Below, in pieces: positions 1 to 42,022 of a stretch of 42,022 nt of DNA. Numbering within the stretch: position 1 is the first letter of the stretch; every line of letters begins with the position of its first letter. Source of the DNA: Candidatus Hydrogenedentota bacterium (GTDB taxonomy: Bacteria; Hydrogenedentota; Hydrogenedentia; Hydrogenedentales; SLHB01); assembly GCA_019695095.1 (NCBI GenBank), contig JAIBAQ010000031.1, forward strand, positions 1-42,022. Reading direction: 5' to 3'. A model generated the notes under the pieces. That model was not told where the DNA came from, searched no databases, and saw only the letters and a list, made by a program, of their open reading frames with translations. The translations under genes and the position numbers were made by a program.

Positions 1-896
1 GCCGCGCGTGTGGAGCGGTTCACCAGAGCCACGCCAGCGACCGTAACACAACTTCCGAGCAGCATGCTTTGAGAGAGCGGCTCGTGAAGGATCAGCCACC
101 CCAGTGTTAATGCCACGAATGGATTGATGTAGGCGTATGTTGTGACGAAGGCAGCGGGAAGCTTCGACAGTGCGTAGATGAATGAACCGAATCCAACGAG
201 TGAGCCGAAGATAATGAGGTACGCTAAGGAAACGGCATTGCTAGCGTTCAAGGTGAACTTGGGGGCTTCGCCCATAGCCAACCCGAGCAAGACTAGAACC
301 GATCCACCTATTACGTTCTGAGGTCCGGCAATTGCCAGGGGCGCTGCGTGAATGGCAGTACGCTTCACGTAGAGACTACCAGCGCTCCATCCGAACGTGG
401 CCAATAGGGCGCACGCCAAGCCCTGCATGTGCGCGACTTCAAAGGACGTCTCGGTAAGTTCGCGGTGAAAGATGATGCATACGCCGCCGGTGCCAAACAG
501 AAGCCCAACGATGGTGAGAAGGTTCAGCGGGCGCCGCGGCGGTAAGAAAGACTCTATGATGACCACCCACATGGGCGTTGTGCTGATGATAATCGCGGCC
601 ATGCCGCTTGAGATGGTTTGCTCGGCATAGACGACCAATCCGTTGGCGAAAGCCAGAAAGAGGAATCCGGATATGGCCAAATCCTTCCACGCACTTCTGG
701 GGGGAAGATGAAAACCCGCAAGGCGGGCAATGAGCATGAATAGAATGCCTGCAATGACGAAGCGTATCCCCGCAAACAATGCCGGAGGCAGACTAGCTAC
801 GCCAATCCGAATGGCCAGATAGGTCGTCCCCCAGAAAAAGCAGACCGATAGCCAAGCCCCGTAGGCTGCAATGGGAGGTTTGCCATCGGATGTCAT
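1..896 (-). CDS. EamA/DMT-family membrane transporter, 3' end cut by window edge
   Basis: Predicted inner-membrane exporter of the drug/metabolite transporter superfamily (two EamA repeats, about ten helices); the substrate cannot be told from sequence. The frame opens with ATG at 896 (MTSDGKPP), followed by a first helix containing FFWGTTYLAIR. Near the left edge it reads TYAYINPFVALTLGW, the signature of the second EamA repeat. About 298 codons are visible against a usual 290-310, so only a few C-terminal residues should be missing. Upstream lies a near-perfect palindrome (978-996, CCTCAA...TTGAGG) that could be an operator. The gene faces left, away from its neighbours, and shows no operon link. 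Confidence 0.9.
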   Translation of the reverse strand, partial: MTSDGKPPIAAYGAWLSVCFFWGTTYLAIRIGVASLPPALFAGIRFVIAGILFMLIARLAGFHLPPRSAWKDLAISGFLFLAFANGLVVYAEQTISSGMAAIIISTTPMWVVIIESFLPPRRPLNLLTIVGLLFGTGGVCIIFHRELTETSFEVAHMQGLACALLATFGWSAGSLYVKRTAIHAAPLAIAGPQNVIGGSVLVLLGLAMGEAPKFTLNASNAVSLAYLIIFGSLVGFGSFIYALSKLPAAFVTTYAYINPFVALTLGWLILHEPLSQSMLLGSCVTVAGVALVNRSTRA

Positions 897-1010
897 GCGT
901 TTGGTGTACCGTTGCCGTTGGACCTGCTTGCGGGTGGAAATCCTATCCTTTTTAGGGACGGGATTCACTTCGCCATTCCTCAAAGAATTCTTGAGGGAGA
1001 AGAAAGCGTG

Positions 1011-1346
1011 TCACCCCGCCAGCTTTTCGCTGTGGTCAAGCGAGGGAACTAAAGGAGTGGAAGCGGCTACTACTTCGATATCGTAGCCCCGTCGAAGAAG
1101 TGCCTCGCGAATATCGCACACAATCCGCCTGCGTTCAGAGTCGCTTATTGGCAACGATTCTGGTGCGGCCTCCCATTCCTGGATCGACGCTTCAAAGATG
1201 CGTAACCCTTGAGATCCAATCAGTACCTCTGCGGCTATATGCACTTGGCGATCGGTCTCTCTATAACAAATTGAAGTCATGCCGCTGACTTCCAGACTCG
1301 AGCCGCTGGGACATTCGAAAAGCACGGCCTTGAATAGTGAGACCAC
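1011..1346 (-). CDS. Small Imm74-like (polymorphic-toxin immunity family) protein
   Basis: A 111-residue cytoplasmic protein with no signal or membrane segment. The stretch from about residue 25 to 95 fits my memory of the Imm74 immunity family: a beta-rich start, then a segment like 'SIQEWEAAPESLPIS', then a helix with ERRRIVCDIREAL and a final strand YDIEVV. The start is GTG at 1346, supported by AAGGAG (1354-1359 on the opposite strand) seven bases upstream. Such proteins neutralise toxins of contact-dependent systems, but no toxin gene is next to it, so it is an orphan or a domesticated relative. Family assignment is by pattern only. Confidence 0.65.
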   Translation of the reverse strand: MVSLFKAVLFECPSGSSLEVSGMTSICYRETDRQVHIAAEVLIGSQGLRIFEASIQEWEAAPESLPISDSERRRIVCDIREALLRRGYDIEVVAASTPLVPSLDHSEKLAG

Positions 1347-1506
1347 CTGACGACTCCTTTTCCTTCAACTGCTGCAAGTCTCTCCCTACCACTAATTGGT
1401 TGATGCGTACTTCGTCGAAAAGAAATACTATTCAGGTCCAATACAATCTGGAATTCGGTATGCATATCTTTATTCAAGACAATTCAGCGGTGAAGACGTT
1501 GCGCTT

Positions 1507-2310
1507 ATGTGCCCTGAACTAATCACTTATCACGGAACCACGGTCAGTTCGTACACGACCATGATGGCGCTCGCGCTGTTTGTATCGGTGTACCTGGCGG
1601 CCCGTGAATGCGAGAAGCGCCGTTTGCGGCTTACTCCACTTGTTGGACTTCTCATCTTTGCGGCTGGATATATGGGTGCGCGTCTCCTCTATGTCATTCA
1701 AGAAGAAGGATTGAGCCGTATCTGGCGAGCGGCTCAATTTTGGCAGCCCGGACTTGTGTTTCATGGCGGCCTTGTTGCGGGAGCCTTAGTCTTCCTCGTA
1801 TATCTTCGCATCCGGCGAATCCCGTTGATTGACGCATTGGATATTGCTGCGCCGTACGCCGCATTGGGTGAGGCCATTGGACGCGTAGGTTGCCTCTTAA
1901 ACGGATGTTGCTGGGGGACCGCCACGCTTGCGCCGTGGGCATTGACCTATCCGCCGGGATCGTTCCCCTTCACTCAGCAGCTCGAAGCGGGAATTCTGGC
2001 CGCTGGGGCACAGTCCTCATTGCCCGTTCACCCCACGCCGATCTACCTGACCATTGGGTTGACTCTGGTATTCGTTATTCTCAAGCGCAGTCTTGATTGG
2101 AGCGCGTTTGCAGGCGTCACGATCTTGCTCTATGCCCTTCTCCAAGGCATATTGCGGTTTGCCGTCGAGTGCTATCGAGGCGATGTCACGCCCATTCTAT
2201 GGGGACTCACGTGGGGACAGTGGATTAGCGCCGCCCTTGTCGCGGTGTCAGCCGCAATGCTTCTGTTGGCTTACCGGCGGCATCAGGAACGATGGACGGC
2301 TCGCTATTGA
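1507..2310 (+). CDS. lgt: Prolipoprotein diacylglyceryl transferase
   Basis: Integral membrane enzyme that moves diacylglycerol from phosphatidylglycerol to the lipobox cysteine of prelipoproteins, the first step of lipoprotein maturation. Family landmarks are visible in order: GLVFHGGLVAG, then the signature GEAIGRVGCLLNGCCWG with the conserved Arg and Asn, then LPVHPTPIYL, then RFAVECYRGD and a closing GLTWGQWIS helix. The frame is open further upstream to 1396, but the ATG at 1507 (MCPELITYHG) gives the normal Lgt N-terminus and 267 residues, so I chose it. The 3' end overlaps the convergent sulfatase gene by 7 bp. The neighbouring sulfatase is itself a predicted lipoprotein and so a likely client. 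Confidence 0.93.
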   Translation: MCPELITYHGTTVSSYTTMMALALFVSVYLAARECEKRRLRLTPLVGLLIFAAGYMGARLLYVIQEEGLSRIWRAAQFWQPGLVFHGGLVAGALVFLVYLRIRRIPLIDALDIAAPYAALGEAIGRVGCLLNGCCWGTATLAPWALTYPPGSFPFTQQLEAGILAAGAQSSLPVHPTPIYLTIGLTLVFVILKRSLDWSAFAGVTILLYALLQGILRFAVECYRGDVTPILWGLTWGQWISAALVAVSAAMLLLAYRRHQERWTARY

Positions 2311-4559
2311 GCGGGATTCGTGTCCGCAGTTGAGGCTTTCGGCGGCTCACTCGAATCTGCCGTCAACTCCGCAAAGGCAGGTAACCCGCGAATTGAATCG
2401 AGGTCGGTATCGGACGCGAGCAACTGCTTGAAACGGTCCTTCGCAATCTTCTTCTGAGCGACGCTTCTCAGGTGGGCAACGGCTTCCTCATTCTTGCCCT
2501 GCAACGCACAGATACACGCAAGGTTGTATTCGGGAATCCAAGAATCGGGTCTGATATCGACGGCGCTCTGATAGAAGGTGGACGCTTTCTCGTAATCCTT
2601 CAACCTTGTGGCCGAAACCCCCGCTTGCACAAGGGCATGGAAATTCTGCGGAGCAACGTCCAATGCCTTTTCATACTGCGCCAAGGCTCGTGTGAAGTCT
2701 TCACGGAGAAAGTAGAGGTCGGCGATGCTGGCCAAGGCCCGCGGAGAGGTGGCATCTTCCTGCAGTGCTTTGTCATACCACTGTTGAGCCGTCTCCAAAT
2801 CGCCCTGTTCTGCCAAGACGAATCCTAATTGGAGCATTGCCTCCACGAAACGAGGGGTAATCTCTAACGCCTTGCGATAGTGCTGTTCGGCTTCCTTGAA
2901 ATCTCCCTTTTGAAGCGAAATAAAACCGAGCATATGCTCGGCTCTCGCTTGGTTCGGGTCAATCGCCAGCGACTCCTGATACTCGGCAGCGGCCTCCTCC
3001 CGCTTCTGTTGACGCATGAGCACATACGCGAGCGTGTTGCGCGCAGAGACGTGACGCGGCAGATCGGTGACTACTGCCCTCAAGGTCTTCTCAGCATCCT
3101 CGTAGCGACCCTGCTGCGCAAAGTGACGCGCGTCTTCCAACTTCTCGTGATAGGGCAAACCATCCTTGGGGTCCATGCCCTGCATTGCTTGACGCTGTGA
3201 GTCCGCAGACAAATACCCTAGCGCCTGAAGCATCTCCATGGTTTCGTTGTCCATCGGATTTCGCGTCTCGACCAGCGCTCGTCCATCACTCTCCTGGATA
3301 AGCTTAGAAAGCTCGCCGTCAAGGCGGATGGCGACTTCCGGAGTGCGTGCGTGGATGTTCTCAAGTTCCTTGGGATCTTTCGCCAGATCGTACAGTTCGG
3401 GTTTGGGCGCACGGATGTATTTGTAGCCGTCCATTCGAATCCCGAACAGCGGGGCCATCCCAAACCCAACTTCAGAAAGTAGCGACTCGCAGTATTGTGG
3501 GAGTTGAGGTGGTGGAACTTTCCCTTGAAACGCCGATACAAGGTCCTGCCCCTGAGTCCCTTCGCCCCCGGTCACACCTGCGATCGACAAAATCGTTGGC
3601 ATGAGGTCGATGCAGCGCACCGGGCCGTTATAAGTCGTCTGGGGGGAGAAACACGCAGGATAGCGCAGGATCAGAGGAACGCGAATAGTCGCATCGTAGA
3701 TGAAAATCGCGTGCGTCTTTTCGCCGTGCTCGCCAAGGCTCTCGCCGTGGTCTGCCGTAACCACAATGAGTGTATTGTCCAGTTGGCCTTGGTTTGCGAG
3801 CCAATCCACGAGAATACCGACCGCTGTGTCAGCCTGGGCGATTTCAGCGTCGTAGGGTGATGGCATGAGGTAGCCGTTCTCAACATTCGCTTCGTAGGGT
3901 TGGTGGGGATCGAAGAAATGTGTCCACAGGAAAAAAGGAGGACGGTTCTCTTTGGAAGCCCATTCCTCCAGCCAGGTTACTGCCCGCGTGGCAGTCTTGG
4001 GGCCAGGCCGGTCCGGGATCATGAAGAGCGGCGGTTTATCTTCCTCCCACATCTCGTCATCATAGGAATCAAAGCCTTGTGTCAGATTGTATCGTCGGGC
4101 GAGTACCTGAGCGGATACCGCGGCATGAGTGTCGTACCCGGCAGTCTTCAGGCATTCGGCCAATGTAACGGCTTCGTCACTGAGTGCATACGTCCCGTTG
4201 TCCCGAACGCCGTGTGCTGGCGGCAACAACCCCGTCATAATGGATGCGTGAGCCACCATTGTTATCGGGGCGGTGGTTGCGCAGTCGGTGCACAATACGC
4301 CCTCCCTGGCGATCCGGTCGATCACCGGCGTGCGCGCGAGGCCAAATCCGTAAGCGCCGAGGCGATCTGCGCGCGTCGTATCAAGGGTGATCAGCAACAC
4401 GTTTGGACGCGTTGGCATGGGCGGAGTTGAAGTCTGCTGGTCTTTCGGTTGACAGCCCGCCATTCCTAGAACCGAAACGACAAGAAAGAGACACAACAGC
4501 GCTGGTCGCCACAATTTCATGAGAATTGTCTGTGCACGCCTCTCGGTCATCTGTTTCAT
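2304..4559 (-). CDS. Lipoprotein sulfatase-fold hydrolase with C-terminal TPR repeats
   Basis: 751 residues: a signal peptide ending in LGMAGC (lipidation Cys near 36), an alkaline-phosphatase-superfamily sulfatase domain (about 50-450) and roughly seven TPRs (about 480-740). Metal-site motifs are present (LDTTRADRLG near 60-69, TADHGESLGEHG). The residue normally converted to formylglycine is Thr: the 'C-x-P-x-R' signature reads T100-M-V-A-H-A-S-I-M-T-G. The protein is thus unlikely to be a classical sulfatase; a Thr nucleophile as in phospho- or phosphoethanolamine transferases of the superfamily is possible. Starts at 4559, 4550 or 4520 are all plausible; AGGA fits the 4550 ATG. The upstream region is almost entirely repeat copy 1. 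Confidence 0.88.
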   Translation of the reverse strand: MKQMTERRAQTILMKLWRPALLCLFLVVSVLGMAGCQPKDQQTSTPPMPTRPNVLLITLDTTRADRLGAYGFGLARTPVIDRIAREGVLCTDCATTAPITMVAHASIMTGLLPPAHGVRDNGTYALSDEAVTLAECLKTAGYDTHAAVSAQVLARRYNLTQGFDSYDDEMWEEDKPPLFMIPDRPGPKTATRAVTWLEEWASKENRPPFFLWTHFFDPHQPYEANVENGYLMPSPYDAEIAQADTAVGILVDWLANQGQLDNTLIVVTADHGESLGEHGEKTHAIFIYDATIRVPLILRYPACFSPQTTYNGPVRCIDLMPTILSIAGVTGGEGTQGQDLVSAFQGKVPPPQLPQYCESLLSEVGFGMAPLFGIRMDGYKYIRAPKPELYDLAKDPKELENIHARTPEVAIRLDGELSKLIQESDGRALVETRNPMDNETMEMLQALGYLSADSQRQAMQGMDPKDGLPYHEKLEDARHFAQQGRYEDAEKTLRAVVTDLPRHVSARNTLAYVLMRQQKREEAAAEYQESLAIDPNQARAEHMLGFISLQKGDFKEAEQHYRKALEITPRFVEAMLQLGFVLAEQGDLETAQQWYDKALQEDATSPRALASIADLYFLREDFTRALAQYEKALDVAPQNFHALVQAGVSATRLKDYEKASTFYQSAVDIRPDSWIPEYNLACICALQGKNEEAVAHLRSVAQKKIAKDRFKQLLASDTDLDSIRGLPAFAELTADSSEPPKASTADTNPAQ

Positions 4560-4561
4560 CC

Positions 4562-4753
4562 TAGTGCGGATTTCTCACGAACACACTTGAACCTCTCTCG
4601 TAACCAATGTGCTTGTCTGACTTGCGGCCAAAAACAAAGCGATTCCCCGAAGACAGGGTGTGTTTGCGAGAAATCCTCATGGCATAACCTCCAAGTCTTG
4701 CACGTGAGCAAATTGCGTCGGCGCTCAGCTGCGCCGGTGCAAATTGCGGACTA
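4562..4753 (+). repeat. Dispersed MITE-like repeat, copy 1 (192 bp)
   Basis: Full copy of the family also seen at 12753, 23581 and 33127. It runs from TAGTGCGGATTTCTCAC to ATTGCGGACTA, flanked by TA. The first 115 bases carry an inverted repeat (GGATTTCTCACGAACACACT against the complement of TGTTTGCGAGAAATCC), the last 45 a GC-rich hairpin around GCGTCGGCGC...GCGCCGGTGC. It fills half the 409-bp gap between two divergent genes, and its left end lies two bases from the most upstream ATG of the sulfatase gene. Confidence 0.9.
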
Positions 4754-4824
4754 CCTCACATCCGCAAACGAACCACATGGTACCAGTTGCGGCTTAATCA
4801 CTCCTAACGCTTGAACCCCAGTTC

Positions 4825-4853
4825 TTGTCTGTGGCTGGACGATGGACTAAACT
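4825..4853 (+). promoter_or_regulatory. Candidate sigma-70 promoter for the CobW-type GTPase gene
   Basis: TTGTCT (4825-4830) and TAAACT (4848-4853) are separated by 17 bp, each matching four of six consensus bases. The start would lie near 4860, giving a leader of about 110 bases. The rest of 4754-4968 shows no gene or RNA structure that I recognise. Confidence 0.4.
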
Positions 4854-4968
4854 TAATGAGGACGGTGGACGCACCCGCCGCCCTGCGCTGCTAGGATTCT
4901 GAACCCGCACAACTGCACGGTGGACAGCTTTGTTGAGCCCTTGTCCCACTTATACAGGGTCTTAAAGA

Positions 4969-6057
4969 ATGAGACTGATCCTTGTAGGCGGCTTTCTTGG
5001 CGCCGGAAAGACCACACTTCTCGGAGTTGCGGCGAGGCATTTGTCCGCGCGCGGCTTCAAAGTGGGAATGATCACAAATGACCAAGCCCCCGACCTGGTG
5101 GACACGGCCCTATTGACTCGTTTTGGAACCAACGTGAAAGAGGTGGCGGGGAGTTGTTTTTGCTGCAACTTCGGGGGCTTCACCCACGCGGTTCAGTCCT
5201 TGGCCGACTCCGGCGCCGACTGCATACTCGCGGAACCTGTGGGTAGTTGTACGGACCTCTCTGCGACTATTGTTCATCCCATTAAGAGACAATTCACCGA
5301 TTGGCAGATTGCACCGTTGAACGTCTTGGTCGATCCTGTTCGCGCGAGAGAGGTGACGTCCTCGGCGAGTTCCCCGCTCCATCCCGACGCATCGTACATT
5401 CTGGAGAAGCAGTTGGAAGAAGCGGATTGCATCTTGCTGAACAAGGTGGACACGTTGTCAGAAAGCGACCGCAAACAACTGGTGTCAGCTCTGAAGGCAC
5501 GCTACCCGCACGCAGACGTTATAGCTGTCTCGGCGTTGCGGAAAATGGGAGTAGCCGAATGGCTGGACGCCGCTCTGGACGCCAAAGGCGTGGATACGCG
5601 CATAGCAGCGGTCGACTATGACCGCTATGCAAACGGGGAATCGGTCCTGGGGTGGCTGAACGCAACCGTTGAGCTGACCTGGATACGTGACGACGAGCCG
5701 GATTGGGAAACGATTGCGCTGCGTTTGATGACTGCTCTTGGCAAACGTTTTCACGAGACAAGTTCGGAAATCGGCCACATCAAGATTCTTATGAATGCAT
5801 CTCACGGACAGCTTGTAGCCAATCGAACCGGCCTGCACGACGCCGACTCATTTCGCCTGGACGGGAATCTCGACGAATCAGCGGTGTTTCTGATCGTGAA
5901 CGCCCGAGTGCAATCGTCCCCATCGGAGTTGGAAAAGGTGTTTCGCGTGTCCTTGGAAGAAGTCACAAAGGAGCATTCCAGTTCGGCCATTCGGGCTCTC
6001 CACTGCATCAAGCCAGGGCGGCCCGTACCCACCTTTCGCTACAGCGCCACAGGCTGA
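4969..6057 (+). CDS. CobW/COG0523-family GTP-binding metallochaperone-like protein
   Basis: G3E-family GTPase of 362 residues. Walker A GGFLGAGKTT (7-16), the family's metal-binding motif C63-F-C65-C66 (CxCC) and the guanine-specificity motif NKVD (158-161) are all present, and the C-terminal half is divergent. Relatives insert or deliver zinc, cobalt or other metals to target enzymes using GTP hydrolysis. Which metal or client is used here cannot be read: no metalloenzyme or cobalamin gene is adjacent, and leuA follows 150 bp later on the same strand. The N-terminal MRLILVGGFLGAGKT is typical, so the start is secure although the ribosome binding site is weak. Confidence 0.88.
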   Translation: MRLILVGGFLGAGKTTLLGVAARHLSARGFKVGMITNDQAPDLVDTALLTRFGTNVKEVAGSCFCCNFGGFTHAVQSLADSGADCILAEPVGSCTDLSATIVHPIKRQFTDWQIAPLNVLVDPVRAREVTSSASSPLHPDASYILEKQLEEADCILLNKVDTLSESDRKQLVSALKARYPHADVIAVSALRKMGVAEWLDAALDAKGVDTRIAAVDYDRYANGESVLGWLNATVELTWIRDDEPDWETIALRLMTALGKRFHETSSEIGHIKILMNASHGQLVANRTGLHDADSFRLDGNLDESAVFLIVNARVQSSPSELEKVFRVSLEEVTKEHSSSAIRALHCIKPGRPVPTFRYSATG

Positions 6058-6091
6058 CCCCACTCGAATTTCTGCGGGTCCGAGCCTCTCT

Positions 6092-6121
6092 TTGAACTCA
6101 TTCGGATGCCTTTGGTACGCT
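6092..6121 (+). promoter_or_regulatory. Possible promoter for leuA
   Basis: TTGAAC (6092-6097), an 18-bp spacer and TACGCT (6116-6121) lie about 90 bases before the leuA start. The match is moderate. I see no leucine-codon-rich leader peptide or attenuator between it and the gene. Confidence 0.3.
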
Positions 6122-6210
6122 GGAGGCGTGGGTGTGTGAAGTGTCAGCACTTCAGGAATCCAATAGCGTATTTCACGTTGGATAGGCCCCGCGATTTCAA
6201 AGGAGGAAAC

Positions 6211-7719
6211 GTGTCCGAACGCGTTGAGATATTCGATACGACATTGCGCGATGGCGAGCAGTCTCCCGGCGCAAGCATGAATGTGCACGAAAAGCTGCAA
6301 ATGGCCCAACAACTTGAGCGCCTGGGAGTCGATATTATCGAGGCCGGGTTCCCAATCGCATCGGAGCAGGAATTCGAGGGCGTGCGGCAGGTGGCAAAGA
6401 CTGTAAAGAAGCCCCGAGTAGCAGCGTTGGCACGCGCAAACAAGGCCGACATCGAGCGGGCGGCTAAGGCCATCGAAGTGGCGCAATCCCCTGTTTTGCA
6501 CACATTTATCGCGACTTCAGAGATTCATCTCGAGTACAAGCTCAAGATGAGCCACCAACAAGTGCTGGACAAGGTCGGTGAGTCCGTTCGGCTTGCGAAG
6601 AGTCTGATTGGGCGCGTCGAATACTCCGCCGAGGATTCGACACGTAGTAACTTTGAGTACCTTGCTCAAGTCGCCAAGGTGGCTATCGAGGCCGGCGCGG
6701 ACGTAATAAACCTTCCGGACACTGTTGGGTATACGACACCCGTCGAGATTGAAGAGATGTTCCGATACGTAATTGCCAATGCCCCCGGATCGGACCGCGT
6801 CGTCTTTTCGTGTCATAACCACAACGACCTTGGTTTGGCGGTAGCGAACGCTTTGGCCGCGCTACGCGGCGGCGCACGCCAAATCGAATGTTGCGTAAAC
6901 GGCATCGGTGAGCGTGCCGGGAACACGGCGCTCGAAGAAGTCGTCATGGCAATGAAGACCCGTCAGAATGTCTATCCATTCACGACGGGCATTATCACCG
7001 AAGAGATTACTAACACCAGCCGCTTGCTGGGCAATCTGACCGGCCTAACCGTGGCATACAACAAGCCCATCGTGGGTCGCAATGCATTTGCCCATGAAGC
7101 CGGCATTCATCAGCACGGCGTCATTGCCAGCCGTATTACCTACGAAATCATGACTCCCGAGTCCGTGGGCCGAACCAGCAATGAATTGGTGCTGGGTAAG
7201 CACTCGGGCAAACATGGACTGACGAAGCGCTGCGCGGACCTTGGTTTCACACTGACCGAAGAAGAGATATCGATCCTCTATCAGAAGTTCATCGCGCTTG
7301 CGGATAAGAAAAAGGAAGTGTACGAAGACGATTTGCGCGTGTTGATCGCATCAACCAGGAACGAGAGCTTCGAGATCTACACGTTGGAGCAACTCCGGAC
7401 GGCGGGCAACGATCCGACCTTGGGTTTTGTGAAGCTCAAGCGCGGAAACGAAGAGTTCATGGAGACGGCTACCGGCGATGGTCCGGTCGATGCCGCATGC
7501 CAAGCCATCGAACGAATCACCGGAGTCAGCGGGCGTTTGCAGGAGTTCAGCATCCGCGCGGCCACACCGGGTCGAGAAGCTCTGGGCGAAGCGCATGTCA
7601 CGGTCGATCTCAACGGCAAGTCATACTATGGCACCGGGGCCAGCACGGACATCGTCGAAGCGGCAGTCCACGCCTATCTGGGCGCGATCAACAAGCATCT
7701 GGCGTTGCAGGAGCAGTAG
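6211..7719 (+). CDS. leuA: 2-isopropylmalate synthase
   Basis: Catalyses the Claisen condensation of acetyl-CoA with 2-oxoisovalerate, the committed step of leucine synthesis. The catalytic TIM barrel shows DTTLRDGEQSPGASM at the N-terminus, NLPDTVGYTTP, the metal ligands in SCHNHNDLGLAVAN and the G-x-GERAGN motif. The LeuA allosteric regulatory domain occupies roughly residues 385-500 (TATGDGPVDAACQAI). The long frame opens at 6106, but the GTG at 6211 has a strong AAGGAGG four bases upstream and gives the usual length of 502 residues. No leuBCD genes are in the window. Citramalate or homocitrate synthase are the alternatives; overall length and regulatory domain favour LeuA. Confidence 0.95.
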   Translation: MSERVEIFDTTLRDGEQSPGASMNVHEKLQMAQQLERLGVDIIEAGFPIASEQEFEGVRQVAKTVKKPRVAALARANKADIERAAKAIEVAQSPVLHTFIATSEIHLEYKLKMSHQQVLDKVGESVRLAKSLIGRVEYSAEDSTRSNFEYLAQVAKVAIEAGADVINLPDTVGYTTPVEIEEMFRYVIANAPGSDRVVFSCHNHNDLGLAVANALAALRGGARQIECCVNGIGERAGNTALEEVVMAMKTRQNVYPFTTGIITEEITNTSRLLGNLTGLTVAYNKPIVGRNAFAHEAGIHQHGVIASRITYEIMTPESVGRTSNELVLGKHSGKHGLTKRCADLGFTLTEEEISILYQKFIALADKKKEVYEDDLRVLIASTRNESFEIYTLEQLRTAGNDPTLGFVKLKRGNEEFMETATGDGPVDAACQAIERITGVSGRLQEFSIRAATPGREALGEAHVTVDLNGKSYYGTGASTDIVEAAVHAYLGAINKHLALQEQ

Positions 7720-7732
7720 ACCGACTGCTTTT
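7713..7732 (+). terminator. Weak intrinsic terminator at the end of leuA
   Basis: GCAGT (7713-7717) pairs with ACTGC (7724-7728) across a 6-nt loop and is followed by TTTT. It overlaps the leuA stop codon and sits in the 33-bp gap before the convergent gene. The stem is only 5 bp. Confidence 0.3.
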
Positions 7733-7752
7733 GAAGTGCCGAGACTCTTCAA

Positions 7753-10700
7753 TTACGTGAAAACGCAGAGCCCCTCAACGTGGGACTTGCTACCGTCGTT
7801 GGCCCACGGGTCCAGTTCGCTGGGGTCTTTGAGTTGTTGACCGCGCGAACGCGGCACGGCCAAGAAGCCTGACGCGACGTCTCCTAGCCCTGTCATGTCA
7901 CTCCATAGCTTCTCGAATTGCGCGACGGGATAGACGTCTTCCTGACCATGTCCCCAGCGCCTCTTCACGTCCTTGATCGTCACATATGTGGGGACTCGCT
8001 GGGCGACGCGTCGAATGGCCTCGGCGATTACGCTTTCGGGACCTTCCAAGTCGGCGCGGGACAGGCCGAACACCGCAAGCAACGAATCAATTTGCACCCA
8101 CGTGGTCATGGAGTTGTAGTAGCTGAGTTTCAGCTCGTCCTCTTCACGCGGTTGGGCAAGCCCTTCGAGAAGCCGCACGCGCCCATTTACGCGGGCCAAG
8201 CCACCGCCACGGTCCACGATTCTCCGTGGCACGACTTCAAACGTCAGCGTCCTTCCCGAGACAAGGTGCAATCCCAGCGCGAGTGGATCCAAATCGGCGC
8301 CTAATGTGTCGATGTTATGGAGCATGATTGTGTCGAGTTGGGGGCGTTCACGCAGCATCTTCGCCAGCACGCCGTTTCGTAGCAGGTTGGGCAGTTCATA
8401 CCAATGGCCCGGCGGGTTGAATCGTTGGATGGGCAGGTTGTCGACGTAATCGCTCCCCTCTCCCACCGATCGCGCCCAGCCCATCAGCGCGCCGCGCACT
8501 GCTTCTCGGACTTTCTGCTTCTGTTCGTCGAGCGTCTCTTGCGGCATCTCTTCCCACAGAAACATGAGATCGCGAACCATTGGAACCAGCCGTTGCGCGA
8601 TCGAGCGCCCCGGACTTAGGAAGACGGGGCCTGGATACCCGTAGTTTGCGGTTCGCTCAAGGTGACGTTCTATGGGCGCATGAGTAAGGAAGCTCGTGGA
8701 AACGGCGTGTAATGGTGGAGCGCCATACGTCTTAGCGGCTCTCCGCGACTTTGCCAGGTGTATTTCCAGGAAACTACGATGTTGTCCATTCATCATCACG
8801 AATGGATTGAGGGCCTTGATCGCCCCGGCACCGGTGGTCCATCGGCTGCCGACTCCGCCCGCCAGCGAAAGAACGGCCGCGCGTCCTTCGCGCAAGGCCT
8901 CTTCCCCGCGCTTCTGCGCCCCGTCAGAATCTAAAAATGGTGTCACGTCGCCAGGAAACGTGTCATCGATCTCTGTTTCAACCGGCAGACGATTGTGAGC
9001 CAGTCCGATACGGCCGCTTCGAAGGTCGGCGCGCAACTGCTCATGTTGAATTCCATCGAATCCGTGCTCGGCCTTGATACGTTGAGCGCCGGCGTCCCAC
9101 TCGATTCGATCGGCTTGAGTAGCCGGATTCGCCACACGGAACAAATTGCTGACAATGGTCCGCAAGAGGCCAAACGTCTCTTCGGGATTGCTGACGCGCG
9201 CGGTGACATGATCCAATTCCGCTCGCCTCAAGTACGGTATCGTCTCTGGCGCACTTCGCACCAGCTCGGGGGCCTGAAGGGCATAGTACCGCGAAGGCAT
9301 CAGGGCGTCATCACCCCGGCGGAGAGTTGCGGTGGTCCCAGCTTGATTGATCGCGAAATTGTACACAACGGGGTCCATGGCAAACGGAAGCGCGTCTTCC
9401 ATTTCGCGTTTCGTGCGCACCATGATTTCGAGTATCTCGTCCTTGAACCGTTGGTGGTGTTGTGGCGATACGTACATCGCCATTCCCCCGCCGGACATGC
9501 CGCCGAGCATTTGGAAACCCCAATAGTCGTCACCGAAAGCGGCATTGGCACGCGCTGTCAGGGTCTCGGTGAAATGGTTCGTGACCCATGGGATGATCGT
9601 TTTAAGTGGCGCATTCCAATTCCTTGTGGTGAAGTGCGCCAGACTTCGAATGTCGCCTGATTTCAGCGACGCGAGAATTCCGTCGAATATCTCACGCATC
9701 GAAAGTCGCGCCTTCCACTCGGATTCAGAGCGAAGCAGATACTTCTCCGTGACCATCTCGAGAATGGGACCTACGTTCTGCGCCATTCCTCCGTGGATCA
9801 ACACCAGCGAACTGGCCAGACGGTCTGTGATTTCCGGATGCAGGTCGTCCGTGCCGAGAATGCGGTGTTGAGGCAGCAGGCGGCCCTTGCTAATGCCGAA
9901 TTCGGGGTCATCGGGGGTTGCCTGAGCGCCTTCAATAACTTTGATTCCGGGCCAGACGCCGCCGGAATCTTGCCACCCACCACCGGACCCTCCCAGCCAC
10001 TCGCCAAGTATGGCGCGAGAAGCAACCAGTCGTCGCTCATTCTCGCAAAGAGAACCTTCCAGGTGGGCGGTCTGTCCGGTAGCGCGCATCAACACGGCGA
10101 CGATGCCTGCCAAGAGATTGGTGGAAACTGCCAAGCGCGATCCCTTGGGAATGTCATTTACTTGGGTAACCAACTCGATTCCCATGCCACGGCCGGCTAC
10201 TCGCGCAAGGATATCCGCGACGGAATGCGAGGTACCCTCAAACGATGGCGGAATAAGTCCACTGGCAATCACGCCTGCTTTGAGAAGGCTTAAGTAGTCG
10301 TTTCCAAAGTTGAACAGGTCGGTAAGATCGGTGATGTCCTTCGTTGCATTCAGGTCGACGCTCGTCAGTCGAAGAATGGGTTCCTGAATCACACGGACAC
10401 AACAACGAATGGGGGGAGTTGCGCCTTTATCGCGCCCGTACACGCCAAGGTCGACGGAGATGTTTACGACGCGAGCGCCCTCGGGATAGTCCATCCCCAG
10501 GAAGAAGATGTCGGACCATCCGCTGTGGCTGAGGTCAAGTCGTACGGGCGTAGACTCGACGAGCAATGGGTAGAGCAAGGATCCCTCTTCACGCTGCAGG
10601 AGTTCCGGACGTATCCGGACGGGGTGGTCGTCGGTGTGCCCTACGCGAAACATCCATTGATTGCCGCGGCCCGCACGCACGCTGCGGCGTACTTGGTCTG

Positions 10701-11103
10701 CGAGGTTCTGAAATGCGAGGTGGCGATACGCCTCTGCAAGCGCACTCAGGACAGTCGCATTCGGACCCTGATCCACAAGCGCCGCCCGAAAGCGCGCAAT
10801 CGATTCTTCAAATCGCCGATCCAGCAAATCGACGAATCCAGCAAAAGGCACGCGACCCACGCTGGACAGTTCTTTCGAGTCCATCAATACAAACCGGCAA
10901 GCGGCGTAGAGAAAGAGAGTTGCTCGAACTCGTTCGTAGAGGTTCTTCGCATTTCCCCTGAAGTGCTCTAATTCGCCCAGTAGCTCGAGCAACTGAGAAG
11001 TGGTCAGGCCCTTGCACAAGGAAACAAACGAACGATCGCGAATCGCGGCCTCCGTGCTTGTTATCGTGTCAATAAGGGGATTCACCGTGTTACTCGCTGC
11101 CAT
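7753..11103 (-). CDS. Fusion of fucokinase-like GHMP sugar kinase and UDPGP-type nucleotidyltransferase
   Basis: 1116 residues with three parts. Residues 1-180 are helical and unassigned. About 185-650 resemble fucokinase-type GHMP kinases: RLDLSHSGWSD (188-198), an altered ATP loop PKGSRLAVST (319-328; relatives read close to GSGLGTSS), GGGWQDSGG (374-382) and MLGGMSGGGM (532-541). About 730-1110 form a UTP:sugar-1-phosphate uridylyltransferase domain with LAGGVGSRW (747-755) and HNIDTLGADLD. Together these could phosphorylate a free sugar and make the UDP-sugar; the sugar is unknown. The ATG at 11103 overlaps the end of the GalU-like gene by 14 bp, implying translational coupling; an open frame to 11274 encodes no recognisable extension. 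The loop change makes kinase activity uncertain. Confidence 0.85.
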   Translation of the reverse strand: MAASNTVNPLIDTITSTEAAIRDRSFVSLCKGLTTSQLLELLGELEHFRGNAKNLYERVRATLFLYAACRFVLMDSKELSSVGRVPFAGFVDLLDRRFEESIARFRAALVDQGPNATVLSALAEAYRHLAFQNLADQVRRSVRAGRGNQWMFRVGHTDDHPVRIRPELLQREEGSLLYPLLVESTPVRLDLSHSGWSDIFFLGMDYPEGARVVNISVDLGVYGRDKGATPPIRCCVRVIQEPILRLTSVDLNATKDITDLTDLFNFGNDYLSLLKAGVIASGLIPPSFEGTSHSVADILARVAGRGMGIELVTQVNDIPKGSRLAVSTNLLAGIVAVLMRATGQTAHLEGSLCENERRLVASRAILGEWLGGSGGGWQDSGGVWPGIKVIEGAQATPDDPEFGISKGRLLPQHRILGTDDLHPEITDRLASSLVLIHGGMAQNVGPILEMVTEKYLLRSESEWKARLSMREIFDGILASLKSGDIRSLAHFTTRNWNAPLKTIIPWVTNHFTETLTARANAAFGDDYWGFQMLGGMSGGGMAMYVSPQHHQRFKDEILEIMVRTKREMEDALPFAMDPVVYNFAINQAGTTATLRRGDDALMPSRYYALQAPELVRSAPETIPYLRRAELDHVTARVSNPEETFGLLRTIVSNLFRVANPATQADRIEWDAGAQRIKAEHGFDGIQHEQLRADLRSGRIGLAHNRLPVETEIDDTFPGDVTPFLDSDGAQKRGEEALREGRAAVLSLAGGVGSRWTTGAGAIKALNPFVMMNGQHRSFLEIHLAKSRRAAKTYGAPPLHAVSTSFLTHAPIERHLERTANYGYPGPVFLSPGRSIAQRLVPMVRDLMFLWEEMPQETLDEQKQKVREAVRGALMGWARSVGEGSDYVDNLPIQRFNPPGHWYELPNLLRNGVLAKMLRERPQLDTIMLHNIDTLGADLDPLALGLHLVSGRTLTFEVVPRRIVDRGGGLARVNGRVRLLEGLAQPREEDELKLSYYNSMTTWVQIDSLLAVFGLSRADLEGPESVIAEAIRRVAQRVPTYVTIKDVKRRWGHGQEDVYPVAQFEKLWSDMTGLGDVASGFLAVPRSRGQQLKDPSELDPWANDGSKSHVEGLCVFT

Positions 11104-12049
11104 GCAATCGCGACTCCGCAAGCAATTCGGCGACATCCGAAAGGATCTCGACGCGGTCCTGTCCCGCGAGCCCCAGCGCAATCTGTGTTTGCAGGACTCC
11201 GTACTTTGCGCCGATATCGTGTCTTGAGCCGCTGACCTCCATCGCCAGACACCGTTCTTTTCCGGCAAGCTCATTCAGCGCGGTCGTCAGTTGAACGTCC
11301 GCGCCCCCCGCCTTGGCCGCCGCGACTCCCTCTTCAAGCAGGCGGAAAACCGACGGGGTCAGTACGTACATCCCGAAAAAGCAAAGATAGTGACCAACGC
11401 GAAGACCAGGAGTGTGCAATTCAACTTCCGCAACACTGAGGGATGGCTTCTCCAGTATTCGCTCGATTTGGTAGGCATTGGGCAGATTGTGCAAGCGCTT
11501 GCCTGCCACGGTACCGTATCGTCCTACCAGATGTTCGCGCGTTGCTTGGACACCGGCAACAGTACAACTTTCCTGGGCTGCCAGTCGGATGAGCTGTTGG
11601 GCGCACCGGGAGTTTGGAACGTGAGAAACATACAAGTGATCGCTCAGCAGGAGCAGAAAGGGCTCATTGTCAACGAAGTTGTGCGCGCAATAGACGGCGT
11701 GCCCATATCCCAACGGCTCGGTTTGCGCCACGAATCGCAGTCTACGGCCCAGTTCAGACAACCGCTCACCCTGGCGCTTGGCCCACTCCTGTCCCTTGAA
11801 CGCGGCCAGTAGGTTGGTCCGCAGCGACTCCAGCAGACGCGTGTACTGCGCCTCGTCACCCGGAGCGCAGACAACGCAGATCTCCTCGATACCGCTTTCG
11901 AGCGCCTCCTCCGCAATGATCTGGAGGACCGGTTTCACAATTCCGTCGCGATCCACAAGCGGAAGCATAGCCTTCTGCACCGTGTCCGCCGCCGGATACA
12001 GCCGAGCTCCGCGCCCGGCCGCCGTAATTACCGCTTTGCGTACATGCAC
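11090..12049 (-). CDS. GalU-like UTP-glucose-1-phosphate uridylyltransferase
   Basis: 319-residue nucleotidyltransferase of the GalU type, which makes UDP-glucose (or a related UDP-sugar) from UTP and sugar-1-phosphate. The N-terminus has AVITAAGRGARLYPAAD with the family's Gly-rich nucleotide loop and a Lys in VQKAMLPLVD, followed by QTEPLGYGHAV and SDHLYVS for the metal-binding region. Start is GTG at 12049 with AGGAG nine bases upstream. Its 3' end overlaps the kinase-UDPGP fusion, so two different uridylyltransferase folds are encoded back to back. Specificity for glucose is inferred from family only. Confidence 0.87.
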   Translation of the reverse strand: MHVRKAVITAAGRGARLYPAADTVQKAMLPLVDRDGIVKPVLQIIAEEALESGIEEICVVCAPGDEAQYTRLLESLRTNLLAAFKGQEWAKRQGERLSELGRRLRFVAQTEPLGYGHAVYCAHNFVDNEPFLLLLSDHLYVSHVPNSRCAQQLIRLAAQESCTVAGVQATREHLVGRYGTVAGKRLHNLPNAYQIERILEKPSLSVAEVELHTPGLRVGHYLCFFGMYVLTPSVFRLLEEGVAAAKAGGADVQLTTALNELAGKERCLAMEVSGSRHDIGAKYGVLQTQIALGLAGQDRVEILSDVAELLAESRLHGSE

Positions 12050-12075
12050 GTATACTCTCTCCTACCTCGAATGCT

Positions 12076-12657
12076 TCAGAGTGACTTGCTGCTGGTATCG
12101 GTATTGGGGGAGTCACCCGTCAACGTTTCAAAACGATCCATCAGCACCAACCCGAGCTCGCGCTCCAGTTCCATTAGGGTCTCGCGAACGTAATCGATCT
12201 TCAGATCTTCGTGGCGACTCAAAATAGCTTTGGCGTCGGCAAGATCCTGTGAACCTCCGGCGAATACCTTCTCGATAATCAGATCTTCCGGCGCCGCGAA
12301 AAGTACCATGCTGTCGCCTACTTTTCGCGGAATAGCGTGTGTTATGGCGCGAGCCTCGTACCCTGTCAATGAGAATATGAAACCCACTCGAACGGACGAC
12401 TCCCTGTGAAGACAGGGAAGGACATAGTTCTCGCGTGAGTACTGGTTCGGGGATTCGGCAAGCGAAGTCAGCCCCACTTCGTCCATGACCGCGCAGAGAA
12501 CGTCGATATGCTCGGGCCCCACGCCCAAGGCAAAACCGATGTCCCTTGAAGCACGAGACTTCCCGTGGACAAAGGCTGCCTGGCCACCGATGACCATATA
12601 CGGCAGCCCATGCTTGTCGAGGCATCTCGCCGTCCGTTCTAGGAGTGACTGAAGCAA
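12076..12657 (-). CDS. Small nucleotidyltransferase-fold protein (DUF6036/AbiEii-like)
   Basis: 193-residue protein with a minimal nucleotidyltransferase pattern: helix, then PYMVIGGQAAFVHG, then RASRDIGFAL, and a C-terminal part with PEDLIIEKVFAGGSQDLADAKAIL, common in uncharacterised nucleotidyltransferases related to AbiEii. The usual second acidic residue after the Gly motif (D-x-D) is changed to D-I-G, so catalysis is doubtful. The start is TTG at 12657, with AGGG just upstream and an in-frame TGA twelve bases before the start. It precedes the GalU-like gene by 26 bp in the same direction and probably shares its transcript. No toxin-antitoxin partner is evident. Confidence 0.72.
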   Translation of the reverse strand: MLQSLLERTARCLDKHGLPYMVIGGQAAFVHGKSRASRDIGFALGVGPEHIDVLCAVMDEVGLTSLAESPNQYSRENYVLPCLHRESSVRVGFIFSLTGYEARAITHAIPRKVGDSMVLFAAPEDLIIEKVFAGGSQDLADAKAILSRHEDLKIDYVRETLMELERELGLVLMDRFETLTGDSPNTDTSSKSL

Positions 12658-12752
12658 ACGCGGCCCTCACACAGCGGATCCCGTCCTGCAATTCTCCGCA
12701 CAGGGCATCAGCCATGTACTTCCTCGCCTTGCCCTCGTCCTCTGACGGTAGC

Positions 12753-12813
12753 TAGCCCGGATTTCTCACGAACGCGTTTGAACCTATTTCGGAACCAGTG
12801 TGATTGCGGACTA
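12753..12813 (+). repeat. Dispersed repeat, copy 2 (short, 61 bp)
   Basis: Begins TAGCCCGGATTTCTCACG like copies 3 and 4 and follows them to AACCAGTGTG. It then reads ATTGCGGACTA, either an internal deletion joining the two ends or simple truncation where the similarity fades into serC. The terminal CTA supplies the TAG stop of serC on the opposite strand. It separates the serC 3' end from the nucleotidyltransferase gene. Confidence 0.75.
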
Positions 12814-13905
12814 GCCGTTTGCGGAGTGGAACTCCTTCATGAAGGCAACCAAGGCCTTCACGCTATCCAATCCTACCGCATTGTAGATGGACGCGCGCAT
12901 CCCGCCGACCGAGCGGTGGCCTTTCAAGCCATGGAGACCGGCCGCGGTGGCTTCCTTCGCGAATTTCTGCTCCAGTTCCTCGCTCGGAAGACGCCAGGTT
13001 ACATTCATCAGCGACCGGCTTTCGGGTTTCGCGTGACCTCGATAGTAGCCATTGCTTGCGTCGATCGCTTCGTAGAGAATGCGCGCCTTCTCCTTATTAA
13101 CGGCGGCTATCTTATCGACTCCCCCCACTGTATCGAGGAGCCACTTCGTTACCAAATAGATGATGTAGATGGCAAAGCACGGCGGGGTGTTGTAAAGCGA
13201 ATCGTTGTCCGCGTGGACTTTGTAGTCGAACATGGACGGCAAGCCTTCCGGCACGCGCTCGAGCAGATCTTCGCGAATCACAACAACGGCAACGCCAGCC
13301 GGCCCCAAATTCTTCTGGGCGCCTGCATAGATCATGGCGTACTTCTCAACCGGGATTGGGCGGGATAGGAAATTCGATGAGGCGTCGCAAAGCATCGGCA
13401 CACTGCCCGTGTCAATTTCATCGAACATTTCGACGCCTTCGATAGTCTCGTTTGACGTGATATGGCAATACTGCGCGCTCGGATCCAGATTCAGTTCGCT
13501 TTGCTTCGGGAAGCGGACGTAGCCTTCTTCCTTGCCATTCCAGGGGGTCTTTGTCGCTCCCTCTTTCTTGGCTTCTTTGAGGGCTTTGCTGCCCCATGAA
13601 CCGGTAATCACGTAATCCGCGCTGCCGCTTTTGCCGCGCAGAAAGTTCATCGGGATCATGCAGAATTGAGCCGACGCACCTCCCTGAATGAACAGTACCT
13701 TGTAGTTGCTGGGCAGGTTGAGCAGCTTCGCAATATTGGCCTTTGCGCCTTGGTGCACCGCATCGTAGGTTTTCGAGCGGTGGCTGATCTCCATCACCGA
13801 AGCCCCTGCTCCGGGCAGTACCAAGAAATTGTCGCGCGCCTCTTCAAGAGCCGGCAACGGCAATGCGGACGGACCCGCGGAAAAATTGTGTACCCGTGCT
13901 TCCAT
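12811..13905 (-). CDS. serC: Phosphoserine aminotransferase
   Basis: PLP enzyme of serine synthesis that transaminates 3-phosphohydroxypyruvate with glutamate (also active in pyridoxal synthesis in many bacteria). The start region VHNFSAGPSALP, the cofactor lysine in YAGAQKNLGPAG, ITSNETIEG and the C-terminal HRSVGGMRASIYNA motif are diagnostic. The ATG at 13905 (MEARVHNFSAG) has GGAG eight bases upstream and gives 364 residues; an in-frame upstream codon at 13935 lacks support. A good promoter lies 70-110 bp upstream. The stop codon lies inside repeat copy 2. Confidence 0.97.
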   Translation of the reverse strand: MEARVHNFSAGPSALPLPALEEARDNFLVLPGAGASVMEISHRSKTYDAVHQGAKANIAKLLNLPSNYKVLFIQGGASAQFCMIPMNFLRGKSGSADYVITGSWGSKALKEAKKEGATKTPWNGKEEGYVRFPKQSELNLDPSAQYCHITSNETIEGVEMFDEIDTGSVPMLCDASSNFLSRPIPVEKYAMIYAGAQKNLGPAGVAVVVIREDLLERVPEGLPSMFDYKVHADNDSLYNTPPCFAIYIIYLVTKWLLDTVGGVDKIAAVNKEKARILYEAIDASNGYYRGHAKPESRSLMNVTWRLPSEELEQKFAKEATAAGLHGLKGHRSVGGMRASIYNAVGLDSVKALVAFMKEFHSANG

Positions 13906-13982
13906 GATTCGATCTCCTTCACTGCTATTAAGCATCGTATGCGCAGCCGGAATTCCCCCGCGCGCTGCACCCCAAGGTCTAA

Positions 13983-14011
13983 ATTGTAGAGGGCAATTCT
14001 TGCGCCGTCAA
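13983..14011 (-). promoter_or_regulatory. Sigma-70 promoter of serC
   Basis: On the minus strand TTGACG (14006-14011) and TACAAT (13983-13988) are separated by exactly 17 bp, each five of six consensus bases. Transcription would start near 13976, about 70 bases before the serC start. Confidence 0.65.
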
Positions 14012-14063
14012 ACTGTCGATAAACATGCCGGAAATTAGGCCAAATTCAGGGTTGCCGGCGCCG

Positions 14064-14858
14064 TCAGGCAATGGGTTCCGCTGGCGGATTGTCCGGCGTG
14101 GGCTCGTGAAAACGGCGGGCGCACCACCTGATGATCGGGATGCTAACCAAGGCCGCGGGCGCGATGGCAAGTTCCACCCACCACACGGAATAGGTCTTGA
14201 GCATGCCGGAGAGATGAGCAAAACCGGCTACGGAATCAATGTACGCGAAGAGCGCGGCACCCGCGAGAACCATAACCCAGTTTCGGTGCGTGGTCCCCAA
14301 GAAGACCAGGGCACGTGAAGACGTGTGGCACAAAATGGCGAGGACGCGTTCGACGATTGGAACGAGAAACAGGATGCTGGCGTGAACACCGGATTCACGG
14401 ATAGAGCGAGTGACGTCTTCGGAACCAGGTAGGCCAAGATAGAGCACAACCGCCGCGGAAAGACTGGATAAACCCAAAAGCGCAGCCTCTATTGCCCCCG
14501 CGCCCACGCCAATGCCGATGGCCTTGTCGGGTGTGCGTCCCAATTCACGCCAAATCATCACAGTCAACCACGTCAGGCCGATCTCAAAAAATGCCGATGA
14601 AATACCCACAAAGAGACTTCCCACGGCCACATACAGAGAATGCGGAAGCGAGCGTTCAAGCGCACTAAAGATGGCTGGATTGGTCAATGCCGCTGTCACT
14701 CCTTTCATGAGGACGGCCACGAACCACAATCCCGCGCCAAGCCACATCCATCTGAGGCGGCTTCCCGCCCTCCTTCGACAGATGACGACACTTAGCAACG
14801 CTACTAGAACCATTCCTATGCCGGAAATCGTCAGAACCTCAGTATTGCTCAGTTCCAT
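14064..14858 (-). CDS. YhfC-like multi-pass membrane protein (putative CPBP-type protease relative)
   Basis: 264 residues with about seven hydrophobic helices. The layout resembles the YhfC family of putative intramembrane metalloproteases: an internal FFEIGLTWLTVMIWRELGR, then GIGVGAGAIEA, then ERVLAILCHTSSRALVF. In YhfC proteins the middle motif usually reads like GIGHGGIEA; here the His is Ala, so protease activity is questionable. The start ATG has AAGGAG seven bases upstream. The gene follows the sialidase gene by 22 bp and is probably co-transcribed with it. Function is unknown; the family call is by pattern. Confidence 0.6.
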   Translation of the reverse strand: MELSNTEVLTISGIGMVLVALLSVVICRRRAGSRLRWMWLGAGLWFVAVLMKGVTAALTNPAIFSALERSLPHSLYVAVGSLFVGISSAFFEIGLTWLTVMIWRELGRTPDKAIGIGVGAGAIEAALLGLSSLSAAVVLYLGLPGSEDVTRSIRESGVHASILFLVPIVERVLAILCHTSSRALVFLGTTHRNWVMVLAGAALFAYIDSVAGFAHLSGMLKTYSVWWVELAIAPAALVSIPIIRWCARRFHEPTPDNPPAEPIA

Positions 14859-14880
14859 ACGGCCTCTCCTTGCATTGCGG

Positions 14881-16062
14881 TCAGTTTGTTGCCTTGTTCA
14901 CAAGTACGCGCGGACGTGCCATCCCGGACGCGAACTGCCCCTTCATGACATCGTCCTCGGTGAATGTCGCCAAGAGAATCTCGCGCGCTGCCTTGCGCTC
15001 AAAATCGTAGATTATGTAGATGGTTCCGTCGGGGGCCTGAACGCCGTCAGGATACGACACGGACTTTCGTTCGTCCACGACAAGCCCCCCATTCCACGAC
15101 TTTCCGTCGTCGTCCGACAAATACGCAGTTAAATGGGAGCGAATCTTCCCGTTCGGCGGGTTGTGCTTCACAAGAAGAATTCTTTCCGAAGCGAGCCTGC
15201 GGATAAAAAAACGGGCGCTCGGGATGTGCGTTATGGTCGTGCACGGCTGCCCAGGGCTCCATGTTTTGCCTCCGTCGAGCGATATAGACTCACCTACTCC
15301 ATAGTCGGTCCGCACAAGCATCCATAATGAGTTGTCTTTGCGTTCAACAATCATGTGTTCGTCGCAGGAACGTCCATTGACGTCGGAATACCCCAGCAGG
15401 TTCCATGTGGCACCTTGGTCTGTTGATCCATACGCCTTGGAACCCGAATTACCTGCGATGTTGTGGGCGTATTCGGGTCTCATGACTTCTGCGGGAAATG
15501 CCCATATCGCGACAGGTAGCATCCAGGTCCCACCGGAGAGGACCGTCGGCTTATTCATCATGATTCCATCGCAGATCCGCCGCGGTTCTGTCCACGATGG
15601 GGTCTCGTTGTCCGGCTCATTCGTGGTTACGCACCAGACTCCGGCGCGTCCATCCCAGTGATTAAAGCCCTGTGCCCAGAAGAACCAGAGGGTATCCTTG
15701 GGGTCTATCCACAAACACGGATCGAATGCCCGCACATCTCCTGCCGGATCAACTACCGCCTTGATCGTTGACCAAGTCGCTCCGTTGTCGCCGCTCGTGG
15801 CAAGCATGCAGTAATTGTCTTGATCCTCCCCTTTTCCGCCTCCATACCACGTGGCCCACAATCGTCCATTCCGGGTCCGTTCCAATCCAGGAATGCCTTG
15901 GAACAATCGTCGACTGCCGGTGTACTCGGGACCCGGGGATGTATTGAGAAGGGGCGCTTTCAGTGCCAGGTCTTGGATATCCGTTTCCGGCCCGACTTGC
16001 TGGGAATGGGAGGCACAGACGAGAAGGAGAAGTGAAATTGCGCATCCTATCGCGAATCTCAT
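14881..16062 (-). CDS. Secreted BNR/Asp-box sialidase-like protein
   Basis: 393 residues beginning with a signal peptide (MRFAIGCAISLLLLVCASHS). The mature part is a predicted six-bladed propeller with four Asp-boxes: SGDNGATW, STDQGATW, SLDGGKTW and SDDDGKSW. Motifs such as ERTRNGRLWATWYGGG and SYPDGVQAPDGTIY match exo-alpha-sialidase-like proteins common in Planctomycetes and Verrucomicrobia, which act on sialic acid or other glycans outside the cytoplasm. The ATG at 16062 is chosen for the signal peptide and a GGGGGAG upstream; the longer frame to 16167 makes no sense as a leader. Substrate is not determinable. Confidence 0.88.
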   Translation of the reverse strand: MRFAIGCAISLLLLVCASHSQQVGPETDIQDLALKAPLLNTSPGPEYTGSRRLFQGIPGLERTRNGRLWATWYGGGKGEDQDNYCMLATSGDNGATWSTIKAVVDPAGDVRAFDPCLWIDPKDTLWFFWAQGFNHWDGRAGVWCVTTNEPDNETPSWTEPRRICDGIMMNKPTVLSGGTWMLPVAIWAFPAEVMRPEYAHNIAGNSGSKAYGSTDQGATWNLLGYSDVNGRSCDEHMIVERKDNSLWMLVRTDYGVGESISLDGGKTWSPGQPCTTITHIPSARFFIRRLASERILLVKHNPPNGKIRSHLTAYLSDDDGKSWNGGLVVDERKSVSYPDGVQAPDGTIYIIYDFERKAAREILLATFTEDDVMKGQFASGMARPRVLVNKATN

Positions 16063-16329
16063 GGAACTACTCCCCCGTATCCACTGTCGGGCGATTACCA
16101 ATACACACCACGCCGCCCATTCCAGTAGATAGAAGCAAGTGTAGTCGCTCTCCAACGGCAAGTCCACTGCCTAAGCCGAAATCACTCGGCAGTGCCGATC
16201 GGGGAGTTGGTCCGAATGGGCCAATCCGGCGAGAAAGGAAAGGCTCGAATTTCGACCGGTGGTGGAGATTCCAGGAAAGACTGATCGACGAGGCGAAGCA
16301 TTGCCTCTTTCCACGCAATAGTTGATGGT

Positions 16330-17487
16330 TTACTGCAAACCGCCGGTTTTTGTGTCGGGGGGCCCTGCCAGATTTCGTACCACAGCCTCCACAAAGTCAG
16401 CGGTGTGCTCCACCGTCGTATAATCTATCTCGCCGGGCCGGTCCCCCTCCACGTCAAAGTCCGTACGCCCACCACGTGCCGTAATCCCTATCGCCTTGTA
16501 ACCGCGCGTATACGCAAGGTAAGCATCCGTTGGTAAGCCGCGATGTACAATTGGCGAAGCGGTAGACTCCCGTGAAGCCGCTTGCGCCGCTTTAATCAAC
16601 TCTGGATCGGACTTAAAAGTGTGTAGCAGGCCTTCCGCCCTCGTGTAAAACACATCGCCCTGGCCCACATCGTCGACGTTGATGAAGTAGGTGTTCGATT
16701 TGTCTAAGCGATGCACACGAAGGAAGTGCCGCATCCCGCTCAGCCACGTTTCTTTACTGCCAGTCGCCAAGAACCAAATATCTGAATTTTCCACGGGAGC
16801 CCGTTGAATGCGGTCCGCGAGTTCCAGCATGACCGCTACGCCGGACGCATTGTCTGATGCGCCGCGCACATAGTCATTCGACAATTCGCAGGAACCAACT
16901 GCAAATGCGGCGCCGATAAGGACACCAAGACAGCTCCATTGAACGATAAGGTCGGGCCTGATTGACCAGTCCTCGAAAAGCGCCACATCGCGGAGGACAC
17001 AACAGACCAATAGGATAACCATGGAGACCACAACCAAAATGTGAGCGGGGCGCAACCATCGTTCCACCTCCGGACGCCGCAAGAAGTGGTCGCGGGGGCT
17101 ATCGTAGTGCGCGGTAATCACAATGAGTCGTTCCGGCCTGAGCGCGTGCAGCCTCGCGACAACATTCTGAGTTTCATACTGGGGCAGCAGATTCCCCAGG
17201 ATACGGTAACCGGAGAATTCGGCGAGATAAAGGAGGAATACAATGCAGCCGTAAGTAAACGCCAGCCATGGTTCCCAGGATGCGAGCAATGCAACGACAA
17301 CGGCTTCGCCATAGTAGGAGGCAAACAGAAGCCATGGACTCTCTATGGCAAAGAAATCGTCGATTTCCACGTCCGGGGTTACGAGGGTCAGCCGGTCGCG
17401 AATGTACTCCGCGGCGGACCGCTCGCTCTTGGTGCTCGCGCCCCGGTGTGTCAGATTGCCCGCGAGATATTCGATATCGCGGCGCAT
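16330..17487 (-). CDS. M28-family aminopeptidase-like membrane protein
   Basis: 385 residues combining an M28 zinc peptidase domain with four or so membrane helices inserted in two pairs (about 50-90 and 145-200). Metal-ligand motifs are recognisable: TAHYDSP (His127), RGASDNASG (Asp212), a Glu at 246 in GSKETWLSGM, INVDDVG and a C-terminal EHTADF. The Glu-Glu pair usually seen in the third motif is Lys-Glu, so the general base appears lost. The ATG at 17487 has AAGG five bases upstream and begins 16 bp after the ald stop, suggesting an ald-M28 operon. The gene may encode a non-catalytic or altered peptidase. Confidence 0.8.
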   Translation of the reverse strand: MRRDIEYLAGNLTHRGASTKSERSAAEYIRDRLTLVTPDVEIDDFFAIESPWLLFASYYGEAVVVALLASWEPWLAFTYGCIVFLLYLAEFSGYRILGNLLPQYETQNVVARLHALRPERLIVITAHYDSPRDHFLRRPEVERWLRPAHILVVVSMVILLVCCVLRDVALFEDWSIRPDLIVQWSCLGVLIGAAFAVGSCELSNDYVRGASDNASGVAVMLELADRIQRAPVENSDIWFLATGSKETWLSGMRHFLRVHRLDKSNTYFINVDDVGQGDVFYTRAEGLLHTFKSDPELIKAAQAASRESTASPIVHRGLPTDAYLAYTRGYKAIGITARGGRTDFDVEGDRPGEIDYTTVEHTADFVEAVVRNLAGPPDTKTGGLQ

Positions 17488-17503
17488 TTCCGCCTTGCCC
17501 ACG

Positions 17504-18604
17504 CTAGACCTCGGCGCAATCCAGGCCAAAGGCGTCGGCAACTCCCTGGTGCGTCACGGCCCCTTGGTACACATTAAGTCCGCGCTTTAACGCGGGATCC
17601 TCGGCAATGGCGCGTTCCAGGCCTTTGTCGGCGAGGGCCAAGCCGTAGCCTAGTGTCGCGTTTGTCAGCGCGTAAGTGGACGTCCGAGGTACGGCCCCGG
17701 GCATGTTCGTGACACAATAGTGCACGACATCATGGACCATATACGTGGGATCGTCGTGTGTGGTTGGACGCGACGTCTCGAAGCAGCCGCCTTGATCGAT
17801 GGCAATATCCACAATGGCCGAGCGTTGACGCATGCCGCGCACCATTTCCTTCGTAACAAGTCGAGGAGCCCTGGCTCCGGGAATCAGAACGGCCCCGATC
17901 ACCAAGTCCGCATGCGTGACTTCCTCCGCAATTGCCGCGCGATTGGACATGAGCGTTGTAACGTGCCCGCCCATAATATCGTGGATGTATCGCAGCCGGG
18001 CTGGGTCCACATCAAGGATCGTCACGTGAGCTCCCATGCCCACGGCCACGCGGCACGCGTTTTGTCCTGCTGTGCCCGCCCCGAGAATCACTACGTGGGC
18101 CGGCCTGACACCGGAGACGCCGCTTAGAAGGATACCCATGCCTCCGTACAAGGCCTCCAGGCAGTGCGCGCCCTTCTGCACGGAAAGCCTGCCCGCCACT
18201 TCGCTCATGGGAGTCAGAAGTGGCAAGGTGCCATCGTCTCTCTGAATTGTCTCGTAGGCGACACCCGATACACGCTTCTTCATCATGGTGCGGGTCAGGT
18301 GCTCGTCAGAAGCCAAGTGGAGGTACGTGTAGATGATCTGGCCATCGTACATGTACTCCCACTCTTGGGCGATTGGCTCCTTAACCTTGATGATCATGTC
18401 CGAACGGTCCCAGACTGCGCGAGGATGCTGGACAATCTGAGCGCCTGCGGCCCGGTATTCGGCATCTGAGATTCCGCTGCCGATTCCTGCGCCCTTTTCA
18501 ACGAGGACTTTGTGTCCGTGCGCCACAAACGCAGATACACCGGGAGCCGCCAATGCCACTCGGGCTTCACCGGTCTTTATCTCCTTGGGTACGCCTACGA
18601 TCAT
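17504..18604 (-). CDS. ald: Alanine dehydrogenase
   Basis: NAD-dependent enzyme interconverting L-alanine with pyruvate and ammonia. The N-terminus MIVGVPKEIKTGEARVAL, the catalytic Lys and His in KVKEPIAQEW and TYLHLASDEHL, and the NAD-binding VVILGAGTAGQNACRVAVGMG are all present, and the length of 366 residues is normal. The ATG at 18604 has GGGGAG seven bases upstream; five extra codons upstream are unsupported. A TATACT box lies upstream without a convincing -35, and a perfect 11-bp dyad TCTGATTCAGA (18626-18636) lies 22 bases before the start and could be an operator. Confidence 0.96.
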   Translation of the reverse strand: MIVGVPKEIKTGEARVALAAPGVSAFVAHGHKVLVEKGAGIGSGISDAEYRAAGAQIVQHPRAVWDRSDMIIKVKEPIAQEWEYMYDGQIIYTYLHLASDEHLTRTMMKKRVSGVAYETIQRDDGTLPLLTPMSEVAGRLSVQKGAHCLEALYGGMGILLSGVSGVRPAHVVILGAGTAGQNACRVAVGMGAHVTILDVDPARLRYIHDIMGGHVTTLMSNRAAIAEEVTHADLVIGAVLIPGARAPRLVTKEMVRGMRQRSAIVDIAIDQGGCFETSRPTTHDDPTYMVHDVVHYCVTNMPGAVPRTSTYALTNATLGYGLALADKGLERAIAEDPALKRGLNVYQGAVTHQGVADAFGLDCAEV

Positions 18605-18710
18605 GGTATGTCTCCCCATGTTTAATCTGAATCAGAAGTATATGTTTCGCCGTGACTGCGTTCTATATTATCCGGCCCGGGTGACCTTGCACAGTGATAG
18701 TGATAGCATT

Positions 18711-18739
18711 TTGAAGCCTTTTCTGTCGCCTGTTAAACT
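18711..18739 (+). promoter_or_regulatory. Promoter for the dtd operon
   Basis: TTGAAG (18711-18716) and TAAACT (18734-18739) with a 17-bp spacer. The transcript would start near 18746, giving a leader of about 27 bases before dtd and serving the five-gene plus-strand operon behind it. Confidence 0.55.
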
Positions 18740-18772
18740 CAATTCCTGTCAAGCCGCGAGAAGAGGAGTCCT

Positions 18773-19222
18773 ATGCGCGCAGTAGTCCAGCGAGTTTCCG
18801 AATCATCGGTATCCGTGAATGGCCACGTTGTCGGACGGATTGGCCGGGGACTGCTGGTGCTTTTGGGAGTGGCGCACTCCGATTCGGTAGACGATGTCAA
18901 ACAACTGGCCGACAAAGTAGCCGGGTTGAGGTGTTTTCAAGACGACGCAAGCAAGTTCAATCTGTCTGTTGAAGACATCGGCGGAAGTGTTCTTGCCGTT
19001 TCACAATTTACATTGTATGGAGATTGCCGTAAGGGCCGCCGCCCATCGTTTACGGATGCGGCCCGGCCGGAGCACGCTATTCCTCTCTACGAGTCCTTTG
19101 TCGAGCTTCTGCGTCAACGGAACATTCACGTCGAAACGGGCGAATTTGGGGCGCATATGGATGTCCGTCTGGTCAATGACGGTCCGGTGACCTTGCTCCT
19201 CGATTCGCAAAAGGCCTTCTGA
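18773..19222 (+). CDS. dtd: D-aminoacyl-tRNA deacylase
   Basis: Cytoplasmic proofreading enzyme that removes D-amino acids (and glycine from tRNA-Ala) from mischarged tRNA. The full-length 149-residue protein begins [15 protein letters not shown] and shows the two active-site signatures, [10 protein letters not shown] and the NxGPVT-like [19 protein letters not shown] lies just upstream of the ATG. It is the first gene of a tight operon; the next gene starts two bases after its stop, though its tRNA role has no obvious tie to the glycan-type genes that follow. Confidence 0.97.
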
Positions 19223-19224
19223 AC

Positions 19225-20943
19225 ATGGGTGCACTCTGCGGCATTCTGGGCCGGTCCGATTCCATCGCGCTGAACGCGATGATTGATGTATTGGCGCCGC
19301 ACGCGCGGGAGATGCGATGCCTCGAAGGCTCCAACTACTCTGTCGCGTCGGCGTACTGCTCTGAAGATCCCTTGTGCCTTGTCGATGGCGAAACTACTGA
19401 CATAAACGACGCGCCTCTCAAACCCCACGAAGTGCATGCCCGCTGCGCGAAGGCCAAGTCGCCGGGAACGCTGGCGTTTCGGGGAGGTTTCGCCGCCGTT
19501 GTTTCCCTGAGTGACGGCGATCGGTGGTGGCTGTTGCGGGACCGGCTCGGCAGAAAGCCTCTGTATTACTACGTCGGCGACAACGTGTTGGTCTTCGCCA
19601 CGGAGCTTAAGGCTCTGCTGGCCTCCGGGTATGTTCCTAGACGGTTGAATCTGGTCGCTGTCGACCGCTATTTGACGCTCCGGTGCGTGCCCGGAACGGA
19701 ATCGATGGTTCAAGGCATTTGCCGCGTAAGGCCAGGTCATGTCGTTGAGTATGCGTCCAATCGTTGTTCTTCTACCGAGTTCGCCACGTTCAACATGCGA
19801 ACGGAATCGCTATCGCGCGACGAGGCTGCCCGCGCGCTTCGAGAACGGTTAGAGAAGGCTCTTGGACATACACAGTCTGAATTGCTGCTCTGGTCATCAG
19901 GAATTGATGCGGCCGCTCTGCACGCGCTTAAACCTCAATTGCGGCCCTGTTTCGCGGTCCTCGAACGAAGCTGGCAAGACGAAACGCGACTCGCTAAAGA
20001 ATCCGCCAAGAGTCTCCACATCCGTATGCAAACGATGCAGGCGCGCCGCTTTACGGAAGAGACCTTCTTCCGATGCGTGGCATGCCTAGACGAGCCCATA
20101 GCCGACCCGCTCGTGTTCCCGCTTTGGTTGATGACGGAAGCTGCTTCGGACATCGGCGCTCACTTTCTTTCTGGGCATGGGGCGGATGAAGTGTTAGGCG
20201 GGTATGCCCGCTATCACTTTCTCCAGAAGGCGCAGGAGGTGGAGCCCCTCATACCTGCCGGGCTTCTCAGCAATATTACCCCCTCACTGCCGCCAAACGC
20301 GTTTGTGAGACGAACGACTCGCTTCCTTACTTCCATGCGCGACCCTCAGCGCGCCTATCTCTCCTTGCTGAGCGTTTTCGATGAGGGAGAGCGCGAAGAC
20401 TTGTACACGGAAGCCGTGAAGGCAGCCCTGTACGAGTTCGGACCGCGAAAATCCACGATCCAAGATCACTTTAACCAAGAGGATCTGACGGCAAATGTGC
20501 TCTCTCTCGATCTGCATGTTGGCCTCCCCAATATCCTGCTTGCCAAATGCGACCGCATCGCCGCGGCTCACGGAGTTACGCTCAGCCATCCCTATTTGAA
20601 CGATTCGATGCTCGACTTTGCGTTGAGCATACCGTCCGACATCAAGTTTGGTGTCCGCAGCAAACCGTTATTGCGGCTTGCCATGAAAGGTATTCTGCCT
20701 CCATCGATTCGTTTGAGGGCGCGAAGAGATTTTAAGGTCCCGCAAAGTGGCAACGTTTTGCGAGTTATCGAAACTGTCACCAAAGAGACGATCACCCCGG
20801 ATCGCGTCGATGCAACGGGACTGTTCAAGTGGCACGCGGTGGAAACCATACTTCGTTCGGCATCCCACAATGTGTATCGGCGCCGCCAGTTTTGGGCGCT
20901 GCTCATGTTCTTTGCGTGGTATCGCTGCACGATGGAGACCTGA
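19225..20943 (+). CDS. Asparagine synthetase (AsnB) homologue with degenerate active sites
   Basis: 572 residues with the AsnB two-domain plan. The N-terminal Ntn-glutaminase part keeps RDRLGRKPLYY and FATELKALL, but the catalytic Cys is residue 5 (MGALCGILG) rather than 2, and the RGPD and downstream substrate-binding segments are missing. In the synthetase part the ATP pyrophosphate loop, normally SGGxDS, reads SSGIDAA (224-230), while DEPIADP and SGHGADEVLGGY are retained. A glutamine-dependent reaction is therefore unlikely; an ammonia-dependent or altered amidotransferase remains possible. Related proteins in surface-polysaccharide loci amidate uronic acids, which fits the formyltransferase and glycosyltransferase neighbours. 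The start is fixed by the 2-bp gap after dtd. Confidence 0.82.
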   Translation: MGALCGILGRSDSIALNAMIDVLAPHAREMRCLEGSNYSVASAYCSEDPLCLVDGETTDINDAPLKPHEVHARCAKAKSPGTLAFRGGFAAVVSLSDGDRWWLLRDRLGRKPLYYYVGDNVLVFATELKALLASGYVPRRLNLVAVDRYLTLRCVPGTESMVQGICRVRPGHVVEYASNRCSSTEFATFNMRTESLSRDEAARALRERLEKALGHTQSELLLWSSGIDAAALHALKPQLRPCFAVLERSWQDETRLAKESAKSLHIRMQTMQARRFTEETFFRCVACLDEPIADPLVFPLWLMTEAASDIGAHFLSGHGADEVLGGYARYHFLQKAQEVEPLIPAGLLSNITPSLPPNAFVRRTTRFLTSMRDPQRAYLSLLSVFDEGEREDLYTEAVKAALYEFGPRKSTIQDHFNQEDLTANVLSLDLHVGLPNILLAKCDRIAAAHGVTLSHPYLNDSMLDFALSIPSDIKFGVRSKPLLRLAMKGILPPSIRLRARRDFKVPQSGNVLRVIETVTKETITPDRVDATGLFKWHAVETILRSASHNVYRRRQFWALLMFFAWYRCTMET

Positions 20944-20946
20944 GCG

Positions 20947-21888
20947 ATGCGAATTGCCGTTGCGGGCGGAGGCTATCTCGCGTCACAAATTCTGGAAGCG
21001 GTATTGCATTCCAATCATGAACTTGTCGCACTGATCCAGGATGCGCGGCGTTATCGCGGAGTAAAACGTTACCTCGGTCCTATGGTCGGAGCATTCTTTC
21101 CCAAGCGGGAAGTATCCGGTGTAGCCCTCCGAAAGCGAATTCCAATTGTCTTCATCGATAAGATGACGGAAGACGAACTGGCGCCGCTCCGAGAACTCAA
21201 GCTCGACCTCATACTAGTTTGCGGGTTCGCAATTATTCTCAAGAAACCCCTGCTAGATTTGCCTGCCATTGGGTGTGTGAATTGCCATTCCTCCTTACTG
21301 CCAAGACATAGAGGCCCCAACCCGTTCACCGCGGCAATTCTGGCAAATGAGAAAGAGACTGGAATCACGTTCCATGTAGTGTCCGAGGGGATCGATACCG
21401 GCGACATTCTGAAACAATACGCGTTCCCAATCTCGGGAACCGATACGGCGGGTTCCATTCATCGCCGGGCTTCGGACCTCGCGAGTGAAAAAATGGCCGA
21501 GGTCCTCTCATATATTGAACAAAACGGACTCAAGGGGTGCCCGCAACACTCCGAAAACGCGACCTACGACAAGCGCTTGACCCCGTCGGAATTGTGTATT
21601 GACTGGACGTGTCCGGCTGACATGATAGAGAGAAAAGTGCGGGCGTGTTTCCCCTTCACGATCGCCCGGACAAAGTACAAAGGCCGGACGGTATACCTCT
21701 CGCGCGTTCGCATGAGCAGCAAGCATATCGAAGCTCAACCCGGAGAGGTTATCGAGAACATTCCACAACTCAGGGTAGGAACGGGTAAGGGCGTTGTAAT
21801 CATCGAGATTGCGCACACCTTGCGGCCAATTCCTTGGTTCTGGCCACGATTGTTGCGTAGGCCCCAGATCGGCGAGCGACTGGGATAG
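20947..21888 (+). CDS. Formyltransferase of the Fmt/sugar N-formyltransferase superfamily
   Basis: 313-residue enzyme using 10-formyl-tetrahydrofolate. The catalytic triad of the family is visible as Asn112 and His114 in VNCHSSLLPRHRGPNPF and Asp150 in GIDTGDIL; the C-terminal part (YDKRLTPSELCIDW) resembles the Fmt C-terminal domain. It could be methionyl-tRNA formyltransferase, but def is absent and the neighbours are an AsnB homologue, a glycosyltransferase and an acetyltransferase. That setting makes formylation of an amino sugar in a surface glycan a reasonable inference. The ATG is three bases after the previous stop. Confidence 0.85.
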   Translation: MRIAVAGGGYLASQILEAVLHSNHELVALIQDARRYRGVKRYLGPMVGAFFPKREVSGVALRKRIPIVFIDKMTEDELAPLRELKLDLILVCGFAIILKKPLLDLPAIGCVNCHSSLLPRHRGPNPFTAAILANEKETGITFHVVSEGIDTGDILKQYAFPISGTDTAGSIHRRASDLASEKMAEVLSYIEQNGLKGCPQHSENATYDKRLTPSELCIDWTCPADMIERKVRACFPFTIARTKYKGRTVYLSRVRMSSKHIEAQPGEVIENIPQLRVGTGKGVVIIEIAHTLRPIPWFWPRLLRRPQIGERLG

Positions 21889-21892
21889 GCTC

Positions 21893-22981
21893 GTGCCCAC
21901 ACCCGTTTCCATAATCATCCCCGCTCATAACCAGGTCGACTACTGTAAACAGTGCATTGGTTCCATACTCTCAAACACCGACTACCCTCATCGACTGATA
22001 CTCGTAGACAACGGTTCCACGGACGGTGTGGGTGAGTTGTTTGACTCCGTTCCGGGCGCCATTGCCGTTCACAGTCCAACCAACCTCGGATTTCCGGGAG
22101 GGATAAATCTCGGGCTGCCGCACGTTGAAGGTCATGTGCTTATCCTCAACAGTGACACGATCGTTCCCGCGCGCTGGTTGACCAACCTTGTTCACACCCT
22201 CGAATCCTCCGCTCGAATTGGCTTAGTGGGACCGATGAGCAACTGCGTTTCCGGTCCTCAATTAATCGAAGGTCTGTCATTTGAGACCATGACCGAAATC
22301 AATGAATATGCCAGTCAGCTCTGGCAGGAACGTCGAGGGTTTATTGTGGATACCGAGCGTATTGTCGGTTTCTGCATGCTGATCAAGGACGAGACGTTCA
22401 ACGAAGTCGGCGGGCTTGATGAATCCTTCGGTATAGGCAACTTCGAGGACGATGACTATTGCATGCGGGTGAGAAAGGCCGGTTTCCGCATTTGCATCGC
22501 CGAGGGTTGTTTTGTCTTTCACTACGGCAGCCGAACCTTCAGCGCAATGGGCTACACCTCCGACATCTATTCGGATCTGATGAATCGGAATGCCAAACGC
22601 TTCAAGGATAAATGGCGACTGGACGATTCTGGTGGCGCGCGACTGACTCAATTGTCTTATTCCCTTAACCGGGATGCGCGAGAGGCCTTCGAACGCGGCA
22701 ATTTTGACGAAGCAGTTCGACTTCTGAAGGACGCTATCGGCGCAAATCCGTCGATCGATAGAAATTTTAACGATCTGGGTGCGGTGCTCTGGGCCATGGG
22801 AGAGCGCGAAAAGGCATTTGAGTATTTTGCCAAGGCCGTATCCATGAATCATGAATCAAGTGAGGCGCGCGAGAATTTGCGCGATGCCGGCATCGCGTTA
22901 GGGTTACAGAATGAAGCCGATGCAGTACTTTCGAAGAGTCTGCGCATTGGCTTGACGGAGGAAAACGAGCCAAGCCCATGA
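21893..22981 (+). CDS. GT2-family glycosyltransferase with C-terminal TPRs
   Basis: 362 residues. The first 260 form a GT-A fold: VSIIIPAHNQ start, DNGSTD (39-44), the metal-binding LNSDT (DXD at 87-89), ERIVGFCMLI, and FGIGNFEDDDYCMRVRKAG. The last 90 contain TPR-like helices (about 280-345). Start is taken as GTG at 21893, five bases after the formyltransferase stop, because the frame upstream lies inside that gene. It probably adds a sugar to a glycan or protein at the cytoplasmic membrane; TPRs suggest a protein partner or polypeptide acceptor. The end overlaps the GNAT start by 4 bp (ATGA). Confidence 0.88.
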   Translation: MPTPVSIIIPAHNQVDYCKQCIGSILSNTDYPHRLILVDNGSTDGVGELFDSVPGAIAVHSPTNLGFPGGINLGLPHVEGHVLILNSDTIVPARWLTNLVHTLESSARIGLVGPMSNCVSGPQLIEGLSFETMTEINEYASQLWQERRGFIVDTERIVGFCMLIKDETFNEVGGLDESFGIGNFEDDDYCMRVRKAGFRICIAEGCFVFHYGSRTFSAMGYTSDIYSDLMNRNAKRFKDKWRLDDSGGARLTQLSYSLNRDAREAFERGNFDEAVRLLKDAIGANPSIDRNFNDLGAVLWAMGEREKAFEYFAKAVSMNHESSEARENLRDAGIALGLQNEADAVLSKSLRIGLTEENEPSP

Positions 22982-23583
22982 GTATAGAAATCCGCGAGTA
23001 TCGGCAAGACGATGAAGCCGAGTGGATGCGTGTGCATGCCATCATTCTGAGCATCTCGCATGCGTGGAACTACTCCATTCAGGAGCGGCCAGCCTACGAA
23101 GGGTATGAATCCACGCGCTTGGTCGCCCTGTGCGATGGAAAGATAGTCGGCCTAACGGACGCTCAGTATGAGCGAACCCCGGGAGAATTGTGTTTCCAAA
23201 AGGATAGCTGCGGGGGATATGTGCTGGAATTTGGAAGGCTGCCAGAATTCAGCGGACTCAATATTGGCAAACTGCTCGTGGACGCCACTGTCGAGGACGC
23301 AAAGCAGAAGGGATTCCATCGCCTTGAGTATTGGACTCAAGACCGGAAGGCGCAGCGATACTATGCCCGGTTGGGAATGAAAGAGATTGGCAGGCACTAC
23401 CGATTCAGAATGCGGCCCCCGGAGGATGTGAAGAAGTTGCTGGGCGAGACATACATTGGTATCGAATACATCTATTGCGCCTGTCTACCCGAAGAGTGGC
23501 CGCTCATCAAGGAAAAGCACGACATTATTACGAAGCACCCACTTGAGCCACACTTGTGCATCGGTTACGAAGTCCGCTTTTAG
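22978..23583 (+). CDS. GNAT-family N-acetyltransferase
   Basis: 201-residue acetyl-CoA-dependent acetyltransferase. The core motif EFGRLPEFSGLNIGKLLVD, with the family's G/N-x-GxL pyrophosphate loop, is followed by a helix and RYYARLGMKEIGRHYRF, the usual strand-helix of motif B. The ATGA overlap with the glycosyltransferase shows tight coupling, so acetylation of a sugar or side chain in the same pathway is the best guess. The stop codon TAG is the first triplet of repeat copy 3. Substrate is unknown. Confidence 0.85.
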   Translation: MSIEIREYRQDDEAEWMRVHAIILSISHAWNYSIQERPAYEGYESTRLVALCDGKIVGLTDAQYERTPGELCFQKDSCGGYVLEFGRLPEFSGLNIGKLLVDATVEDAKQKGFHRLEYWTQDRKAQRYYARLGMKEIGRHYRFRMRPPEDVKKLLGETYIGIEYIYCACLPEEWPLIKEKHDIITKHPLEPHLCIGYEVRF

Positions 23584-23763
23584 CCCGGATTTCTTACGAG
23601 CACATCTTCACAACCAGTGCGTTTGCGGGACTTGCCGTGAAAAGCCACGTAGTTCTCCGGATGCAGAGTGTGTTCGCGAGAAATCCTCATGGCATAGTCT
23701 CAACGTCTAGCACGTGAGCAATTTGCGTCGGCGCTCAATCGCGCCGATGCAAATTGCGGACTA
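23581..23763 (+). repeat. Dispersed MITE-like repeat, copy 3 (183 bp)
   Basis: Starts TAGCCCGGATTTCTTACG and ends ATTGCGGACTA, flanked by TA. A 9-bp internal deletion near 23610 accounts for its shorter length. Its 3' hairpin is the best in the family: GCAATTTGCGTCGGCGC pairs with GCGCCGATGCAAATTGC (17 bp with one G-T pair) around a 6-nt loop. It lies between the convergent GNAT and DUF2225 genes and could act as a two-way terminator. Its first three bases are the GNAT stop codon. Confidence 0.9.
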
Positions 23764-23794
23764 CGTCAGGCATTTCCCAAGCTATAGCAGCTTC

Positions 23795-25153
23795 TCATCC
23801 CTGGGCGTCCCGAAGCGCCTTTGTCTTGGCGGGGGTCAATTCTCCCTTCTCCTGAAGGTAAGCGACCACTCCCGGCACGATCCCGTTTTCTTCCAGCGCG
23901 GCCATTACTTTCGATTCGGAGATTCCCGCGTTGTCTCGAAGAATCTTGTGTATGAGTTCCCGGTCGCGTTCCACGAGCAAGCCAATCAACTTCGTGCGAA
24001 GCTCTCCCGCATGCTCGACGGACCTGGACAGCTTGCGAATTCTTCCTAGCAGACGCTGCTTGGTGTTCTCGTCGAGATCCTTAGGCTTAAGCTCGTCCAT
24101 GAGTCTGGAACGCGCCTCGGCAGCGCCGCGATAGATGCCACGCACCGTATCGAAGGCCGCATTCAGGTCATTGCACCGAATGAGCAGATCGACAACAAGC
24201 GAAATACCGTTGAGATAGGTCTGCGAATTGTCAAAAGCCGGATCAGTGGATATCGCCTGCTGTAGATACTGTAGCGACAACCGCATGGCCTCGTTCTCGT
24301 CGGATGGCGCCATCGGCCACATTGACTTCAAAGAGACCATGAGCTTGTAGAATTCCGAATCACCACCCGTTTTCCCTGCAGCATCATCGCCGGATGCTGC
24401 GCTCCCTTCTTTAAGGAGACGTTTGAGCCTAAACACCTCGGCGAATTCGGCCTCCAACAACTTCTCCACGTTGGACCTGTGTTGGCGAATTTGGGCACTC
24501 TGTTCAGACACGTTGCCCTTATAATCGACTTCATCAATCTGCCGCCCCAACACCACGCTCGTCCTCACCCAGTGTTCACGGGCTGTATGAAGCGCGTTTT
24601 CGAAATCGGCCAAGGCTTCAAGAGAGCTTTTGTCAGCCCGGTTCAGTCCTCCGTCTTCTTGCTGAGGCGCCTGCTCTCTATAGAGCCACGCGATTCGGAG
24701 GAATAGCCTGGCTAGCTTGAGGTTATCCTGTTCGCTCTGAGGTGTCAGCAGTTGGATAAAAGCCCCAAGGAAATGAATGAGCAACGCAGTCTCGAACGTT
24801 ATGTTGTCATAGCGAATGTGGTCGCCCAGAAACTCTATAACCTCTTTTTCACGATCGAGCGCGCGTTTATATGCTCGCAGCACCAGAGGCGTGTGCTCGT
24901 TATCGCCAGGCCTTGAGAAATCATTGGTGAGATCCGCGTAATAGCAGCGGGGACAGAAAAAGAGATAGTAGTACGGAGGATGAACCGGTGTTGCCTTCTC
25001 GGCAATCCACTTGTACTCAAGTACGTGGCCATCCGACTCTCGCTCACCTTCCAGGTACATCCTCAAACGGAAATGGGGGTGTTCATGGTCCTCGGTACAG
25101 GCCGGACAAGTAAGCTTCTTATAAATGAACGGAGATGTTCCGGAATCACTCAT
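23795..25153 (-). CDS. DUF2225-family protein with two CxxC zinc knuckles
   Basis: 452 residues. The N-terminus has YKKLTCPAC (Cys16/19) and, after a spacer, LFFCPRCYYAD (Cys67/70): the paired CxxC that defines DUF2225 and probably binds one zinc. The rest is helical with TPR-like stretches and extended charged regions (about 200-260). The family has no settled function. The ATG at 25153 has GGGGAG seven bases upstream and is preferred to the GTG two codons earlier. It diverges from the hybrid kinase across 432 bp. Confidence 0.82.
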   Translation of the reverse strand: MSDSGTSPFIYKKLTCPACTEDHEHPHFRLRMYLEGERESDGHVLEYKWIAEKATPVHPPYYYLFFCPRCYYADLTNDFSRPGDNEHTPLVLRAYKRALDREKEVIEFLGDHIRYDNITFETALLIHFLGAFIQLLTPQSEQDNLKLARLFLRIAWLYREQAPQQEDGGLNRADKSSLEALADFENALHTAREHWVRTSVVLGRQIDEVDYKGNVSEQSAQIRQHRSNVEKLLEAEFAEVFRLKRLLKEGSAASGDDAAGKTGGDSEFYKLMVSLKSMWPMAPSDENEAMRLSLQYLQQAISTDPAFDNSQTYLNGISLVVDLLIRCNDLNAAFDTVRGIYRGAAEARSRLMDELKPKDLDENTKQRLLGRIRKLSRSVEHAGELRTKLIGLLVERDRELIHKILRDNAGISESKVMAALEENGIVPGVVAYLQEKGELTPAKTKALRDAQG

Positions 25154-25585
25154 TGTCACGCTCCCCGGAATGGTTGCGCATTGGAACTTTCAGCATCTCG
25201 CTGACTCAAATGCCGTTCCAACTGCGTAAACGACACATTAGTTGACGGCCCGTATACGGCGGACTGAAAACGGCCCGCGTTTTGGCACATCCCTGCGGCA
25301 AGAGGCAGCGCGAACGCGCTGGAGTGCTCCTTACAGCCCAACCGGACCTAATCGCAATTGAATGGTAGCGAAACCGTACCGCCTCAGACAAGCTTCTCCA
25401 TGCGTCCATCCCGTCACGCATATCGTGCCACATGCCTGTCATTACAGCGTCTAGAACCCCTGAAGCGTGTATCCGGCTTCAGTGCTAGAACTGCGACAGA
25501 ATGCCACACATTATGGTAAACTGCCCTATGTCAATTAAGATAGGATTCGTTACAATGTTCATGCAATTCTTGGGACTTTGGTAGT
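25154..25585. other. 432-bp divergent intergenic region
   Basis: No gene seen. It holds two hairpins, AAAACG...CGTTTT near 25270 and CAGCGCG-AA-CGCGCTG at 25306-25321 followed by GGAGTGCTCC, plus an inverted pair TTGGAAC...GTTCCAA about 25 bp before the DUF2225 start. It also holds the promoter proposed for the kinase gene. Confidence 0.5.
25528..25556 (+). promoter_or_regulatory. Candidate promoter of the hybrid histidine kinase gene
   Basis: ATGTCA (25528-25533) and TACAAT (25551-25556) are separated by 17 bp; four and five of six consensus bases match. The start would be near 25563, about 22 bases before the ATG. Confidence 0.4.
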
Positions 25586-28015
25586 ATGCACACCTGGGAA
25601 CCGTCTTCAAGAAAGAGACTGACCCTGATCCTCGCATCTTCAATCCTTGTCGCGCTGTGCCTTGCGATTGTCGCCCGTTTGTGCGAAGAGGATCAGCTTC
25701 TCCCCAAACTGGCCACGGATCTTATGACCTTAGCGGCCATATTGGTGGTGATATCCCCATCCTTCTATATCACCTATTATGTTCAGGAAGCATTCTTTCT
25801 CCGCATACTGACGATTTCGGCGGCTGTCTGCCTTGCAGTTTCCGCGTTCTTGGAGTTCACAGGAACCTTACCGCAATTAAGTTGGAGTCCCCTTTTCGCC
25901 GACGCCAGCGACCTGCATCGTGGCCTGCTATGGTTCTTAACGATGCTTGGTTCGGTGCTTCTGATAGCATCGCTCTACTTCACGCTTGTGGAGGCCGCTT
26001 CGGCGCGTTCCGAGACGCAAAGGAAACACAATGATCTTCTGAATGAAGTCCAAGAACGCGAGCGGGCGCAAGCAGCCCTTCGTGAACAGGATGACTTGTA
26101 CCGGCTCGCTATCTCTCAAGCCGGAGCGATTCCCTATCGCGTCAACTGGCAGACAATGACCGGAAAGCTCTTTCACAACGGCGCGGGGACCCTTGCGAAT
26201 ATCGTGGGAGACGGGTACGACTTCAGTCAGTATCTGAAAATGCGCAAGGAAGTAAGGTATCTCGGCCCCCTGGGCGACATGTCGCCTCAAGAAGTGGAAA
26301 AGCAAATCGAAAAGGGCCTCCTGCGCACTTGTCAGTGCGAATACATGATGCTTGCGCACGATGGGAGCGAGGTTTGGTTCTTCGATAGTTGGACGGGGAT
26401 TCCGGACGATCAAGGTCGCGTTGCGGAAGCTATTGGCCTGATCCAGGATGTGACTCATAAGAAGCGCGAAGAACAGGCTCAGATCAGAAAGGAGCGGTAT
26501 TACCGCGCGCTCATCGAAAATGCGCTGGACATTATCACGGTCCTGAGAAGAGATGCATCTGTCCGCTTTGTGAGCCCTTCGATCGAGAGCGTTCTCGGAT
26601 ACAGTCCCAATGAACTCGTTGGCATGGATATTGTCGATCTGGTCGCTCCCCAGGATCGACTAAGGTTCATGGAGGCCATCGGAAACTTAGACACAACTCC
26701 TTCCGGGTTCGACATGGGACTCTTCCAATTCCGGCATAAGGATGGGAGTGTGAGGATACTGCAATCCGTAGGCCGGGATTTCTCGGATTATCCAGGTATT
26801 AGCGGCCTAATGTTGAATATACGCGATCTGACGGATCGTGTGAACTTGGAGACTCAATTGCAGCAATCCCAAAAGCTGGAAGCGGTTGGCAGACTTGCCG
26901 GGGGAATTGCGCACGATTTCAACAATCTCCTGACCGCCATCATGGGCAATGTCGAATTAGCCCTCATGCGCCTTGACGATACGGACGAAAAAACTCGCGA
27001 GCATCTCGACCAGGCGAATCTCGTCTCACAAAGTGCCGCAGACCTTATCAGGCAGCTTCTCACCTTTGCTCGTAAACAGCACCTGGAAATGAAAGCGGTC
27101 CATCTTAATCATATTGCTCTTAATCTAGACCGCATGCTTCGCAGACTCATCGATGTTAACATCAGCTTGTCGACTATCCCCGCGGCACTGAATGACCTCG
27201 TGCGAGTCGACACCGGGCAGATCGAGCAAGTGCTTGTGAATCTTGTCGTGAATGCACGTGATGCTATGCCCCATGGCGGCAGCATCACCGTGAGCACCCA
27301 GGACGTACCCCAAAAAGGACCGAGAAATTGGTGCTCACCCAACGATCTTCACAAAGACTTTGTATCCATTTCCGTGACGGATACCGGCACGGGAATGTCT
27401 CCCGAAGTTATTGAACACATCTTTGAGCCCTTCTTCACAACGAAGTCTCAGGGGAAGGGAACCGGCTTGGGACTTGCTACTTCCTACGGGATTGTTAAGC
27501 AAGCCGGCGGGTATTTTGAAGTCAGCAGCGAAATCGAACGTGGCACCACATTCAGAGTCTTCCTCCCTGTCTTTTCGGGGCAGGAAGAATTGTTCCCGGA
27601 TACGGAATCTCGGAATCCGATATTGAACGGCAACGAAACCATTCTTCTCGTTGAGGATACAGAGCAGACGCTATTTATCATTCAGACAATTCTGCGTTCC
27701 TACGGATACACCGTGATTGGAAGAACGAATGGAGAAGACGCCATCAAAGTGGCGAACGAATACGGCAGAGCGCTTTCACTGCTTATTATTGATGTGGTTA
27801 TGCCCAGCATGAATGGAATGGAAGTTGCCAAGCGCGTTCGTGCGCTAACGCCTGAAACCAGAGTGCTCTTCATTTCCGGCTATACGGACAAGGCGCCAAT
27901 TCCAGTTTCCAATGACAACAAGACGGCTTTCCTTCCGAAGCCGTTTACCCCGTCCACACTGGTTCGACACGTCCGTGCGCTCTTGGACTCGAACAAGACT
28001 CTTATCAAAGTGTAG
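25586..28015 (+). CDS. Membrane-bound hybrid sensor histidine kinase (PAS-PAS-HK-receiver)
   Basis: 809 residues: four membrane helices (about 12-133), a coiled linker, two PAS/PAC domains (about 165-295 and 300-418), a HisKA-like dimerisation helix with phospho-acceptor His443 in GGIAHDFNNLL, an HATPase domain (N557 in VNLVVNARDAM, DTGTGM at 599-604, GTGLGLATSYG at 625-635) and a C-terminal receiver with acidic pair E690-D691, phospho-acceptor Asp736 and Lys785. There is no DNA-binding output domain and no adjacent response regulator, so it is an orphan that must pass phosphate to a partner elsewhere. The signal is unknown. Confidence 0.93.
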   Translation: MHTWEPSSRKRLTLILASSILVALCLAIVARLCEEDQLLPKLATDLMTLAAILVVISPSFYITYYVQEAFFLRILTISAAVCLAVSAFLEFTGTLPQLSWSPLFADASDLHRGLLWFLTMLGSVLLIASLYFTLVEAASARSETQRKHNDLLNEVQERERAQAALREQDDLYRLAISQAGAIPYRVNWQTMTGKLFHNGAGTLANIVGDGYDFSQYLKMRKEVRYLGPLGDMSPQEVEKQIEKGLLRTCQCEYMMLAHDGSEVWFFDSWTGIPDDQGRVAEAIGLIQDVTHKKREEQAQIRKERYYRALIENALDIITVLRRDASVRFVSPSIESVLGYSPNELVGMDIVDLVAPQDRLRFMEAIGNLDTTPSGFDMGLFQFRHKDGSVRILQSVGRDFSDYPGISGLMLNIRDLTDRVNLETQLQQSQKLEAVGRLAGGIAHDFNNLLTAIMGNVELALMRLDDTDEKTREHLDQANLVSQSAADLIRQLLTFARKQHLEMKAVHLNHIALNLDRMLRRLIDVNISLSTIPAALNDLVRVDTGQIEQVLVNLVVNARDAMPHGGSITVSTQDVPQKGPRNWCSPNDLHKDFVSISVTDTGTGMSPEVIEHIFEPFFTTKSQGKGTGLGLATSYGIVKQAGGYFEVSSEIERGTTFRVFLPVFSGQEELFPDTESRNPILNGNETILLVEDTEQTLFIIQTILRSYGYTVIGRTNGEDAIKVANEYGRALSLLIIDVVMPSMNGMEVAKRVRALTPETRVLFISGYTDKAPIPVSNDNKTAFLPKPFTPSTLVRHVRALLDSNKTLIKV

Positions 28016-28028
28016 TCCACGGTCCGCT

Positions 28029-28832
28029 TCACGACAGACGTTCGTTCAGCGCCTCGAATCGCGCATACGGAACCCGTACTTTTCCCATATCAGGCTTCCT
28101 TCCTGTCGCTCCGTGGCAGTCCGATCCCCCTCCGACGAGAAGTCCTTTGGCTTCCGCCAAACGCGAATACTCATCCGTCTGTCCTGGCGAGTGTTTGCTG
28201 TGATACGCCTCAAGCCCATCGAAAGGAAGTTCCAGCAGCCGGGCAACACGCCGCCGGACTGGCCCTATGCCTGGATGCGCGAGGAATGCAAGCCCGCCGC
28301 TGTCGTGAATCAACTCGATGGCTTTTTCGAGCGGCATGCGTGGATTGGCTTCATACGCCTTCCTGCCCTCGCCAATGTACTTCTCGAAAGCGCCCTGAAC
28401 AGTCTTACAGAGACCCATGGCGTTCAGTTCGCGCGCAATATGGATACGGCCGATGGAGGCCTCCCCCGCGGCTCGCTCCGCAACTCGGTCAAATGTGATT
28501 GGGATACCAAGTCCCCTGAGTTTGTCGACGATCCGCATCGCTCGCGCGGTGCGACCCTCCCGCAGGCGGTCCAGACTGGCTACGAGGGCGTCATTATGCA
28601 CATCTATGCCGAGCCCGAGTGTATGAACTTCAAAACCCTGAAAATGAGCGGTAATTTCGACTCCGCTTAGAAATGCAATGCCTGCCAACCGAGCGGCCTC
28701 GCGGGCCTCGAGAACGCCTCCTACCGTGTCATGGTCAGTCAATGCGAGCGCGGAAATTCCCAATTCCGCGGCCCGCTCCACCACTCGTGCGGGGGCATCC
28801 GTCCCATCGGAAAAGTTGCTGTGCAGATGCAA
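28029..28832 (-). CDS. PHP-domain phosphoesterase (nucleoside 3',5'-bisphosphate phosphatase/RNase AM type)
   Basis: 267-residue metal-dependent phosphoesterase. The start MHLHSNFSDGT gives the first metal His pair, followed by LALTDHDTVGG, a Glu in LSGVEITA, FLAHPG and a final GGGSDCHG, the four PHP metal motifs. Relatives (YciV/TrpH) hydrolyse 3',5'-nucleotides and trim RNA 5' ends. The frame stays open a little upstream (encoding RYVDLHLHS) but holds no ATG, GTG or TTG before the next stop, so TTG at 28832 is the likely start. It is two bases after the nusB stop; the gene is the last of the riboflavin operon. Confidence 0.87.
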   Translation of the reverse strand: MHLHSNFSDGTDAPARVVERAAELGISALALTDHDTVGGVLEAREAARLAGIAFLSGVEITAHFQGFEVHTLGLGIDVHNDALVASLDRLREGRTARAMRIVDKLRGLGIPITFDRVAERAAGEASIGRIHIARELNAMGLCKTVQGAFEKYIGEGRKAYEANPRMPLEKAIELIHDSGGLAFLAHPGIGPVRRRVARLLELPFDGLEAYHSKHSPGQTDEYSRLAEAKGLLVGGGSDCHGATGRKPDMGKVRVPYARFEALNERLS

Positions 28833-28834
28833 AT

Positions 28835-29269
28835 CTACGTAGCGCTCGCCCGCGGCTCTATCTCCCTTAGACGGTCGAGGACTCCATTGATGAATCGCGC
28901 CGTCTCCTCTTCTCCGTACACCTTGGTGACTTCAATGGCTTCATTGATGGCTACGTTGGTTGGCACATCCGGTTCGTGCCACATTTCGTACAAGGCCACG
29001 CGCAATACATTGCGCTCGACACGCCCCACCCGGTCTGGAGTCCAGCGATTGAGCGCGGCGTCGATCGCCTCGTCCAATGCGATACGGTGCTCCATCACCC
29101 CGCGGATTAAACGCTCGGCGTACGCTTTAGCGCCTGGCTTCACGGGATTCCCGACCCAGAAGGTCTCGATCGTCGACTCCCAACCGTATTGCGTGAAATC
29201 TAGGCCGAACAAAAACTGCACGGCCCGCTCGCGCGCACGCCGCCGCAACTGTGGATTTATTGCGCTCAC
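28835..29269 (-). CDS. nusB: Transcription antitermination factor NusB
   Basis: 144-residue all-helical RNA-binding protein of the antitermination complex that helps RNA polymerase through rRNA operons together with NusE (ribosomal protein S10). Family features are [17 protein letters not shown] at the N-terminus and [19 protein letters not shown] followed by [13 protein letters not shown] and FINGVLDRL. The start is a GTG that overlaps the ribH stop in a GTGA tetramer, so the two are coupled. The ribH-nusB pairing is widespread in bacteria. Confidence 0.94.
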
Positions 29270-29730
29270 AACTGCTCCAACAGGTTGACCATTTCAATTG
29301 CCGACACTGCTGCATCAAATCCTTTGTTACCGGCCTTCGTACCGGCGCGCTCGACGGCTTGTTCAATATTGTCTGTCGTCAGTATACCGAACAAAACCGG
29401 AACGCCGGTCTCCAGGCTTGCCTGAGCCACACCCTTGGCTGCTTCAGACGCCACGTACTCGAAGTGAGGCGTCCCGCCGCGTATGACCGCGCCCAAGGCC
29501 AACACGGCGTCGTACTTCTTCGTCGCCGCCATCTTCTTTGCAACGAGCGGAATCTCCCAGGAACCTGGCGTCCACGCCACCGTGATCTCGTTGTCGGCTA
29601 CGCCGTGCCGCTTCAGGCCGTCCAGAGCTCCGGCAAGGAGCTTCGATGAGATGAACTCATTGAAGCGCGCCACGACGATGCCATACTTCTTCCCCTTGGA
29701 TACGAGTTTGCCTTCTATCACATTTGGCAT
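29266..29730 (-). CDS. ribH: 6,7-dimethyl-8-ribityllumazine synthase
   Basis: Penultimate riboflavin enzyme; joins 5-amino-6-ribitylaminouracil with dihydroxybutanone phosphate. The 154-residue length and motifs [47 protein letters not shown] and FGILTTDN are typical, with the catalytic His in TPHFEYV. GGGAGAAGG lies just upstream of the ATG. It overlaps nusB by 4 bp and follows ribBA by 36 bp. Confidence 0.97.
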
Positions 29731-29766
29731 AAACCTTCTCCCTATCCATCCGGTCTTCCGCTTCAG

Positions 29767-30960
29767 CTAAGACAACAGATGCCCCAGTTTCTCTTTCTTT
29801 GTCTTCAAGTAACGCTCATTACGTTCGTTGTGCGGAATGATCAAAGGCACACGCCCCGTCACGATCAGTCCGTGCGCTTCGATGCCCACACGTTTGCTCG
29901 GATTGTTCGTAATGAGCCGCATCTTCTTTACTCCAAGATCCGCCAGTATTTGTGCACCGATTCCATACTCGCGGGGATCGGCTTCAAATCCCAGATGCAC
30001 ATTCGCCTCTACCGTATCGAACCCCTTGTCCTGAAGTTCATAAGCCCGAATCTTGTTCACAAGACCGATGCCGCGTCCTTCCTGACGCAAGTACAACAAG
30101 ATGCCCCGGCCTTCCTCCGCAATCATCTTCAACGCTTCGTCCAATTGCTTGCCGCAATCGCAACGTAGAGAACCAAAGACATCTCCGGTGAGGCATTCCG
30201 AGTGAACTCGAACCAGAATGTCATCGTCCGGTCCAATCTCGCCCTTTATCAGAGCCACGTGCTTCTTGCTGTCAATTTCGGTTTCATACGCGGCCAAAAT
30301 GAAGTCGCCGTGCTCTGTCGGCAGTGTCGTTTGGGCCACGCGATTAACCAGCTTCTCGTGCCTTCTTCGGTATTCAATAATACTCTCAATCGAACAGATC
30401 TTGATCCCGTGCTCTTGGGCGAAGTTCTCCAACTGCGGCAGGCGAGCCATGGATCCGTCCGGATTCAGGATTTCACAAAGCACCGCGGACGAATTCAACC
30501 CGGCAATACGCGCCAAGTCCGCGGAACCCTCTGTCTGTCCTGCGCGAACCAGTACTCCGCCTTCGCGAGCCTGCAACGTGTGTACGTGCCCGGGCATTAC
30601 CACGTCTTGGGCCGTCGACTTGGGATCGATTGCGACGCGGATCGTATGGGCGCGATCGAACGCGCTTACCCCCGTCGTGACCCCTTCGGCAGCCTCGATG
30701 GGAGCGTGAAATGCCGTGCCAAACTTGCTGAGATTGTTGTGCGTGATTACGGGAATTCGCAGAAAGTCCATGCGCTCCTTGGTCAACACAAGACACACCA
30801 ATCCGCGGCCGTGCATGGTCATGAAATTGATGATCTCCGGCGTGACTTTCTCCGCGGCAATCACGAGGTCTCCCTCGTTTTCACGGTTTTCATCATCGAC
30901 GAGGATAATCATCCTGCCGGCTCTTAGTTCCTCAACAATCTCTTCAATCGGGGAAAACAT
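29767..30960 (-). CDS. ribBA: Bifunctional dihydroxybutanone phosphate synthase / GTP cyclohydrolase II
   Basis: 397 residues supplying both precursors for riboflavin. The N-terminal RibB part (1-200) has VDDENRENEGDLV and MPGHVHTLQAREGGVL; the C-terminal RibA part has the zinc cysteines Cys256, Cys267 and Cys269 (RVHSECLTGDVFGSLRCDCG), RQEGRGIGL and the NNPSKRVG loop. In the RibB part the usual GHTEA is GQTEG (Gln142), a metal-ligand change that I believe also occurs in other bacterial RibBA proteins, so loss of activity is not certain. AGGAG precedes the ATG. Lies 44 bp after ribE. Confidence 0.95.
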   Translation of the reverse strand: MFSPIEEIVEELRAGRMIILVDDENRENEGDLVIAAEKVTPEIINFMTMHGRGLVCLVLTKERMDFLRIPVITHNNLSKFGTAFHAPIEAAEGVTTGVSAFDRAHTIRVAIDPKSTAQDVVMPGHVHTLQAREGGVLVRAGQTEGSADLARIAGLNSSAVLCEILNPDGSMARLPQLENFAQEHGIKICSIESIIEYRRRHEKLVNRVAQTTLPTEHGDFILAAYETEIDSKKHVALIKGEIGPDDDILVRVHSECLTGDVFGSLRCDCGKQLDEALKMIAEEGRGILLYLRQEGRGIGLVNKIRAYELQDKGFDTVEANVHLGFEADPREYGIGAQILADLGVKKMRLITNNPSKRVGIEAHGLIVTGRVPLIIPHNERNERYLKTKKEKLGHLLS

Positions 30961-31004
30961 GCTTCGCTCCTGCTCTGCGGCGCAGCGTTTGCGCCCGCCA
31001 GAAC

Positions 31005-31637
31005 CTATTTCTCCAAGTAGCCCTGCCGCTGCAACGTCTCCAGCGATAGTCCGCTCCTCGGCACGTTTCGTAGATAGTGATAGATGTGCTTGGCAAACAG
31101 GTCAGCTTCCATGTTGACCAGGTCGCCCGGCCTCTTCTTGCCTAACGTAGTACTGTTTAGCGTTGTGGGAATCAGCGCGACACCGAACGTGTCTCCACTC
31201 GGATCAACGATTGTCAGACTGATTCCGTCGATCGAAATCGACCCTTTGGGCACAAGATACTTCGCGACTTCTGACGGGGCCTGGAACTTCCAAAAAGAAA
31301 AATCTCCCTGGTTCGTGATGGACTTGACGCGGCCCACACCGTCAACGTGACCTTGTACAAAGTGTCCACCCATGCGGTCGCCGAGGGCCATCGCGCGTTC
31401 CAGATTCACGGCGTCGCCGGCCTGCAATGCGCGCAAGGACGACTTTTCCAGCGTTTCAGGAGACATCTGCACGACAAACCCGCTTTCGTCAAACGCAACC
31501 ACGGTCAGGCACACACCATTCACCGCGATACTGTCGCCTTCCTTCATGGAATCGAGCACAGTCTGCGCGAGAATCGTGACGTCGGCGCCCGACCGTCGGG
31601 AAACGACACCTACCTCCTCAATGAGTCCCGTAAACAT
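31005..31637 (-). CDS. ribE: Riboflavin synthase alpha chain
   Basis: Trimeric enzyme that dismutates two lumazines to riboflavin. Two tandem lumazine-binding repeats are evident: MFTGLIEEVGVV...AVNGVCLTVV in the first and GHFVQGHVDGVG...SIDGISLTIV in the second, in 210 residues. The MFTGLIE start is invariant in the family and fixes the ATG at 31637, five bases after the ribD stop. Confidence 0.97.
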   Translation of the reverse strand: MFTGLIEEVGVVSRRSGADVTILAQTVLDSMKEGDSIAVNGVCLTVVAFDESGFVVQMSPETLEKSSLRALQAGDAVNLERAMALGDRMGGHFVQGHVDGVGRVKSITNQGDFSFWKFQAPSEVAKYLVPKGSISIDGISLTIVDPSGDTFGVALIPTTLNSTTLGKKRPGDLVNMEADLFAKHIYHYLRNVPRSGLSLETLQRQGYLEK

Positions 31638-31642
31638 CTCTG

Positions 31643-32755
31643 CTATTCGTGCCTCACGTATGCTTCAACCAACAGATCCGGGCCCACCGGCTTGGCCGTC
31701 ATGCGTTCTAACAGGATGGCCCCGTCCATGTCGGCTATTCCCTCACCTTCGACGGCAGTGATCGCATCGCGACCGCCTACAATCTTCGGCGCGATGAAGA
31801 ACATGACTTTATCCACTATCCCCGCCTCAAACGCCGAAGCGTGAGTCGTTCCGCCGCCCTCGATTAACACGGTCATGATCTCGCGCGCCGCCAATTCGTG
31901 CATCAGGAGACGAAGATCGAGTCCGCCATTTCCACTGGGTATTCTCAGAACCTCATCGGCTCCCTTGAAATCTCTCGATTCGGGGACAGCCACCCAGGTC
32001 GGGGCCTCGCTATCTTGGCGGAAGACTGTCCGATCTCCATCCAAATACTCGTCGGCGTCGACGATTACGCGAACCGGATCTTTGGCTTTGTCCTGGTCCA
32101 ATCTCGTCGTCAGACTCGGATCGTCTAGCATCACCGTCCTGCTACCCACGAGTATGGCGTCCACCTCATTCCGCAGTTGGTGAACAAGTCGTCTCGATTC
32201 CTCGCTGGTGACCCAACGCGAGTTTCCCGTGCGTGTAGCAATCTTGCCGTCGAGCGTCATGCCGCATTTCGCAATCACGAACGGCATCTTCTGCGTAATG
32301 TACTTCGTAAACGCTTCATTGAGCGCGCGCGCTTCTGGCTCAAGCAGCCCCACGTCCACCTGGATTCCAGCGTCGCGTAGGCGGAAGACCCCTTGACCGC
32401 TCACGCGGGGATTGGGGTCGGGCATCGCCACCACGACTCGCGCGGGTCGGTGTTCAATCAGGAATTGGGTGCAGGGCGGCGTCCGGCCTTCGTGACAGCA
32501 CGGCTCAAGCGTCACATACAGCGTTGCCCCCGCGACGTCTCCCCCGGCATCACGTACCGCGTTAACTTCGGCATGCGGCAGGCCGGCCTTTTCGTGAAAA
32601 CCCTCCCCCACGATCCGTCCGTCGCGCACTACGACACAGCCTACCATCGGATTGGGGCTTGTCCGGCCCCTTCCGCGCGCGGCCAATGCCAGGGCGCGCT
32701 GCATGAACTGCGCGTCCCCCGCATTGAAATTTGAGCTGTGCAACTTCTCGGACAT
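31643..32755 (-). CDS. ribD: Bifunctional pyrimidine deaminase/reductase RibD
   Basis: Second and third steps after GTP cyclohydrolase in riboflavin synthesis. The deaminase part shows RTSPNPMVGCVVV, HAEVNAV (zinc His61, catalytic Glu63) and PCCHEGRTPPC (zinc Cys86, Cys95); the reductase part (about 155-365) has CGMTLDGKIAT and VLIEGGGTTHASAF. The ATG at 32755 directly follows the seven-T tract of the leader terminator and has no ribosome binding site. An internal ATG at 32704 (MQRALALAARG) has GGGGGA about ten bases upstream and would give 353 residues. Either could be used. First gene of the riboswitch-controlled operon. Confidence 0.94.
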   Translation of the reverse strand: MSEKLHSSNFNAGDAQFMQRALALAARGRGRTSPNPMVGCVVVRDGRIVGEGFHEKAGLPHAEVNAVRDAGGDVAGATLYVTLEPCCHEGRTPPCTQFLIEHRPARVVVAMPDPNPRVSGQGVFRLRDAGIQVDVGLLEPEARALNEAFTKYITQKMPFVIAKCGMTLDGKIATRTGNSRWVTSEESRRLVHQLRNEVDAILVGSRTVMLDDPSLTTRLDQDKAKDPVRVIVDADEYLDGDRTVFRQDSEAPTWVAVPESRDFKGADEVLRIPSGNGGLDLRLLMHELAAREIMTVLIEGGGTTHASAFEAGIVDKVMFFIAPKIVGGRDAITAVEGEGIADMDGAILLERMTAKPVGPDLLVEAYVRHE

Positions 32756-32789
32756 AAAAAAACCCGACGGCCTCTACTGCGCCTTCGGG
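32756..32789 (-). terminator. Riboswitch-controlled intrinsic terminator before ribD
   Basis: On the minus strand CCCGAAGGC pairs with GCCGTCGGG (one mismatch, 9-nt loop) and is followed at once by seven T residues that run into the ATG at 32755. The downstream arm contains GGCCGT (32767-32772), complementary to ACGGCC at 32813-32818, which could form the competing antiterminator. Confidence 0.8.
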
Positions 32790-32833
32790 ACATACCACAC
32801 GCTTCGACGGATGGCCGTTTGCGACTCCGCCCT

Positions 32834-32866
32834 GCCGCTCCGCACTCTCAATGAGTGCAATGCGGC
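32834..32866 (-). promoter_or_regulatory. Stable leader hairpin between aptamer and terminator
   Basis: GCCGC...GCGGC encloses GCACTC-ATTGA-GAGTGC (two perfect stems of 5 and 6 bp). It lies between the FMN aptamer and the terminator and may pause polymerase or organise the expression platform. Confidence 0.5.
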
Positions 32867-32877
32867 CTATGCGTGTT

Positions 32878-32990
32878 CACCTTCTCCCATCCGGACTGTA
32901 CCGTCGGCACCGGAATTTCACCGGTTCCTGCGTGTTTCCACGCTCGCGGGCTATAACCGCCGGTCGGGAATTACACCCTGCCCCGAAGGT
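32878..32990 (-). promoter_or_regulatory. FMN riboswitch (RFN element)
   Basis: A 113-nt match to the RFN consensus on the minus strand, from CTTCGGGGCAGGGTG and ATTCCCGACCGGCGG through CCGGTGAAATTCCGGTG and CCGACGGTACAGTCCGGATG to GAAGGTG, with the 5' and 3' ends pairing as P1. Binding of FMN should favour the downstream terminator and turn off ribD-ribE-ribBA-ribH-nusB and the PHP gene. Confidence 0.96.
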
Positions 32991-33058
32991 GACTCTGTAA
33001 ACTACGTACTCCCGCGAACGCTTTCTGAGCGTCGCAGGGAAATCACTGAATCAGGTCT

Positions 33059-33087
33059 ACTTTATCATTCACGGCTTTGGGTGTCAA
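33059..33087 (-). promoter_or_regulatory. Sigma-70 promoter of the riboflavin operon
   Basis: On the minus strand a perfect TTGACA (33082-33087) is followed after 17 bp by TAAAGT (33059-33064). Transcription would start near 33052, about 60 bases before the aptamer. Confidence 0.75.
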
Positions 33088-33126
33088 TTCATGACCTGTG
33101 CGTGCAGGGGCATCTCTTTGGGCGAC

Positions 33127-33318
33127 TATCCCGGATTTCTCGCGAACACACTTGAACCTCTCTCGTAACCAGTGTGTTTGCGAGACTTGCGACGAAGAAC
33201 AAAGCGGTTCTCCGAAAACAGAGTGTATCCGCGAGAAATCCTCATGGCATACCCTCAATGTCTTGCACGTGAGCGATTTGCGTGGGCGCTCAATCGCGCC
33301 GGTGCAAATTGCGGACTA
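33127..33318 (+). repeat. Dispersed MITE-like repeat, copy 4 (192 bp)
   Basis: Full copy from TATCCCGGATTTCTCGC to ATTGCGGACTA, flanked by TA, very close to copy 1 in its first half. Inverted repeat GGATTTCTCGCGAACACACT against the complement of AGTGTATCCGCGAGAAATCC. It separates the divergent riboflavin operon promoter from the promoter of the acyl-CoA reductase gene. Confidence 0.9.
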
Positions 33319-33350
33319 TGATTTGCCCATCAGAGGAACAAACGATAAAC

Positions 33351-33389
33351 TTGACACCTTCTGGCACCTTCATATGGTCTTAAGTGCCA
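33351..33389 (+). promoter_or_regulatory. Promoter of the acyl-CoA reductase gene with a dyad over the -10 box
   Basis: TTGACA (33351-33356), a 16-bp spacer and TATGGT (33373-33378). An inverted repeat TGGCAC (33362-33367) / GTGCCA (33384-33389) is centred on the -10 box, the position expected for a repressor operator. The start would be near 33385. Confidence 0.6.
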
Positions 33390-33424
33390 AGGCTCTGACA
33401 AGTAAACACATAGGGTGAACAACC

Positions 33425-35413
33425 ATGGCATATTTTGTTACCGGTGGAACCGGTTTTATAGGCTCAAACCTCGTTGAGCGACTGCTCAGGAGAAAGGGTG
33501 TCATCTACCTGCTCGTCCGCAAGGAATCCGAGGAGAAGGTGGAGGCCCTTCGTGCGCGATTTGGAGTTAACTCCAAACGCATTGTCTCCGTTTACGGTGA
33601 CCTTTCCGAACCCAAGTTGGGACTCAGGAAAGAGCAGTTCACAAAGCTTAAGGGGCAAATCGACCACTTCTTCCACTTGGCAGCATTCTATAACTTGATG
33701 TCGGAAGACGAGAACCTCGAGAACCAGGTCAATGTCCAGGGTACCCGGCGCGCAGTGGAAGTGGCTGGGGCCCTTCAAGCCAAGTGCTTTCACCAGATGA
33801 GTTCCATCGCCGTCGCCGGCGAATTTCGTGGGTACTGGCGAGAGGACATGTTCAAAGAGGCTGAGGGGCTTCGCCATCCCTACTTTCGCGCCAAACACGA
33901 CGCGGAAGGAATTGTCCGGAGAGAATGTAGCGTTCCCTGGCGAATCTACCGCCCGGGGATCGTCGTTGGCCACTCCAAGACGGGCGAAATTAATAAGGTA
34001 GACGGACCCTACTACTTCTTCCGCTTCATTCAGAAGGTACGGAAGGTGTTTCCCGCGTGGGTACCACTAATCGGACTGGAAGGGGGCAGAATCAATATTG
34101 TTCCTGTCGATTATGTCGTCGATGCCATTGATCACCTGGCGCACAAGCGCGGTCTCAACAAACGCAGCTTTCACATCACAGATCCCGAGCCATTTCGCGC
34201 CGGCGAGATTCTGAACCTCTTCGCCAAGGCGGCCCACGCCCCGCAATTCGCCATGCGGATTGACTCGCGTATGTTCGACATTATTCCGAAAGGCATACTC
34301 GACGGCGTCTTGGAGCTTCCGCCCATCCGGCGCATTGCCGATACCTTCTTGAAGGACATCGGCATCCCGCGCGAGGCGTTGCGGTATTTGAACTACCCCA
34401 CCCGCTTTGATTGTCGAGACACCATCAAAGAACTCGAAGGCACAGGCATTGTCTGTCCCCGTCTCAGCGACTACGCGCCCATGTTGTGGGACTACTGGCA
34501 GCGTCACCTGGATCCGGACTTGCACCGCGACAGGACCTTGGCAGGGGCGGTGAAGGACAAAGTCATTCTCATTACTGGCGCGTCGTCGGGCATTGGGCGA
34601 GCAGCCGCTGTCAAGATTGCGGCCGCCGGCGGAACGCCGATCATTGCGTCGCGTTCCCTTGAGAAATTGCGCGACGCGCAGCAAGAAATCGAGTCTCTGG
34701 GCGGCAAAGCCCACATTTATCAGGCCGACATCTCCGACATGGAAAGTTGCGACCAGCTCATCGACCAGATTCTAAGGGACCACGGCCGCGTGGATATCCT
34801 TGTAAACAACGCGGGCCGTTCCATTCGGCGCTCGATCAGGCAATCCTACGATCGCTTTCACGATTTCGAACGTACGATGCAGCTCAATTACTTCGGAGCT
34901 GTCCGCTTGATCCTGAAGGTGCTACCGGGAATGACAGAACGAAAATGCGGTCACATCATCAACATATCGACCATTGGCGTACTCGCAAACTCTCCACGGT
35001 TCTCGGCCTACACGTCCAGCAAATCCGCGCTCGACACCTTCTCGCGATGCGTTCAAGCGGAGTTGCTCGATAAGGACATCAAGTTCACGACTATCAATAT
35101 GCCACTTGTACGAACCCCCATGATCAGTCCGACCTCGTTTTACGAGCACGTTCCTGCGCTTTCCTCCGAGGAGGCAGCCGATATGGTGTGCGAAGCCATC
35201 GTAGAGCAGCCGAAGCGTATCGCTACGCGCCTGGGTATTTTTGCCCAAGTGATGACAACTCTGTTCCCGAATCTTGCCGACGTGATTCTGAACACGGCGT
35301 ATAAGATGTTTCCCGATACTGACCCCGCAAAGCAGGACGAAACGGCAGGGCAGGCCGAACCTTCTTCTGAGGCGGTTGTGTTTGCTGCTATTATGCGTGG
35401 AATCTACTGGTAA
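33425..35413 (+). CDS. Two-domain SDR protein resembling bacterial fatty acyl-CoA reductase
   Basis: 662 residues made of two Rossmann dehydrogenases. Residues 1-365 form an extended NAD_binding_4-type domain: FVTGGTGFIGSNLVE, FHLAAFYNL, catalytic Tyr-x-x-x-Lys in HPYFRAKHDAE and IYRPGIVVG. Residues 375-640 form a classical SDR with TGASSGIGRAAA, LVNNAGRSIRRS, the catalytic Ser in NISTIG and Tyr-Lys in AYTSSKSAL. Length and order match the about 660-residue Marinobacter-type enzymes that reduce acyl-CoA to fatty alcohol in two steps. It could support wax or ether lipid synthesis; a generic SDR fusion is the alternative. AGGGTGA precedes the ATG. The methyltransferase follows after 44 bp. Confidence 0.87.
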   Translation: MAYFVTGGTGFIGSNLVERLLRRKGVIYLLVRKESEEKVEALRARFGVNSKRIVSVYGDLSEPKLGLRKEQFTKLKGQIDHFFHLAAFYNLMSEDENLENQVNVQGTRRAVEVAGALQAKCFHQMSSIAVAGEFRGYWREDMFKEAEGLRHPYFRAKHDAEGIVRRECSVPWRIYRPGIVVGHSKTGEINKVDGPYYFFRFIQKVRKVFPAWVPLIGLEGGRINIVPVDYVVDAIDHLAHKRGLNKRSFHITDPEPFRAGEILNLFAKAAHAPQFAMRIDSRMFDIIPKGILDGVLELPPIRRIADTFLKDIGIPREALRYLNYPTRFDCRDTIKELEGTGIVCPRLSDYAPMLWDYWQRHLDPDLHRDRTLAGAVKDKVILITGASSGIGRAAAVKIAAAGGTPIIASRSLEKLRDAQQEIESLGGKAHIYQADISDMESCDQLIDQILRDHGRVDILVNNAGRSIRRSIRQSYDRFHDFERTMQLNYFGAVRLILKVLPGMTERKCGHIINISTIGVLANSPRFSAYTSSKSALDTFSRCVQAELLDKDIKFTTINMPLVRTPMISPTSFYEHVPALSSEEAADMVCEAIVEQPKRIATRLGIFAQVMTTLFPNLADVILNTAYKMFPDTDPAKQDETAGQAEPSSEAVVFAAIMRGIYW

Positions 35414-35457
35414 TCCAGCCCTAGAAAGAATAGACATCGCATCGAGGTAGTAGTCGC

Positions 35458-36090
35458 ATGATGATTGTGCCTGAAGACATAGAAGCATACGCGGCGTCTC
35501 ATACGTCCGAATTGGACCCCGTGTTGGGCGCGCTTGAAACGGAAACTCGGGAATCGATGAAGTACCCGCATATGCTTGTCGGAAAAGTGGAAGGCCGGTT
35601 CCTCCAACTACTCGTCCGCTTGACCGGAGCACGGCGCATTCTCGAAATTGGCACCTTCACTGGATACAGCGCCTTGTGTATGGCGGAAGCGCTTCCGGAT
35701 GACGGGAGTATTGTCACGTGTGACATCGATGAGGCCGCGACAAGCCTGGCGCGGCAATACTGGGCCAAGAGCCCACACGGGCGAAAGATTGACCTAAGGC
35801 TTGCCCCCGCGCTGGATACCCTCGCCTCACTCGACGGTCCCTTTGACATGGTCTTCATCGATGCGGATAAGGAGAACTACACAAATTACTGGGAAGCTGC
35901 CCTGCCAAAAGTCAGGCAAGGCGGCTTGTTGGTCGTGGATAATGTCCTTTGGGGTGGGCGCGTACTCAATCCCGTCAGACCGGTGGACATCGCCGTGGAC
36001 GCATTCAACAAACTAGCAGCCGAAGATCCGCGTGTGGATTCCGTGCTGCTCACAGTCCGCGATGGTGTGACCCTGGCGCGCAAACGATAA
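35458..36090 (+). CDS. Class I SAM-dependent O-methyltransferase
   Basis: 210 residues of the catechol/caffeoyl-CoA O-methyltransferase type. Motif I ILEIGTFTGYSALCMA binds S-adenosylmethionine; FIDADKENYTNYWE and VVDNVLWGGRV hold the divalent-metal ligands and the post-motif loop. The likely reaction is methylation of a small hydroxylated aromatic, but the substrate cannot be told. GAGGTAG lies upstream of tandem ATGs at 35458 and 35461. It is probably co-transcribed with the acyl-CoA reductase gene and converges on the next gene with 6 bp between stops. Confidence 0.92.
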   Translation: MMIVPEDIEAYAASHTSELDPVLGALETETRESMKYPHMLVGKVEGRFLQLLVRLTGARRILEIGTFTGYSALCMAEALPDDGSIVTCDIDEAATSLARQYWAKSPHGRKIDLRLAPALDTLASLDGPFDMVFIDADKENYTNYWEAALPKVRQGGLLVVDNVLWGGRVLNPVRPVDIAVDAFNKLAAEDPRVDSVLLTVRDGVTLARKR

Positions 36091-36096
36091 AGCGGA

Positions 36097-37041
36097 TCAG
36101 GGTTGTGCGTGCTGTTTTAGAAAGTCCCAGACTACCTGGCTTGCTTCGAAATCGAACGAGGTCTTGCCCACAAGCGATTCGGGGAAGTTGACGTCTCCAC
36201 CTGGCCACGTGTGACCGCCGCCATCCACCGAGATTAGTACGACCTCCGCACCTCCTGGGCCTGCCGAATACGTGTCTTTTGCTGCGGTTGTGCCGTCATC
36301 CCCGGCAGTGTCTGGCAGTGCCTCTGTAACCGGAGGCACTTGCGCCGCGTTGTTCTGAATCCAGAAGCCAACCGTGTCTGACATACTCTGGTATTGGCTG
36401 CTTAGAAAAGGCCCCTGCTGCACTGTCCCTCCTTCCCAGGGGAAGAATGGATCGTCAATGCCCTGGATCATCAAGATGGGCAATGGACTTGAGGGACTAA
36501 CCGCCTCTTCCCAGCCGACAGGGAGTGTGGTCATGACAGCGGCCACCGCCGCCAAGCGATCCGTAAGTTCACACGCCAGTCGATGGGTCATTAAGGCGCC
36601 ATTGGATGCACCCGCCACGTAGACTCTCTTGGGGTCGATTGCATAGTCGGCAGCCAGCTTATCTATGAGAGCCGAAATGAACGCAACGTCGTCGGCTGGC
36701 TTGCCAAGGGCGCTCACGGTCGACTGAGGAGTCGGATCGGCATTCCAGTGTCTGCGTTTCCCGTCTGGATACACGACAATGAACCCTTCACTGTTGGCAA
36801 TGGCGTCAAACCCCGTCAGGCTCTGCATATAGATACCCGTGACCGCAAACGGATGCAGGGCAATAAGAAGTGGAACCGGTGAATCCGGGCTGTATGAGGG
36901 CGGAACGTGAATGAGGTAGGTACGCTTGATCCCATCAACAAGAATGCTCCCGCGAATTCCTGTTCCACTCTGCGGACAGCCCATCGTGGGAATTCCCAAA
37001 ACTAGACAAGCCAAGAAGAACAGACTCTTGCGCTGTTTCAT
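36097..37041 (-). CDS. Secreted PHB depolymerase/LpqC-type esterase
   Basis: 314-residue alpha/beta hydrolase with an N-terminal signal sequence ending in PTMGC, which may be a lipobox (weak at position -3). The catalytic triad is readable: Ser in AGASNGALM, Asp in GIDDPFFPW and His in GGGHTWPGG. The oxyanion region is LIALHPF. This family includes polyhydroxybutyrate depolymerases, feruloyl and acetylxylan esterases; the true ester is unknown. The ATG at 37041 has GAGGAG seven bases upstream and starts the signal peptide MKQRKSLFFLACL. Confidence 0.9.
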   Translation of the reverse strand: MKQRKSLFFLACLVLGIPTMGCPQSGTGIRGSILVDGIKRTYLIHVPPSYSPDSPVPLLIALHPFAVTGIYMQSLTGFDAIANSEGFIVVYPDGKRRHWNADPTPQSTVSALGKPADDVAFISALIDKLAADYAIDPKRVYVAGASNGALMTHRLACELTDRLAAVAAVMTTLPVGWEEAVSPSSPLPILMIQGIDDPFFPWEGGTVQQGPFLSSQYQSMSDTVGFWIQNNAAQVPPVTEALPDTAGDDGTTAAKDTYSAGPGGAEVVLISVDGGGHTWPGGDVNFPESLVGKTSFDFEASQVVWDFLKQHAQP

Positions 37042-37103
37042 GGCGCTGCTCCTCATCTGGTTTCACTCAGCTAACGCCGCTTTGCGCTCCCGAATTCCCT
37101 TTC

Positions 37104-38066
37104 TCAGTCCACCTCGGAGGCGCGTTTCCTAAAATCAGCGGCACCTACTCCCACCGATCCCCAAAAGAGAAGGTTGGTCAACAAGATTCCCAACGCGACG
37201 CCGGCGGCAAGGACTGGCGTAGGTACATGACCAGTCTCATGGATTAACGTCGCCGCCGCGAAGTAGGGCACTCCAGTTGCATTGGGGGTAACCGGCACTG
37301 CTGAGACAATTGCATGGATGCCTTTCGATGCCGCGCTTACATGCATCGGAATGGGGTATCCAAATGCGACATAAAGAAGCCGGCCGGCCCATACATCTAA
37401 GATTCCTGCGATGAGCGTCAATACTCCGGTGTAGACCGCTGTACTTCCAAATGAGCGTACCTCGCGCGCGACTTTTGGCGCAAGCGACACCAAGTTCTGC
37501 AAACGGCCTTTTGATGTAATTCGTGAAGCCAGCCTTTCCCAGTAGCTTGCATTCGCCAGCACCATTAAGGCGCCGGCAAAACCCAGACACAAAAGCACAC
37601 CTGTCACAATCAGCGCGCTGCGGTTGGGAAGACTGACAAAGGCGAGGCCAAACAACCCAATTCCTACGGTGCTTGCCATCTCCAAGACGCGATCGACGAG
37701 TATCCACGCGGCTATTCGAGCAGTTCGATGCTTGCGGATCAGAAGCGGGCTGAACTCCCCCATTCGGGCAGGCGACCATTCCCCCGCTGCTTTTGACAAG
37801 AAGAAAATGCCTACGGAATTGTTGCCAGGGCCGAGCGCTATCCGCCATTTGAGTGCACGTATCCAAAGGGCTGCCAGCGTGACCAGAACCATCACGCAGA
37901 TGGTGACGCCGTCTACATCCTTCATGGCAGCGCGAATGCGCTCCCATCCGATCGTCCAGACTGCGCCCAGATATAGCGAAATCCCCGCAATCCACAAGAG
38001 CTTTCGATAATGGGAACGCTTAACCTCTCCGGGTGTCTGATCAGTCTCTTGCTCGTTGCTGTTCAT
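37104..38066 (-). CDS. Flippase-like multi-pass membrane protein (LPG synthase TM region family)
   Basis: 320 residues with about eight hydrophobic helices. It has the pattern of the lysylphosphatidylglycerol-synthase transmembrane family (UPF0104): WIRALKWRIAL, then SKAAGEWSPARMGEF, which matches the family's conserved 'GRxGE' region, and a C-terminal IHAIVSAVPVTPNATGVPYF. Relatives translocate lipids or glycolipids; no synthase domain is attached here. The ATG at 38066 is preferred to the TTG two codons upstream. No strong ribosome binding site is visible. Confidence 0.82.
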   Translation of the reverse strand: MNSNEQETDQTPGEVKRSHYRKLLWIAGISLYLGAVWTIGWERIRAAMKDVDGVTICVMVLVTLAALWIRALKWRIALGPGNNSVGIFFLSKAAGEWSPARMGEFSPLLIRKHRTARIAAWILVDRVLEMASTVGIGLFGLAFVSLPNRSALIVTGVLLCLGFAGALMVLANASYWERLASRITSKGRLQNLVSLAPKVAREVRSFGSTAVYTGVLTLIAGILDVWAGRLLYVAFGYPIPMHVSAASKGIHAIVSAVPVTPNATGVPYFAAATLIHETGHVPTPVLAAGVALGILLTNLLFWGSVGVGAADFRKRASEVD

Positions 38067-38101
38067 TGGCAATATCGTATCAAGTAGCTAATGCTGAATG
38101 C

Positions 38102-39136
38102 CTAGTGTTCATGTTGCCCCGGGTGGGTTGCGTTTGTATGCTCGGCATAGTGCTCCTTGAGCATATCCATTCCGAAGTCCCCCTTGAAGTCCCGCCATAC
38201 CGTGTGAACGTGATTGGCATTGTTCTGCGTGTTGTCGTATTCAATCAAGAATGTAGGCCCTTGGATTCGGTAGTAGTGCTTCTCCCCTTTCTCCAATCCC
38301 CCCATCCACGCGAACTTTATACCATCGAGTCCAGAGGCGCGGACCTTGACGAGGCGTTCCTCGGCTTGCTCGCGCCGCATCACCGATGCATACAGCTGCA
38401 ACAGGCTAATCAAGATACCACGTTGTTCTTCGTTCAAGTCAGTGTACGCAATTCCCGTGTCTTCTTGAATGGCGGCCTCGCGTTCGGCGCCGGTCAGGAT
38501 ATCCGCGGGCGCGGTATCACTCACCACTCCAGCCTTGCGTTGTTCGGGGCTTAAGGATTTGACGAGATTTCGCGCAAGGTCCTCTTCTTGCCCCAAAGCG
38601 CGTGTGCCTTTGCGTGATCCGGCGAGCACCTCCCCGGGATTCGACCCCAGGAACTGTGGCAGCGTCGCAACGATGTGACCATCGACGATGGTCCAATGAA
38701 GCGACAAATGGTGTCCTTCGTATCGCAGCCCCCAGTTCTTGTCGGACCCTGGTTCTCCAAAGTAGGTCACGTAGTATTGCAGCGGATCGCGGGTCGTGTC
38801 ATTAGGCGAAATCTCTCGCAGCACGTTCTCCATATCGCGAATCGTCTCAACGGTGGCATAACCTTCTTGACTCAATCCTGTGCTGAGAACGGCGAGAGCC
38901 TTTTCTTTCTGATCCGGATTCAGTTGCTTCAACATGATTCCCTTTCGCGCTTTGGGAAAATAGTGCCAATTGAGGCGCTCGTCGTTGTCAAAGGGCAATA
39001 CCGCCGTCTCGCGTTGGGTCTTGTCCAGAGAGTCCAGAAAGCTCTTCGATTTCTCGACCAACTCATCGAACGCTGTGTCCGCATGCGCCACCATCGCTCC
39101 AAGGAGCGCTATCAACATAAAAGAAAGCCGATTCAT
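38102..39136 (-). CDS. Secreted DUF3500-family protein
   Basis: 344 residues with a signal peptide (MNRLSFMLIALLGAMVAHA). The centre contains GLRYEGHHLSLHWTIVDG and ATLPQFLGSNPGEV, hallmarks of DUF3500, and the end carries a HVHTVWRDFKGDFGMDMLKEHY block and His-rich tail. The conserved His residues suggest a metal site, but the family has no established function. The ATG at 39136 has GGAG about eight bases upstream. It is divergent from the L,D-transpeptidase across 183 bp. Confidence 0.87.
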   Translation of the reverse strand: MNRLSFMLIALLGAMVAHADTAFDELVEKSKSFLDSLDKTQRETAVLPFDNDERLNWHYFPKARKGIMLKQLNPDQKEKALAVLSTGLSQEGYATVETIRDMENVLREISPNDTTRDPLQYYVTYFGEPGSDKNWGLRYEGHHLSLHWTIVDGHIVATLPQFLGSNPGEVLAGSRKGTRALGQEEDLARNLVKSLSPEQRKAGVVSDTAPADILTGAEREAAIQEDTGIAYTDLNEEQRGILISLLQLYASVMRREQAEERLVKVRASGLDGIKFAWMGGLEKGEKHYYRIQGPTFLIEYDNTQNNANHVHTVWRDFKGDFGMDMLKEHYAEHTNATHPGQHEH

Positions 39137-39319
39137 GAGCGTTCTCCAGCCTTGCATTCCGGGTTTCGCCAACACCTTCCCACGGGACGGCGTATCCTAC
39201 CGGAATCGTCCATGCGCCGCACCTTTGATGAAGGTGAATGTGCTTGCCTGTCACTGCTACGATATGCGCCCGTTTCGAAAGAAGACCGCTGAATGTGAAC
39301 GAGAGTATGGAGAGCCTTA

Positions 39320-39982
39320 ATGAGATTCCGTCCCTTCACGGGAGTATTGATAGCCGCATGTTTCTTGATGGGTACGTCAACGGAGGGTGTTGACATGGCA
39401 TCCACACAAATATCGGGTTCGGCCGCCGAGGCCGCCGCGCAAGTCGCCTTGACTCGCGAACAGTGCGAGACTCTGAAGAAGCATCATTGGCGCAAACGTA
39501 TCCCCGAGGGCATCGGCGTGTGGGTATCTGTTGACGAGCAGATGCTGCGTGTCATTGATGGCGATGCGATCGTGTGGCAAGTATCATGCGCAACGGCAAC
39601 CCGCGGAACAGGCTCAAAGAAGGATAGTCTCAAAACTCCCCTCGGCTGGCACAGCATAAAGCGCAAGATCGGGGCCGGAGCGCCGTGGGGTCAGGTATTC
39701 CGTTCTGCGAAGGCCGTTAACGAGATTTGGAAGCCTGGCGATTCCACAAAAGAGGATCTTGTTCTCACTCGGCTTTTGTGGTTAACGGGTGAGGAACCCG
39801 GCAAGAACAAGGGCGGCGACGTCGACTCGTTTGATCGCTGCATCTACATACACGGAACGAACGACGAGGAACGTATCGGTACACCGTCATCGCATGGATG
39901 CATACGTCTCCGCAACGATGACGTGATTGTCTTCTTTGACATGATTCCTGAAGGGACTATGGTGCTTATTACGGAGAACTGA
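39320..39982 (+). CDS. L,D-transpeptidase (YkuD domain)
   Basis: 220-residue exported enzyme with a signal peptide (about 1-22). The YkuD active site is complete: His178 in YIHGTNDE and Ser191-His-Gly-Cys194-Ile-Arg in SSHGCIRLRND, with TPLGWHSIKRKIG upstream. It cross-links peptidoglycan peptides through 3-3 bonds or anchors proteins to peptidoglycan. GGAGAG lies just upstream of the ATG. It converges on the pilin-fusion gene with 3 bp between stops. Confidence 0.93.
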   Translation: MRFRPFTGVLIAACFLMGTSTEGVDMASTQISGSAAEAAAQVALTREQCETLKKHHWRKRIPEGIGVWVSVDEQMLRVIDGDAIVWQVSCATATRGTGSKKDSLKTPLGWHSIKRKIGAGAPWGQVFRSAKAVNEIWKPGDSTKEDLVLTRLLWLTGEEPGKNKGGDVDSFDRCIYIHGTNDEERIGTPSSHGCIRLRNDDVIVFFDMIPEGTMVLITEN

Positions 39983-39985
39983 GAC

Positions 39986-42022
39986 TCATTCGCCTTCTTT
40001 TTCGCCGCAATCGAAATAGCGATTCGTGCGCGGGCCAAACCAACCGACGGCCCAACGCTCATTGATTCCGCCATAGATGTTCGGACCGTCCGGCGCCCAT
40101 TCCCATTTCTCGCTTGTGACATGACCGTCACACCACACCACGTTTACGCGGCCGTCGTGACGAAAATGCAAGCTCGGTGAGGCAAAGCCCCAGTCCTGAT
40201 TGCCTCTGGGATAATCGTCAGTGACAAATAGAGGCGGCTCCAGGAATCCGTACTCAACAATGTACCCCTCCTGCGGCATGGCGGCATCGGCAAACATGAT
40301 AGTCTGCGCGGGATTGGCAACGCGCGAGTCCAGCGTTGAATGCTTCGGGGCGGTCAAGTAGTCATCCTGGTAATACGTACCTCCAATGTAGGCCGCGTTG
40401 TAACCGTATCCCCCGGTACCAGCTTCAAATGCGTTCGGTACGTCGCCACGTTTTCTGAACTCGGTGAACACCGGGCATTCTTTGACGCGCGCGTCGGGCA
40501 AGTATTCCGCCAATAATCCCTTTCCTGGGTCGAAATCGCTATCGGGACTGGGTGTCTCTCGCATCCCATGCCAGCGCACTCGCCCGCCGAACCCTTCATT
40601 GATGTCTGGAGCGGCGGGTACGTAGCGCCCCTGGTTCTCTGACGCGTACATGGTGTTTGCCAGGTAGAGCTGGCGTAGGTTGTTGGCGCACGTTACCGAT
40701 AACGCTTTCTGACGCGCCCTGCTCAACGCAGGCAGCAGAATGGCAGCCAGGATTCCGATGATCGCAATCACGACAAGCAACTCAACGAGCGTAAACCCGC
40801 GTCGGTGCGCAGGCTTTCGTGTGCAGTATGCTGGCAAACTCAAGCACAAGGCCAGGAAAAGAACGAAGACCAATGGCGTTGTGCGCAGCGGAACGGATAC
40901 ATAGTCGGATGGCCCGTATTCGCCGCTCGAAAGCTCTTCGGTCTGTTGCGCATCGGCGTATGCGTTTAAGGTGAATCGCGAGTCACGATTACTGACTTCA
41001 ATTACAACTCCGGCGCGACCACCATATGCGAGTGTTTGGTGACCGTTCGCACCCAAGTCTGCATCGGGGGATAGGATTGTGCCGTCTTGAACCCATATCG
41101 TGATTGGCGTTCCTTCGGCTACGATGTTCCCAAATACATCCCGGATGACGTCAGACACCAACTCCATTGTCACCGGGCTGTCGCCATCCGGTTCGCCGAC
41201 GGTCCACGTTATGGGACCAACTGGCGGTCCAGGCAGGAACTCGTATTGCAGCTCTCCGTACGCCGCCCCTTGGACAGATGCCGCGCTGATGAAGCTGGTT
41301 CCAGATTGGGTTGGCGCCAAAACCGTGAATGCAATTGAGGCACCGCTCGTAGCAATCTGTACTCCTGCCCTGCCGCTATCCGCGTCCGCACTCTGTATCG
41401 TTCCGCGCGAAGACGAGACGGTGATAAGCGTACCGTCGGCTACCGGCAGGCTGGACTCGTTTTGGATGATTCCACTCGTCACTGTCACCGTGTTGGACCC
41501 ATTCGCAACTACCGAGTTCAGAGGAAGCGCGGACAACGTGATTTCGCCTTGTGGACCGGGACTATTGGTGTCCCCAGCTCCGGCAGTTCCGGCTAATAGA
41601 AACAGGCCGGGATAGCGGGAGGAAAACGTAATCCGGTTTGTGCCGGCACTGACGACAACATTGGCGATACCGGTCTGCGTATAGTTGCCACCCTGCAAAC
41701 GGTACGGCTGCAGGGATGCCTCGTCCATGCCGGTGATGTCTGATGATTCGTACACAATCGTGATCTGAGCCGGTTGAATCCCTGCAGCTACGAAATCCGA
41801 TTCACTTGCATCTATCTGGCGAACTGCACCGCTCTTCAGCAAGCCGCCAATCGGGAGCGTGCCACCCGGTTCGCCTGGTGCATGAATGTCAACGGCACAG
41901 TTGAAGTTGCGCGGTAAGGCAGTTCTTGGTGCGTCTGCAAAGAGGCGCAGTTTTGTGCCGAGTGCATCTTCGGCTTCTCCCAGCAGCGTGCCCGACGGGC
42001 TTCCGCCTTCCAGGGAAGGTAT
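39986..42022 (-). CDS. Partial large protein: Ig-like (Big_1-type) domains fused to a prepilin-like H-x9-DG module
   Basis: 678 residues are visible and the frame is open to the right edge, so the N-terminus is missing. Numbering from the edge: an unassigned beta-rich part (1-155), two invasin-like Ig domains (about 160-260 and 270-370; motifs [14 protein letters not shown] and [15 protein letters not shown]), a hydrophobic helix (about 383-398), then a complete prepilin N-terminus [19 protein letters not shown] with the Gly409-Phe410 peptidase site and Glu at +5, and a globular tail with [14 protein letters not shown], the H-x9-DG motif of prepilin-like proteins of PVC-type bacteria. The prepilin part has no ATG of its own; a TTG near residue 397 could start it separately. 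Confidence 0.85.

Follow-up and report, generated by a model that had tools for sequence, protein, structure and literature searches.

A conserved dtd-headed gene cassette with a putative role in amino-sugar tailoring in Candidatus Hydrogenedentota

N-Formylation within a glycan pathway is known from Francisella tularensis, whose O-antigen contains the formamido sugar Qui4NFm together with the amidated uronic acid GalNAcAN, and in which WbtJ is the N-formyltransferase (PMC10924466). The 10-formyl-THF N-formyltransferase superfamily, for which the roles of an Asn/His/Asp triad have been described (PMC4388273), includes Fmt (TIGR00460) as well as sugar N-formyltransferases such as the N-terminal UDP-Ara4N formyltransferase of ArnA and the one-domain enzymes WlaRD, WbkC and FdtF. 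For AsnB-type proteins, the described systems are asparagine synthetase B and the XrtA/PEP-CTERM amidotransferase (TIGR03108), and the glutaminase residues have been named for human ASNS (PMC6748925). Here we describe a gene cassette in a metagenome-assembled genome of Candidatus Hydrogenedentota that can be compared with each of these systems. Like the Francisella locus with WbtJ, it would provide N-formylation within a glycan pathway, but the Francisella locus holds genes for sugar activation, dehydratase and aminotransferase functions, whereas the cassette consists of tailoring enzymes and one glycosyltransferase. No Hydrogenedentota formyltransferase and no operon of such make-up was found in the literature.

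In the window (the whole 42,022-nucleotide stretch analysed), the genes for dtd, an AsnB-like protein, a formyltransferase (FT), a GT2-TPR glycosyltransferase (GT) and a GNAT protein form one co-oriented run on the plus strand, with successive gaps of 2, 3 and 4 bp, a final 4-bp overlap and no internal stops in the five open reading frames. A preliminary description of the window had reported the last four as a tight run directly after dtd, and its coordinates and spacing (3- and 4-bp gaps, 4-bp overlap) proved exact. The five-gene run including dtd is probably a translationally coupled operon, with the following features.

18773-19222, plus strand: dtd, D-aminoacyl-tRNA deacylase, 149 aa; opens the run (Tyr_Deacylase PF02580, 3e-60; TIGR00256, 196.5 bits against a cutoff of 101.5)
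19225-20943, plus strand: AsnB-like protein, 572 aa, 2-bp gap from dtd (Asn_synthase PF00733, 5.9e-41)
19237-19239, plus strand: Cys5 codon of the AsnB-like protein; C5 is invariant in the AsnB-like alignment, and the canonical nucleophile is residue 2
19894-19914, plus strand: degenerate PP-loop SSGIDAA of the AsnB-like protein (canonical SGGxDSS)
20947-21888, plus strand: FT, Fmt/ArnA-type N-formyltransferase paralogue, 313 aa, 3-bp gap (Formyl_trans_N PF00551, 1.8e-28; Formyl_trans_C PF02911, 1.9e-12)
21280-21288, plus strand: N112-x-H114 of the FT formyl-transfer triad, invariant in 27 FT sequences
21373-21375, plus strand: H143 of FT, shared by ArnA and 27/27 FT, with Met at this site in nearly all Fmt
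21394-21396, plus strand: D150, catalytic-triad Asp of FT, likewise invariant across the 27 FT sequences
21893-22981, plus strand: GT2 glycosyltransferase, 362 aa, GTG start, 4-bp gap after FT (Glycos_transf_2 PF00535, 8.3e-18)
about 22676-22879, plus strand: C-terminal TPR repeats of GT (TPR models)
22978-23583, plus strand: GNAT N-acetyltransferase, 201 aa, with a conserved C-terminal extension and a 4-bp overlap with GT (Acetyltransf_1 PF00583, 1.6e-9)

Upstream of dtd and divergent from it are ald (17504-18619) and an M28 peptidase gene (16330-17541), and a gene for a DUF2225 protein lies downstream of GNAT in convergent orientation. Elsewhere, the window encodes an lgt homologue, an HMGL-like enzyme with a LeuA dimerisation domain, a hybrid histidine kinase, a protein with a long TPR array fused to a sulfatase domain (2304-4559, minus strand) and an operon of ordinary riboflavin genes with ribD, ribE, ribBA and ribH in a row (29266-32755, minus strand). 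A 1173-aa protein (7753-11274, minus strand) matches UDPGP (PF01704) only weakly, over residues 950-1069, and has no Pfam family in its remainder. No polysaccharide operon was found in the window by Pfam annotation, and neither a complete nucleotide-sugar pathway in or adjoining the cassette nor a nucleotide-sugar operon next to FT was present.

The distribution of the cassette was examined in a phylum sample of 68 Candidatus Hydrogenedentota genomes, all from one order, with 11 families searched, and gene orders were read by tblastn on the regions around the loci. FT was found in 44 of the 68 genomes and GNAT in 40. The order dtd-(asnB)-(FT)-(GT)-(GNAT) was kept in 10 of the 11 families, nine of them with FT, and genes dropped out of it but were never permuted. 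Among the examined genomes, dtd-asnB-FT-GT-GNAT, dtd-FT-GT-GNAT, dtd-FT-GT and dtd-FT were each seen in six, dtd-FT-GNAT in five, dtd-asnB-FT-GT in three and dtd-GT-GNAT in two, besides three single patterns. Because many other genomes of the phylum show the same order, the cassette is more than a product of chance, in agreement with the dedicated module with conserved synteny proposed earlier. The attachment of dtd, recommended as a check, was also borne out: dtd lay upstream of FT in all 33 genomes in which both were seen (with asnB in between in 10). Adjacency was 11/11 for asnB-FT, 20/22 for FT-GT and 16/23 for GT-GNAT. Thus dtd belongs to the unit, which comprises five genes, and the asnB-like gene, seen in family f1 only and absent from most cassettes, is an optional, lineage-limited member. 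In 11 genomes dtd was in place without the cassette. In family f10 (17 genomes), FT was not found at all, and dtd usually stands without the cassette.

The GT-GNAT pair was kept without FT in genus g35 of f10 (G044 and G051) and in G011, and in G030 it was relocated and still together. GT and GNAT of G007 (L080) form a single in-frame 529-aa open reading frame; its linker looks disrupted, so the fusion is taken as suggestive only and may stem from assembly or from degradation. Of the self-standing module suggested earlier, the linked run stood, but GNAT was unlinked from FT in more than one third of the genomes with both. The two were on separate contigs in about 15 genomes, and this separation is real because in several such genomes both genes lie well inside contigs. 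As far as was searched, the cassette as a unit is specific to Candidatus Hydrogenedentota.

A dedicated pathway had been said to become doubtful if synteny were lacking or if FT were the only Fmt of its genome; both points were examined and neither held. FT was rejected as the only Fmt, with the true fmt of the source genome adjoining rsmB on another contig (C4, L003) and FT in its own clade; fmt orthologues were found in 35 of 40 genomes searched. Placed in a tree, as had been advised, the FT clade was split from all Fmt, including those of the phylum itself, with support of 100/97 and 100/99, where the bootstrap is incompletely settled and ArnA, the sole sugar enzyme included, sits on a long branch. 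FT did not group with ArnA. A second paralogue of the FT clade was observed in the source genome on contig C2 (L002:1495-2409), away from dtd, GT and GNAT.

Compared with Fmt, FT has the same two-domain fold, the Asn/His/Asp triad (N112, H114 and D150, all invariant in the 27 FT sequences) and the SLLPxxRG motif. It differs in forming its own clade, in scoring below the equivalog cutoff of TIGR00460 (159.7 against 201.5 bits), in lacking the Fmt loop-1 motif, in having His for Met at position 143, and in not adjoining def or rsmB. Compared with ArnA and the one-domain sugar N-formyltransferases, FT shares the Formyl_trans_N core and the triad, but at 24% identity; with ArnA it also shares His143 and a close fold (TM 0.85 to 2bln), but it lacks the UDP-GlcA dehydrogenase domain and arnB, arnC or arnD neighbours and branches apart. 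His occupies position 143 in 27/27 FT and ArnA, whereas 27 of 30 Fmt of the phylum and 47 of 60 sequences from outside it have Met, and His after GxTx may mark sugar formyltransferases in general. The AF2 model of FT (pLDDT 92.7) had Fmt and ArnA as its top PDB matches. Among solved relatives, Fmt (216 bits) ranked above ArnA (156 bits) and these above the one-domain sugar enzymes, in profile and fold searches alike; since Fmt ranks first, the assignment of FT to sugar substrates is inferential, and a tRNA substrate keeps some probability.

FT relatives with the same context were also sought outside the phylum and rejected, as the best outside matches were ordinary Fmt, many in def-fmt-rsmB order. 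Only one outside protein, from Vampirovibrionales, took the FT side in the tree, where its branch is long. Its gene (L138:7621-8604) lies directly 3' of two genes that by eye resemble PilM/PilO-type pilus-assembly genes.

GT and GNAT are clear members of their families. GT scored 65.3 bits on PF00535 (cutoff 23.3), and its N86-x-D88 and E185-D-D-D188 residues (DxD-type acidic motif) are near-invariant in 22 homologues. GNAT scored 38.5 bits on Acetyltransf_1 (cutoff 20.7), and its AF2 model (mean pLDDT 90.8) has the GNAT fold; the fold matches spread over protein acetyltransferases, including N-terminal ones, and small-molecule acetyltransferases, so that no substrate can be read from them. 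Relatives of GNAT on plasmids had 22-29% identity only. The solo GNAT of G003 adjoins a GDP-mannose-dehydratase-family gene and a UDPGP gene, and those of G009 and G038 lie near DegT genes; no recurrent conserved neighbours of the unlinked GNAT genes were found.

We moderately favour the reading that the cassette is a phylum-level tailoring operon, mostly vertically inherited, whose enzymes add N-formyl and N-acetyl groups to amino sugars and whose cytoplasmic GT transfers one of these, with the AsnB-like protein as an accessory. The occurrence of the same gene order across much of the phylum points to a real tailoring pathway, with an amino sugar as the most likely substrate. FT would use 10-formyl-THF to formylate a small-molecule amine, most probably that of an NDP-amino sugar supplied by DegT/SDR enzymes encoded elsewhere. 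GNAT would N-acetylate the same amino sugar or a companion one, and the GT2-TPR enzyme, working in the cytoplasm, would pass the tailored sugar to an acceptor; its TPR repeats would suit one that is a protein. The AsnB-like protein would be an optional accessory unlikely to carry out glutamine-dependent amidation, and dtd most probably keeps its usual function and serves as an anchor for position and co-expression. Amino-sugar tailoring explains the findings most economically: FT, GNAT and GT jointly fit it, DegT enzymes occur in 67 of the 68 genomes (eight in the source genome), and some unlinked GNAT genes lie near sugar-nucleotide genes, although none of these points is decisive. In a bolder version, which is unlikely, the whole phylum would share a sugar modification with N-formyl and N-acetyl groups, probably carried by protein and not known outside Hydrogenedentota, and the AsnB homologue would have been kept for another role after losing both of its amidotransferase chemistries.

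The preliminary description had compared the cassette with tailoring of O-antigens. A variable O-antigen or capsule set combining AsnB-type amidation of a uronic acid with FT and GNAT has its precedent in the pairing of Qui4NFm, GalNAcAN and WbtJ in Francisella (PMC10924466), but conservation makes it unlikely here. The median identity to the window protein is 70% for GNAT (32 genomes), 65% for dtd and 69% for ald, compared with 53% for asnB, 52% for GT and 47% for FT, and the Fmt of relatives mostly show 57-69%. By sequence identity, GNAT is conserved like a housekeeping gene, on a par with dtd, which favours an invariant substrate over a variable O-antigen. In the FT tree, sequences from one family fall together, with no clear sign of exchange between families; this is consistent with vertical inheritance, and inheritance of the cassette looks mostly vertical. 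In addition, no flippase, polymerase or sugar-nucleotide operon was found near the cassette, and the AsnB-like protein is degenerate.

The amidation step proposed earlier was not supported. The AsnB-like protein resembles asparagine synthetase B and the TIGR03108 enzymes in overall domain layout and in the SGxGADE segment, but it differs in its lost glutaminase residues and degenerate PP-loop. Compared with E. coli AsnB, Cys is at position 5 instead of 2, N74 is replaced by Asp in 11 of 11 sequences, and the segments with R49 and D98 are missing. The PP-loop is SSGIDAA in the window and SAGIDCx or similar in most relatives, with SGG[IL]DSA in two of 11. In G012 (L075:4459-6057), an in-frame gap removes the whole PP-loop, either as a real deletion or as an assembly error. 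Three canonical AsnB of the source genome score 321-326 bits, against 143 bits for the cassette protein, which scored 179.8 bits on TIGR03108 against a cutoff of 816.9. Because most glutaminase residues are lost and the PP-loop is degenerate in most members, glutamine-dependent amidation is unlikely, and the protein is probably not a working glutamine-dependent amidotransferase. The same degeneracy, and the optional presence of the gene, weigh against a small natural-product or osmolyte pathway in which the AsnB-like protein, FT, GT and GNAT make and cap an amino-acid-derived metabolite. This would recall the AsnB/GNAT pair of N-acetylglutaminylglutamine amide, since the AsnB-like protein also matches TIGR03104, far under its cutoff, and both GNAT and FT enzymes cap amines; ATP-grasp, NRPS and dedicated export genes were not found near the cassette, and we consider such a pathway quite unlikely.

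Even less probable is that FT is a second aminoacyl-tRNA formyltransferase in a dtd-headed operon acting on tRNA-borne amino acids or in translation quality control. The constant position of dtd upstream of FT, the best sequence and fold matches to Fmt, the retained C-terminal domain and the more basic FT proteins (mean net charge +4.7, against -2.1 in Fmt) would suit it. However, loop-1 of Fmt is implicated in tRNA binding, and its motif D[RQKN]x1-3GR[GS] was found in 0 of 27 FT against 28 of 30 phylum Fmt, with an FT loop nine residues longer. His143 is ArnA-like, such a scheme offers no role for a GT2 glycosyltransferase, and dtd stays put in the 11 genomes without the cassette. That unrelated modifying enzymes are co-transcribed by chance downstream of dtd has comparably little probability, because the unlinked GNAT genes and the losses of asnB, GT and FT in some lineages are set against an order fixed across families, short gaps and a GT-GNAT pair that persists without FT and after relocation.

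For a phylum whose members are known mostly as metagenome-assembled genomes, the cassette offers a biochemical marker that is conserved and open to testing. The work also brings in a formyltransferase clade likely to be annotated as Fmt, and an example of an AsnB paralogue retained with degraded active sites; calling FT an Fmt, or the AsnB-like protein an asparagine synthetase, would mislead pathway reconstructions. DegT count was tried as a marker of co-occurrence with the cassette and was uninformative, as DegT presence in nearly all genomes does not track the cassette. In one protein (L097:5738-8149, plus strand), an SDR (epimerase/dehydratase) is fused to a DegT aminotransferase, and frames of 720-890 aa around DegT matches in many genomes suggest that Hydrogenedentota widely carry this SDR-DegT fusion, whether or not they have the cassette.
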